A stretch of DNA of 64,000 nt, taken from positions 34,893,779 through 34,957,778 of the forward strand of contig NC_056040.1 in NCBI RefSeq assembly GCF_004379255.2, written 5' to 3'. This DNA is from Salvia splendens (taxonomy: Eukaryota > Streptophyta > Magnoliopsida > Lamiales > Lamiaceae). Below, one piece after another: positions 1 through 64,000 of this stretch. A program made the position numbers and the translations under genes. Within the stretch, counting starts at the first letter, position 1. Each line of letters begins with the position of its first letter. A model generated the notes under the pieces. The model ran no database searches and had not been told where the DNA came from. It saw only the letters and a list, made by a program, of their open reading frames with translations.

Positions 1-2
1 AG

Positions 3-470
3 CTGCTTATCGGGAACGCAAGAAGGTGGTTCGATAGCCTCCCCAAAGGCAGCATTAGATCTTACCGAGATCTAATGGATGCTTTCCACAGGAGGTTCTT
101 TCAGAAAGCGGAAGCCCGAATCACTTCGGCTCAGCTGCTTTCTACACGTCAAGGTCGCGACGAAAAGATCAGCGACTTTATGACGAGGTTCCACAAGGAA
201 TGCCTACAAGTAGATGATCTCAATGATCTACTTGTCATTTCGGCATTCCAAAATGGAATCCTGCCCGGAGCTCTCTACAGAAGGCTCGTGGAATGCAGTC
301 CGCAAACAGCTCAAGAGATGTGGGACATTGCGGACCAGTTTTCTCGTGCCGATGAGGCAGACCGTCGAAAACGGTCTTTAGACAGCTCATCTAGAGAAGA
401 TAAAAAGAAGCCCGATCATAGCGATCAGAGGCTTCCTCGCCGAACTCCTTCCCCACTAAAGGAGGGATAG
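3..470 (+). pseudogene. Gag fragment of copy A, open at the left edge
   Basis: The frame is open from base 3 and ends at a TAG at 468-470. It encodes the second half of the Retrotrans_gag domain (RRWFDSLP, RSYRDLMDAFHRRFF, SDFMTRFHKEC), matching Gag of the complete copy around residues 200-340. The zinc knuckle and protease are absent: after PRRTPSP the sequence joins DNA that in the complete copy encodes the protease C-terminus, out of frame, so the reading stops at KEG. The same truncated end occurs in copy B (17089-18165). A shortened Gag carrying only the capsid-like part could be made, but there is no direct sign of expression. Confidence 0.85.
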
Positions 471-555
471 CGGTCATCCGAGGTGATCAAAAAAGAGCGA
501 GTGTTTGCAGATTGCGCTTAAAAGTGCCGAGCAATCAGATCGGCACCATCAAGCA

Positions 556-564
556 TAGCAATCA
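556..564 (+). promoter_or_regulatory. Remnant leaky-stop context UAG-CAA-UCA in copy A
   Basis: The stop codon that ends gag-protease in the complete copy is preserved here with the same six following bases (CAATCA), although the frames on either side are truncated. It is probably vestigial in this copy. Confidence 0.5.
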
Positions 565-598
565 CAGCAGCCGGAGTCAGAGGCAGGCGAAATGACCG

Positions 599-1036
599 AT
601 GGTGTACGGCACTGAAGCCGTGATTCCGGTTGAGATCGGCGTACCCAGTCCCCGAACTCTATATTTCTCCTCAGAAATGAATGATGACGGACTGAGAGCC
701 GAACTAGATCTGGTCGAAGAAAGAAGAGAATTGGCCTGCATAAAAGCAGCCAAGTACAAGGAGCAAGTAGCCCGGTATTATAACCAAAGGGTGAAAAAGC
801 TGCAATTTCAAGTGGGAGATCTCGTCTTGAGAAACAACGAAGTAAGCCGAGCAGAAAAGACTGGGCAAACTCGAACCCACATGGGAAGGTCCATATCGGG
901 TGTCAGAAGTCCTCGGCAAAGGGTCTTATATATTGACTCACATGTCAGGAGAACAAGAACCCCGAACATGGTACATTTCCAACCTCAAGAAGTTCCATTT
1001 GTAAGAGACAGTCCGGTCAGTCAGTCTTTTGTCTAG
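599..1036 (+). pseudogene. Integrase C-terminal remnant of copy A, frameshifted
   Basis: The first part reads YGTEAVIPVEIGVPSPRTL and then the GDLVLRNNEVSRAEK block, identical in layout to the last 140 residues of integrase in the complete copy. At about 860 an extra A (aaaagactggg against aaaagctggg) shifts the frame, so the SH3-like tail (EPTWEGPYRVSEVLGKGSY) is read out of frame. The upstream junction with the start of the pol frame (ATGACCGA then TGGTGTACGGC) is a deletion of about 2.85 kb relative to the complete copy. This is non-functional debris. Confidence 0.85.
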
Positions 1037-1300
1037 TTCGGTCCTAGGGGTATGTGCTTTCTTTGTTTTTTACTTGTTTTTCATGTTTGTCTATGTGCGT
1101 TTTGTTTGTCTATGTGCGTTTTGTCTGTCTATGTGCGTGTCGTCTCTTACAAATGTTACTGAGGTATCTTGTTCTTCGAAGGCTGATCCCCTTTTTAGAA
1201 CATATATAAGCCAACGATTGTGAGTCCAAGCTTCTAAGGAGGATACAAGACCACAATTCAGCTTAAGAAACAAGCAGTCCGTCTGAAACGAACTGCAACA

Positions 1301-1476
1301 AAGGGAAAGTCCGATCCACGCGATAAAACTCGCCGAATTAGGACAAGGGAAAGTCCGATCCACGCGATAAAACTCGCCGAATTAGGACAAGGGAAAGTCC
1401 GATCCACGCGATAAAACTCGCCAAATTAGGACAAGGGAAAGTCCGATCCGAGCGATAAAACTCGCCAAATTAGGAC
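1301..1476 (+). repeat. 44-bp tandem repeat, four copies (copy A)
   Basis: Units beginning AAGGGAAAGTCCGATCC start at 1301, 1345, 1389 and 1433, an exact 44-bp spacing. The fourth unit differs by 'ccgag' in place of 'ccacg'. The array lies in the untranslated stretch between the end of integrase and the antisense genes. The complete copy has about two units (near 28366-28453). Confidence 0.9.
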
Positions 1477-1484
1477 ACAAGCTT

Positions 1485-1722
1485 AGTCCGGTCAAAGAAA
1501 TTTACTTCATAAGACCAAAGACGAGTCCGGTCAAAGAAGTTTACTTCATAAGACCAAAGACGAGTCCGGTCAAAGAAGTTTATTTCATAAGACCGAGGAC
1601 CAAGTCCGGTCAAAGAAGTTTACTTCATAAGACCAAAGACGAGTCCGGTCAAAGAAGCTTACTTCATAAGACCGAAGACGAGTCCGGTCAAAGAAGTTTA
1701 CTTCATAAGACCGAGGACGAGC
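1485..1722 (+). repeat. 39-bp tandem repeat, six copies (copy A)
   Basis: Units beginning AGTCCGGTCAAAGAAG start at 1485, 1524, 1563, 1603, 1642 and 1681. They sit next to the 44-bp array between the converging sense and antisense genes. Copy number varies between family members: four in the complete copy and about eight in copy B. Confidence 0.92.
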
Positions 1723-1855
1723 ACGATGAAATTTTTTCGCTGAGCTGTAAATACGCAGTGATAGAAGCGAAATGAAGATTTCATTTATTAAATCTTGTTC
1801 GGCATATAATTCTGCTGCCCTACAAGAAGGCGTTACGCCATTACAAAGGACTATT

Positions 1856-2719
1856 CTACTGTCCCTGGTTGCTAAAGTTGAGCCATCTATTCACAAAATC
1901 CTCGTGAAGCCGAGTTCGGTCATTCCGGGCAGCTGAAGAATAAGCAGGTCGACGAGATGCTCTGATCGACCTACCGCCTCTTCCTTGAGTCCGGGAAGTT
2001 CTGGCACCTCGGCGGCGAAGAGTCTCTTCACGAAGCATTTGTTGATCTTGCTCACTCATAATCACAGCTCCTCTACGAACCTCAGTCCGTTCTCGTCTTG
2101 ACGTTTCCGGTTGCTCCTGAGTCCGTTCTCGTCTTGACGTTTCCGGTTGCTCCTGAGTTCGTTGCTGATTTGGAGTAGGATTTTGAGCAAGTGGATCAGA
2201 GGTTTGAGCTGGAGTATGAGCATCTGTTGGCGGGAAATGCCTAAGGAATCTCTCGATTGAAGGACGCCGGGAAAGAACGATGTCGTACCGAGAAGCCCAA
2301 CGCCGCAATGATTTCACGACTTGTTGGCAAGCCGAGCTCTCCAGCGCATTGTTCCTCCGGAGTACATGATATTCCTCCCACAGTTCGTCAACTCGTTCCT
2401 GAACTTCAGAGATGGTCATTCCCCCGCGCCTGCTGATGAAATCCTCATACGCAGTCCTCTCAGCGACGGCAGTATTCAGCTCGGCCTCCAGATCTTTCTT
2501 TTCGGACTCTAAGTCCTTATTGTCGGCCTCCAGCTTCACTAAACAAGCCAAGAGTTCGTCATTCTTCATCTGGTCAGCTATGGCTTTTTTCTCAGCTTCG
2601 TCTAAAGCGGAAGAGTACAGCCGCTTCCAGTGAAATACCTCCAGCTCCTTAAGAGTTAAGAATACAAAGCAGCCTATGTCAGTTCGGCATTTCAGTTTAC
2701 TGAGCAGGTAGTAAACCAC
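1856..2719 (-). CDS. Antisense gene 2 of copy A: coiled-coil protein, 287 aa
   Basis: An uninterrupted frame on the strand opposite gag-pol. It encodes a charged protein with a heptad-like region (ADNKDLESEKKDLEAELN) around residues 60-95, a conserved block with WASRYDIVLSRRPSIERFLR around 140-165, a Gln/Pro/Arg-rich linker holding a short tandem repeat (RERTQEQPETSR) and a basic tail ending NRWLNFSNQGQ. The homologues in the complete copy (28755-29618) and copy B (14606-15394) are colinear. The first 30 or so residues are absent from copy B, so the N-terminus is uncertain: translation may start later, or an upstream exon may splice on. Function is unknown; no catalytic motif is visible. Confidence 0.6.
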   Translation of the reverse strand: MVYYLLSKLKCRTDIGCFVFLTLKELEVFHWKRLYSSALDEAEKKAIADQMKNDELLACLVKLEADNKDLESEKKDLEAELNTAVAERTAYEDFISRRGGMTISEVQERVDELWEEYHVLRRNNALESSACQQVVKSLRRWASRYDIVLSRRPSIERFLRHFPPTDAHTPAQTSDPLAQNPTPNQQRTQEQPETSRRERTQEQPETSRRERTEVRRGAVIMSEQDQQMLREETLRRRGARTSRTQGRGGRSIRASRRPAYSSAARNDRTRLHEDFVNRWLNFSNQGQ

Positions 2720-2872
2720 AACAGGAGTAAAAGAGAGTACGAAAAGCTATACGAAGACACAAGTGCAGAAAGAAGAATTTTTTCATTCATAAGAAAAAAT
2801 TTTATACACAAGGAGGGCTTCAAGGCCATTTTACAAGAAGGAAGAAACTAAACTAAGAGAAGGGAGACGAAA

Positions 2873-4739
2873 TCATACTCCGCCAGCTTCGTCTCCGGCT
2901 CCTCGGTGAGGTTCAGCTTCCCTCTCCTTGTCTGCCTCAGCTTCAGCCTCGGCCTCCCTGCTCCCCCCAGCCTGCTCGGTGCCCCCATCACCGATCAGCA
3001 GCACCTCTTGCTCGGCCTGCCTGTCTCCGGTCTGCTGATCAAGCTGCTCGGTCTCACCCTCTCCGTGGAAAATTGGAGCGGGTGAAACTGGCCCTAAGGA
3101 GGCAAAGATAGCCTCCATATTCTCGTCCCGGTCAGCTCGGCAACTACGAACTCGGTCAGCAGAAAGCAGGACCGAGGACGAAGCAAGCTCCTCAAGGAGC
3201 GGCAGACTCTGGAGACGAGCTGCTATCTCTCGGCCGTACAGCGGCAGGACGACTTCGGGCCCCTGCTCGGCATTATCGGTCATCAGTTTCAGCAGATCAC
3301 CGACAAAGGCCGAAAATTGATTGCTCAGAAAGAGTTTCTCCGCGAAAGCACGGAGAACCTCCCCTTGGGCAACCACGGCGGCAGCATCCCTCCGTTTCGT
3401 CTGCTCTCGCTGGATGACGAGCTGGTTTTTGGCAAACTGGGCTTCATCCTGGGCCGAGATCCTAGCAGCTCTGGCCTTCTCAAAGTCTGCCTTAGCCTGT
3501 TCGGCCTGGTGACGAGCAGCCGCCAACTTCCTCTGCATCTCAGCATAATCGTTGGACGCTTTGGAGAGTTCAACGGCGACGAGCTTGGAGAGCATATCGT
3601 TCCTCTGAAAATGGAAAAAGGAAAAAGTCAACCGAGGGGCCACAAAAAATACAGAAAAAAAAGCAAGGCCAGAAAATCAAGAAGAGAAGTTACCTCGGCA
3701 AAGTCCGTTGGCCATGCAAAAGGCTCACAGACATGCTCCGAAGGGGGCGCCAAGACGATGTCTCTCTCCGGCGCTCTTGGGGGCTTCTGGGTCTTCCCCT
3801 TCCTATTTGCCGAAGTCGACTCCGGCTTTTTTGGATCCGAAGAAGAGGTCTTTTGCCTCTTCGGATTCTTCTCGGCATCAGGCGCCGAGCTGGTAGCCTT
3901 CTCTTTCTCCGGCTCCTTAAGCTCGGAGGATTTGCGGCTAATCTTATTTAGCAAGTTCACTGCCAAAAAGCAAGAAAGCAAGGTTAGTTTTCGCCACAAA
4001 AGCAGTAAGGCACAAAAAAGAATTCCTCACCCTCAGTCTCTTCGTCCGAAGACGAGGAGTCGAACACGAAGTCGCCCTTGACGAGCTCAGACTCCAGGTA
4101 CTGCTTCCTAATCATAGGAATCTTATTGAGCTCGCCCTCGAGCTCGTCCAACGGTTCTAACCGAGGATGAGGAATCACGGACTTCGGCCCTCTCCAGGGA
4201 AAGCCCGGAGCCGCTGTCCTATTATAGAAAAAGAAGCGATGTTGCCACTTTGGCCACTTGGTTTTGCAGAAGGCCCTAAAAGGCTGTAAAGGGATCAAGT
4301 AAAACCAAGATCCTTTTCTCTTAAACTGGAAGAAATTAAGGATTGCCCTCAGAGACAGATCCTTATCTAGCCTACGCAGTTCGGCAGCAAAGGCCGATAA
4401 GTGCCTCCAAGAGTTCGGAGTCACCTGACCTAAAGGGAGTTGAAAAAAATCTAGCAGCTCTACAAAGGCAGGGGGAAGAGGGAAACGAAGCCCGCATTCC
4501 AAGCCGGCTTCGTAAACGGTGGCGTAACCCTCCGGCGGCGAGTCAGCCCTATGAAGGTCGTCGGGAATCGCAACCTTCCCCCCAGGAAAAAAATATTTTT
4601 CGTGTAGGGATATCACAGTATCCTTACTCAAGATGCTGTGAAAATACTCTACGGTCTTCTCCCCGGATTCTTTCCGGATAGAAGACCCCTTATCCCCTTT
4701 CCTACCGCTACCTGACTCAGAAGAAGAAGAAGAAGACAT
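2873..4739 (-). CDS. Antisense gene 1 of copy A: Transposase_28-like protein, three exons
   Basis: Exons (transcription order): 4739-4031, 3959-3694, 3604-2873; introns are GT-AG (GTGAGG...GGCAG and a GTAAC-type donor ...TTCAG). Joined, they give about 568 aa. The N-terminus is a serine run. Residues about 30-200 contain GLRFPLPPAFVELLDFF and PNSWRHLSAF, the signature of the plant 'putative gypsy type transposon' family (Transposase_28). A Glu/Ser-rich, then Lys/Pro-rich linker follows, and exon 3 is a long coiled coil (NDYAEMQRKLAAARHQAEQ) with a Glu/Ala-rich tail. Intron phases and positions match those in the complete copy and copy B. Such antisense frames between pol and the 3' LTR are known in Tat-clade elements; the role is not established. 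Confidence 0.7.
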
Positions 4740-5042
4740 AGTTCTTACTCTTTGAAAGTCTGAAGAAATTCTGAAGAAATTCTTGAAAGCGGAAGGAAAT
4801 TTTACGCAAAAGAGAGAGAATGCAGAAGAAGCAATAGCAAAAGTATTCAACTGATGAAGAAAGGACGTATTTATCAGATTCGGAGAAGATTTCAAAATCA
4901 TCGCACCGTTTCGAATCCCACCTTTTCAGGATTCAACGGCCGGATTTTACTGTCGCATTTAATGCAGTCACGCGCAAGGCACGTCCCCTGACGTCAGCCT
5001 CCCCCGTACCTTTATCCAGAATGCCGAAGTGACTCGCTTCAC

Positions 5043-5059
5043 CGAAGTGATTCACTTCG
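5043..5059. promoter_or_regulatory. 17-bp palindrome beside the 3' LTR (copy A)
   Basis: CGAAGTGATTCACTTCG reads the same on both strands apart from its centre base. It is preceded by a related half-site (GAAGTGACTCGCTTC) and lies just inside the purine tract next to the 3' LTR, upstream of antisense gene 1. It is present at the same place in all four family copies. Confidence 0.6.
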
Positions 5060-5076
5060 CTTTTCGGGGGGGGTAG

Positions 5077-5823
5077 TGATGGGGTACGTACTAAACAAGC
5101 CCAATAGCAGTGGCGGCCCATCAGCCCAAAGCCCAAGGAAGAGTATCAGTTCGGCATTACCAAAGAGTTCGGCCCCAGCCTACAGCTCGGTAAAAGCCGA
5201 CCAATCAAGCTCTACTCTCAGATCGGCCCATCAGCCCAAAGCCCAAGGAAGAGTATCAGTTCGGCATTACCAAAGAGTTCGGCCCCAGCCTACAGCTCGG
5301 TAAAAGCCGACCAATCAAGCTCTACTCTCAGATCGGCAAAAGCTGCTCGGCAATAGTTCAGCAGTTCGGTCTCAGTATTCGACCGAACTGGGAGATAGTG
5401 GACTCATGCAGAACCTCCACGACCTCCACTACACGATCTATTTAGTGGTGGACCCATGCAGGATCTCATGACCTCCACGACATCCACGATCTAATTAGTG
5501 ATGATGTAAGCCACGACCTAATTAGTGATGATGTAAGCCACGACCTAGTTAGTGGTGATGCAAGCCACGATCTTAGTTCAATGTATAAATAAAACTTAGA
5601 TCAGATAGACTAAAGAGGAGAAAAGAGCTCTCTAGACATCAAATATCATATAGCAAGTCTGTATTTGTAAGCTGTAAACCAGATCAAGCAATACAATCTT
5701 GCCCTCCTTTCTTCCCGTGGATGTAGATTTACCTCAGTAAATCGAACCACGTAATTCCTTGTGTCGTGATCTATATTTTCTTTTACCTGCATTTACTACC
5801 ATCAAAAATTCGCCCAACCATCA
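5077..5823 (+). repeat. 3' LTR of copy A (747 bp)
   Basis: Begins TGATGGGG and ends CCATCA (short inverted repeats), directly after a G-rich tract. It contains a TATA-like TGTATAAATAAAAC near 5582 and the conserved stretch ending in AAAATTCGCCCAACCATCA. It is longer than its relatives because a 110-bp U3 segment starting CGGCCCATCAGCCC is tandemly duplicated (5114-5223 and 5224-5333). Confidence 0.92.
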
Positions 5824-6857
5824 CATTTAAATATCCTTCATCATTTATCATCCTTGTAGGAATCCGAAAATTTTAAATAATTCATAAAAGAAACGACTCC
5901 AATCGTATGCCTATTGATGCTGACGGATATTCCTGGATCAGACACTGCGACACCACACGATTCTGCAATGGAATTGCAAAGAAGATGTCAAGATTCTGGA
6001 CTGATTATTTGTGATCAGGACTCAGCCCCTCCAATGATCAACGAGATTAGAGCAACAAGGGGTCCCAAACTTTTGGTTCCACACACCCTACATTGTCACA
6101 CCTCAGTGCGCTTTATACCTGATCAGCCCAGACTTTGATGATCATCTGTGTGATCGGCTATTTTAATTCTACTAGGACCTTGGTTGCTCCCCTTGGCGAT
6201 AGAGTGAAATTAAAACAGGAGAGAATAATGTAAAAGATACTTTTATCTATATTATTCTTTCTTACTTTACTTTCTCTCAAATTTAACTATTTATTATCAT
6301 TTTTTTCAAAACACGTGCGAAAAAAAAGAGGTCATCTTAACAAGAAAGAGGTCATCTTAAAACATGTTGTACAATCAGAAACGCTCATTGCCAAATCAAC
6401 TTACAATGTCTATAAGTGTGTGTTTGAGTTAGAGTTTATCTTTCATTTAGATAAGAACACGACCATTTGCAACAATGCTTTTCATGATTTTCCATTTTTA
6501 TTTGTGGTGTTTAAATTGATGGTATATTATATATAGTCCTTAGTAAGTTTGTCATTTTAAACCACATTATAGTAAGAAATTATAATATATATTTCAAAGA
6601 ATAAGGACTATATTAGTAAGTTTAGACAATCTAAAATTAAAGTAGCGTGTCACATATTTCTATTACTTGATTTTTCATAATAATAAAACAATCATTTTCA
6701 GCCTTAACTCAGCGAACCCTTACCCATTGAGCAAGCCACACATGACCACCAAATCAAACACTAGATTGAGTTCCTAAATATGCCTATCTACCAATTCAAA
6801 CACATTCCAAGTCTATGAAGTGTTCTGAAAAATAATCTTCTAAACCTTTCAATTATA
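5824..6857. other. Intergenic stretch, no recognisable gene
   Basis: Mostly AT-rich. The segment 5900-6150 is less AT-rich and holds a 74-codon open frame (5914-6138) that I do not recognise and that has no supporting neighbour or splice context. It could be an eroded element or transcript fragment. Confidence 0.4.
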
Positions 6858-7022
6858 CTCTCTCCATTCCATGTTAATAGAAACATTTCTTCTCAGCACG
6901 TAATTAAAGAATAGTGTGTTAAATGGATGTTGAAAAAAAAGTAAGAGATGAAAAGAGAATAAAATAAAGGAAAAATTACTTTTTGCTAAAAATAAAAATG
7001 ACTCAATAGGTAACAGAGGGAG
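6858..7022. mobile_element. Stowaway-like MITE, degenerate
   Basis: A 165-bp AT-rich unit flanked by TA on both sides. The left end CTCTCTCCATTCC and the right end ACAGAGGGAG (reverse CTCCCTCTGT) resemble the Stowaway terminal consensus CTCCCTCCGT. No coding content. It lies just downstream of the RPS2 stop codon. Confidence 0.55.
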
Positions 7023-7201
7023 TAGCAAAATACTCGGACATTCAAAACAGGAAAGATTTAGTGTAGAAAAGTAGGTTGATTAAGAAGAGAAACAAACATT
7101 TTAAGCAGTTCAGGATAAGAAACTTGGCAACACAGTTGATTTAACAATCAAACCAAAAAAGACAAAATTTGAAGTAATAGTCTATATAAAAGACTAGAGG
7201 A

Positions 7202-8686
7202 TCAAGCATCAACATCGTCAACAACATGGACAATCTTGGCTGTGGGCTTAGCCAACAGGTCGGTATACTCTTGGAATGGGGATTTTGTGAATCTAGTCTC
7301 CCTCCAGAAATCTGGAGTTAAGAACCCATATGTCTTCAGCAGACAATCAAAAGTTGCCTGCAATTAACAATCTTTATCAGTAATCTACAGTGAAGAACAA
7401 AGTAGAATACATGAACATGTATTCCAAAGAGTGTGTTCATTGACCAATATGTAAGAAGTTATGTTGATAAGCTTAACATAAATTTTATCACAAACCATAA
7501 AAACAATACTACTACTATGATAAACAGTAGCATGTTTTGATCAAAACATAAACATAAAATAAACCACAGCAACAGATTTGATTTAAAAACGCATCAACAA
7601 AAATAAAAACACAATGCATTCAACCCATTAAGTGAACGAAAACAATTAGAGTGTCTAAACTTGAGAATTAGCTCAATTTCATCAATCAATCAATCAAAGA
7701 AATAAAGGTACAAATGAAACAACACATAATAGGTTAGGCACAATATAGAGAAAAAATAACAAAATACTCCCTCCGTCCCGCACTACTCGCACTTATTTCC
7801 TTTTTGGGCGTCCCAAGTTACTTGCACTCTTTCCATTTTTAGTAAAAAATTTCACCTACAGCCGTCATTTTTGACTTTCCTATACACAATCTCCGAGCCG
7901 AAAAGGAAATGAGCGAGTAGCCCGGGACAGAGGGAGTACATAGATATAAAAGAAAAAAGGAAAGTGATTTAAATCAGAACACAGTTAAATAAAATTGAAA
8001 TTGGAGAGAATCAAAGCAGAACACACCTTGACAAAGTTTCCAAGAGTCTTGGTAGATCCACGGGAGGAAGTAAAGACATCATCAATTCCGGCAAATTGGA
8101 GGACCTTCTTGGGCACACGAGCAGCCACAATACCAGATCCACGGGGAGCAGGCACCATCCGCACAGTGACAGAGCCACACTTGCCGGTGACCTTGCAAGG
8201 CACGGTGTGGACCTTTCCGATCTTGTTTCCCCAGTATCCTCTCCTCACTGGAATTACAGACAGCTTCGCCAATATGATAGCGCCGCGGATTGCGGTGGCA
8301 ACCTCCTTGGAGCACTTTACCCCCAATCCGACGTGGCCGTTGCTATCTCCGACGACCACGAATGCCTTGAACCTGGTCCTCTGCCCTGCACGCGTCTGCT
8401 TCTGGACAGGCATGATTTTCATGACCTCGTCCTTGAGCGATGGCCCCACGAGGAGGTCTATGATTTGGTATTCTTTGATTGGGAGGGAATGCAGGTAGAT
8501 CTGCTCAAGGGATTTGATCTTTCCGTCCCTCACCAATCGCCCGAGCTTCGTGCAGGGCACCCACTTCTCCTCCTCAGCCTCGCGGCGAGGGCGCCGTCCA
8601 CGTCCACGGCCTCCCCTATCTCCACCGCGGCCGCGGCCGCCGAATCCGCGCCCGAAACCGCCCCTGTCTCCGCCTCTGTCTGCCAT
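7202..8686 (-). CDS. RPS2: 40S ribosomal protein S2 (uS5), two exons
   Basis: Exon 1 is 8686-8027 (220 codons) and exon 2 is 7357-7202 (51 codons plus TGA); the intron 8026-7358 begins GTGTGT and ends GCAG. The 271-aa product is close to the usual plant length. Residues 1-35 are an Arg-Gly repeat tail ([16 protein letters not shown]). The S5 N-terminal dsRBD-like fold follows ([38 protein letters not shown]), then the S5 C-terminal domain ([21 protein letters not shown]) and, in exon 2, the family's YGFLTPDFW segment. The protein is a core part of the small subunit at the mRNA entry side, acting in cytosolic translation. The frame is unbroken, with no sign of decay. It is one of only two long host genes here, between gypsy copies A and B. 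Confidence 0.95.
7767..7936. mobile_element. Stowaway-type MITE in the RPS2 intron
   Basis: 170 bp with terminal inverted repeats CTCCCTCCGTCCCG and CGGGACAGAGGGAG, flanked by the TA target duplication (7765-7766 and 7937-7938). Internal inverted similarity (ACTACTCGCACT against GAGCGAGTAG) supports a foldback structure. It lies wholly within the intron and leaves both splice sites untouched. Confidence 0.9.
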
Positions 8687-8735
8687 GATTTTTTAGGTAT
8701 AGATTGAGAGAGAAATGTGAATTTGTGTGTGCTCA

Positions 8736-8796
8736 AACCCTAGCATACTATTTAAAACCTATATCTAATGGGCTTAGGGTTTACTCCTTTGGCCCA
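8736..8796 (-). promoter_or_regulatory. RPS2 promoter: telo-box, site II and TATA-like elements
   Basis: On the minus strand a telo-box AAACCCTA lies at 8782-8775. Site II-type motifs (GGCCCA at 8791-8796 and TGGGCT at 8769-8774 on the plus strand) are beside it, and a TTTAAA box is at 8751-8756. Telo-box plus site II is the usual arrangement for plant ribosomal-protein promoters. A second AAACCCTAG at 8736-8744 is probably in the 5' leader. Confidence 0.75.
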
Positions 8797-8799
8797 TTC

Positions 8800-9459
8800 T
8801 TTATCGTCTCATTGTTATCTGTAATTGGACCTCATTTTATTATGGTCAGTGTGACAATCAAATTTTAAATACTCCTGTTAATACCGGCATTTTTTTTAAT
8901 TATTTTTTTTTGCTAAAAATAGAAATGACTTAATTAACTTAGAACTTTCTAAATAAAAAAATAACTCTATTAACATGGAATGTGGAGAGTATTATATTGG
9001 AAATTTACTTTTTTAGTTTTATAATTTTCACTGAGATGGAAGAGTGAGAGAGTGTGGCATCCATTGCGATTTTTGTTACTCCTCCATCTTAACTAATTTG
9101 AGTTAGAATTTTTTTTGGTATGTCCGGACTAAATTTAGTCATTATCTTTTTTGGTAAAAAACAAAACATTCAATCATTTTAACTTTATTTCATCACCTAC
9201 GTTACTCTCTCTTTATATTTCCTAGTTTGTTCTTCTCTCTCACTTTTCAACACAATTTCTTAATTTCCGTATCCAAAAGTTTTGATTCGACTTAGTTGGG
9301 ATTGAGAGAGTATATGACTTACATTCATTTTACCACTTTGTATGTAAATTAAATTTATTTGATGCATGTTTTAAAATTAAATATTTCTCCTATTCCCACT
9401 GAAATAGACTCATTCCTTTCTCTAATATCTCAGCGTGCCATTTTTTTTATTACAAAATA
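8800..9459. other. AT-rich intergenic region with MITE debris
   Basis: No gene is seen. The segment near 8905-8995 (TTGCTAAAAATAGAAATGAC...ATGGAATGTGGAGAG) resembles the inner and right end of the MITE at 6858-7022. 9390-9420 looks like another isolated MITE end. Confidence 0.4.
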
Positions 9460-9659
9460 CTCCATTCGTTCATGAAAAATAATCTCATTTTACTATTTTG
9501 GATATCCTTAAAAAATAGTTTCATTCCAAAAATAAAGTTTTCTCTCTTACGACTTTTTCTCTACTATTTTGTTATTTTTTCTACCCCTCTTATTTTAGCC
9601 ATTTCTCATTAATACTCGTATCGTCCATAAATAAAACTAACTTTCATGGACATCGAGAG
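9460..9659. mobile_element. Stowaway-like MITE, 200 bp
   Basis: Flanked by TA on each side. The left end CTCCATTCGTTCATGAAA pairs imperfectly with the right end (reverse CTCTCGATGTCCATGAAA). The interior is AT-rich and non-coding. Confidence 0.55.
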
Positions 9660-11491
9660 TAATACATTTGCACTTTGCTATTTTTCCACCATTCCATTTT
9701 ATTCTCTTTTTCACTTTATTTTTCCTTTTCACTTAACTTACTATACATCATTTTTCCCACTTTATTGTTTCTTCTATTTTATTATTTTTTCACCTCTCCA
9801 TTTTCTTCTTTTTCTTATTTTCTTTTAGGAAAAATGCATTTAAATAACAACTTTTAATTGACTTTAATCAATAACTTATAAAAGTAGCTAATTAAATCAC
9901 AATTTTTGTACATTTCTTAATCGACCATATAATTAAAATTTTGATAAAATTTGTCATTTTAATCATATATTTGGGTCAATGAAAATATAATGAAGAAAAG
10001 TATGAAAGCAACAACAAATTTCATCAAAATTTTAAAATAATAGAACAATTAAATATTTAAATATTATTATTTAATTACCTACTTTTATAAGTTATGAGAT
10101 TAACTGCAAATTAACTAAAATTACTTATGATTTAAATGATAACTTTTCCTTTTATTTTCTCCACTTAACTTAAGAGTACATTTTTTTTCCGATCTCGTGC
10201 TCAAACAAAATGCATTTCTTTTAATGGGATAGAGAAAGTATAATACAAATGGTAACATGTACGATAAGATGAGGAGTTTGGCATATATTGCGGGTTTTCC
10301 ATCAAAATATTGAAACTGAAGCTCCAATAACTCCTTGTAAACAAAACATAGAATTTACGAATATATGTTAAAAAAAACACCGTGTAAACAAAATATAGCA
10401 TTATTTGCTCTTTGGTTACTCATCTCACAGCATATATTTTGCAGTAGATAGAGAACTTCCAACAATACAAGTAGTCATCCTTTTCATTGAAAAAACTCAT
10501 TAATAGAATAGAAGTAAGTTGTGGCTTAGTATAACAGAAATCCCTGCCTATAAGAAAATTATAAGGAAAAGAAATAAAATCAATCAATCTTCTAAAAGAA
10601 AGTTATAGCAAGCCAGCGTGAGCAAACAAACAACAGAGGGTGTGTTAATGTCTGTAACGGTGATAGCAAGGGCGATTTTGGCCTGAAAAATTGACAGTTC
10701 GAAAAGCTATATCAATCAGAAATGCAGCTTTGTTGAGAAGCAACATGATGAACCTGTGGGAAAGAATTACAGTTAATAATACAAACACTTGATAAAGAGA
10801 ATAGTCTCAAGTTAATCAAACACCGACAGACATGTAATAATCTTTCATTACTCATCATGAATATCTCAAAGTGTTTCTTCGTAATTAGAGGCTCGTAGAA
10901 ATCATAGACGGCCAAATGATCATGAACACAAGCACGGTGATTTGTTTGAGAACCTAAAACTATAGCACAGTGAATGTAGGGATAATCTAACAAAAAAACA
11001 ACAAACCTGGTACTACAAAATTGAAGATGCAACTGACATGGTGAATATTAGTTTTAAGTTTTCGTTTCAGCACCATAGTACCATACATACACTGCTAAGA
11101 ACTAAGAAGACTATAACAGGCATGTTACCCTATTCACAAGTCTTCGTTTGCTATCCCTCCCAAGCGAGAATTGTACTGTCAAATTTTTAGGATTGTTATT
11201 TTAGACCACATGAATCGCCAATTTGTACCAGTTCACTCAGTCCAAGGACAAAATCAAATAATCCGTATAAGTTTTTGAAGCCACCATTCTTTTGGGTTTT
11301 AAAGGTATAATATTCTTTAGGAAAATCTTGCTCAAACCATGTTTTGTAAAGTTCAACCCCATTAACGAAGAAATAGGAAGCCATTTAGTCAGTTCCAGAA
11401 AACATGCAAATGCCTAAGAAGCTATGAACAATTCACAGCTTGTTAACAGAAATTGGCAAGGTGTCTAAAAGTGACATAAATAACAATCACA
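9660..11491. other. Intergenic region, possibly the distal 3' UTR/introns of the UBA2-like gene
   Basis: AT-rich to about 10600, then of more mixed composition to 11491. Several short open frames (for example 10712-11032, minus strand) match nothing I recognise. Before copy B inserted, this sequence was continuous with 18964-19191, just downstream of the UBA2-like gene, whose stop codon abuts a strong splice donor. Part of it could therefore be that gene's spliced 3' UTR. This is inference only. Confidence 0.3.
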
Positions 11492-11496
11492 ATAGG

Positions 11497-12211
11497 TGAT
11501 GAATCCGCGAATTTCTGGCGTTTGTAAATGCTGGTAGAGAATACAGATCACGACACAGAGATTTACGTGGTTCGATTTACTGAAGTAAATCTACGTCCAC
11601 GGGAAGAAGGGAGGGCAAGATTGTATTGCTTGATCTGGGATTACAGCTTACAACACAGACTTGCTATATGGTATTTTATCTCTAGAGAGCTTAACCTTTT
11701 TCTACCTGATCTAAGTTCTATTTATACATTGAACTAAGATCGTGGCTTGCATCACCACTAATGATGGTTGTGGATGTCGTGGAGGTCCTGCATGTAGCGC
11801 AGGTCATGGCCTACGATCGTGGCCTGAGCTGACACCACGTGGTAGTGGGTGTGTTGGAAGTTGTGGAAATCCTGTATGGGTCCACTAACTCCTTGTTCGG
11901 TCGAATACTGAGACCGAACTGCTTTGGTTGCCGATCTGAGAGTAGAGCTTGATGCCGACCTGAGAGCAGAGCTTGATTGGTTGGCTTTTGCCGAGCTGTA
12001 AGCTGAGGCTGAACTCTTACTGAGACCGAACTGCTTTGGTTGCCGATCTGGGAGCTTGATGCCGACTTGAGAGCAGAGCTTGATTGGTTGGCTTTTACCG
12101 AGCTGTAGGCTGAGGCCGAACTCTTTGGTAATGTCGAACTCATACTCTTCCTTGGGCTTTGGGCTGATGGGCCGTTGGTGCTGTTGGGCTTGTTTAGTCC
12201 GTACCCCATCA
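11497..12211 (-). repeat. 3' LTR of copy B (715 bp)
   Basis: Equal in length to the other LTR of this element and nearly identical (differences seen near 11992, 12010 and 12137). Its terminal TGATGAATCC and CCCCATCA are intact. Confidence 0.95.
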
Positions 12212-12228
12212 CTACCCCCCCCGAAAGA

Positions 12229-12245
12229 CGAAGTGAATCACTTCG
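12229..12245. promoter_or_regulatory. 17-bp palindrome beside the 3' LTR (copy B)
   Basis: CGAAGTGAATCACTTCG, followed by the related CGAAGCGAGTCACTTCG. It lies between the C/G-rich purine tract complement and the start of antisense gene 1, 306 bp upstream of that gene's ATG. Confidence 0.6.
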
Positions 12246-12550
12246 GCGAAGCGAGTCACTTCGGCATTCTGGATAAAGGTACGGGGGAGGCTGACGTCAG
12301 GGGACGTGCCTTGCACGTGACTGCATTAAATGCGACAGTAAAATCCGGCCGTTGAATCCCGAAAAGGTGGGATTCGAAACGGTGCGACGATTTTGAAATC
12401 TTCGCCGAATCTGATAAATACCTCCTTTCTTCATCATTGAAGCACTTTTGCGACTGCTTCTTCTGCACTCTATCTCCTTTGCGTAAAAATTTCCTTCCGC
12501 TTTCAAGAATTTCTTCAGAATTTCTTCAGATTTTGCAAAGAGTAAGAACC

Positions 12551-14403
12551 ATGTCTTCTTCTTCTTCTTCCGAGTTAGGTAGCGGTAGGAAAGGGGGCAA
12601 GGGGTCTTCTAGCCGGAAAGAGTCCGGAGAGAAGACTGTAGAATACTTTCACAGCGTCTTGAGTAAAGACACCGTGATATCTCTACACGAAAAATATCTT
12701 CTTCCCGGGGGGAAGGCGGTGGTTCCCGACGATGATCATAGGGCTAACGACCCGCCGGAGGGTTATGCCACCGTTTACGAAGCCTGCTTAGAATGCGGGC
12801 TTCGTTTCCCTCTTCCCCCACCTTTTGTAGAGCTTCTTGATTTTTTTCAACTCCCTTTAGGTCAGGTGACTCCGAATTCTTGGAGGCACTTGTCGGCTTT
12901 TGCTGCCGAACTCCGTAGGCTAGATAAGGATCTGTCTCTGCGGGCAATCCTTAATTTTTTCCAATTTAAAAGGAAGGGATCTTGGTTTTACTTGATCCCC
13001 TTACAGCCTTTTAGGGCATTCTGCAAAACCAAGTGGCCGAAATGGCAAAACCGCTTCTTTTTTTATAATAGGACAGCGGCTCCGGGCTTCCCCTGGAGAG
13101 GGCCGAAGTCCGTGATTCCTCATCCTCGGTTAGAACCGTTGGCCGAGCTCGAGGGCGAGCTCAATAAGATTCCTATGATTAGGAAACAATACTCGGAAAC
13201 TGAGCTCGTCAAGGGCGACCTCGTGTTCAATATCTCGTCTTCGGACGAAGAAACTGAGGGTGAGGATTTCTTTTTTATGCTTTACTGCTTTAGCAGCGAA
13301 AACTAACCTTGTTTCCTTGCTTTTTGGCAGTGTACATGCTGAATAAGGCTAGCCGCAAATCTTCGGAGTCCAAGGAGCCGGAGAGGCCGAAAACCACCAG
13401 CTCGGCGTCTGATGCCGAGAGGACTCCGAAAAGGCAAAAAACCTCTTCGGATCCGAAGAAGCCGGAGTCGACTTCGGCAAAGGGGAAGGGGAAGGCCCAG
13501 AAACCCCCGAGAGCGCCAGAGAAAGACGTGGTCTTGGCGCCTCCTTCGGAACATATCTGTGAGCCGTTTTTATGGCCCACGGACTTCGCCGAGGTGAATT
13601 CTCTTCTTGATTTTCTGGCCTTGCTTTTTTCCTGTATTTTTGTGGCCCCTTTGTTGACTTTTTTCTTTATCCATTTTCAGAGGAACGATATGCTCTCCAA
13701 GCTCGTCGCCGTCGAACTCTCCAAAGCGTCCAATGACTATGCTGAGATGCAGAGGAAGTTGGCGGCTGCTTGTCATCGGGCCGAACAGGCTGAGGCTAAC
13801 TTTGAGAAGGCCAGAGCTGCTAGGATTTCGGCCCAGGATGAAGCTCAGTTTGCCAAAAACCAGCTCGTCATCCAGCGAGAGCAGACGAAACGGAGGGATG
13901 CTGCCGCCGTGGCTGCCCAGGGGGAGGCTCTCCGTGTTTACACGGAGAAACTCTTTTTGAGCAGCCAGTTCTCGGCTTTTGTCGGTAGTCTGGTAAGGCT
14001 AATTACCGATAAGGGCGAGCAGGGGGCCGACGTCGTGCTGCCTCTGTACAGCCGAGAGATAGCAGCTCGGCTTCAGAATCTGCCGCTCCTTGAGGAGCTC
14101 GCTTCATCCTCGGTCCTGCTTTCTGCAGACCGAGTTCGGAGTTGTCGAGCTGATCGGGACGAGAACCTGGAGGCTATCTTTGCCTCCGTGGGACCCGTTT
14201 CACCCGCTTCGACTTACAACGGAGAGGGTGAGGCCGAGCCGCTGGAGCTGGAGGCCGAAGTCGAGCGGGCCGGGCATCCGGAGAAGGAAGCCGATCAGGA
14301 GGCGGAGGCGAGGCCGGCAGGATGCGAGGCCGAGGCTGAGGTAGCTCAGGAGAAAGAAGCTGAACCAGACCAAGGAGCCGGAGACGAAGCTGGCGGAGTA
14401 TGA
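12551..14403 (+). CDS. Antisense gene 1 of copy B: Transposase_28-like protein, three exons
   Basis: Exons 12551-13259, 13331-13593 and 13681-14403 join in frame (709, 263 and 723 nt) to give 564 aa. Introns are GTGAGG...TTGGCAG and GTGAAT...TTTTCAG. Start: the ATG opening the serine run (MSSSSSSELGSG), after a TATA-like GATAAATA near 12412. Domains: Transposase_28-like region at about 30-200 (GLRFPLPPPFVELLDFF, PNSWRHLSAF), an acidic SSSDEETE hinge, a basic Pro/Ser linker and a coiled coil in exon 3 (NDYAEMQRKLAAACHRAEQ), then a Glu/Ala-rich tail. All three exons are free of stops although this copy lost its pol. Function unknown; probably a nuclear or particle-associated accessory protein, but that is a guess. 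Confidence 0.72.
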
Positions 14404-14605
14404 TTTCGTCTCCCTTCTCTTAGTCTAGTTTCTTCCTTGTACAGTGGCCTTGAAGCCCTCCTAGTGTAAAAAATTTTCCTTGTGAATGAAAAATTCTCTA
14501 CACTTGTCTTCGTATAGCTTTTCGTACTCGCCTTTATTCCTGTTGTATTTTACTATCTGCTCGGTACAGCTGCCGAACTAATATAGCTGCTTTGTACTCA
14601 AGGAG

Positions 14606-15394
14606 ATGGAGATACTTCACTGGAAACGGCTGTACTCTTCGGCTTTAGACGAAGCTGAGAAAAGAGCTATAGCCGATCAGACGAAGAATGACGAGCTTCT
14701 GGCTCGTTTAGTGAAGCTGGAGGCCGATAATAAGGACTTAGAGTCCGATAAGAAGGATCTGGAGGCCGAGCTGAATACGACCATTGCTGAGAGGACTGCG
14801 TACGAGGATTACATCCGTGTGCGCGGGGGAGTGACCATATCAGATGTTCAGAGTCGAGTTGACGAACTGTGGGAGGAATATCATGTACTCCGGAGGAACA
14901 ATGCGCTGGAGAGCTCGGCTTGCCAACAAGTTGTGAAATCATTACGGCGCTGGGCTTCTCGGTACGACATCATTCTTTCCCGGCGTCCCGCAATCGAGAG
15001 GTTCCTTAGGCATTTCCCGCCAACAGATGCTCGCACTCCAGATCAAGCCTCTGGTTCCCTTGTTCAAAATCCTACTCCAAGTCAACAACGAACTCCGGAT
15101 CAGCCGGAAACGTCAAGACGAGAACGGGCTCAGGAGCAACCGGAATCGTCAAGACAGGGACGGACTGAAATTCGCCGAGGAGTTGTGACTATGAGCGAGC
15201 AAGATCAGCAGATGCTTATTGCAGAGACTCTTCATCGCCGAGGTGTTAGGACTTCTCGGGCTCGGGGAAGAGGCGTTGGGTCGAGGATAGCGTCTCGTCG
15301 ACCTGCTTATTCTTCATCTGCTCGGAACAACCGAACTCGGCTTCCAGAGGATTTTGTGAATAGGTGGCTTAACTTCAGCAACCCTGGACAGTAG
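14606..15394 (+). CDS. Antisense gene 2 of copy B: coiled-coil protein, 262 aa
   Basis: Starts at an ATG (MEILHWKRLYSSALDEAEKR) that is CTG in the other copies, so this start may be specific to copy B. Coiled coil around residues 25-65 (ADNKDLESDKKDLEAELN), conserved WASRYDIILSRRPAIERFLR around 115-140, Gln/Pro-rich repeats, then an Arg-rich tail ending NRWLNFSNPGQ. The 200 bp before it look like the 3' end of antisense gene 1, so the two are probably separate transcription units, though splicing onto it is not excluded. No known catalytic motif. Confidence 0.6.
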   Translation: MEILHWKRLYSSALDEAEKRAIADQTKNDELLARLVKLEADNKDLESDKKDLEAELNTTIAERTAYEDYIRVRGGVTISDVQSRVDELWEEYHVLRRNNALESSACQQVVKSLRRWASRYDIILSRRPAIERFLRHFPPTDARTPDQASGSLVQNPTPSQQRTPDQPETSRRERAQEQPESSRQGRTEIRRGVVTMSEQDQQMLIAETLHRRGVRTSRARGRGVGSRIASRRPAYSSSARNNRTRLPEDFVNRWLNFSNPGQ

Positions 15395-15530
15395 AATAGT
15401 CCTTTGTAATAGCGTAACGCCATTTTGTAGGGTAGCGGAGTTGTATGCCGAACAAGATTTGAAAAATGAAATTTTGTTTTCGCTTCTAACACTGTATTTA
15501 CAGCTTAGCGAAAAAATTTCATCGTACTTG

Positions 15531-15847
15531 TCCTCGGTCTTATGAAGTAAACTTTTTTGACCGGACTTGGTCCTTGGTCTTATGAAGTAAACTTCTTTGA
15601 CCGGACTCGTCTTTGGTCTGATGAAATAAACATCTTTGACCGGACTCGTCTTTGGTCTGATGAAATAAACATCTTTGACCGGACTCGTCTTTGGTCTGAT
15701 GAAATAAACATCTTTGACCGGACTCGTCTTTGGTCTGATGAAATAAACATCTTTGATCGGACTCGTCTTTGGTCTGATGAAATAAACATCTTTGACCGGA
15801 CTCGTCTTTGGTCTGATGAAATAAACATCTTTGACCGGACTCGTCTT
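15531..15847. repeat. 39-bp tandem repeat, about eight copies (copy B)
   Basis: Repeats of the form GACCGGACTCGTCTTTGGTC, reverse complement of the array in copy A, with a 39-bp period. Because 39 is a multiple of 3, several frames stay open through it, giving repetitive pseudo-proteins that should not be called genes. Confidence 0.92.
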
Positions 15848-16074
15848 TGTGTTCTAATTTGGCGATTTTTGTCGCCGGGATCGAACTTTCCCTTGTCCTA
15901 ATTCGGCGAGTTTTATCGCGTGGATCGGACTTTCCCAGTTAACCGAAGTGATCTTATGCAGTAAACCTCTTTGACTAGACATGGTCGTCATCGGTCTTAT
16001 GAGGTAAACTTCTTTGACCGAACTTGGTCGTCCTAATTCGGCGAGGTTTATCGCGTGGATCGGACTTTCCCTTA

Positions 16075-16345
16075 TTGCAGTTCGTTTCAGACGAAGTGCT
16101 TACTTCTTAAGCCGAATTGTGGTCTTGTATCTTCCTGAGAAGCTTGGACTCACAATCGTTGGCTTGTTGCAGTTCGTTTCAGACGGACTGCTTGTTAAGC
16201 TGAATTGTGGTCTTGTATCCTCTTTAGAAGCTTTGACTCACAATCGTTGGCTTATTGCAGTTCGTTTCAGACGAACTGCTTGTTTAAGCTGAATTGTGGT
16301 CTTGTATCCTCTTTAGAAGCTTTGACTCACAATCGTTGGCTCGTG
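16075..16345. repeat. About 90-bp tandem repeat, three copies (copy B)
   Basis: Units beginning TTGCAGTTCGTTTCAGACG start at 16075, 16167 and 16255 and continue through AAGCTTTGACTCACAATCG. The corresponding region in the complete copy is single. Confidence 0.8.
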
Positions 16346-16528
16346 TATGTTCTAAGAAGGGGATCAGCCTTCGAAGAACAAGATACCTCAGTAACATTTG
16401 TAAGAGACGACACGCACATAGACAGACAAAACGCACAGATAAAACGCACAGAGACAAACAAAGACCAAGCAAACCAAAGAAAGCACATTGACCGAACAGA
16501 ACTCAAGACTGACTGACCGGACTGTCTC

Positions 16529-17056
16529 TTACAAATGGAACTTTTTGAGGTTGGAAACGTACCATGTTCGGGGTACTTGTGCTCCTGACACGTGAGTCAA
16601 TTTGTAAGACCCTTTGCCGAGGACTTCTGACACCCGATATGGACCTTCCCATGTGGGTTCGAGTTCGCCCAGCTTTTCTGCTCGGCTTACTTCGTTGTTT
16701 CTCAAGACGAGATCTCCCACTTGAAATTGCAGCTTTTTCACCCTTTGGTTATAATACCGGGCTACTTGCTCCTTGTACTTGGCTGCTTTTATGCAGGCCA
16801 ATTCTCTTCTTTCTTCGGCAAGATCTAGTTCGGCTCTCAGTCCGTCCTCATTCAGTTCTGCTGAGAAATTAAGAGTTCGGGGACTGGGTATGCCGATCTC
16901 AACCGGAATCACGGCTTCAGTGCCGTACTCCATCGAGTTCGGCTTCAGTGCCGGTGTGACTTCGGTCATTTCGCCTGCCTTTGACTCCGGCAGCAGTGAT
17001 TGCTGTGCTTGATGGTGCCGATCTGATTGCTCGGCACTTTTAGGCGCAATCTGCAA
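16529..17056 (-). pseudogene. Protease-end / integrase-tail fusion remnant of copy B
   Basis: Reads in one frame from the last protease codons (LQIAPKSAEQSDRHHQ), through what is a TAG stop in other copies but CAG here, into the first residues of pol (GEMTEVTP) and then directly into the integrase C-terminus (YGTEAVIPVEIG to NLKKFHL). RT, RNase H and the integrase catalytic core are missing. The C-terminal 145 residues are undamaged, unlike copy A. Any product would be about 175 aa with no enzyme activity. Confidence 0.85.
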
Positions 17057-17088
17057 ACACTTGCTTTTTTTATCACCTCGGACGACCG

Positions 17089-18165
17089 CTATCCCTCCTT
17101 TGGTGGGGAAGGTGTTCGGCGAGGAAGCCTCTGATCGCTATGATCGGGCTTCCTTTTGTCTTCTCTAGATGAGCTGTCTAAAGACCGTTTTCGACGGTCT
17201 GCCTCATCGGCACGAGAAAACTGGTCCGCAATGTCCCACATCTCTTGAGCTGTTTGCGGACTGCATTCCACGAGCTTTCTGTAGAGAGCTCCGGGTAGGA
17301 TTCCGTTTTGGAATGCCGAAATGACAAGTAGATCATTGAGATTATCTACTTGTAGGCATTCCTTATGGAATCTCGTCAGGAAGTCGCTGATCTTTTCGTC
17401 GCGACCTTGACGTATAGAAAGCAGCTGAGCCGAAGTAATCCGGGCTTCCGCTTTCTGAAAGAACCTCCTGTGGAAAGCATCCATTAGATCTCGGTAGGAT
17501 CTAATGCTGCCTTGAGGAAGGCTGTCGAACCACCTTCTGGCGTTCCCGATGAGCAGCTCGGGGAACAGCTTGCACATATGGACCTCATTGAGACCCTGGT
17601 TCGCCATATTATACTGATAGCGTCCCAGGAAGTCATGAGGATCCACCAACCCGTCATAAGTCATTGACGGAGTTCGGTAGTTCTGTGGCAAGGAAGTTCG
17701 GGTGATATCGTCCGAGAACGGAGTCTTCAATGCTCCGTACATGGCGAACCCGACACCTCTTCGGTATGGAGGAGATGGAGTTCTCCTGTGATTCCGGTAC
17801 CGAGGAGGAACAGGAACATGTCGGGGTTGAGGATTCTTCTTCCTGGAAGACACGGCACTACTGCGGTAGCGACTTTCATGTCTGGATGAGGAAGGAGAAT
17901 CCACCGTTTTCGTCTTCGGCTCTTGGCTCTTTTGCAGGAAGGCTAAGAACTCATCCTGCTTCTCAGCCAAGAACAGCTTGACAGCCTCATTCAAATCAGG
18001 CTGCTGGGAAGACTCGGTGTGTGGACCTTTTGAGCGGCTTGTTCCTTCATCGTGAAAACTGGAAGTAGATGTCTCCCGAGGCTGTTTTCCGGACCTGCGG
18101 GCTGGACTAGCTTCCTCATGGTTTTCACGAACGGTATTACGGGTAGTGTGTGATCTGGTATGCAT
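17089..18165 (-). CDS. Truncated Gag of copy B (about 358 aa)
   Basis: I take the start at the ATG of MHTRSHTTRNTVRENHEEAS (18165), matching the complete copy; nine extra upstream codons are also open. The basic Ser/Arg-rich N-terminus is followed by the Retrotrans_gag domain (about 185-320: NARRWFDSLPQGSIRSYRD, AFHRRFFQKAEARITSAQL). It ends at PRRTPSPPKEG because of a deletion that removes the zinc knuckle and protease; copy A has the same truncated end. The frame is intact and could yield a capsid-like protein able to co-assemble with full-length Gag (inference). Confidence 0.8.
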   Translation of the reverse strand: MHTRSHTTRNTVRENHEEASPARRSGKQPRETSTSSFHDEGTSRSKGPHTESSQQPDLNEAVKLFLAEKQDEFLAFLQKSQEPKTKTVDSPSSSRHESRYRSSAVSSRKKNPQPRHVPVPPRYRNHRRTPSPPYRRGVGFAMYGALKTPFSDDITRTSLPQNYRTPSMTYDGLVDPHDFLGRYQYNMANQGLNEVHMCKLFPELLIGNARRWFDSLPQGSIRSYRDLMDAFHRRFFQKAEARITSAQLLSIRQGRDEKISDFLTRFHKECLQVDNLNDLLVISAFQNGILPGALYRKLVECSPQTAQEMWDIADQFSRADEADRRKRSLDSSSREDKRKPDHSDQRLPRRTPSPPKEG

Positions 18166-18225
18166 TTTTTTTTGGGGTGGAAAAAGGGTCAAAAATTCGC
18201 TTTATCACAAATTTGGTTCTCTGCT

Positions 18226-18242
18226 TCCCACAGACGGCGCCA
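18226..18242 (-). other. Primer binding site of copy B
   Basis: TGGCGCCGTCTGTGGGA on the minus strand, immediately inside the 5' LTR. The first nine bases fit the 3' end of plant tRNA-Asp; the rest does not, so the primer identity is uncertain. Confidence 0.6.
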
Positions 18243-18243
18243 G

Positions 18244-18958
18244 TGATGAATCCGCGAATTTCTGGCGTTTGTAAATGCTGGTAGAGAATACAGATCACGA
18301 CACAGAGATTTACGTGGTTCGATTTACTGAAGTAAATCTACGTCCACGGGAAGAAGGGAGGGCAAGATTGTATTGCTTGATCTGGGATTACAGCTTACAA
18401 CACAGACTTGCTATATGGTATTTTATCTCTAGAGAGCTTAACCTTTTTCTACCTGATCTAAGTTCTATTTATACATTGAACTAAGATCGTGGCTTGCATC
18501 ACCACTAATGATGGTTGTGGATGTCGTGGAGGTCCTGCATGTAGCGCAGGTCATGGCCTACGATCGTGGCCTGAGCTGACACCACGTGGTAGTGGGTGTG
18601 TTGGAAGTTGTGGAAATCCTGTATGGGTCCACTAACTCCTTGTTCGGTCGAATACTGAGACCGAACTGCTTTGGTTGCCGATCTGAGAGTAGAGCTTGAT
18701 GCCGACCTGAGAGCAGAGCTTGATTGGTTGGCTTTTGCCGAGCTGTAGGCTGAGGCCGAACTCTTACTGAGACCGAACTGCTTTGGTTGCCGATCTGGGA
18801 GCTTGATGCCGACTTGAGAGCAGAGCTTGATTGGTTGGCTTTTACCGAGCTGTAGGCTGAGGCCGAACTCTTTGGTAATGCCGAACTCATACTCTTCCTT
18901 GGGCTTTGGGCTGATGGGCCGTTGGTGCTGTTGGGCTTGTTTAGTCCGTACCCCATCA
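18244..18958 (-). repeat. 5' LTR of copy B (715 bp)
   Basis: Pairs with 11497-12211. The outer end CCATCA is followed by the target duplication ATAGG. Confidence 0.95.
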
Positions 18959-18963
18959 ATAGG

Positions 18964-19191
18964 GGCCTTTTCAAAGCTTGAAACTGATGCAGAGCATGCT
19001 ACACCAACAGCAAACAGAATAAAGTAATAACAGCAAAACCTAAGTTCATGCTCATACATTTTATGACTAATATGGCAATTTATACCAAGTACCTACACAA
19101 GAGTGCCATAAGCATTAAATAAGCACATAAACAGAGCAAGTAGCAACACTGAAGCTATAAACGAATTGACATGTAATTTCACATATCTTAC
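18964..19191 (-). other. Start of a probable 3'-UTR intron of the UBA2-like gene
   Basis: The stop codon of the tail frame is followed at once by AG|GTAAGATATG on the minus strand, a strong donor. Introns in the 3' UTR are known for UBA2 genes. No acceptor can be fixed here because copy B interrupts the sequence. Confidence 0.45.
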
Positions 19192-20450
19192 CTATCGGTT
19201 GAAATACGATGAGAACGTTGTTGATGCAGATCCACCACTTGTAGGAACCTTTGTTTCTGTGGTAGCTGTGGTTGCTGTTCCCATTCTGCCTATAGATGAT
19301 AACCCTGTCTGCGAATTCTGGTACATTCTCAATCCATTGTAAGCTTCTTGCGCCCCATAGCGGCCCATCACTGTAGGACTTATGCTATTGATCCCATAGT
19401 TACCACTCATTGATGCACCAAATATTGAAGCAGCTAAACATGCTTGATCATACCCTGCTGCTAATAAGGCATTCCCTGCCAATCCAATCCCTTCCCTGGA
19501 TTCTGCGCCATAAAAAACCCGCCCGCATTCAAATTTGCTCCCAACATACCTGTGTTCATCCCCAAATTACTGTAGTTAACATCAGTAGCCGCAGGGTTCA
19601 CACTACTGTTACTAGTCTGCCCAGACGAATTGTTGGCAAAATTCTCAACAAATTTCTTGCAATGCAATTGACAATTCTCAACCACCTTAATTGGCTCCTC
19701 CATCGCTTTCTTGTAACCTTCCGTTGACTTGTAAGTTATAATGGCAAATCCTTTGAACTTATTTGTAACAGGATCCACCCTTAATGGTCCTTCCTCGATC
19801 TCTCCAAACCTCCCAAAAAACGATTTGAGCTTCTCGAAGTTTACATGGGGCGCTACATTTGCCACATACATTATCCTATTATTTCCTCCCTCGGCTACCA
19901 CTGTTCCAGCAGAGGCACCAATCGCCGCCAGCTGGCACGTGACAGTCCTGTTCCCGATCCTCTTCTGGGGAACTTTGAGAGCCTTCTTCGCTGCGGCTCG
20001 CGTCTTGAACATCACGAAGGCGTATCCTTTGGCACGCCCAGTGTTCTTATCGGTGATTAACTTGCTCTCTTCGATTTCGCCGAAGGACTTGAATGCCTGG
20101 ACGAGCTGTTCGGTGGTGGCATCCCAACCGAGCCCGAAAACAAATATTTTGCGGTGGGCGGGGTCAGAATCTGCCTTCTGCACAATTTTAGGGAGGAGTT
20201 TAGGGTCCTTCACCGCCGCTTCTTTGAGAAGGTCTATGATTTGGGATTTTCCAAAAGGTTCCAATAATTGCTGGAGCGCTTCTTGCTTTGATGTCTCATC
20301 CTCTCCTTCTTCTTCTTCATCTTCGGCTGAAAAAGATTCTTCTTCTTCTTCCTCCTCCTCTTTTTCTAAGACTTTTGCTTCTTCACGAACTACTGCTTGT
20401 TTATGTTCATTCGTATGCAGAGACGAAGGAGTTTTGCGTTTCTTCGCCAT
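19192..20450 (-). pseudogene. UBA2-type RNA-binding protein gene (two RRMs), frameshifted
   Basis: Starts at MAKKRKTPSSL. An acidic Glu-rich region (about 30-55) is followed by EALQQLLEPFGKSQIIDLL, then RRM1 (RNP2 IFVFGLGW, RNP1 KGYAFVMF) and RRM2 (RNP2 MYVANV, RNP1 KGFAIITY), the layout of plant UBP1-associated proteins 2a/b, nuclear hnRNP-like proteins linked to mRNA stability and stress signalling. After residue 322 the frame ends early at DWQGMPY (TAG at 19461). The expected Gly/Ala/Tyr-rich tail (LAGNALLAAGYDQA ... SSYFNR) is open in another frame down to 19192. A tandem GGATT/GGATT (19481-19490) explains the shift: with one unit the frames join. The truncated product keeps both RRMs, so partial function, or a sequencing error, is possible. 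Confidence 0.85.
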
Positions 20451-20538
20451 TGGAGCAACTTCCAGATCCTTAATCTATATCTATCTATACAAGACTGCCA
20501 CTTTTCTGCCCAAATTTTCACTCAATAACTGAATGGCA

Positions 20539-20773
20539 TGTTGGATTTGAATCAGTCGCGCTGGTCAAGAATAATGCTCCAAAGATGTCGGAGTCTGTTG
20601 GAGTCAAGAAGTTGTTTGAGATTTTTATGCTCTGTTTCCTTATTTTTCTTGTGTCAGTTGTACAGAAGACTTTGTCTTCTTTGTTAGGCTATTTAAAGCC
20701 ATTTCCTACTGCTATTAAAATTATCGAAGCTTATTCAGCTTTTGTCAAGTATTGTTTGATCTCAGAACCAACA
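20539..20773 (+). repeat. 5' LTR of copia 1
   Basis: Begins TGTTGGATTTGAATCAGTCG and ends CAGAACCAACA. The tRNA primer site follows four bases later. Confidence 0.95.
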
Positions 20774-20777
20774 AATC

Positions 20778-20789
20778 TGGTATCAGAGC
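20778..20789 (+). other. Primer binding site of copia 1
   Basis: TGGTATCAGAGC, complementary to the 3' end of initiator methionine tRNA. Confidence 0.9.
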
Positions 20790-20833
20790 CAGCAATATAA
20801 AGTGAGAGAAAGTGTGCAAACACAGCGAGTGAG

Positions 20834-21842
20834 ATGGGAGAATCGAGCAATTTTGCACAACCGAGCATACCAAAATTCGATGGGGATTACGATCATTGGA
20901 GCCTTCTCATGGAGAATCTTCTCAGATCAAAGGAGTACTTCGATGTGGTGAAAGATGGAGTTGAAGAACCTGTCAATGAAGAAGTGCTGACCGAAGCACA
21001 GAAGAAGACTCTTGCTGATGCAAGATTAAAAGATCTAAAGGCTAAGAATTATTTGTTCAGTGCTATTGACAAATCAATTCTTAAGACAATCACCTTGAAA
21101 GAAACCTCAAAGCAGCTGTGGGATTCAATGAAGACTAAGTATCAAGGAAATGCACGAGTAAAGCGTGCACAATTGCAGACATTGAGGAGAACGTTTGAAT
21201 TGCTAGAGATGAAGAATGGAGAATCCATCTCCAATTACTTCACAAGGGTGATGATGGTGGCCAATGATATGAGAAATAACGGTGATGATATGCAAGATGT
21301 CAAGATTGTGGAAAAAATCTTGCGTACCTTAACCGAAAACTTCAATTACATAGTGTGTTCAATTGAAGAATCCAAAGATATTGACAGCCTATCAGTCGAT
21401 ACTTTGCAGAGCTCATTACTAGTACATGAGCAGAAAATGAGAAAGCCGAGCAATGTAGCAGAGGAGCAGGTGCTCAAAGTCTCTCATGAATATCGAGGTG
21501 GCAGAGACAGAGGAAGAGGGTTTAGCCAAGGAAGAGGAAGGTTTAACAAAGCAACAGTGGAATGCTTCCGATGTCATAAGCTCGGACATTTTCAATATGA
21601 ATGTCCGATGGAGGGTAAGGCGAATTATGCAGAGATAGATGAAGAAGAAGGTGATGTACTTTTGATGGCGTACACACCGATCCAAGAAGAGAAGGAAGAG
21701 GCGTGGTTTCTTGATTCAGGTTGTTCCAATCACATGAGCGGAGACAAATCCTGGTTTTCTAAGCTTGATGAAGATTTTCGATGCTCAGTGAAGCTGGGAA
21801 ACAACTCTCGTCTATCAGTGATTGGGAAAGGTGATGTGAACC
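20834..21842 (+). pseudogene. Copia 1 Gag and protease start, cut by the nested element
   Basis: Starts MGESSNFAQPSIPKFDGDYD. It has the UBN2/DUF4219-type Gag (DHWSLLMENLLRSKEYF, LWDSMKTKYQGNARVKRAQL), a Gly/Arg patch, a CCHC knuckle (CFRCHKLGHFQYEC, about residue 244) and the protease motif FLDSGCSNHM (about 293). At 21842 the frame is broken by the gypsy insertion: the split CTA codon resumes at 32688 with CVNGRSHIISDVYLI, so the reading frame was intact when the gypsy element landed. Confidence 0.92.
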
Positions 21843-22547
21843 TGATGGGGTACGTACTAAACAAGCCCAATAGCAGTGACAGCCCATCAGCCCAAAGCCC
21901 AAGGAAGAGTATCAGTTCGGCATTACCAAAGAGTTCGGCCCCAGCCTACAGCTCGGTAAAAGCCAACCAATCAGTTCGGCATTACCAAAGAGTTCGGCCC
22001 CAGCCTACAGCTCGGTAAAAGCCGACCAATCAAGCTCTACTCTCAGATCGGCAAAAGCTGCTCGGCAATAGTTCAGAAGTTCGGTCTCAGTATTCGACCG
22101 AACTGGGAGATAGTGGACTCATGCAGAACCTCCACGACCTCCACTACACGATCTATTTAGTGGTGTCAACTCATGCAGGGTCTCATGCAGGATAGCGGAC
22201 CAAACAAAGAGATAGTGGACCCATGCAGGATCTCATGACCTCCACGATATCCACTACCTAGTTAGTGGTGATGCAAGCCACGACCTAGTTAGTGGTGATG
22301 CAAGCCACGATCTTAGTTCAATGTATAAATAGAACTTAGATCAGATAGAGGAGGGGCTGGAGACATCAAATAACATATAGCAAGTCTGTATTTGTAAGCT
22401 GTAAACCAGATCAAGCAATACAATCTTGCCCTCCTTTCTTCCCGTGGACGTAGATTTACTTCAGTAAATCGAACCACGTAATTCCTTGTGTCGTGATCTA
22501 TATTCATTACCTGCATTTACTACCATCAAAAATTCGCCCAACCATCA
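21843..22547 (+). repeat. 5' LTR of the full-length gypsy element
   Basis: 705 bp, TGATGGGG to CCATCA. A TATA box (TATAAATAG) lies near 22324. A 59-bp module beginning CAGTTCGGCATTACC is duplicated in U3 (21913 and 21972). Confidence 0.96.
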
Positions 22548-22548
22548 C

Positions 22549-22565
22549 TGGCGCCGTCTGTGGGA
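22549..22565 (+). other. Primer binding site of the full-length gypsy element
   Basis: TGGCGCCGTCTGTGGGA, one base after the LTR. The first nine bases match tRNA-Asp. Confidence 0.6.
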
Positions 22566-22620
22566 AACAGAGAACCAAATTTGTGATAAAGCGAGTTTTT
22601 GATCCTCTTCCACCAAAAAA

Positions 22621-24732
22621 ATGCATACCAGATCACGTAACACCCATAATACCGTTCGTGATAACCATGAGGAAGCTAGTCCAGCCCGCAGGTCTGGAAA
22701 ACAGCCTCGGGAGAAATCTACTTCCAGTTCTCACGGAGAAGGAACAAGCCGCTCAAAGACTCATCGCACCGAGTCTTCCCAGCAGCCCAATTTGAACGAG
22801 GCTGTCAAGTTGTTTTTGGCCGAGAAGCAGGAAGAGTTCTTAATTTTCCTGCAAAAAGGCCAAAAGCCGGAGACGAAAACGGTGGATTCTCCCTCCTCAT
22901 CCAGACATGAAAGTCACTACCGCAGTAGTGCCATGTCTTCCAGGAAGAAGAATCCTCAACCCCGACATGTTCCTGTTCCTCCTTGGTACCGGAATCACAG
23001 GAGAACTCCATCTCCTCCATACCGAAGAGATGTCGGGTTCGCCATGTACGGAGCATTGAAGACTCCGTTCTCGGACGATATCACCCGAACTCCCTTACCA
23101 CAGAACTACCGAACTCCGTCAATGACTTATGACGGGTTAGTGAATCCTCATGACTTCCTGGGACGCTATCAGTATAACATGGCGAACCAGGGTCTCAATG
23201 AGGTCCATATGTGCAAGCTGTTTCCCGAGCTGCTTATCGGGAACGCAAGAAGGTGGTTCGATAGCCTCCCCCAAGGCAGCATTAGATCTTACCGAGATCT
23301 AATGGATGCTTTCCACAGGAGGTTCTTTCAGAAAGCGGAAGCCCGAATCACTTCGGCTCAGCTGCTTTCTACACGTCAAGGTCGCGACGAAAAGATCAGC
23401 GACTTTATGACGAGGTTCCACAAGGAATGCCTACAAGTAGATGATCTCAATGATCTACTTGTCATTTCGGCATTCCAAAATGGAATCCTGCCCGGAGCTC
23501 TCTACAGAAAGCTCGTGGAATGCAGTCCGCAAACAGCTCAAGAGATGTGGGACATTGCGGACCAGTTCTCCCGTGCCGATGAGGCAGACCGTCGCAAACG
23601 GTCTTTAGACAGCTCATCCCGAGGAGACAGGAGGAAGCCCGATCATAGCGATCAGGGACATCCTCGCCGAACTCCTTTTGGCGATCAGGGACATCCTCGC
23701 CGAACTCCTTTTGAAAGGATTCAAAGGACTCCGGTGCAAGACCGATTGGGACCACGTCTCAATCCTGAGAAGCCGCCCGCTCAGTTCGTACCATTGAACA
23801 AGTCTAGAGCGGAAATTTTCGAACTGCATTCCGATATGTTCGAAAAACCAAAGCGGATGACGAAATCGGCCGCGCGTCGACCTCAGGATCAATATTGCTC
23901 CTTCCATCAAGACCACGGTCACGATACCGAGGAGTGCCGACATTTGGCTGCAGGTATTGATGCTCTTGTGAAAGCAGGGACGTTAAAAAAATACCAAAGC
24001 AAGCAGCCGAAAAAGAACAAAAAGCAAAGAGGTGCAAACTGCGCTCCTCAGGATCTGAAAAAGCAACAGGACCCTGAAGACGATGACGAGCTGCAATATG
24101 ATGGAGTAATCCTGACTATTGATGCTCTCCCTGCCGGGAAGACTAAATCGTCCCTGAAGTCAGAGCGCAGAGGCTTCAATCGAGAGGAGCCAACGCATAA
24201 AAGGCTGAAGCAGGACGAAGTGATTACATTTTCAGATGCAGATCCCGTCCCGGCCATCTCTCCTCATCAAGACGCTATTGTCATCCAAGCCGGAGTGGCA
24301 AACAAACTGATCCACAGAGTGTTTGTGGATACCGGAGCGTCAGTCAGCATTCTTTTTAAAGAATGTTTCGATAAACTAGAAGTGGATCCAGCTCGGCTCA
24401 GTCCGGCTCCACTTCCTCTGAAAAGTTTCGCCCAGGAGGACACCCGCCCTGAAGGTATTATCAGCCTTCCGATCACGGTGGGAAAAGCGCCTACAAGCTC
24501 CAGTACGATGATCGAGTTCTTTGTGGTAAAAGCTCGGTCCCCGTACAACATCATCTTGGGAAGAGACTGGCTCAACGCAGTTCGGGCCGTTTGCTCTACT
24601 TATCACCTCACCATCAAGATTCCCACTAAAGGTGGGATAGCGGTCATCCGAGGTGATCAAAAGAGAGCAAAAGAGTGTCTGCAGATTGCGCTTAAAAGTG
24701 CCGAGCAATCAGATCGGCATCATCAAGCATAG
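22621..24732 (+). CDS. Gag-protease polyprotein (703 aa) of the gypsy element
   Basis: Starts MHTRSRNTHNTVRDNHEEAS. Basic disordered N-terminus, Retrotrans_gag domain (about 185-320), a short direct duplication (GHPRRTPFGDQGHPRRTPFE, about 342-361), then an unusual C-X2-H-X4-H-X4-C knuckle (CSFHQDHGHDTEEC). The aspartic protease has its catalytic VDTGAS at D570 and the ILGRDWL motif near 640. It ends with a UAG at 24730-24732 in a leaky context; the pol frame continues in the same phase. Gag should form the particle and the protease should process it. B and A lack the portion from the knuckle to most of the protease. Confidence 0.95.
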   Translation: MHTRSRNTHNTVRDNHEEASPARRSGKQPREKSTSSSHGEGTSRSKTHRTESSQQPNLNEAVKLFLAEKQEEFLIFLQKGQKPETKTVDSPSSSRHESHYRSSAMSSRKKNPQPRHVPVPPWYRNHRRTPSPPYRRDVGFAMYGALKTPFSDDITRTPLPQNYRTPSMTYDGLVNPHDFLGRYQYNMANQGLNEVHMCKLFPELLIGNARRWFDSLPQGSIRSYRDLMDAFHRRFFQKAEARITSAQLLSTRQGRDEKISDFMTRFHKECLQVDDLNDLLVISAFQNGILPGALYRKLVECSPQTAQEMWDIADQFSRADEADRRKRSLDSSSRGDRRKPDHSDQGHPRRTPFGDQGHPRRTPFERIQRTPVQDRLGPRLNPEKPPAQFVPLNKSRAEIFELHSDMFEKPKRMTKSAARRPQDQYCSFHQDHGHDTEECRHLAAGIDALVKAGTLKKYQSKQPKKNKKQRGANCAPQDLKKQQDPEDDDELQYDGVILTIDALPAGKTKSSLKSERRGFNREEPTHKRLKQDEVITFSDADPVPAISPHQDAIVIQAGVANKLIHRVFVDTGASVSILFKECFDKLEVDPARLSPAPLPLKSFAQEDTRPEGIISLPITVGKAPTSSSTMIEFFVVKARSPYNIILGRDWLNAVRAVCSTYHLTIKIPTKGGIAVIRGDQKRAKECLQIALKSAEQSDRHHQA

Positions 24733-24738
24733 CAATCA
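24730..24738 (+). promoter_or_regulatory. Predicted stop-codon readthrough site UAG-CAA-UCA
   Basis: The only stop between gag-protease and pol is TAG followed by CAATCA, fitting the UAG-CAR-YYA rule known from tobamoviruses. The next eleven codons are open up to the pol ATG at 24766, and both frames are in the same phase. Readthrough would give a fusion of about 1800 aa in minor amounts. The ATG at 24766 (GCGAAATGA, good context) leaves reinitiation as an alternative. The same nine bases are kept in copy C. Confidence 0.65.
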
Positions 24739-24765
24739 CAGCAGCCGGAGTCTGAGGCAAGCGAA

Positions 24766-27700
24766 ATGACCGAAGTCACACCAGAGTCGAACTCAATGAC
24801 CGTTCAGTTATACGAAGATGATCCATCCAGAACGGTCAAGATCGGTTTCGCGGGAACGCCTCTACTCCGGGAAAAGACCATCCAGCTCCTCAAGGAGTAC
24901 AAAGATGTCTTTGCATGGTCTCCGTTGGACATGACCGGAGTGCCCCCTGAGGTAATCACTCATCGGTTAAATATTGATCCTTCAGTCCGGCCTATAAAAC
25001 AGAAGCAAAGACTCTTTGCGGCAGAAAGAAATCAAGTCATCCATGACGAAGTCCGCCAATTATTGAAAGCGGATGTATTATTCGAGGTGAAATATCCTTC
25101 TTGGGTGGCCAATCCTGTGATGATCAAGAAAAAAGAAGGAGGATGGCGGATGTGCATAGATTTTACCGATCTAAACAAGCACTGTCCTAAAGATTGCTAT
25201 CCCCTTCCGAACATAGATAAAAAAGTAGAAGCTTTGATCGGCTTCGAAATTTTCTGTTTTCTTGATTTATACAAAGGCTACCACCAAGTTTTAATGGATG
25301 AGAATGATGCTTCAAAAACGGCTTTCATTACTGACTTCGGCATCTTTGCTTATAAAAAGATGCCATTCGGTTTAAAGAATGCCGGAGCCACATATCAAAG
25401 GATGGTAGATAAGCTTTTTCGGCATTTGATAGGAAAAGAGGTTGAAGTGTATGTCGACGACATAGTCGTCAAAAGCAGAAGCACTTCGGAGTACGAAGAC
25501 AACCTCAAATCCACCCTCGACGTGCTCAAAAAAGCCAACCTCAAACTCAATCCCCAAAAATGTACCTTTTTGGTAGATTCGGGAAAGTTTCTGGGTTGTT
25601 GGGTTTCAAAGGACGGACTCAAGGCAAATCCCTCAAAAGTTCAAGTTGTTCAGAACATGGCGATGCCGAAGTCCATACATGATGTGCAAAGGCTAACTGG
25701 ATGTCTAGCCGCACTGAATAGATTCCTTTCCCAAGCAGCCGAAAAGCAACTGCCGTTCTTCAAAGTGTTGAAAAAGGCACCAAAGTTTGAGTGGGGAGCC
25801 GAGCAGAAAAAGGCTTTTGACGAGCTCAAAAGTTATTTAGCCAAGCTTCCAATTCTCTCTGCTCCAACAGATGCCGAAGTGATATTCTTATACTTAGCGG
25901 CATCAGATCAAACCATTAGCGCGGTGCTTGTACGAGAAGAAGGCCTAAAGCAGCTTCCCATCTACTTTACAAGCCGAGCATTAAGAGGTCCAGAAACAAG
26001 GTATCAACCTCAGGAAAAAATTGCTCTGGCGTTAGTAAATGCAGCAAGGAGACTGCGGCCATACTTCTATGCTCACAAGGTATGCGTCTTAACCGATCTG
26101 CCACTTCGGCAAGTTTTGACCAAGCCAGAAGCATCAGGCAGAATCGCCAAATGGGCCATAGAGTTGGGAGAACACTCAATAGAATATCTACCTCGGAAAG
26201 CCATCAAGGGACAAGCCTTGGCAGATTTTCTTGCAGAGGCAAAGTTCGATCAAGCAATCCCTGTTATTGCCGAACAGGAAAATCCTGCCAATGACGAACT
26301 AACACAGCCCCAGGAATCCGAAGTAGAACCGCCGGACTGCTGGAGTGGATTCGTAGATGGAGCTTCGAATAAGACGGGAAGTGGAGCTGGTATTCTACTT
26401 ATCGCTCCCGACGGACACGAGGTAACTTATTCACTTCGGTTCTTATTCCCAACTACTAATAACGAAGCCGAATACGAAGCCCTCCTTGCCGGACTTCAAT
26501 TAGCGCAAAGTCTATTTGTCAAATCTCTCAAAATCCATTGTGATTCACAAGTCATAGTGAATCACATGCTGGGTACAAGTGAAGCCCGAGATGAGAGGAT
26601 GAAAAAATACTTGGACAAAGCACAAAGCATTAGCCGAAGTTTCTCTTATTTTCGGATAATCCGCATTCCCAGAGCGGAAAACAGCCGAGCAGATACTTTA
26701 AGTAAGTTGGCCTCATATCCGAGCTCAAAGGTGGAGGAATTACTACACCGAAGCATTGATGAAGCTGAGGTACATTCAGTAACCAGCTCGCCGAACTGGA
26801 TGACGCCGATCTTACAGTATCTAGATCAAGGACAACTGCCCGAGGATAAGAGAGAAGCTCGGAAAATCACATGCCGAGCACTTCGGTATGAACTTCATGA
26901 AGGAGTCCTATACAGAAAGTCCTACCTTCAACCGTTATTGCGATGTGTAGGACCAGAAGAGACGGACTACATCCTTAGAGAAGTTCATGAAGGATCTTGC
27001 GGTAGCCACATCGGAGCTAGAGCTTTAGCTAAAAAAGTTCTGAGATGGGGATATTATTGGCCAACTTTGGTACAAGAAGCAGTGCAGCTCGTCAAGACAT
27101 GTACGAAGTGCCAAATTCATGCAAATATCCCAAGGATGCCGCAGACCGATCTATGTGCTATGCAAAGCCCTTGGCCTTTTATGCAATGGGGCATAGACAT
27201 AGTAGGACCACTACCACAAGCTCCTCGGCAAATGAAATTCCTTATCGTTGCAGTGGATTACTTCACGAAGTGGGTGGAGGCTGAACCATTAGCTACGATA
27301 ACGAGCTCGAAGGCATTGGATTTCGTCTGGAAGAACATAGTGTGCCGATTTGGCATACCCCACATCCTCATTTCGGATAATGGGACTCAGTTCACCGACA
27401 AGACATTCAAGAATTGGTGCCAAGAGCTGAATATTCAACAGCGGTTCACTTCGGTCTCCCACCCACAAGCAAACGGACAAACGGAGGTAACAAACCGTAT
27501 CTTGGTGAAAGGGTTAAAAGCTCGGTTAGAACAAGCCAAAGGACAATGGGTAGAAAATCTCCCTCAAGTCCTATGGTCCTACCGAACTACACCCAAAACC
27601 TCCAACGGTGAAACTCCGTACAGTCTGGTGTACGGCACTGAAGCCGTGATTCCGGTTGAGATCGGCGTACCCAGTCCCCGAACTCTAAATTTCTCCTCAG

Positions 27701-28029
27701 AAATGAATGATGACGGATTGAGAGCCGAACTAGATCTGGCCGAAGAAAGAAGAGAATTGGCCTGCATAAAAGCAGCCAAGTACAAGGAGCAAGTAGCCCG
27801 GTATTATAACCAAAGGGTGAAAAAGCTGCAATTTCAAGTGGGAGATCTCGTCTTGAGAAACAACGAAGTAAGCCGAGCAGAAAAGCTGGGCAAACTCGAA
27901 CCCACCTGGGAAGGTCCATATCGGGTGTCAGAAGTCCTCGGCAAAGGGTCTTACAAATTGACTCACGTGTCAGGAGAACAAGTACCCCGAACATGGCACA
28001 TTTCCAACCTTAAGAAGTTCCATTTGTAA
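24766..28029 (+). CDS. Pol of the gypsy element: RT, RNase H, second RNase H, integrase (1087 aa)
   Basis: Reverse transcriptase at about 80-260 (PSWVANPVMIKKKEGGWRMC, FLDLYKGYHQ, YVDD at 229-232), then the gypsy RNase H region to about 490. A second RNase H of the archaeal/plant type follows: GFVDGAS (D531), NNEAEYEALLAGL, HCDSQVIVNH, ENSRADTLSKLA. Integrase: zinc motif (HEGSCGSHIGA ... CTKCQIH), catalytic D811 (WGIDIVGP), D871 (SDNGTQF) and E907 (GQTEVTNR) with the usual 35-residue spacing, then GDLVLRN and WEGPYRV, no chromodomain, ending NLKKFHL. No stop or frameshift and all catalytic residues present. It is likely the in-trans source for copies like A and B. Confidence 0.96.
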   Translation: MTEVTPESNSMTVQLYEDDPSRTVKIGFAGTPLLREKTIQLLKEYKDVFAWSPLDMTGVPPEVITHRLNIDPSVRPIKQKQRLFAAERNQVIHDEVRQLLKADVLFEVKYPSWVANPVMIKKKEGGWRMCIDFTDLNKHCPKDCYPLPNIDKKVEALIGFEIFCFLDLYKGYHQVLMDENDASKTAFITDFGIFAYKKMPFGLKNAGATYQRMVDKLFRHLIGKEVEVYVDDIVVKSRSTSEYEDNLKSTLDVLKKANLKLNPQKCTFLVDSGKFLGCWVSKDGLKANPSKVQVVQNMAMPKSIHDVQRLTGCLAALNRFLSQAAEKQLPFFKVLKKAPKFEWGAEQKKAFDELKSYLAKLPILSAPTDAEVIFLYLAASDQTISAVLVREEGLKQLPIYFTSRALRGPETRYQPQEKIALALVNAARRLRPYFYAHKVCVLTDLPLRQVLTKPEASGRIAKWAIELGEHSIEYLPRKAIKGQALADFLAEAKFDQAIPVIAEQENPANDELTQPQESEVEPPDCWSGFVDGASNKTGSGAGILLIAPDGHEVTYSLRFLFPTTNNEAEYEALLAGLQLAQSLFVKSLKIHCDSQVIVNHMLGTSEARDERMKKYLDKAQSISRSFSYFRIIRIPRAENSRADTLSKLASYPSSKVEELLHRSIDEAEVHSVTSSPNWMTPILQYLDQGQLPEDKREARKITCRALRYELHEGVLYRKSYLQPLLRCVGPEETDYILREVHEGSCGSHIGARALAKKVLRWGYYWPTLVQEAVQLVKTCTKCQIHANIPRMPQTDLCAMQSPWPFMQWGIDIVGPLPQAPRQMKFLIVAVDYFTKWVEAEPLATITSSKALDFVWKNIVCRFGIPHILISDNGTQFTDKTFKNWCQELNIQQRFTSVSHPQANGQTEVTNRILVKGLKARLEQAKGQWVENLPQVLWSYRTTPKTSNGETPYSLVYGTEAVIPVEIGVPSPRTLNFSSEMNDDGLRAELDLAEERRELACIKAAKYKEQVARYYNQRVKKLQFQVGDLVLRNNEVSRAEKLGKLEPTWEGPYRVSEVLGKGSYKLTHVSGEQVPRTWHISNLKKFHL

Positions 28030-28365
28030 GAGACAGTCCGGTCAGTCAGTCTTGTGTCTAGTTCGGTCCTAGAGGTATGTGCTTTCTTTGTTTTTTACTT
28101 GTTCTTTGTGCTTGTTTTATAAAAGTTTAAAATCTTGTTCGTCCTTTTTGTTTGTCTATGTGCGTTTTGTTTGTCTATGTGCGTTTTGTCTGTCTATGTG
28201 CGTGTCGTCTCTTACAAATGTTACTGAGGTATCTTGTTCTTCGAAGGCTGATCCCCTTTTTAGAACATATATAAGCCAACGATTGTGAGTCCAAGCTTCT
28301 AAGGAGGATACAAGACCACAATTCAGCTTAAGAAACAAGCAGTCCGTCTGAAACGAACTGCAACA

Positions 28366-28621
28366 AAGGGAAAGTCCGATCCACGCGATAAAACTCGCCA
28401 AATTAGGACAAGGGAAAGTCCGATCCGAGCGATAAAACTCGCCAAATTAGGACACAAGCTTAGTCCGGTCAAAGAAATTTACTTCATAAGACCAAAGACG
28501 AGTCCGGTCAAAGAAGTTTACTTCATAAGACCAAAGACGAGTCCGGTCAAAGAAGTTTATTTCATAAGACCGAGGACCAAGTCCGGTCAAAGAAGTTTAC
28601 TTCATAAGACCGAGGACGAGC
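28366..28621 (+). repeat. Tandem repeats of the full-length gypsy element (2 x 44 bp, 4 x 39 bp)
   Basis: Two AAGGGAAAGTCCGATCC units, then four AGTCCGGTCAAAGAA units starting at 28462, 28501, 28540 and 28580. They lie between the end of pol and the end of antisense gene 2, which converge here. Confidence 0.9.
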
Positions 28622-28754
28622 ACGATGAAATTTTTTCGCTGAGCTGTAAATACGCAGTGATAGAAGCGAAACGAAAATTTCATTTATTAAATCTTGTTCG
28701 GCATATAATTCTGCTGCCCTACAAGAAGGCGTTACGCCATTACAAAGGACTATT

Positions 28755-29618
28755 CTACTGTCCCTGGTTGCTAAAGTTGAGCCATCTATTCACAAAATCC
28801 TCGTGAAGCCGAGTTCGGTCATTCCGGGCAGCTGAAGAATAAGCAGGTCGACGAGATGCTCTAATCGACCTACCGCCTCTTCCCTGAGCCCGGGAAGCTC
28901 TAGCACCTCGGCGGCGAAGAGTCTCTTCACGAAGCATTTGTTGATCTTGCTCACTCATAATCACAGCTCCTCCACGAACATCAGTCCGTCCTTGTCTTGA
29001 CGTTTCCGGTTGCTCCTGAGTCCGTTCTCGTCTTGACGTTTCCGGTTGTTCCTGAGTTCGTTGCTGACTTGGAGTATGATTTTGAGCAAGTGGATCAGAG
29101 GTTTGAGCTGGAGTATGAGCATCTGTTGGCGGGAAATGCCTAAGGAATCTCTCGATTGAAGGACGCCGGGAAAGAACGATGTCGTACCGAGAAGCCCAGC
29201 GCCGCAATGATTTCACGACTTGTTGGCAAGCCGAGCTCTCCAGCGCATTGTTCCTCCGGAGTACATGATATTCCTCCCACAGTTCGTCAACTCGTTCCTG
29301 AACTTCAGAGATGGTCATTCCCCCACGCCTGCTGATGAAATCCTCATACGCAGTCCTCTCAGCGACGGCAGTATTCAGCTCGGCCTCCAGATCTTTCTTT
29401 TCGGACTCTAAGTCCTTATTGTCGGCCTCCAGCTTCACTAAACAAGCCAAGAGTTCGTCATTCTTCATCTGGTCAGCTATGGCTTTTTTCTCAGCTTCGT
29501 CTAAAGCAGAAGAGTACAGCCGCTTCCAGTGAAGTACCTCCAGCTCCTTAAGAGTTAAGAATACAAAGCAGCCTATGTCAGTTCGGCATTTCAGTTTACT
29601 GAGCAGGTAGTAAACCAC
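28755..29618 (-). CDS. Antisense gene 2 of the full-length gypsy element (287 aa)
   Basis: Same architecture as in copy A: coiled coil (ADNKDLESEKKDLEAELN), EEYHVLRRNNALESSACQQV, WASRYDIVLSRRPSIERFL, a Gln/Thr/Pro/Arg-rich stretch with a duplicated RERTQEQPETSR-type segment, then an Arg-rich tail. Transcribed toward pol. The ATG at 29618 is the only in-frame start before the coiled coil, but the sequence before LEVLHWKR also contains a possible acceptor (CTCTTAAG), so a spliced start is possible. Function unknown. Confidence 0.62.
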   Translation of the reverse strand: MVYYLLSKLKCRTDIGCFVFLTLKELEVLHWKRLYSSALDEAEKKAIADQMKNDELLACLVKLEADNKDLESEKKDLEAELNTAVAERTAYEDFISRRGGMTISEVQERVDELWEEYHVLRRNNALESSACQQVVKSLRRWASRYDIVLSRRPSIERFLRHFPPTDAHTPAQTSDPLAQNHTPSQQRTQEQPETSRRERTQEQPETSRQGRTDVRGGAVIMSEQDQQMLREETLRRRGARASRAQGRGGRSIRASRRPAYSSAARNDRTRLHEDFVNRWLNFSNQGQ

Positions 29619-29771
29619 AACAGGAGTAAAAGAGAGTACGAAAAGCTATACGAAGACACAAGTGCAGAAAGAAGAATTTTTTCATTCATAAGAAAAAAAA
29701 TTTTACACAAGGAGGGCTTCAAGGCCATTTTACAAGAAGGAAGAAACTAAACTAAGAGAAGGGAGACGAAA

Positions 29772-31639
29772 TCATACTCCGCCAGCTTCGTCTCCGGCTC
29801 CTCGGTGAGGTTCAGCTTCCTTCTCCTTGTCTGCCTCAGCTTCAGCCTCGGCCTCCCTGCTCCTCCCAGCCTGCTCGGTGCCCCCATCACCGATCAGCAG
29901 CACCTCTTGCTCGGCCTGCCTGTCTCCGGTCTGCTGATCAAGCTGCTCGGTCTCACCCTCTCCGTGGAAAATTGGAGCAGGTGAAACTGGCCCTAAGGAG
30001 GCAAAGATAGCCTCCATATTCTCGTCCCGGTCAGCTCGGCAACTACGAACTCGGTCAGCAGAAAGCAAGACCGAGGACGAAGCAAGCTCCTCAAGGAGCG
30101 GCAGACTCTGGAGACGAGCTGCTATCTCTCGGCCGTACAGCGGCAGGACGACTTCGGGCCCCTGCTCGGCATTATCGGTCATCAGTTTCAGCAGATCACC
30201 GACAAAGGCCGAAAATTGATTGCTTAGAAAGAGTTTCTCCGCGAAAGCACGGAGAACCTCCCCTTGGGCAACCACGGCGGCAGCATCCCTCCGTTTCGTC
30301 TGCTCTCGCTGGATGACGAGCTGGTTTTTGGCAAACTGGGCTTCATCCTGGGCCGAGATCCTAGCAGCTCTGGCCTTCTCAAAGTCTGCCTTAGCCTGTT
30401 CGGCCTGGTGACGAGCAGCCGCCAACTTCCTCTGCATCTCAGCATAATCGTTGGACGCTTTGGAGAGTTCAACGGCGACGAGCTTGGAGAGCATATCGTT
30501 CCTCTGAAAATGGAAAAAGAAAAAAAGTCAACCGAGGGGCCACAAAAAATACAGAAAAAAAAGCAAGGCCAGAAAATCAGGAAGAGAATTCACCTCGGCG
30601 AAGTCCGTGGGCCATAAAAATGGCTCACAGATATGTTCCGAAGGAGGCGCCAAGACCACGTCTTTCTCTGGCGCTCTTGGGGGCTTCTGGGTCTTCCCCT
30701 TCCCCTTTGCCGAAGTGGACTCCGGCTTTTTTGGATCCGAAGAAGAGGTCTTTTGCCTCTTCGGATTCTTCTCGGCATCAGGCGCCGAGCTGGTAGCCTT
30801 CTGTTTCTCCGGCTCCTTAAGCTCGGAGGATTTGCGGCTAATCTTATTTAGCAAGTTCACTGCCAAAAAGCAAGAAAACAAGGTTAGTTTTCGCCACAAA
30901 AGCAGTAAGGCACAAAAAAGAAGTCCTCACCCTCAGTCTCTTCGTCCGAAGACGAGGAGTCGAACACGAAGTCGCCCTTGACGAGCTCAGACTCCAGGTA
31001 CTGCTTCCTAATCATAGGAATCTTATTGAGCTCGCCCTCGAGCTCGTTCAACGGTTCTAACCGAGGATGAGGGATCACGGACTTCGGCCCTCTCCAGGGA
31101 AAGCCCGGAGCCGCTGTCCTATTATAAAAAAAGAAGCGATGTTGCCACTTTGGCCACTTGGTTTTGCAGAAGGCCCTAAAGGGCTGTAAAGGGATCAAGT
31201 AAAACCAAGATCCCTTCCTCTTAAACTGGAAGAAATTAAGGATTGCCCTCAGAGACAGATCCTTATCTAGCCTACGCAGTTCGGCAGTAAAGGCCGATAA
31301 GTGCCTCCAAGAGTTCGGAGTCACCTGACCTAAAGGGAGTTGAAAAAAATCTAGCAGCTCTACAAAGGCAGGGGGAAGAGGGAAACGAAGCCCGCATTCC
31401 AAGCCGGCTTCATAAACGGTGGCGTAACCCTCCGGCGGCGAGTCAGCCCTATGAAGGTCGTCGGGAATCGCAACCTTCCCCCCAGGAAAAAAATATTTTT
31501 CGTGTAAGGATATCACAGTATCCTTACTCAAGATGCTGTGAAAATACTCTACGGTCTTCTCCCCGGATTCTTTCCGGCTAGAAGACCCCTTACCCCCTTT
31601 CCTACCGCTACCTGACTCAGAAGAAGAAGAAGAAGACAT
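29772..31639 (-). CDS. Antisense gene 1 of the full-length gypsy element: Transposase_28-like, three exons
   Basis: Exons 31639-30931, 30859-30594 and 30503-29772 (709, 266 and 732 nt) join in frame to 568 aa. Donors GTGAGG and GTGAAT; acceptors TTGGCAG and TTTTCAG. Start: the ATG of the serine run, with a TATA-like GATAAATA upstream near 31777. Transposase_28-like domain (ECGLRFPLPPAFVELLD, GQVTPNSWRHLS, WPKWQHRFFF), an acidic hinge (SSSSDEETE), a basic linker, and a coiled coil with Glu/Ala tail in exon 3. These introns can only be removed from an antisense transcript, which argues for a promoter beside the 3' LTR facing inward. The product's role is unknown. Confidence 0.75.
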
Positions 31640-31943
31640 GGTTCTTACTCTTTGAAAGTCTGAAGAAATTCTGAAGAAATTCTTGAAAGTGGAAGGAAAT
31701 TTTTACGCAAAAGAGAGAGAATGCAGAAGAAGCAATAGCAAAAGTGTTCAAATGATGAAGAAAGGACGTATTTATCAGATTCGGAGAAGATTTCAAAATC
31801 ATCGCACCGTTTCGAATCCCACCTTTTCAGGATTCAACGGCCGGATTTTACTGTCGCATTTAATGCAGTCACGCGCAAGGCACGTCCCCTGACGTCAGCC
31901 TCCCCCGTACCTTTATCCAGAATGCCGAAGTGACTCGCTTCGC

Positions 31944-31960
31944 CGAAGTGATTCACTTCG
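31944..31960. promoter_or_regulatory. 17-bp palindrome beside the 3' LTR (full-length gypsy)
   Basis: CGAAGTGATTCACTTCG, 18 bp from the LTR, with the related GAAGTGACTCGCTTCG just before it. It lies between the antisense promoter region and the G-rich primer tract. Confidence 0.6.
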
Positions 31961-31977
31961 CTTTTCGGGGGGGGTAG

Positions 31978-32682
31978 TGATGGGGTACGTACTAAACAAG
32001 CCCAATAGCAGTGACGGCCCATCAGCCCAAAGCCCAAGGAAGAGTATCAGTTCGGCATTACCAAAGAGTTCGGCCCCAGCCTACAGCTCGGTAAAAGCCA
32101 ACCAATCAGTTCGGCATTACCAAAGAGTTCGGCCCCAGCCTACAGCTCGGTAAAAGCCGACCAATCAAGCTCTACTCTCAGATCGGCAAAAGCTGCTCGG
32201 CAATAGTTCAGAAGTTCGGTCTCAGTATTCGACCGAACTGGGAGATAGTGGACTCATGCAGAACCTCCACGACCTCCACTACACGATCTATTTAGTGGTG
32301 TCAACTCATGCAGGGTCTCATGCAGGATAGCGGACCAAACAAAGAGATAGTGGACCCATGCAGGATCTCATGACCTCCACGACATCCACTACCTAGTTAG
32401 TGGTGATGCAAGCCACGACCTAGTTAGTGGTGATGCAAGCCACGATCTTGGTTCAATGTATAAATAGAACTTAGATCAGATAGAGGAGGGGCTGGAGACA
32501 TCAAATAACATATAGCAAGTCTGTATTTGTAAGCTGTAAACCAGATCAAGCAATACAATCTTGCCCTCCTTTCTTCCCGTGGACGTAGATTTACTTCAGT
32601 AAATCGAACCACGTAATTCCTTGTGTCGTGATCTATATTCATTACCTGCATTTACTACCATCAAAAATTCGCCCAACCATCA
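31978..32682 (+). repeat. 3' LTR of the full-length gypsy element
   Basis: 705 bp, preceded by the polypurine-like GGGGGGGGTAG and followed by the GAACC duplication. Confidence 0.96.
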
Positions 32683-32687
32683 GAACC

Positions 32688-35638
32688 TATGCGTTAATGG
32701 AAGATCTCATATAATTTCAGATGTATATCTGATACCGGAATTAACAAGCAATCTGGTCAGTTTGGGACAATTTGTGCAAAAGGGATGCGAGATTCTGATG
32801 CATCATGGAGTATGCAAACTCTATCATCCGGATTTGGGACTTATTATGCAGTCAAGGATGACAGCAAACAGGTTGTTTAAGATTATGGCAACTAAATATA
32901 GCATGGTTGCAACAGAGGAATGCTTGAAAACCACAACGATGGAAGATCTACAACTCTGGCATCGAAGGTATGGGCATCTAAACTACAAGGGTTTAAGAAC
33001 GTTGAAATACCAGAACATGGTGAGAGGGATACCACACCTTAACACAGAAGGAGCCGAAAAATGTGTCAGCTGCTTGGTAGGCAAGCAACACCGTGAAAGC
33101 ATTCCAAAGAAGAGCTTGTGGCTTTCATCACGGAGATTGCAACTGGTACACTCAGACATTTGTGGCCCTATTTCTCCAACATCAAACAGTGACAAGAGAT
33201 ACATCCTCACCTTCATCGACGACTTTAGCAGAAAGGTTTGGATATACTTCTTGTCACTAAAATCTGAGGCTTTTGTTTTCTTCACTAGATTCAAAAACCA
33301 GGTGGAGAAAGAGATTGGAGAAACGTTGGCATGTTTGAGAACGGATAGAGGTGGTGAATTCACATCGAATGAATTCAATGATTTCTGTGAAGAAGCCGGG
33401 GTAAGCAGACAACTCACTACCGCTTTTACTCCGCAACAAAACGGAATTGCTGAGCGCAAGAACCGTACAATAATGAACATGGTTCGATGCATTTTGAATG
33501 ACAAAGGAGTTCCTAGGAAATTCTGGGCGGAAGCAGCAAAATGGGCTGTGCATGTATTAAACCGAAGTCCAACCTCAGTGATACAAGGGAAAACACCTGA
33601 AGAAATATGGAGTGGAATGAAGCCAAGAGTCGACTATTTCAGGGTATTTGGGTGCATAGCACATGTTCATGTTCCAGACCAAAGGAGAACGAAGCTTGAC
33701 GATAAAAGCACCATATGTGTGCTAATCGGAGTTAGCAACGAATCAAAGAGTTATCGTTTATACAATCCGACTACAGAGAAGGTCATAACAAGTAGGGATG
33801 TAATTTTCGAAGAAGAGAAAGGATGGGATTGGGGACAGAAAATAAAAGAATCAGAGGCTGAGCAATTGGTCTGGGAGGATAGAGAATCAGAAGTCGAGAA
33901 GAATATGGAAGAAGCGGTTCAGGAACCTGAAACAGAACAGAACAACGAGGAAAGTGTTCAAGATACAGTACCGATTCCGATTCAAAATCCTACGGCTCAG
34001 AGAATCAGAAGAAAACCCGCTTATTTGCTGGATTACGAGACTGGAGGGGAAGAAGAAGAAGAAGAAGAAATTGCTGGTCTCGTAATGTTTGTCTCAAACG
34101 ACGATCCTGTAACCTTTGATAAAGCCAGTAAAGAAGACAAATGGGTAAAACCCATGAAAACAGAGCTGGAGTCAATAGAAAGGAATGGCACTTGGTTTCT
34201 CACAGAGCTTCCAAGCGGAGCAAAGAAGATTGGAGTTAAATGGATTTATAAGACAAAGCTTAACGAGAAAGGAGAGGTTGACAAATACAAAGCTCGGTTA
34301 GTAGTCAAGGGTTATGCGCAGGAAGAAGGGGTGGATTACAGCGAAGTCTTTGCTCCTGTGGCACGTTGGGATACTATTCGTATGATCCTAGCTGTGGCAG
34401 CTCAGAAAAACTGGTGTGTTTATCAGTTAGACGTAAAGAGTGCCTTCCTTTACGGCGAACTAACGGAAGATGTTTTCGTGGATCAACCAGAAGGATACAT
34501 AAAGGAAGGAGAAGAGCACAAAGTATACAAATTGGTGAAGGCACTATACGGCTTAAAACAAGCTCCAAGAGCTTGGTACAGTAAGATTGAAGCCTATTTT
34601 GTCAAAGAGGGCTTTCAGAGATGCGAGTACGAGTACACACTTTTTGTTAAGACTGAAGAAGGTGGCAGATTTCTTATTGTCAGTCTTTACGTAGATGACT
34701 TAATCTTCACAGGAAATGATGAAGCGATGCTTAAGGAGTTCAAATCATCTATGAAAGAAGAATTTGAGATGACCGACTTGGGAAAAATGAAGTATTTCTT
34801 AGGTGTTGAGGTAACACAAGATGAAGATGGGATCTTTATTCATCAAAAGAAATATGCTGGGGAGATTCTAGAGAGGTTCAAATTACAGAATGGAAATGAA
34901 GTCAAGAATCCTATCGTGCCGGGAGTGAAGTTATCAAAGGAGGGAGATGGAAACAGAGTCGATTGTACGCTGTACAAACAACTCATTGGAAGCTTGATGT
35001 ACATCACAACGACAAGACCTGATTTGATGTTCGCAGTTTGTTTGCTGAGTAGATACATGGCGGATCCCAGAGATGAACATATGCAAGCTGCAAAATGAGT
35101 GTTACGATATATCAAGGGTACTCTAGGATTTGGTGTGTTTTACAAAAGAGGAATGACGGAGGAGTTGACAGTTTACACAGATAGTGATTACGCCGGAGAC
35201 GTTGACAATAGGCGTAGCACAAGCGGCTATGCATTCTTGCTGAGTGGAGGAGCTGTTGCGTGGGCCTCAAAGAAGCAACCGGTAGTTACTCTATCTACTA
35301 CGGAAGCTGAGTTCATTGCTGCAGCATATTGTGCTTGTCAGTGTGTGTGGATGAGGAGGATTTTGGAAGAATTTGGGTTAATGCAGTCAGGTTGCACGAC
35401 AATTCTATGTGATAACAATTCAACAATTAAGTTATCAAGAAATCCAATTCTTCATGGTCGCAGCAAACATATCGATGTCAGGTTTCATTTTCTGAGAGAT
35501 CTCACTAAGAATGAAGTTGTGAAATTGGTTCATTGTGGAACTAATGATCAGATTGCAGACATATTGACTAAGCCATTGAAGTTGGAAGCTTTTGTTCGTT
35601 TAAGAGAGAAACTTGGAGTTTGCGAGAGAGTAAACTGA
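32688..35638 (+). pseudogene. Copia 1 Pol: integrase, RT, RNase H, with one nonsense codon
   Basis: Continues the frame broken at 21842. GAG-pre-integrase zinc motif (HRRYGHLNYKGL ... CVSCLVGK), integrase core (HSDICGPIS, FIDDFSRKVWIYF, LRTDRGGEFTS, TPQQNGIAERKNRT), then RT (KWIYKTKLNEKGEVDKYKAR, YQLDVKSAFLYGEL, SLYVDDLIFTG) and RNase H (YTDSDYAGDVDNRRSTSGYA, STTEAEFIAA). One TGA at 35096-35098, in AAK-stop-VLRYIKG where family members usually have Arg, interrupts it between RT and RNase H; CGA to TGA is the simplest explanation. Otherwise open to the stop at 35636-35638. Confidence 0.92.
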
Positions 35639-35667
35639 AGCTAACGCTTTCAGTTTAGGGGAGGCAA

Positions 35668-35900
35668 TGTTGGATTTGAATCAGTCGCTGGTCAAGAATA
35701 ATGCTCCAAAGATGTCGGAGTCTGTTGGAGTCAAGAAGTTGTTTGAGATTTTTATGCTCTGTTTCCTTATTTTTCTTGTGTCAGTTGTACAGAAGACTTT
35801 GTCTTCTTTGTTAGGCTATTTAAAGCCATTTCCTACTGCTATTAAAATTATCGATGCTTATTCAGCTTTTGTCAAGTATTGTTTGATCTCAGAACCAACA
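35668..35900 (+). repeat. 3' LTR of copia 1
   Basis: 233 bp, preceded by the purine tract TTAGGGGAGGCAA and followed by the TGGCA duplication. Confidence 0.95.
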
Positions 35901-35905
35901 TGGCA

Positions 35906-36503
35906 TGTGTCACATGGGTGACTGAGTTTGCAGCTGTTTTTCTCTCCAGAATTCTAAAAACATTCACACAACTGCTTCTCAAATTCTGAAAAAAAGCTCA
36001 TAAATTTCTTCACCATCTGCACTGCTGCTTTTTTGAAACCCATCAAACTGAATAAAACAAATTAAAAACAATTTAAACTAGAAAGTAATCGATGCAGGCT
36101 CTAAGACGATAGAACAGTTTACATGAACAACATCATCAGCTCAATCATCAAATTACCTGATCTATGGAAGGAGACTGAGAGAATGATTTTTAGAGCTCAT
36201 GAAACTAACAACCCAAATTAATTTTTAGAAATCATGAAACAAAATCCCCAAATTAAAACCTACTCACTAAACAAAACCCTCCAAATCGGTGCGGATACAG
36301 AATCTAACGTATTTCACTCATGAAGCAAAACCCCAAACTAAAATACCAATATTTTCGGTTTATCCCAATTCCATTTTAACATTGAATTTTTATTTTACAG
36401 TTCATGATTAATTCGGGGCTTCAAGGCAATCTCATAACCAATTTGAAAAGACAAAAAGATTTCTTGAAGTCCTTCAAGGACTTTCGGTACTTCCTACTAT
36501 GGT
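35906..36503. other. Unique sequence between copia 1 and copia 2
   Basis: AT-rich with no open frame of note. Before copia 1 inserted it lay directly upstream of the UBA2-like gene, so it may contain that gene's displaced 5' UTR or promoter (inference). Confidence 0.4.
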
Positions 36504-36508
36504 ACCTA

Positions 36509-37027
36509 TGTTGAGAAAACCGGGTAATTTTCTCTCAAATAGTGAAATAAACCGATTCAGTAATTTCAGAGTTAACCCAACGGGGTCTACTCGATAAAAT
36601 TACTTCCCCAAATAAATTCTCCGGAAAGACTGGTGGGGACACTGTCCTCTCTTAAATACCAGACTCCCAACAGAATTTATCAGTCGGTGTACAAAACACT
36701 ACTACCAAACCCGCAAATAATATTGAATACAATACCACAACAGAAAATAAACCCAGAAATAAATGCGGAACAAAATAAATAATAAAGAAAGAACACACCC
36801 GAAACTTTGATAACGGAGTTCGGCCAAATTGCCTACGTCTCAGAGCACCCTCTGCAGAGCCCGTTATATTTAGACGGAGAAGAGAATATAATTTTGAGGA
36901 TGATTAACAAATGAGGGGGGGAGTTCCTTTTATAAGGCAACTGACCCCCCAAGGTTTTAATTCCCCACCGATGTGGGATTTACACATTTTGACAAAAGTC
37001 AAAGTTTGTAGGCAACAAACTTCAACA
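36509..37027 (-). repeat. 3' LTR of copia 2 (519 bp)
   Basis: In element orientation begins TGTTGAAGTTTGTTGCC after the purine tract CCAAGGTGGAGATT and ends TTTTCTCAACA. Confidence 0.88.
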
Positions 37028-37117
37028 AATCTCCACCTTGGCAAAATTTCAAATCCCGCCAAATACAAATCTTCTCCATCCAAACAAACGACTCGCGGTG
37101 CTTTCATATTGGCGCAG

Positions 37118-40100
37118 TCAAGAGCCAGCTCCAAATCGCAGAATATTAACCAAGTTCAAACAATGTTCAAACTTGGCCCTCGTCACCACCTTGGTCAACA
37201 TATCTGCGGGATTCTCCAAAGTTGGAACCTTTCGGATGACAATTTCCTCTTCTTCGAGAATTTCCCGCACAAAATGATAGCGAACATCAATGTGCTTCGT
37301 CCTTGCATGAAAGACCTGATTCTTTGCTAAATGAATAGCACTCTGGCTGTCAGAATATACTTCAAGTTGTTTCTGACCAACACCCAATTCTTTCAGCAAC
37401 CCATGAAGCCAAATCGCCTCCTTCACAGCTTCAGTAATGGCCATGTACTCTGCCTATGTCGTAGACAAAGCCACCGTTGACTGCAAGGTAGACTTCCAAC
37501 TAACTGTCGCACTCGCTAAAGTGAACAAATAGCCCATAGTAGATCTTCGCTTATCCAAATCACCAGCATAGTCGGAATCACAATATCCAACTGCAAAATG
37601 ACCAAGTGATTTATCCTGCTCAAACAACAAACCAATGTCTACAGTATCTTTGATATACCGCAGAATCCATTTCACAGCTTGCCAATGACCCTTTCCTGGA
37701 TCATGCATGTATCTGCTCACAGTACCAACGGCCTGTGAAATGTCTGGTCTTGTACACACCATTGCATACATCAAGCTTCCAACTGCGTTAGCATAGGGAA
37801 CCTTCGCCATATATTCTCGCTCATCTTCCGTATTTGGAGATAACTGAGAACTAAGTTTCAAATGAGGAGCAAGTGGGGTACTTACAGGTTTGGAATCATC
37901 ATTTTTACCAAAACGCTGTAGTACTCTGGTCAAATACTGCTTCTGTGTCAGCCAAAGCTTGCCTCCTTCTCTATCTCTTGTTATCTTCATGCCGAGAATC
38001 TTCTTGGCTTCCCCCAAATCCTTCATCTCGAACTCTTTACTCAATTGAGCCTTCAATTTCTCTACTTCAACTTGGCTCTTTGATGCTATCAGCATATCAT
38101 CAACGTATAAGAGTAGGTAGATGTAGGAACCATCTTGAAGTCTGCGCAAATACACATAGTGGTCGTATTTGCTTCTTGTGTACATCTGATCCTTCATAAA
38201 CTTGTCAAACCGTTTGTACCACTGTCTTGAAGACTGTTTCAATCCGTACAACGATTTGTTCAACTTGCAAACCCAATTTTCTTTACCAGCAACCTTGAAT
38301 CCCTCCGGTTGGGTCACATAGATTTCCTCCTTCAGATCACCGTGTAAAAACGCGGTCTTCACATCAAGTTGAGCTAGCTCCAAATTCAACTGCGCTACCA
38401 AAGCCAACAAAATTCTAATGGAGGAATGTTTAACAACAGGAGAAAATACCTCATTGTAATCAATTCCCTCCTTCTGGGCGTAGCCTTTAGCTACCAATCT
38501 TGCTTTGTAGCGAACATCATCTCTGTCAGGAAATCCATCTTTCTTTGCAAAAACCCATTTACATCCAATTGCCTTCCTGCCTTTCGGCAATAGCATCAAC
38601 TTCCACGTCTTGTTCTTCTGAAGAGATTGCATCTCTTCTTCCAAAGCACCTTTCCAACCATCGCTTTCTGAACTTTCAATAGCTTTCGAAAAGATACATG
38701 GAACATCATCAACAACTGGAAGCGCATATGCTACCATATCCGCAAATCGAGCAGGTTTCTTATTTTCCCGCCTCGTTCGCCTAACTGCAATTGGCTCTGA
38801 TTGCTGCGAAGGTTCTTGGGGTGGAACCTCTTCATCATCTGACTCTTCTTCTTCCGTAGGAGAGTCATTTGTGGTGTTCGTAGTTGGGATCACAACTGCT
38901 TCTTCGAACTCCACCTGCTTCGGTGTATACTCCACTTGCTGCGAAGTATCACTACTATTTGGATTTACCTTATTCAACATGGAAGATTCATCAAATGTAA
39001 CATCCCTACTTACAATCATCTTCTTAGACTCCAAACACCATAACCGATATCCTTTAACACCAGCACTGAAACCCATAAACAAAGCCTTCTTTGCACGTGG
39101 ATCCAACTTTGATTCAGTCACATGATAATATGCAATAGAACTAAAAATATGCAAAGAATCATAATCAGTTGCAGGTTTACCGGACCATACCTCTAAAGGA
39201 GTCTTGCCATCAATGGCAGAACATGGCAAACGATTGACAATGTGTTGAGCGTATGTGATGGCCTCAGCCCAAAATTTTCTGTCTAGCCCAGCCTTAGACA
39301 GCATACAACGAACTTTCTCCACTAGTGTTCGATTCATACGCTCTGACACTCCATTCTGCTGTGGTGTATTTCTCACTGTGAAGTGCCGAACTATGCCACA
39401 CTCTTGGCATACATCTTGGAAAGGATCACTCTTATATTCTCCACCGTTGTCAGATCTGAGAACCTTGATCTTCCTCCCCATCTGATTTTCAACTTGAGCT
39501 TTCCATTTCAGAAAAATCCCAAGGACTTCATTTTTGCTCTTCATAGTGTACACCCAAACTTTCCTGGAAAAATCATCAACAAAAGTGACAAAATAGTGTC
39601 TACCTCCAAGTGACGGAGTCTTGGCAGGTCCCCACACATCTGAGTGCACGTAATCCAGAATTCCCTTCGTATTATGGATTGCAGTGCCAAATTTCACTCT
39701 TCGTTGTTTTCCCAGAACACAATGCTCGCAAAACTCTAATTTGCAAGACTTCGTACCTTTCAATAATCCTTGCTTGGCGAGAATTTGCAATGATCTCTCA
39801 CCAGCATGTACCAATCGCAAATGCCAAAGCTTCGTCGCCTCTGCATCCTTCTTATTACTCGAAGTTGCAGTTGCTACTGTCCCAACAACTGTACTACCTT
39901 GGTAGTAATACAAATTGTTCTTCCTCACACCTTTCAGCATCACCAATGCTCCTGAAGTTGCTTTAAGAATTCCATCTCGCATCATCACAACTAGGCCTTT
40001 AGATTCTAAGGCCCCCAATGAGATGAGATTCTTCTTCAACTGGGGCACGTACCGCACATCCTTCAAAATTCTAGTGGATCCATCCTGATTCCATAGCTTG

Positions 40101-41128
40101 ATTGAGCCTATCCCGACTGTCTTACATGGAGTGTCATTCCCCATGTAAACAAGTCCGCCATTGAGTTCTTCGAAATCAAAGAACCACTCCCTGATGGGAC
40201 ACATATGATAGGTGCAACCTGAATCCAATATCCACTCGTCTGGATGCGATGTTGAAGGTGAAACCGTCAAAGAACAATCTGACTCCGCATCATTTTTGCA
40301 TTCAGCAACATTTGCATCTTGCGAAGCCTTTTCTTTCAACTTCAACTTTGGGCAGCCTTTCTTCCAATGTCCTTTCTCATAACAGAAAGCACACTCATCT
40401 TTGGCAGCTCGCTTTTTCGATTTGGACCTTCCTCTTCTCTCCTTTGATCGGCCTTGTTGACGACCTCTTGCAACTAATGCTTCATCTGTAACTGCTTTGC
40501 CTTTCATTTTATCTGCCTTTCGCAATTCATGACTATACAAAGCAGAACATACAGTATCTAAAGACACATTCTCTTTACCGTGGAGTAATGTGGTCTCCAG
40601 ATGTTCAAATTCATCAGGTAGAGACGACAACAACATCAATGCCAGATCCTCATCCTCAAATTTCACATCTAAATTTAGCAGGTCTGCTACTAATTGGTTA
40701 AACAAAGTAATGTGTTCATTCATAGTGGTACCTGGTCGGTATTAAAATCGGAACAACCTTTTCTTCATAAGGAGCTTATTCTGACCACTCTTCTTCAGAA
40801 ATTTGTCCTCCAGTGTCTTCCACAATCTATGTGCAGAAGTCTCATTCTTGACAGCATACTTCTGCTCCCTGGACAGACACGACCGAATTGTTCCACAAGC
40901 TAACCGATTTATGGTACTCCAATCTTTATCATCTATATCTTCTGGTTTCTTTTCTTCAATGGCAATGTCAAGACCTTGCTGGAAAAGAGAGTCTAGAACC
41001 TCCCCCTGCCACATACCAAAATGGCCAGTACCGTCAAATATCTCCACCGCCAATTTCATATTTGACGGTGGAAACCTCGACCACGATGACGAAGAACTAG
41101 CCTTGTTTTCTTGATCATTACCCGCCAT
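37118..41128 (-). pseudogene. Copia 2 Gag-Pol, two nonsense codons
   Basis: Starts MAGNDQENKASSSSSWSRF. Gag with CCHC knuckle (CAFCYEKGHWKKGC), protease (WILDSGCTYHMC), integrase (HSDVWGPAKTPS, LRSDNGGEYKS, TPQQNGVSERMNRT), RT (KARLVAKGYAQKEGIDYNEV, LLYVDDMLIAS) and RNase H (YCDSDYAGDLDKRRSTMGY). TAA at 40742-40744 interrupts Gag (RLFRF-stop-YRPGTTMNEH, probably from CAA). TAG at 37454-37456 interrupts RNase H (ALSTT-stop-AEYMAITEA, where GAG is expected). All segments are in one phase, so two point changes alone separate it from an open frame. Probably inactive. Confidence 0.93.
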
Positions 41129-41187
41129 TACAGACTCAAAATAAAGTATTCAATATTACAAACAAACAGAACCAAGGACGAACCTTT

Positions 41188-41200
41188 GGCTCTGATACCA
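41188..41200 (-). other. Primer binding site of copia 2
   Basis: TGGTATCAGAGCC on the minus strand, two bases from the 5' LTR; matches initiator methionine tRNA. Confidence 0.9.
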
Positions 41201-41202
41201 CT

Positions 41203-41647
41203 TGTTGAGAAAACCGGGTAATTTTCTCTCAAATAGTGAAATAAACCGATTCAGTAATTTCAGAGTTAACCCAACGGGGTCTACTCGATAAAATTACTTC
41301 CCCAAATAAATTCTCCGGAAAGACTGGTGGGGACACTGTCCTCTCTTAAATACCAGACTCCCAACAGAATTTATCAGTCGGTGTACAAAACACTACTACC
41401 AAACCCGCAAATAATATTGAATACAATACCACAACAGAAAATAAACCCAGAAATAAATGCGGAACAAAATAAATAATAAAGAAAGAACACACCCGAAACT
41501 TTGATAACGGAGTTCGGCCAAATTGCCTACGTCTCCGAGCACCCTCTGCAGAGCCCGTTATATTTAGACGGAGAAGAGAATACAATTTTGAGGATGATTA
41601 ACAAATGAGGGGGGAGTTCCTTTTATAAGGCAACTGACCCCCCAACA
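41203..41647 (-). repeat. 5' LTR of copia 2 (445 bp, internally shortened)
   Basis: In element orientation reads TGTTGGGGGGTCAGTTGCC; the 3' LTR has 74 extra bases between TGTTG and GGGGGTCAG. The rest is nearly identical. Confidence 0.9.
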
Positions 41648-41652
41648 ACCTA

Positions 41653-43570
41653 TACTTGTAGTTCCTATAATTTAGCAACCGATATAAAATCTATGAAATG
41701 AATTAACCATAAAAAGGTGATATTGTTACCTAAGTTTGCAAGGACCGAAACTGGATAAGCTTGTATCTTCAAGATTGAAACTCTAAATATGGAGGTTGAG
41801 GAAGAAGGTAGGGGAGAGTGGACAGATAGACGACGGCGGTAGACTCGCGGTGTTGGCGGCGGCAGAGAGGGGCAAAGCAGGCGGTGGTTTGGCGGTGGTG
41901 AGAGACCGAGACGTGTGAAAGTTTGGGGAAGAAATTATAGGTGTATATTTACTAAAATAATTTACATCTTAGTACCATCTCAACCATTCCTCATAGGTCA
42001 CCCCAAAAAATAGTTTATTCCAGCTATTTACATCAAATTTAAATTTTACACCATTTTCAATTTCTGAGTATATATCTCACAAATTTTTACAATAGCATCA
42101 TATTTAGTGTTGGTCCATATAAAATTAAAACTAAGTTTGAGCTTGGTGTATGATTGGAGAAGTTTTCTATACTAAAACTCGTTTTTATGTATGATTAAAG
42201 ATGGTCTATGCCTAGATGTATTATTATATGATAATTAGTTATGACAACCGAACCACACCAAACAATATCTTTATTTCATTGGTTTCCTATTATCTTTAAC
42301 CCCAACAAAAAAAGCCACTTTTTGACTGTTAAATTGTCACATAATTTAAGAAAATGATAGAGAAATGGAAGTAAGAAAGAGAAAATATGTTGTTATTTTG
42401 CTAAAAAAGAAAATTAATTATTTGCATTGGGATGAGACAATCCAAAATAAAAAAATTGATTCTTTACTATAGAACAAAGAGACTATGATTTATGATCAAT
42501 TGATATATACTCCATTTTCGTAAATATAGAGAATTGGGTAATAGGATCATTCTATTCAATAATTCATGTGCAGAAATTGTACAACTTATATAGGCTACAT
42601 ATCAATACCGTATATCCTCTTGATTTCATTCTTAGCTACATATCAATACACAAATAAGGTAAACCTAATTACATTGATTGCATTCTATCTTTAGTAAATA
42701 TTCTTGCATATCAATACCGTATATCCTCTTGATTTCTTGCTAACAGTAAATTTTAATTATTTCTTGTATCTGAATTTCTCCAATGAAGTCAACTAGAATC
42801 ACTAAATTAATGAATTCCAACAAGAATTAAAATTGGACGCGCGCGAAAGATTTCATTTGTTTGGTTCATTTCATTTATAAACAAATTTTTTTTACAAGAA
42901 GGTAATTTAGAAGTTTATCATAATCAAAATTTAAGTAAAACATATCCAAATGAGAACGAATAAGAACCCAATATTAGTCATCATTAAATAAGGATAAAAT
43001 GAAAAAGACAAATATAGATAAATAATGTATAAGCTTCAATAATAACAATATGCATTTCATAATCGTTTCATATTACACTTTTAGGACTCGTTTGATATTC
43101 ATGTTTCGCTATGATAAAATTGTTTAACCTAATAATTTTTGCCATTTGATTTTTGTGTTAATTTTATAATTTGGTGCGTGTGTCTCCTAGTAAGGCTCAT
43201 CTGCATTTTTATGTTTTGCATTGTTAAAATAACCATAAAAAATAGCGGGTTTATTTACCCACAAGAAAATCCAACCAGGATAGAAAGAGAGAAGCACTAC
43301 TACACACTTTTGTCTATATAATGTGCCCATCTTTCATTCCAAAATCACGCTCCTTCCCTTTTCCCATATTCTCATGTTTCCACCATGTTCATTAGATTCG
43401 AAAATTTTTCTTTCTTGAGGCAGATTAATAGAAGGCATGCCTACGGTTGGTGTAACGCCCCGTTTTTCTAAACCTAATTTGTGAACCCTAAAGTACTTGA
43501 ATTCAATGCTATTAAATGTTAATCAGAGATCTAGAAGAAACCAAATGTTATTTCATTCCTTGTTATTAAA
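41653..43570. other. Intergenic region, no confident gene
   Basis: AT-rich except for a G-rich patch at 41790-41930 (repeated GGCGG/GGTGG) that could be a transcribed leader of a minus-strand gene. A TGTAACGCCCCG motif at 43451 resembles the start of some plant LTRs but has no partner end. Confidence 0.35.
42598..42736 (+). repeat. Short spaced direct repeat
   Basis: CATATCAATACCGTATATCC followed by TCTTGATTT occurs at 42598-42626 and again at 42707-42735, 109 bp apart. It may be part of an unrecognised small element. Confidence 0.6.
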
Positions 43571-43576
43571 TGTTAA

Positions 43577-44319
43577 TCATTCAAAAAGAGGGATTGCTTG
43601 ACATGAAATATAGCTCATCATAGCTATTGGGCTGGATACGACATGAATAGTTAAACTTGGAGGCACTCCCCATCTCTGTACAAAACTGCCATTTTCATTA
43701 TCAGAATCATTATTGTGCTCTCTTCTCTCTGCAGCTTCAGTTTGCACAGCCTGGTGATACATATTGCCAGAATATAACTATCAGACTTTGACACATAAAG
43801 AATCCATTAACGGATCCAGAAGTAGGGTTCGAGATGAAATGCCACAGCGAGAGATGACTGATCCATTATGTATGTGAAAATGTCGAAGAAGAGAGAATAT
43901 AGTAATTTAAAAGTGGGATATTTGTAAATTCTCATTGCATGCCTTCACTTTCCTTAAATCTATCGATCTCAGTTGAGTTACAAGTTTCATATAACATATG
44001 AATATCATTCATCTGCAGTATGGGGTATGGCTTCCTAGGAACTGTAGTTTTACATGAAATGAAATGGAAAGGAAAGCACATTTATATATCTGTTTTTGTA
44101 AGGACAAACCTCCTGCCTCCGGTTGTTGGACTTTAGTCGTGGATAAATGTGGACATAATAAACCGCTTGTAATGTAAGAATAATAGTAGTTACTGCATAT
44201 AACTGCAATCAATCACAAGAATGTTGTTTATCCAATCTGATCAGTTATGAAGAACCGCATTAAAAAAATGATGCCTGAAGAAAAAATCATACCACTGCTG
44301 TATAATATTGAGTTGGAAG
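43577..44319 (-). pseudogene. PQ-loop membrane protein gene, three 3' exons only
   Basis: Exons in transcription order: 44319-44293 (27 nt), 44202-44110 (93 nt) and 43750-43577 (174 nt with stop), each bounded by AG and GT and joining in frame. The joined product reads LPTQYYTAV, LYAVTTIILTLQAVYYVHIY, PRLKSNNRRQE, then AVQTEAAERREHNNDSDNEN and an unfamiliar tail to the TGA. The PTQ motif followed by a hydrophobic segment ending VYYVHIYPRL is typical of the second PQ-loop of plant vacuolar/lysosomal PQ-loop transporters. Upstream exons are not found in the window: a hAT transposon and then other elements lie on that side, so the gene is broken or greatly expanded. No family-specific C-terminus is recognised. 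Confidence 0.55.
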
Positions 44320-44996
44320 CTGCACATGAAAAGCATTAGCTAAACATTCTACTACAACACACAAGTAAGCATGCACAGACCGAACCGGCCCGGAGGTTAA
44401 CCGCCGGTTCATGAACCGGAACCGGGACCGGGACCGGCGGTTTCGCGATTCAGGCGGACCGGTTTAGGTTCGGGGAAATCTTGAACCGTAAACCGGCGGT
44501 TCAACGGGTCCAACGGTGGATTCCGGCTAGGGGCGTAGGGTTGCAGGCGAGGGTTGCAGAAAAACCGGCGGTTTCTGACGAAAACCGCCGGTTTCCGACG
44601 AAAACCGCCGGTTTCCGATGGTTCCGGTGCTTTTTCAGGTGGCTGGGCATAGGGTGCAGTGTATAGGCTTGAAAATCAGTCAGAAACCGCCGGTTTTAAG
44701 CCAGAAAGCGTGGACTGAACCGCCGATTTTCGGCCGAAATTGAAATTTGAATTTTTTTTTATTTCTTCCAATTTTACTCCTATAAATACCCCACTTCCCC
44801 CCTCATTTTTACTCACCCCATTCTTGTGTTAACAAGGATTTCATTCTCAATCTCCCATTCTCTATTCTCTCTTCATTCTCTCTAATTGCTCAAGTTGTTT
44901 ACTAGTTACTACTTACTACTATATTTGTTGTTGTGTTCTTAATTTACCATTTATTCCATACTCCATATTCCATCCATACTACTTTAATTTATCACT

Positions 44997-47450
44997 ATGT
45001 CTTCTTCTCGTGGTGGACCGGGACGTGGTGATCGGGGCAAAGGAATGGCCCAAGATCAAAGTAGTCGTCCCTCAAAATCAAGGCGACCTAGTCGTCGAGA
45101 AGTTATGGAAGAGGTTTCCCGAGTGGCGGCTGAACGCCTGCAAGTAAGTTCTAAAAAATTAAATTATTTTTACAATTCATTATTTCATAAGATTGAGTTT
45201 TTAAATTTTTTTTGTGTTCCTTATTAAACTTCAACTTATATTATATTTATAGATAGAAGAAGATCATAGGATGGCCATGCTACTTGCTGAAATGCATCAA
45301 GGTGGGGGCGGTGGTTTCCAACAAAATGACGAGTACGACTTGTCTATATCGTCGGACTCGAACAACAACGATGATAGATCTCATTCTCGTATTCCGTCTA
45401 GCACCGGTGGAAATGAGGAGATGTCTCCTCCCCCTCCACCCACTAACACTACAAAAGCTTTGAAATATGATATTTTTGTTAAACACTACAAGAAGGTCCC
45501 GGTGGTGATTCCAAGTCCTCATGATCCGCACTCTCAAGAAGAGACATCGGCGTTTCATGAGAATTGCAACTATTGTGATAAAGTCTACAAATTTGCGAGT
45601 GGTGGAGGATATGGCACCCTCCGTCGCCATTTGGTGACAAAGCATCTGGTAGAATGTGGCACTACCTCTACCCAAACCCAACTAAACTTCCAACCCGGTG
45701 GCTCAGGTTTGTCAGGTACGCCTCTTTTTAAATATGATCAATTTTTTTTCTGATGTTATGACTAGATGGGCTGCAATGAAGCATTTTCCTTTTAACGTTT
45801 ATGTTGACAAAAAAATTGAGGTTACTATGCAAAGTGGTTTAAACGTAGCTATAAAAAGAATAGGTCGAATGACCGTTCAACGATCTACCGTTAGACAATG
45901 TTTAGAGAAAAAGGTTGAATTATCACGTTATTTAGTTAACTTGGGCCATAAAGTGAACATTTGCTCAGATGTATGGACTGATTGTTTTAACCGGCATTCA
46001 TACATGGGCATTACGGTTCACTTTGTGGACAATAGTTGGACTTTGAACAAGCGTTTAATTGGTTTTAGAGAATTTGAGACACACACACTGCACCTGAAAT
46101 TGCTTCTTTAATTATTCAAGTTTTGAATGAGTTTCAATTATGCAATAAGATATTTTCTATTGGTTTTGATAATGCAACTGCTAACACCGCAAGTATTAGT
46201 GATTTGATTGCGGCTTGTGCTCCGATTATTGGAGGTAAGTATTTTCATCAAAGATGCATATGTCATATTTTAAATTTATGTGTACAAGATGCGCTTGAAT
46301 TATGGCAAAAGGATGTTAGTCCTATTAGAACTGCAGTTAGATTAATCCATCAAAAGACAGCTATTGGCAAAGCTTGGAAGAAATATTGCCATCAAAAGAA
46401 TGTAAGATATACGAATTTTACCATGGATGTGTCTCATGGATGGAATTCGACATATGATTGTCTGAATTCTACTTTGATGCATAAAGATTATTTATGTGAT
46501 TTTTATAGAACCTATCCCGTTCATGATTTATATCTTTCGCATAGTTGTTGGGAACATAGTGTGGCTTTATTTAATTAGTTTAAATATTTCAAAAATGCTA
46601 CTGTTGAATTGTCGAGTGTTTATTATTGCATTGTTGTTCGTGTTTTAGAGCATTGCATGTATATATCACTTGGTTTTAAAACTGCGATGAAAAATGCTTA
46701 CTCTTCTCCTGAATTGACGTGTGTTTTATAGTATATGATTGAAAAATGGCTTAAGTATTTCAGTGAGATTCCAACAGTGTTTTTGATTGCAAAGGTCTTG
46801 GATCCAAAATGGAAATTAGCCGGTACCTCCAGGATTTTAGAATTTTATTATAACAATTTGAGTTCTATTGATCTTGGTCCACTTCAAGCATTGCAAGCGG
46901 ATACCAATGACCAATGGGGAGTAAACCTAACCGAAACATTTCAAATAAACCTCTCGGACCGGCCAATTGTCCAACAAACCTTCGAGTTTAACTTGCGTGC
47001 TCTCTACACCGAATATGAAACTAAGTATAACAGTATCCACCAAGTCAGAAGACCCTCCCCCTCCTCCACAACATAATTTTGGCTTCGCATTTCAAACTGA
47101 TTATGATGAATCCGACGCGTAATCCTAATTAGCCGACCTATACAGCTACAGCATCGGCTGAAAGGTCGAACTCAGGTATGGTAAGTGAGTTAGATTTATA
47201 TTTCGATTCACTCTTTTCCTTTGGTGATGAAGGTCCTACTCCTCCCGCCCAAATCGACGTCCTTGATTGGTGGGGAACACACAAGAAAGATTTTCCCATA
47301 CTTGCGTCAATGGCCAAGGAGATTTTTTCGGTTCCGGCTTCCACTGTCGCCGCCGAGTCCGCTTTTAGTGTTGGATCACGTGTGTTGGATGAATCAAGAA
47401 GTAAGCTCTCCGCGAAAAATATGGAAGTTGTGATGTTACTTGATGATTGA
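44997..47450 (+). pseudogene. hAT transposase (BED finger, RICESLEEPER-like), disrupted
   Basis: Exon 1 (MSSSRGGPGRGDRGKG ... AAERLQ) joins through an intron 45144-45252 to IEEDHRMAMLLAEMHQ. BED zinc finger C-X2-C...H-X4-H near 45565-45645 (CNYCDKVYKF, LRRHLVTKH). The catalytic core follows: ICSDVWTD, FSIGFDNATANT, CHILNLCVQDALE, TNFTMDVSHGWNSTYDCL. The C-terminal hAT dimerisation domain is at 47265-47447 (DWWGTHKKDFPILASMAKEI, STVAAESAFSVGSRVLDE). Breaks: a frameshift in the T8 run near 45750, another in an AC run near 46085, TAG at 46576-46578 and 46729-46731, and a frame change near 47050. It cannot encode an active transposase. Confidence 0.85.
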
Positions 47451-48334
47451 GCCAAAGCTGACGTCAGAGAACAAGAAAATGATTGGGATGATCGTCAGGA
47501 GGAATCACAAGAAGATTTCACCAGGGATGAGTCTTGGGCCAACCGTCAACCGCCGGCCAAGCCAAATAGGTAAGTAAGGTAAGAGAACTACGTGGGCTTT
47601 GATTCCCTAATGCAATGAGCATTGGGGATACATATGCACCTCAACTTAAATTTTAAATTTAAGTTGAGCTCAAGTCCTTTTTCCTTAATTTTTTTCCATT
47701 TGTTTCTACTTTAAAAATATGCAAATACAATTAAATAATTGTATTTGTATATACTCTAGTCGGTGAAGTAGATTTCTCTATAAGGCTAAATCCGAGAAAC
47801 TTTTGACAATTCTACTATAATTGTTGATTGTTAGACTAAACTCAACATTTAAGGTTGAATTGCTAAATGTGTCCTCAATTTAGTTATGTAGAAACATCTC
47901 CTTCGCCGACTAAGAGTATATATAGTTATAAATTTATTGTTCAGAACTTCAAGTCTTTTTTGTAATTTGTAATTAGTTTCGTTGTAGACTAGTAGTCTCG
48001 TTGTATTTAAATTTTTTGTTTAAGACTTCAAGAGTTCAAGTTTTTTGTGATTTGTAATTGTTGTAACTTGTAATCTCAATAAAATTGCAATTTTCATCGT
48101 GATTTTTTGAATTTTATTTACGCACATTTCATACATAAACAAATAAAAAAATGCAAAAAAAATTACGAACCGCCGAACCGGCCTGGAACCGGCGGTTCTA
48201 AACCGCTGTCCGAATCGGCGGTTTTTTGAACCGGAACCGGAACCGCCAGAACCCTTGGAGGGCCGGTTCAGGTTCATGAAAATGTTGAACCGTGAACCGC
48301 CGATTCCGATTCGGAACTGACGGTTTATGAACCG
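47451..48334. other. 3' untranslated and subterminal part of the hAT element
   Basis: AT-rich non-coding sequence to about 48165, then the right subterminal repeats rich in GAACCGGCGGTT-type motifs. Confidence 0.6.
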
Positions 48335-48510
48335 TGTGCATGCCTAACTAAGATTTTCGGAACCGACGGTTTATGAACCGTGTGCATGCCTAACTAAGAT
48401 TGTGACAATTGTAGTCTACCCTTTCTCAACGTGGTGACATTAAACAAAATAAATATGCCATGCTACTACTAGTATGACTAGATGTAACACCACCAGTATA
48501 TATACTTTAA

Positions 48511-48824
48511 AATTCTGGTGCTGTGGCAAACTCGAAAGAACCAAGGGCTCACAAAGCGAGCAAACACATAGAGCGGAAGTATCATATCATTAGAGAAATA
48601 GTGCAGAGAGGAGACATAAAAGTGGTCAAGATTGCGTCAGAGAACAACCTGGCAGATCCTTTTACAAAGGCTTTGGCGGTAAAACCGTTCGAGTGCCACG
48701 TTGAAGGGATGGGAGTTCGACTCATTCAAGACCTCAACTCGCTTTCAGTATAAGTGGGAGAAATTTAGACGTGTGCACTACTATTTTGTATACTCGAAAG
48801 CTGTTTTGAGTATAAGTGGGAGAT
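48511..48824 (+). pseudogene. Copia 3 pol 3' tail, upstream of its own 5' LTR
   Basis: 314 bp nearly identical, base for base, to 55920-56233: the end of RNase H (GAVANSKEPRAHKASKHIE ... LIQDLNSLSV) plus the stretch to the purine tract GTGGGAGAT. The visible difference is the stop (TAA here, TAG in the other copy). It directly precedes an LTR, so it is the truncated end of a neighbouring unit of the same element. Confidence 0.92.
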
Positions 48825-50278
48825 TGTTAGGGTTTTGTATACTTCGAGTGATTGGATACTGTAAAACTCTAATGGTTATTTTCCAATAAATGCAACAGAT
48901 TATTTTTGTCATAATGTTGTTATGTTTTACATTTAATGGTTGTTTATTGCATATTTAAATGTATGAGCAAACGTAACAAAGTCTAAGTCTTTGTTTTAGT
49001 AGACCGGTTGTGGGCGTCGTCCAATTTAAGGTAACACGGTCAGTTCTAAACAAAGAAAAATAAGAATTTCACAACCTAGATAGGCCTAGACTACCTATCG
49101 CGAAAGGTTGCAATGTCAGTCCGATTATTTCTAAACCTTATTGAAATAAGATGACGTTGGTGTGGTATAGCACTGAATGGATCTAACAGCAAGACGTGTC
49201 TTTATGCTATCTATTGAAAGACGAGGTCTTGAGAATTAATTTCTTAATCAATGTACGTTAGCATTGAGCATACGATATTGAGTATCCACTACTTTGACTT
49301 ACCAAAGGTGCGGGTTTTTCGTAACCCAACGATCCAGGTATATTGGGTAGTGGTAATCATTATCTAGAGGTGCTAGGATTGCTATTATGTTGAAACGTGC
49401 GCGAGGAGAGTCTCGTTTGATAGCATCCACAAGAGGAGCTCGAAACGAGGTTTTATTATTCGGAACCTAGCTAGTTGGAGTTTGATTACTCTATGAATAA
49501 TAAATAAGAGTTTCTTGCTAAGTCCACTCTTGGAATTCGAAATATGTTAATTAATTAAGTCTATAGCAGACATTAATTAATTAATGGAGTTTTCCATCTT
49601 AAACGCGGGAAATAAATCAAATACAATTAAAGGAAACCCGGAATACTTGTAATTTCGGATTTGGAAGGCAGTGCAATATTACTTCTGTAGTGGCTGGTCG
49701 TAATATTCCAATATAAGCTTATATTAAATTGTGGGTTCAATTTAATTAGTAAAAAGCTAATTGGGTGAGGCCTGTTCCAGATTCTTCCTTAGATCCCTGA
49801 CTGGGCCCAATATGTGACATAAATAAATAGGAGAATAAAGGAGACAGAAAACACAACAATTAATTTGTCAAATTTTCGTCCCCCCTCAAAAGAGTGTTTT
49901 TCGAAAATTGTGCTCTCCTCCGTGAGCTGAGTTCTGTCTTCCATTATTCGAGTCCTAGTACGTTGGTGAGATTTGCCCACACAAATATCAGCGTATAGTC
50001 CGGGACACCAGTCAGAAGATCCGAGGTCTTGTATTGAAGATCTTCACGTGGAGACGGAGCAAGCCATCATCGATTCTTGATTAAATCAACGAGGTAAATT
50101 GGCTAATTCCGTAGTAAGCATGTTTTAGGAATTTTATGTGCTAAAGCATGTTTTAATTCAAGTTATGAGCATGATACATGTGATAATTACGCGAATAGAT
50201 TTTGTCTAAATAATCTACTAAATAGATCAAATTCATGTGATCCGTTTTGTCCGCACGCTTCCGCTGCCAGCCCCTTCA
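48825..50278 (+). repeat. 5' LTR of copia 3 (1454 bp)
   Basis: Preceded by pol-tail sequence with its own purine tract, so it also serves as the 3' LTR of the truncated upstream unit. Confidence 0.92.
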
Positions 50279-50280
50279 GT

Positions 50281-50293
50281 TGGTATCAGAGCC
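50281..50293 (+). other. Primer binding site of copia 3
   Basis: TGGTATCAGAGCC, two bases after the LTR; initiator methionine tRNA type. Confidence 0.92.
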
Positions 50294-50398
50294 AGTCTAT
50301 GGCTCTGATTATTTGGATTTAAATTTCGCGAAATTCATGTATGCATGTATTATTTGATTGCGAAGCATGTTCTTGGTGTTTTGTTTAATTAATTAGGC

Positions 50399-50983
50399 AT
50401 GATGAACTCAAGAACTATCGAATCAAAGAACTTGAATTGCTCGAACGCACCATGTGCGATCGAGATAGGGATGTCGAGACAGTGGGAGCCGGGAGCCGTG
50501 ATCACGGGGCGACGCGCAAATGAGTGGGGACTCGTGCGCGCCGCCGTCGAGACCACACGCACCGAGACACCGCAAGACACCGGGCCGAACCCTAGGCGGA
50601 AGGTCCTAGCTGGCCGAGAGCGGGCGCGCCACCGTGCGCGCCGCTGGCCGAGACGCTCGCGACACCCGACGGCTCGGAGGGTCGAGCCGGGCGCCGAGAC
50701 GCTGGCCGAGAGGCGAGCGCCACCGCGCGCGCGCCTGGCCGAGAAGCGTCGGCACCCGACGAGCCGAGACGCCGAGACAGGCGTCGAGCAGCTGGCCGAG
50801 AGGCGCGTGCCGCCGTGTGCGCGCCTGGCCGAGAAGCTGCGACACCCGACGAGCCAGGCGGCCGAGACGCTGGCGCGCCACCTGCGCGCCGGTGTCCGAG
50901 ACGCTGCATGCGTCGTGATTCGACGACGAATTCGTCGGATCTTCGTCGTTCATCGTTCGTTCGAACCTCGTACGATGAGATAA
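50399..50983 (+). CDS. Leader open frame of copia 3 with 30-aa repeats (194 aa)
   Basis: Starts MMNSRTIESKNLNCSNAPCA, 105 bases after the primer site. From about residue 60 it is Arg/Ala/Glu-rich with three imperfect 30-residue units (PPRARLAEKRRHPTSRDAET, EQLAERR; 90-bp period at DNA level from about 50626). The DNA is strongly GC-rich (50440-50950), unlike the AT-rich leader around it, and open frames exist on both strands, which is partly a composition effect. I recognise no domain. It may be an expanded tandem repeat rather than a protein gene. Confidence 0.3.
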   Translation: MMNSRTIESKNLNCSNAPCAIEIGMSRQWEPGAVITGRRANEWGLVRAAVETTRTETPQDTGPNPRRKVLAGRERARHRARRWPRRSRHPTARRVEPGAETLAERRAPPRARLAEKRRHPTSRDAETGVEQLAERRVPPCARLAEKLRHPTSQAAETLARHLRAGVRDAACVVIRRRIRRIFVVHRSFEPRTMR

Positions 50984-51059
50984 CTATGAAAGATTATTTT
51001 AATGATTATTTAATTATTTTATTAAAAGATATCATTAAAATATTATTATTTAATGGAAA

Positions 51060-51690
51060 TAAAATCTTTTTGGAAGATTTACCTGGATTTTAGGAATATT
51101 TTTATTATTATCTATATCTATGAAAATAAATAATATTATTTTATTCCTAGATGATATAGATGAGAATAATTTAATAGTTTCCTAATATTTATCTAGATTT
51201 AAGGAATATTTTTATTATTTTCTATATCTATGGAAATAAATAATAATATTTTGATTCCTAGATGATATGGATAAGAATAATTTAATAGTTTCCTAATATT
51301 TATATATCTAAGATCCTAAAAGGGATAGATATGTATGAATACATTAAATAATGAAATATCTCTTCCTAATCTTGAACATGGAATTAATTTGAATTTAATT
51401 TTTCATGTCTTATTAAGAATTAAATAATTTGTTTATTTTAGATATACCTTATAGTAGACATGAATAAGAATTATATTCTAGAACAATAACTTCCTAAAGG
51501 AAGATACCAATTAATAAAAGATTTAATTATCCAGTAGATTAAATACCAACAGAATTTAATTAAGCCTTAAACTGCCTCAAGGCTAAGTATAATTAAAGTA
51601 AAACCATAACCCAAAATATCTAAGCTATAATTACGAACTCAATGTTTGAATATGGTCTCCATCAATTGGTCTGCAATTAATGAAGCCTTT
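51060..51690 (+). other. AT-rich leader of copia 3
   Basis: No open frame. Contains an imperfect direct repeat (TATTTTTATTATTNTCTATATC and flanks, near 51090-51180 and 51205-51290). Confidence 0.4.
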
Positions 51691-51694
51691 TTCT

Positions 51695-51844
51695 AATATT
51701 ATCGCCACCTGCTCTGTGGGGACAATAATCCTAAGAAAATAGCAAGTTCATGAGGGCGGGCTTCTCAAATATAAATAGTATGAACTAGAATGTGGTTTCC
51801 AATATTATCGCCACCTGATCTGTGGGGACAATAATCCTAAGAAA
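51695..51844 (+). repeat. 44-bp direct repeat in the copia 3 leader
   Basis: AATATTATCGCCACCTG followed by CTCTGTGGGGACAATAATCC occurs at 51695-51738 and 51801-51844, 106 bp apart, with about one mismatch. Confidence 0.85.
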
Positions 51845-52203
51845 CTGCGAGATTCAGAAGTTCACACAGGATTTATGAGATAGCTTGATCTTGTTAGCAG
51901 CACACAAGCATTGTTATGGGAGTGTGTTGTAGAAATGAGACTCTGTAATGCTAAATTCGGTGGTCTTGCTTAGCCAACATTAGGCGGCCATGCCACTCTG
52001 TGGTCTCTGGACTATTCGTCGGTGTTGTGACCAGTAAAATTGTAAGATTTTAATGCGTATTGACTTCCTCTGGAGGGTACAAAATTTTAATTTTACAGTT
52101 GTAAGATTTTGAAAAGTTTTATGGTTAATCTAATCAAACTTCTTACATAAGTTTATGACAATAGTAAAATACTCTGTTTTGCAGTGCAAATCAAATCGTC
52201 AAT

Positions 52204-53241
52204 ATGTCATTCAATCCTCTTTCCGCAATTCTCAAAGAAAATAAACTCGAGGGCCAAAATTACATAGAATGGAAACAAAATTTGGACATCGTTCTCACAG
52301 CAGATGAGTACATCTTTGTGCTCACCACCCCGCGACCTCCAGTGCCGGCGGCTACCGCTGCGGCAGGAGTCAGAGATGCACACAGACGGTTGCATAAGGC
52401 GAATGAGATGGCTAAGTGCTACATGTTGGCATCTATGTCTTCAGTACTCAAGCATCAGCATTCAGCCATGGAAACATCCGCCGAGATTATGCAGAATCTC
52501 AAAAATCTTTTTGGTACTCAGAATCGAACGGCGAAGTCTCAAGCCTTTCGGAGTATCATGTCGAAGACAATGAAGGAAGGCTCGTCTGTGAGGGACCATG
52601 TCCTCGAGATGATGGGCCACCTCAACCAAATTGAGGTCTTGGGAGGGACGATCGATCCCGAGTCCCAGGTGACTATCATCCTTCAAAGTCTTCCCCATAG
52701 CTTCCAACAATTCAAGCTCAACTTCGAGATGAACAAAAGGAATTACACCTTGGCAGAGTTGTTGACTGAACTTCAGTCGGCAGAGGACCTTATGGTCCAG
52801 GCTAAGGCGGCCATGATGACTTCGGCGCCTCGTTCTTCTGGCTTAAAGCCTAGCAAAGGAAAAAGGCAGGCACCGAACTTAGGACCGGCCAAGATAGCTA
52901 AGGGAAAGAAGAAGAAGAGGGCTAACAAGAAGCCCACGGGGAAGTGTTTCAAGTGTGGAGAAAAGGGGCATTGGAAGCCAGACTGTCCTAAACGGGGCAA
53001 GGCTACAGGTATGCACCAAGCTCTAGTTGTCGAGTCTTGTTTGACTTCGACATCAATTTGCACTTGGGTTATTGACACAGGAGCCACTGATCATATTTGT
53101 TTTGATCCTGACTTAATGCAGGTGACAAGACGGCTACATGATCGTGAGACGAAGTCCAGCTGGGCGACGCTACAAAAGTGGCGGTCGTTGCAGTGGGAGA
53201 CATTTATTTGCATTTTAGTAGTGATAGATTTTTTATTTTGA
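52204..53241 (+). pseudogene. Copia 3 Gag and protease start, frameshifted
   Basis: Starts MSFNPLSAILKENKLEGQNY. UBN2-type Gag (LFGTQNRTAKSQAFRSIMS), Lys-rich stretch, CCHC knuckle (CFKCGEKGHWKPDC, about residue 248), protease (WVIDTGATDHIC, about 286). Near 53150 the frame is lost by what looks like a one-base deletion: the expected QLGDATKVAVVAVGDIY is readable in another frame from there. Confidence 0.9.
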
Positions 53242-56162
53242 AGAATGTTTTGTTGATACCTTCTTTTAGAAGAAATTTAATTTCAGTTTCTAAATTGGTT
53301 TATGATGGATATTCGATTTCTTTTAATGACAACTGCGTTATTAAGAAAGATGGTTCTTATATCTGTCGTGGTATCATGGAAAACAATCTGTACACAATCA
53401 CTTCTACACAGTTTAATAATCGCAAATCAGAACTCAATACAACATCGAAAATTTCAAAGAAACGAAAAGAACCTTCAGATTCAATGAACGAAACGTACTT
53501 GTGGCACCTTAGACTTGGTCATGCCGATGAAAGGAGGATCCATTCTCTTGTTCAACAAGATCTTATCAAAGGTCTAGAGGAGGAACCTTTTCATAAGTGT
53601 GAGTCATGCTTAGAAGGCAAGATGACCAAGAGGCCTTTTAAGGCTAAGGGCAATAGGTCCAAGGAAGTACTTGAGCTCGTTCATTCCGATGTATGTGGAC
53701 CAATGTCAACTGAGGCAAGAGGTGGTTTTCGATACTTCATCACATTTATTGATGACTTCTCGAAAATTGGATATGTCTACTTGATGCGTCACAAGTAAGA
53801 GTCTTTTGACAAGTTTAAAGACTTTAAGACTCTTGTGGAGAAGTATCATGGGAAGAATATAAAATGCCTACGATCTGATCGTGGAGGCGAATACCTCAGT
53901 GCCGAATTTTTGGACTACTTATCGGAAGTGGGAATTCAATCCCAACTGACTGCGCCGGGCACACCCCAGCAGAACAGCGTGGCTGAAAGAAGGAACATGA
54001 CCTTATTAAACATGGTTCGATCGATGATGAGTTATGCACGTCTGCCTATTTCGTTTTGGGGACATGCCTTGCTTTCCGCAAGTCACATTTTAGACAATTT
54101 ACCATCAAAATCCCTACCTAAAACTCCATATGAGTTGTGGACTGGGCGTAAGCCCAATCTAGCACATCTCAAGGTTTGGGGTTGCCCGGCTCATGTATTG
54201 GAAAAGGATCCAACTAAGCTAGGATCTAGGACGGAGGTATGTTTGTTTATAGGTTACCCCAAAGGAACGAAAGGTTATGAATTCTTTAGTCTCCGAGATA
54301 AGAAAGTCATTGTGAGCACTCACGCGACATTCTTAGAGGAAGACTATGTAATGAATCATAAACCCAGCAGTGAAGTGGCTCTTGATGAGCTAACTTCAGT
54401 CACAAGTTCCATTAACCAAGAACAAGTACCAAGTGTACAAACAATTCCCGAAACTTCAACTTCTACTCAAAATATTGTAGTGCCGTGCCACAGTGGGAGG
54501 GTCTCACATGAGCCCGATAGATACATTGGTTTGGGAGAATCTATGGATCACTCCTCGGACAGCAATGTATTAGATCCCTGGAACTTTGCGGAGGCGCAGG
54601 CAGATATCAATCATTGCGAATGGGTAAAAGCAATGGATTCGGAACTACAATCTATGATAGACAAAGACGTCTACGATTTGTCCGTCCTACCCGAAGGTTG
54701 TACTGCCATTGGGAGCAAGTGGATATATAAACGTAAACGTGGACCCGATGGACGAGTTAAAGTCTTCAAAGCAAGACTAGTGGCCAAGGGGTATACCCAA
54801 AAGGAAGGCATCGATTATGATGAGACCTTCTACCCAGTGGCCATGCTCAAATCGATCCGGATACTGTTGTCTATTGCAGCTTATATGGATTGGGATGTAT
54901 GTCAGATGGACGTTAAGACTGCATTTCTAAAAGGCAGTCTTGAGGAGACCATCTACATGGAACAACCCGAAGGATATGCCATAAAGGGCAAAGAACACAT
55001 GGTTTGGAAGCTTAAGAAGGCCATTTATGGCCTCAAGCAAGCATCCCGATTGTGGAACCAATGTTTCGATCAAACTGTTTGCAAGTTTGGATTCGAAAAG
55101 TGCCCAAGTGAGAGCTGCGTGTATAAGAAAGTTGATAAGGGGAATGTGGTGTTTTTAGTTTTATATGTAGATGACATTCTTCTAATTGGAAACAATAAAA
55201 AGATGTTGTCATCAGTTCGAACATGGTTATCAAACCAGTTCGAGATGAAGGATATGGGAGACGCGGGACACATCCTCGGGATCAAGGTTCTTCGGAATCG
55301 AGAGAAGAAGATGTTGTGCTTATCTCAAGAATCTTACATCGAAACAGTACTTAGTCATTTTAGCATGCAGGACGCCAAGAAAGGTTTCTTACCTTTTAGA
55401 CATGGCATCCATTTATCTCAAGAGATGTGCCCTAAAACGCCGTCTGAGATACAAGCAATGAGAAGGATTCCATATGCTTCAGCAGTTGGAAGTCTCATGT
55501 ATGCTATGCTTTGTACTAGACCAGATATTTGCTTTGCTGTTGGCATGGTGGCAAGATATCAGTCGAATCCGGGCCAAGGACATTGGACTGCCGTAAAGAA
55601 AATACTCAAGTACCTTAAACGGACTAAGGACTATGCTCTAGTTTACAATGCAGTCGAGCTCTGTCCTTTCGGATATACTGACTCAGACTTTCAAGCTGAT
55701 CAGGACTCGAGAAAATCTACTTCAGGATATGTGTCCACCTTAGGAGGTGGAGCCGTAATTCGGAAGAGTGTGAAGCAGAAATGCATCGCGGACTCGACCA
55801 TGGAAGCCGAGTATGTGGCCGCATCAGAGGCTGCAAAAGAGGCTGTATGGTTCAAGAACTTCCTTATGGATTTAGGTGTGGTTTCGAATCTGCCCAAGAG
55901 CATCACTATTTATTGTGACAATTCTGGTGCTGTGGCAAACTCGAAAGAACCAAGGGCTCACAAAGCGAGCAAACACATAGAGCGGAAGTATCATATCATT
56001 AGAGAAATAGTGCAGAGAGGAGACATAAAAGTGGTCAAGATTGCGTCAGAGAACAACCTGGCAGATCCTTTTACAAAGGCTTTGGCGGTAAAACCGTTCG
56101 AGTGCCACGTTGAAGGGATGGGAGTTCGACTCATTCAAGACCTCAACTCGCTTTCAGTATAG
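53178..56162 (+). pseudogene. Copia 3 Pol: integrase, RT, RNase H, one nonsense codon
   Basis: Continues protease in the shifted frame (LKNVLLIPSFRRNLISVSKL), then the zinc motif (HLRLGHADERRIHSL ... CESCLEGK) and integrase (HSDVCGPMSTEA, FIDDFSKIGYVYLM). A TAA at 53796-53798 (RHK-stop-ESFDKFK, Ser expected) interrupts it. Core continues with LRSDRGGEYLS and TPQQNSVAERRNMT. RT (SKWIYKRKRGPDGRVKVFKA, LVLYVDDILLIG) and RNase H (YTDSDFQADQDSRKSTSGYV) follow to LIQDLNSLSV. The two lesions make it non-autonomous. Confidence 0.92.
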
Positions 56163-56233
56163 GTGGGAGAAATTTAGACGTGTGCACTACTATTTTGTAT
56201 ACTCGAAAGCTGTTTTGAGTATAAGTGGGAGAT

Positions 56234-57657
56234 TGTTAGGGTTTTGTATACTTCGAGTGATTGGATACTGTAAAACTCTAATGGTTATTTTCCAATAAAT
56301 GCAACAGATTATTTTTGTCATAATGTTGTTATGTTTTACATTTAATGGTTGTTTATTGCATATTTAAATGTATGAGCAAACGTAACAAAGTCTAAGTCTT
56401 TGTTTTAGTAGACCGGTTGTGGGCGTCGTCCAATTTAAGGTAACACGGTCAGTTCTAAACAAAGAAAAATAAGAATTTCACAACCTAGATAGGCCTAGAC
56501 TACCTATCGCGAAAGGTTGCAATGTCAGTCCGATTATTTCTAAACCTTATTGAAATAAGATGACGTTGGTGTGGTATAGCACTGAATGGATCTAACAGCA
56601 AGACGAGTCTTTATGCTATCTATTGAAAGACGAGGTCTTGAGAATTAATTTCTTAATCAATGTACGTTAGCATTGAGCATACGATATTGAGTATCCACTA
56701 CTTTGACTTACCAAAGGTGCGGGTTTTTCGTAACCCAACGATCCAGGTATATTGGGTAGTGGTAATCATTATCTAGAGGTGCTAGGATTGCTATTATGTT
56801 GAAACGTGCGCGAGGAGAGTCTCGTTTGATAGCATCCACAAGAGGAGCTCGAAACGAGGTTTTATTATTCGGAACCTAGCTAGTTGGAGTTTGATTACTC
56901 TATGAATAATAAATAAGAGTTTCTTGCTAAGTCCACTCTTGGAATTCGAAATATGTTAATTAATTAAGTCTATAGCAGACATTAATTCGAAATAAATCAA
57001 ATACAATTAAAGGAAACCCGGAATACTTGTAATTTCGGATTTGTAAGGCGGTGCAATATTACTTATGTAGTGGCTGCTCGTAATATTCTAATATAAGCTT
57101 ATATTAAATTGTGGGTTCAATTTAATTAGTAAAAAGCTAATTGGGTGAGGCCTGTTCCAGATTCTTCCTTAGATCCCTGACTGGGCCCAATATGTGACTT
57201 AAATAAATAGGAGAATAAAGGAGACAGAAAACACAACAATTAATTTGTCAAATTTTCGTCCCCCTCAAAAGAGTGTTTTTCGAAAATTGTGCTCTCCTCC
57301 GTGAGCTGAGTTCTGTCTTCCATTATTCGAGTCCTAGTACGTTGGTGAGATTTGCCCACACAAATATCAGCGTATAGTCCGGGACACCAGTCAGAAGATC
57401 CGAGGTCTTGTATTGAAGATCTTCACGTGGAGACGGAGCAAGCCATCATCGATTCTTGATTGAATCAACGAGGTAAATTGGCTAATTCCGTAGTAAGCAT
57501 GTTTTAGGAATTTTATGTGCTAAAGCATGTTTTAATTCAAGTTATGAGCATGATACATGTGATAATTACGCGAATAGATTTTGTCTAAATAATCTGCTAA
57601 ATAGATCAAATTCATGTGATCCGTTTTGTCCGCACGCTTCCGCTGCCAGCCCCTTCA
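56234..57657 (+). repeat. 3' LTR of copia 3 (1424 bp)
   Basis: Preceded by AGTGGGAGAT. Lacks about 30 bp present in the 5' LTR near 49585 (from TTAATTAATGGAGTTTTCC). Confidence 0.92.
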
Positions 57658-58196
57658 TATAACTATGGGCATTTCCATTTATGCAAAGTTGTTTCTAACT
57701 CATTACTAATATTCATCAATTTATTTACAATTTATACCACGATGAACCACCATTAGAACTCATTAAGCACTAATTATAATGTGGGTCTCATTATCCACTA
57801 GCACTACTTTAACTATTATTCACCTTCTCTCTCTTACTTTACCATTTGTGCAGTAATTCTCATCAATTGCCCATATTTTTATGGGATGGAGGGAGTACTA
57901 ATTAATAGTAAGACATGGGTATGAATACATACATGAGCAGATGGTATAATTGTTGGATTCCATGCCAAGTTGTTTTATATATGTATTTGTAGCAGCTGAT
58001 TGAGATGTATAATTCCCACTCGACACATTTCGAAGGAATCAAAATCCGATGGAACAACTTTTGTGATTCTTTCGATTAAGTGTACAAATATATGAGACAG
58101 CCTCATATATTTTGTCATAGAAAAATGTTTGGTAAGTGTTTCAAGCTGCATGCGCCTGTATCAGATGCTATGTCCGTGAGTAACAATAATCAATTC
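57658..58196. other. Intergenic gap between copia 3 and gypsy copy C
   Basis: No confident gene. A Stowaway-like right end (GGGATGGAGGGAGTA, about 57882-57897) is present without a clear left partner. A 59-codon open stretch on the minus strand (about 57990-58165) has no start or known motif. Confidence 0.4.
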
Positions 58197-58814
58197 TGAT
58201 GAATCCGCGAATTTTTGGTGGTAGTAAATGCAGGAAAGTAGAGATCACAACACAGAGATTTACGTGGTTCGATTTACTGAGGTAAATCTACGTCCACGGG
58301 AAGAAAAGAGAGCAGAGTTGTATTGCTTGATCTGTTTTCTACAGCTTACAAATACAAGCTTGCTATATGATATTTTCTCTCTAGAGTTGGTGAATCCTCT
58401 ATCGGATCTAAGTTCCGTTTATATATAGAACTGAGATCGTGGCTTGCATCACCACCCTAAGTCGTGGAGGTCACGGAGGTCATGAGATCCTGCATGGCCA
58501 CTAATTAGGCGGTGGCTTACATCATCAGTAATTATGTCGTGGATGTCGTGGAGAACTGAGAGCCTGCATGGGTCCACCACTAGATAGATCGTGTCTCCCA
58601 GTTCGGTATTGCCGAGCAGCTTTTGCCGATGCTGAGAGTAGAGCTTGATGCCGACCTGAGGGCAGAGCTTGATTGGTTGGCTTTTACCGAGCTGTAGGCT
58701 GAGGCCGAACTCTTTGGTTGTGCCGAACTGAACTCTTAGCCGAACTCTTTGGTCATGCCGAACTAATACTCTTTCTCGGGCTTTGTGCTGGCTTGTTTAG
58801 TACGTACTCCATCA
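58197..58814 (-). repeat. 3' LTR of copy C (618 bp)
   Basis: TGATGAATCC to CTCCATCA; shorter than the 705-747 bp of the other copies and more diverged, with fewer U3 modules. Confidence 0.88.
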
Positions 58815-58830
58815 CTACCCCCCCGAAGAG

Positions 58831-58847
58831 CGAAGTGAATCACTTCG
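58831..58847. promoter_or_regulatory. 17-bp palindrome beside the 3' LTR (copy C)
   Basis: CGAAGTGAATCACTTCG is retained although the antisense genes next to it are deleted; the second, related half-palindrome is absent. Confidence 0.6.
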
Positions 58848-58885
58848 GCATCCTGGATAATGGTACGGGGTAAGTTGATGTTTGT

Positions 58886-59043
58886 CCTCGGTCTTATGAA
58901 GTGAACTCTTCTTTGACCAGACTTGGTCCTTGGTCTTGATGAAATAAACATCTTTGACCGGACTCGTCTTTGGCCTGATGAAATAAACATCTTTGATCGG
59001 ACTCGTCTTTGGTCTGATGAAATAAACATCTTTGACCGGACTA
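58886..59043. repeat. 39-bp tandem repeat, about four copies (copy C)
   Basis: Units of the GACCGGACTCGTCTTTGGTC type, followed by variants of the 44-bp unit up to about 59215. Confidence 0.85.
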
Positions 59044-59576
59044 AGCTTGTGTCCTAATTTGGCGAGTTTTATCGCTCGGATCGGACTTTCCGTTGTCCTA
59101 ATTTGGGGATCGGACTTTCCCTTGTCCTAATTCGGCGAGTTTTATCGCGTGGATCGGACTTTCCCTTGTCCTAATTCAGGCAAGTTTTATCGCGAGAATC
59201 GGACTTTTGTTGCAGTTCGTTTCAGACGAAGTGCTTGATTTTTAAGCCGAATTGTGGTCTTGTATCCTCTTTAGAAGCTTGGACTTCACAATCGTTGGCT
59301 TATTGCAGCTCGTTTCAGACGAACTGCTTGTTTAAGCTGAATTGTGGTCTTGTATCTTCTGTAGAAGCTTTGACTCTCAATCGTTGGCTTGTACATGTTC
59401 TAAGAAGGGGATCAGCCTTCGAAGAACAAGATACCTCAGTAACATTTGTAAGAGACGACACGCACAGAGACAGACAAAACACACAGACAAAACGCACAGA
59501 GACAAATAAAGACCAAGCAAACCAAAGAAAGCACATTGACCGAACAGGACTCAAGACTGACTGACCGGACTGTCTC

Positions 59577-62500
59577 TTACAAATGGAACTTTTTGAGGTT
59601 GGAAATGTGCCATGTTCGGGGTACCTGTTCTCCTGACATGTGAGCCAATTTGTAAGACCCTTTGCCGAGGACTTCTGACACCCGATACGGACCTTCCCAT
59701 GTGGGTTCGAGCTTGCCCAGCTTTTCTGCTCGGCTTACTTCGTTGTTTCTCAAGACGAGATCTCCCACTTGAAATTGCAGCTTCTTCACCCTTTGGTTGT
59801 AATACCGGGCTACTTGCTCCTTGTACTTGGCTGCTTTTATGCATGCCAATTCTCTTTTTTCTTCGGCAAGATCTAGCTCGGCTCTCAGTCCGTCGTCATT
59901 CATTTCTGAGGAGAAATTTAGAGTTCGGGGACTGGGTACGCCGATCTCCACCGGAATTACGGCTTCAGTGCCGTACACCAGACTGTACGGAGTTTCACCG
60001 TTGGAGATTGTGGGCGTAGTTCGGTAGGACCATAGGACTTGAGGGAGATTTTCTACCCATTGTCCTTTGGCTTGTTCTAACCGAGCTTTTAACCCTTTCA
60101 CCAGGATACGATTTGTTACCTCCGTTTGTCCGTTTGCTTGTGGATGAGAGACCGAAGTGAACCGCTGTTGAATATTCAGCTCTTGGCACCAATTCTTGAA
60201 CGTCTTGTCGGTGAACTGAGTCCCGTTATCCGAGATGAGGATGTGGGGTATGCCGAATCGGCACACTATGTTCTTCCAGACGAAATCCAATGCCTTCGAG
60301 CTCGTTATCGTAGCTAATGGTTCAGCTTCCACCCACTTCGTAAAGTAGTCCACGGCAACGATTAGGAATTTCATTTGCCGAGGAGCTTGAGGAAGTGGTC
60401 CCACTATGTCTATGCCCCATTGCATGAAAGGCCAAGGGCTCTGCATAGTGGATAGATCGGTCTGCGGCATCTTTGGGATATTTGCATGGATTTGGCACTT
60501 CGGGCAGGTCTTGACGAGCTGCACTGCTTCTTGTACCAAGGTTGGCCAATAATATCCCCATCTCAGAACTTTTTTAGCTAAAGCTCTGGCTCCGATGTGG
60601 CTACCGCACGATCCTTCATGAACTTCTCTGAGGATGTAGTCCGTCTCTTCTGGTCCTACGCACCGCAATAATGGCTGGAGGTAAGACTTTCTAAAGAGGA
60701 CTCCTTCATGAAGTTCGTACCGAAGTGCTCGGCACGTGATCTTCCGAGCTTCTCTCCTATCCTCGGGCAATTGTCCTTGATCCAGATACTGCAAGATCGG
60801 CGTCATCCAGTTCGGCGAGCTGGATACTGAATGTACCTCGGCTTCATCAATGCTTCGATGCATTAATTCTTCCGCCTTTGAGCTCGGATCTGAGGCCAAC
60901 TTACTTAAGGTATCTGCTCGGCTATTTTCCGCTCTGGGAATGCGGATTATCCGAAAATAGGAGAAACTTCGGCTGATGCTTTGCGCTTTGTCCAAATACT
61001 CCTTCATTCTCTCGTCACGAGCTTCACTTGTACCCAACATGTGATTTACTATGACTTGTGAATCACAATGGACTTTGAGAGATTTGACGAGCAGACTTTG
61101 CGCTAACTGGAGTCCGGCCAGGAGGGCTTCGTACTCGGCTTCATTATTAGTAGTGGGGAATAGGAACCGAAGTGAGTAGGTTACCTCGTGTCCGTCGGGA
61201 GCGACAAGTAAAATACCAGCTCCAATTCCCATCTTGTTTGAAGCTCCATCTACGAATCCGCTCCAGCAGTCCGGCGGCTCTACTTCGGATTCCAAGGGCT
61301 GTACTGGTTCGGCATTGGCAGAATTCTTCTGTTCGGCAATAACAGGAATTGCTTGATCGAACTTTGCTTCTGCAAGAAAATCTGCCAAGGCTTGTCCCTT
61401 GATAGCTTTCCGAGGTAGATACTCGATTGAGTGTTCTCCCAGCTCTATGGCCCATTTGGCGATTCTGCCTGATGCTTCTGGTTTGGTCAAAACTTGCCGA
61501 AGAGGCAGATCGGTTAAGACGCATACCTTGTGAGCGTAGAAGTATGGCCGCAGTCTCCTTGCTGCATTTACTAACGCCAGAGCAATTTTTTCCAGAGGTT
61601 GATACCTTGTTTCTGGACCTCTTAATGCTCGGCTTGTAAAGTAGATGGGAAACTGCTTTAGGCCTTCTTCTCGTACAAGCACCGCGCTGATGGTTTGATC
61701 CGATGCCGCTAAGTATAAGAATATTACTTCGGCTTCGGTTGGAGCAGAGAGAATAGGAAGCTCGGCTAGATAACTTTTGAGCTCGTCAAAGGCCTTTTTC
61801 TGCTCGGCTCCCCACTCGAACTTTGGTGCCTTTTTCAACACCTTGAAGAACGGCAGTTGCTTTTCGGCTGCTTGGGAAAGGAATCGATTCAGTGCGGCTA
61901 GACATCCGGTTAGCCTTTGCACGTCATGTATGGACTTCGGCATTGCCATGTCCTGAACGACTTGAACTTTTGAGGGGTTTGCCTTGAGTCCGTCCTTTGA
62001 AACCCAACAACCCAGAAACTTTCCCGAATCTACCAAAAAGGTACACTTTTGGGGATTAAGTTTGAGGTTGGCTTTCTTGAGCACGTTGAGAGTGGACTTG
62101 AGGTTGTCTTCGTACTCCGAAGTGCTTTTGCTTTTGACAACTATGTCGTCGACATACACTTCAACCTGCTTTCCGATTAGGTGCCGAAAAAGCTTGTCTA
62201 CCATCCTTTGATAAGTGGCTCCGGCATTCTTTAAACCGAATGGCATCTTTTTATAAGCGAAAATGCCGAAATCGGTAATGAAAGCTGTTTTCGGAGCGTC
62301 ACTCTCATCCATCAACACCTGGTGATATCCTTTGTATAGATCAAGAAAACAGAAAATTTCGAAGCCGATTAAAGCTTCTACTTTTTTATCTATATTCGGA
62401 AGGGGATAGCAATCTTTAGGACAGTGCTTGTTTAGATCGGTAAAATCTATGCACATCCGCCATCCTCCTTCCTTTTTCTTGATCATGACAGGATTGGCCA

Positions 62501-62840
62501 CCCACGAAGGATATTTCACCTCGAATAGTACATCCGCTTTTAGTAATTGGCGGACTTCGTCATGGATGACTTGGCTTCTTTCTGCCGCAAAGAGTCTTTG
62601 CTTCTGTTTTACTGGCCGGATTGAAGGATCAATATTTAACCGATGAGTGATTACCTCGGGGGGCACTCCGGTCATGTCCAACGAAGACCATGCAAAGACA
62701 TCTTTGTACTCCTTGAGGAGCTGAATGGTCTTTTCTCGGAGTAGAGGCGTTCCTGCGAAGCCGATCTTGACCGTTCTGGATGGATCGTCATCGTATAACC
62801 GAACGGTCATTGAGTTCGGCTCTGAAGTGACTTCGGCCAT
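59577..62840 (-). CDS. Pol of gypsy copy C (1087 aa)
   Basis: Same length and domain order as the complete copy: RT with FLDLYKGYHQ and YVDD, gypsy RNase H, second RNase H (GFVDGASNKMGIGAG, NNEAEYEALLAGL, HCDSQVIVNH), and integrase with HEGSCGSHIGA...CPKCQIH, WGIDIVGP, SDNGTQF, GQTEVTNR and the NLKKFHL end. All catalytic residues are present and there is no stop or frameshift. It starts MAEVTSEPNSMTV, in phase with gag-protease and separated from it by the same leaky-type stop. Confidence 0.95.
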   Translation of the reverse strand: MAEVTSEPNSMTVRLYDDDPSRTVKIGFAGTPLLREKTIQLLKEYKDVFAWSSLDMTGVPPEVITHRLNIDPSIRPVKQKQRLFAAERSQVIHDEVRQLLKADVLFEVKYPSWVANPVMIKKKEGGWRMCIDFTDLNKHCPKDCYPLPNIDKKVEALIGFEIFCFLDLYKGYHQVLMDESDAPKTAFITDFGIFAYKKMPFGLKNAGATYQRMVDKLFRHLIGKQVEVYVDDIVVKSKSTSEYEDNLKSTLNVLKKANLKLNPQKCTFLVDSGKFLGCWVSKDGLKANPSKVQVVQDMAMPKSIHDVQRLTGCLAALNRFLSQAAEKQLPFFKVLKKAPKFEWGAEQKKAFDELKSYLAELPILSAPTEAEVIFLYLAASDQTISAVLVREEGLKQFPIYFTSRALRGPETRYQPLEKIALALVNAARRLRPYFYAHKVCVLTDLPLRQVLTKPEASGRIAKWAIELGEHSIEYLPRKAIKGQALADFLAEAKFDQAIPVIAEQKNSANAEPVQPLESEVEPPDCWSGFVDGASNKMGIGAGILLVAPDGHEVTYSLRFLFPTTNNEAEYEALLAGLQLAQSLLVKSLKVHCDSQVIVNHMLGTSEARDERMKEYLDKAQSISRSFSYFRIIRIPRAENSRADTLSKLASDPSSKAEELMHRSIDEAEVHSVSSSPNWMTPILQYLDQGQLPEDRREARKITCRALRYELHEGVLFRKSYLQPLLRCVGPEETDYILREVHEGSCGSHIGARALAKKVLRWGYYWPTLVQEAVQLVKTCPKCQIHANIPKMPQTDLSTMQSPWPFMQWGIDIVGPLPQAPRQMKFLIVAVDYFTKWVEAEPLATITSSKALDFVWKNIVCRFGIPHILISDNGTQFTDKTFKNWCQELNIQQRFTSVSHPQANGQTEVTNRILVKGLKARLEQAKGQWVENLPQVLWSYRTTPTISNGETPYSLVYGTEAVIPVEIGVPSPRTLNFSSEMNDDGLRAELDLAEEKRELACIKAAKYKEQVARYYNQRVKKLQFQVGDLVLRNNEVSRAEKLGKLEPTWEGPYRVSEVLGKGSYKLAHMSGEQVPRTWHISNLKKFHL

Positions 62841-62867
62841 CTCGCTTGCCTCTGACTCCGGTTGCTG

Positions 62868-62876
62868 TGATTGCTA
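62868..62876 (-). promoter_or_regulatory. Predicted stop-codon readthrough site in copy C
   Basis: TAG-CAA-TCA on the minus strand, then eleven open codons to the pol ATG; identical to the site in the complete copy although flanking codons have diverged. Confidence 0.62.
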
Positions 62877-64000
62877 TGCTTGATGGTGCCGAACTGATTG
62901 CTCGGCACTTTTAAGCGCAATCTGCAAACATTCTTTTGCTCTCTTTTGATCACCTCGGATGACCGCTATCCCACCTTTAGTGGGGATCTTGATGGTGAGG
63001 TGATAAGTAGAGCAAACGGCCCGAACTGTGTTGAGCCAGTCTCTCCCCAGGATGATGTTGTACGGGGACCGAGCTTTTACCACAAAGAACTCGATCATCG
63101 TATTGGAGCTTGTAGGCGCTTTTCCCACCGTGATCGGAAGGCTGATAATACCTTCAGGGCGGGTGTCTTCCTGGGCGAAACTTTTAAGAGGAAGTGGAGC
63201 CGGACTGAGCCGAGCTGGATCCACTTCCATTTTATCAAAACATTCTTTAAAAAGAACGCTGACTGACGCTCCTGTATCCACAAATACTCTGTGGATCAGT
63301 TTGTTTGCCACTCCGGCTTGAATGACAATAGCGTCTTGGTGAGGAGAGATGGCCGGGACGGGATCGGCATCTGAAAATGTAATCACTTCGTCTTTCTTCA
63401 GCCTTTTATGTGTTGGCTCCTCTTGATTGGAACCTCTGCGTTCTGCTTTTAGGGACGACTTAGTCTTCCCGGCAGGGAGAGCATCAATAGTCAGGATTAC
63501 TCCATCATATTGCGGCTCGTCGTCGTCTTCGGGATCCTCATGCCTTTTCGGATCCTGAGGATTGCAGTTCGCACCTCTCTGTCTTTTGTTCTTTTTCGGC
63601 TGCTTGCTTTGGTATTTTTTTAACGTTCCTGTTTTCACAAGAGCATCAATACCTGCAGCCAAATTTCGGCACTCCTCGGTATCATGACCGTGGGCTTGAT
63701 GGAAGGAGCAATATTGATCCTGAGGTCGCCGCGCGGCTGATTTCGTCATCCGCTTTGGTTTTTCGAACATATCGGAATGTAGTTCGAAAATTTCCGTTCT
63801 TGACTTGTTTAATGGTACGAACTGAGCGGGCGGCTTCTCAGGATTGAGCCGTGGCCCCAATCTGCCTTGTACCGGTGCCCTTTGAATTCTTTCAAAAGGA
63901 GTTCGGCGAGGAAACACCTGGCCGCTTTGATCGGGCTTCTTTTTCTCTTCTTGGGATGAGCTGTCTAAAGACCGTTTTCGACGGTCTGCCTCATCCGCAC
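62874..64000 (-). CDS. Gag-protease of copy C, N-terminus beyond the window
   Basis: The frame is open from the window edge (ADEADRRKRSLDSSSQEEKK) to the TAG at 62876-62874. It has the variant zinc knuckle (CSFHQAHGHDTEEC), a Lys-rich stretch, and protease (VFVDTGASVSVLF, ILGRDWL). Only the C-terminal half of Gag and the protease are visible; no lesion is seen. Confidence 0.92.
   Translation of the reverse strand, partial: ADEADRRKRSLDSSSQEEKKKPDQSGQVFPRRTPFERIQRAPVQGRLGPRLNPEKPPAQFVPLNKSRTEIFELHSDMFEKPKRMTKSAARRPQDQYCSFHQAHGHDTEECRNLAAGIDALVKTGTLKKYQSKQPKKNKRQRGANCNPQDPKRHEDPEDDDEPQYDGVILTIDALPAGKTKSSLKAERRGSNQEEPTHKRLKKDEVITFSDADPVPAISPHQDAIVIQAGVANKLIHRVFVDTGASVSVLFKECFDKMEVDPARLSPAPLPLKSFAQEDTRPEGIISLPITVGKAPTSSNTMIEFFVVKARSPYNIILGRDWLNTVRAVCSTYHLTIKIPTKGGIAVIRGDQKRAKECLQIALKSAEQSVRHHQA

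Follow-up and report, generated by a model that had tools for sequence, protein, structure and literature searches.

The window analyzed here, a stretch of 64,000 nucleotides from the genome of Salvia splendens, contains a complete Retand-type Ty3/gypsy element on the forward strand (21843-32682), which is bounded by a 5-bp target duplication (GAACC) and nested within a copia element. Its two LTRs (21843-22547 and 31978-32682) are 705 bp each and differ by 3 mismatches (99.57% identity), which, assuming 1.3e-8 substitutions per site and year, suggests an age of ~0.16 million years. The LTR pieces of the copia host, at 20538-20773 and 35667-35900, are 98.7% identical over 236 aligned bp, and a further repeat-bounded element (repeat D4) occupies 36509-41502 on the reverse strand and includes an open frame of 1,095 aa (37454-40741).

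The gypsy element carries a gag-protease open frame (22603-24732, forward strand), which ends in TAG at 24730-24732, and a pol open frame (24733-28029, forward strand), which comprises RT, RNase H, a second RNase H and integrase and ends in TAA. Pfam returned Retrotrans_gag (6.9e-16) and gag-asp_proteas (2.3e-4, below the curated cut-off) on the first frame, followed by RVT_1, RT_RNaseH, RVT_3, and rve, which is the gypsy order; our reading of RVT_3 is that it represents the additional RNase H of Tat elements. Between the pol stop and the 3' LTR lie ~3.9 kb, within which an antisense frame (30884-31702, reverse strand) matches Transposase_28 (TRP28, PF04195) at 3.6e-10. Because the available text of a Retand survey gives an antisense TRP28 frame in this position as a common feature of the lineage (PMC11963269), we filed the element as Retand-type. 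Its domain order and long TRP28-bearing region would place it in the Retand lineage of Tat, in agreement with an initial annotation of this DNA that had called it Tat-like. A second antisense Transposase_28 (TRP28) frame between pol and 3' LTR is present in the window at 12356-13306 (+).

The gag-protease and pol frames abut in one phase, and the single UAG at 24730-24732 is all that separates them. Inspection of both frames bore out the initial annotation on this point, as well as on the CAAUCA that follows the stop and on the eleven open codons (24733-24765, forward strand) that join it to the first in-frame methionine of pol. The nine bases UAG-CAA-UCA (24730-24738, forward strand) match exactly the type I readthrough consensus, UAG-CAR-YYA, for which the six nucleotides 3' of the stop are described as the stimulator in tobamoviruses (PMC3542737, from the portion available), and the open frame continues past the stop, in phase, through pol. 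Upstream of the UAG are A at position -1 and C at -2. The TAGCARYYA word occurs 5 times in the 64-kb window, with 3.33 occurrences expected from shuffles; the word alone is therefore not rare, and its weight here rests on its place and uniformity rather than on its presence. Another type I match, TAGCAACCA, is found at 28773-28765 (-) and 1874-1866 (-), close to where an antisense frame ends; by hand count the one at 28773 is out of that frame and thus probably a chance occurrence. The pol frame of the copia element is interrupted in phase by a TGA at 35096, and the GTGTTA that comes next does not make a type I context.

Two viral systems provide points of comparison. As in tobamoviruses (UAG-CAA-UUA), the putative signal consists of UAG and the six downstream bases CARYYA and would be read in plant host cells; the tobamoviral stop, however, interrupts a viral replicase, is followed by UUA as second codon and has A two bases before it, whereas the stop here lies between Gag-Protease and Pol and has UCA and C at these positions. 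The comparison is one of sequence context, which makes the stop of the element a candidate leaky stop. Murine leukemia virus (MuLV), a gammaretrovirus, likewise has an in-phase UAG in gag-pol, which sets its Gag:Pol ratio by type III readthrough. The MuLV signal is UAG-G with a pseudoknot, whereas at this junction the base after UAG is C, which does not fit the type III signal (UAG-G or a purine-rich octamer, with a pseudoknot or stem-loop 3' of it); the stop is followed by CARYYA and preceded by protease, and folds starting directly 3' of it are not unusually stable (z-scores of +0.18 over 60 nt and -1.49 over 120 nt).

Three other copies of the junction lie within the window, and their bases at the site of the stop are as the initial annotation had described them, although the loss of pol, which it had noted for copy B, extends to copy A. 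Copy C has the same nine bases (TAG-CAATCA) at 62868-62876 on the reverse strand, with an open pol frame at 59577-62873; copy A has them at 556-564 on the forward strand, where a deletion joining 24773 to 27626 (numbering of the main copy) has removed most of pol; and the relic in copy B (17107-16953, reverse strand) reads CAG where the others read TAG. Most of pol and part of protease are missing from both copy A (1-5427) and copy B (11496-18542), and the boundaries of the loss are alike, which hints that the two may belong to a non-autonomous subfamily that spread alongside the full element.

To place the junction within its family, the host genome (806 Mb) was searched with the junction, and 40 of the 2,574 first-look candidates were scored. 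The RT-start pattern YKDVFAW occurs at 2,298 places. All of the first 30 such loci, on one contig, carry TAG-CAATCA 162 or 168 nt upstream, and in 22 of these 30 the junction UAG is the sole in-frame stop of the 3-kb locus. We then fetched 87 distinct copies, comprising 30 loci chosen by likeness to the window copy, 49 by the RT-start motif (one contig), 7 by other motif patterns, and copy C; one locus at the same place as another (L057 and L006) and one unrelated match (L061) had been left out beforehand. Each of the 87 reads TAGCAATCA (88 of 88 rows including one duplicate), and 42 of the 49 sampled copies are open across 900 nt. When the nine bases were left free between fixed junction flanks, the pattern matched 2,846 places, and among the first 100 listed, 99 read TAGCAATCA and 1 reads TAGCCATCA. 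Freeing the nine bases just upstream as a control gave 2,887 places, that is, 41 more altered copies than for the stop 9-mer, a plain count between two blocks that differ in base make-up; among the first 100 listed, 5 were altered in the control block and 1 in the stop 9-mer. Searches of the host genome for deeper families gave 7 matches to D[I/L/F]FAW (6 from the same family and 1 unrelated), 1 exact match to FAWxxxDMPG (same family) and 0 to NKACPKD. The patterns tried found only one Retand-type family in this genome (2,298 matches to YKDVFAW against 1 and 0), and none that diverged far enough for conservation to be tested in depth.

The initial annotation had further held that the stop is conserved only where it matters, pointing to copy B, in which pol is deleted and the stop lost. 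The deletion in copy B is real, but copy A also lacks most of pol and still has the TAG. Among the first 100 listed genome sites, every one of the 74 with the exact RT-start motif downstream reads TAGCAATCA, as do 25 of the other 26, a class defined by having no exact match to the motif within 260 bases, which by itself does not establish the loss of pol at a given site. This part of the claim accordingly did not hold, and the retention of the nine bases at the 25 sites counts against a leaky stop. The youth of the family also means that a comparison of pol-less with pol-bearing copies cannot discriminate.

We next compared the stop region with its neighbors, using a null model that takes account of methylation context and codon position. 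L032 and L063, both rearranged 5' of the stop, were set aside. Across the 900 nt compared in the other 85 copies, no invariant run is longer than a 17-nt stretch (24724-24740, forward strand) that covers the stop and the six bases after it. Only 4 of 297 codon-aligned 9-mers are unchanged in these copies, and three of them start at the stop or within the two codons before it; under the model, p is 0.0045 for the stop 9-mer, and a run this long at any position has p 0.012. In a 48-copy sample chosen by the RT-start motif only, 10 of 297 9-mers are unchanged, with p 0.0069 for the stop 9-mer and 0.033 for the longest run. An apparently larger signal (p 5e-5 for the 9-mer and 3e-8 for a 16-nt run) was rejected, as it had been inflated by the two rearranged copies. 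The expectation that the stop and the six bases 3' of it are more conserved than their surroundings was therefore upheld in that the longest run lies there, but the excess is moderate only (p 0.012-0.033), and the youth of the family precludes a strong conservation test.

The same youth bears on whether the UAG has any function at all. It could be a lesion that became fixed in a young master copy and was spread by trans-complementation, its uniformity reflecting recent descent only. The near-identity of the window LTRs would fit this explanation, as would the likeness of sampled pol sequences to that of the window copy (93-99.4% in 26 of 30, with four lower, no gap correction being applied) and the nine bases kept at the 25 sites discussed above. 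In the 48-copy sample, as many as 68 of 297 9-mers also lack any shared variant, so that the signal from shared variants alone is weak. A lesion, however, would have to be followed by CARYYA by coincidence, for which the chance directly 3' of one given stop is 1 in 512 (simple arithmetic with equal base frequencies). It would also leave to be explained why the downstream pol is open and varies as coding sequence does, with 22 of 30 loci otherwise open, and why the same stop is shared by several sublineages, including one with a 6-nt indel. On balance, a spread lesion seems quite unlikely to us.

RNA structure may contribute to the invariance as well. Prediction over 24670-24789 returned a fold (24679-24744, forward strand) that encloses the stop and contains an inner hairpin of 7 bp on the 5' side of the UAG; GAUUGC is predicted to pair with GCAAUC, with the stop at a bulge in the helix. 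The fold has a z-score of -2.5, with 2 of 200 shuffles equally stable. It has 21 pairs around the stop, 19 of which hold in 84-87 of the 87 copies and the remaining two in 62 and 71, and covariation across these copies revealed no compensatory changes beyond single copies. Because the predicted pairs are kept in most copies, RNA structure may account for part of the invariance of the stop region, and a role of the fold in packaging or dimer formation is possible. Searches over the sequence gave 0 Rfam matches at the gathering score and 0 tRNA genes by ARAGORN.

The pattern of variation on either side of the stop is that of translated sequence. Shared variants fall at third codon positions in 52 of 69 cases before the stop, 51 of 73 after it and 4 of 6 in the linker. 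The stop is in phase with the RT-start motif in 86 of 87 copies, 15 of which have a 6-nt deletion, and the residues following the stop are unchanged as QSQQ in 87 of 87 copies and as QSQQPES in 86. An in-phase, unchanged linker argues that the stretch directly 3' of the UAG is translated, as readthrough predicts. Termination at the UAG followed by reinitiation at the in-frame AUG eleven codons on, which would make a separate Pol, predicts otherwise, since CAAUCA and the linker's phase and residues would then be free to change. All but one of the 87 copies, the 15 with the deletion among them, retain this AUG, the first in-frame methionine of pol, which would suit reinitiation. Eukaryotic ribosomes reinitiate inefficiently after a frame as long as ~700 codons, however, and we give this route little credence.

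Splicing offers another way to fuse pol to gag-protease, by removing the stop from part of the transcripts, and it has a precedent within the Tat lineage. Like the element described here, Ogre elements have gag-protease first and RT-RNaseH-integrase second, and the region between gag-protease and RT is reported to be spliced out, with an intron known in pea and Medicago (PMC6317226, as far as its text was available). The Ogre frames are on average 274 bp apart in that account, whereas here they abut without a gap. In-frame GT-AG pairs across the stop do exist, but when these were scored with splice-site weights against 64 control positions within the same element, the best pair was at background, with 27% of the controls scoring as high. 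The ten best pairs have a U content of 19-22%, and third-position variation continues through the linker, both of which speak against an Ogre-type intron at this junction. We regard such splicing as improbable, and both splicing and reinitiation have less support than readthrough.

Relatives of the element bear on where the stop came from. We examined 152 listed protein relatives in other plants (30, the best 120 of 4,106, and 2 more). A pattern script found the RT-start motif in 130 and the protease-end motif in the same chain as well in 110, with one-chain protease-RT linkers in Arachis, Coffea, Fagus, Tanacetum, and others; because protein databases favor open frames, and a gene model can pass over a stop, this count may be biased toward one-chain relatives. 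Relatives thus appear to do without such a stop, a point against programmed readthrough. The stop may be derived, and the count fits a gain in this lineage, though suggestively only. In the available text of the Retand survey, one gag/pol frame is given for 37 clusters (59%) and two frames for the rest, the one-frame share being 83% among eudicot Retand clusters versus 29% among so-called Liliaceae clusters (PMC11963269). One possible history, which we hold tentatively and short of even confidence, is that the dominant Retand lineage of this genome swapped an ancestral one-frame gag-protease-pol for a leaky UAG in the protease-RT linker, an independent gain of type I (tobamoviral) readthrough as the switch between Gag-Pro and Pol in a retroelement, perhaps coupled to the fold. 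Relatives were also sought beyond plants: in viral contigs, one pattern gave no match, none of 34 matches to another was confirmed and none of 18 short-pattern loci encodes a relative, and in GTDB contigs, none of 10 pattern matches was confirmed. A gag relative labelled Escherichia coli (P0154, on a 2,245-bp contig) ends before the junction; it is 50-58% identical to the Gag of this element and for that reason is probably plant contamination of a bacterial assembly.

From the observed position, phase, context, and family-wide uniformity of the UAG, we infer that readthrough occurs at this junction, at a rate that would set the ratio of Gag-Pro to Pol. We consider it likely that the UAG closing the gag-protease frame serves as a programmed leaky stop. 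The majority of ribosomes would terminate at it and release Gag-Protease, while a minority would decode it, given that CAAUCA fits the tobamoviral CARYYA signal, and would continue to produce Gag-Protease-RT-RNaseH-Integrase. The outcome would be an excess of Gag-Protease over Pol, and the leaky stop would probably limit the enzyme output of the element. Stop suppression as the initial annotation had proposed it retains the type I stop in frame in 87 of 87 copies, the coding-like variation and the lack of an intron-like gap, but not the argument from conservation only where it matters. Altogether, the support for readthrough at this Retand junction is good circumstantial support.

There are precedents for parts of this arrangement. 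Readthrough candidates among rice gypsy elements are already known, as are two-frame Retand elements, which are common. Rice RIRE2, a gypsy-type element, was named a readthrough candidate (Ohtsubo 1999, as cited in PMC2754532), and the available text of PMC11963269 lists it with an antisense frame in the region from pol to the 3' LTR, as found here. Stop suppression in a plant LTR retrotransposon is also known for the soybean copia element SIRE1, as conveyed by the title and citations of that report, where the suppressed stop precedes an env-like frame, whereas here it lies between gag-protease and pol. A review of plant LTR retrotransposons names frameshifting and two transcripts as the two main strategies for Gag excess, and neither "readthrough" nor "read-through" occurs in its available text (PMC12786077). 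We found no description of UAG-CARYYA between gag-protease and pol of a Retand element in the portions of the open-licence literature that were available. As of 2009, the experimentally verified cases of readthrough in plants were all viral, according to the available part of PMC2754532. This very abundant family combines 2,846 matching sites and a textbook leaky context with a large share of open copies among those sampled (42 of 49), and it would offer a clean system in which to test endogenous readthrough in plants.
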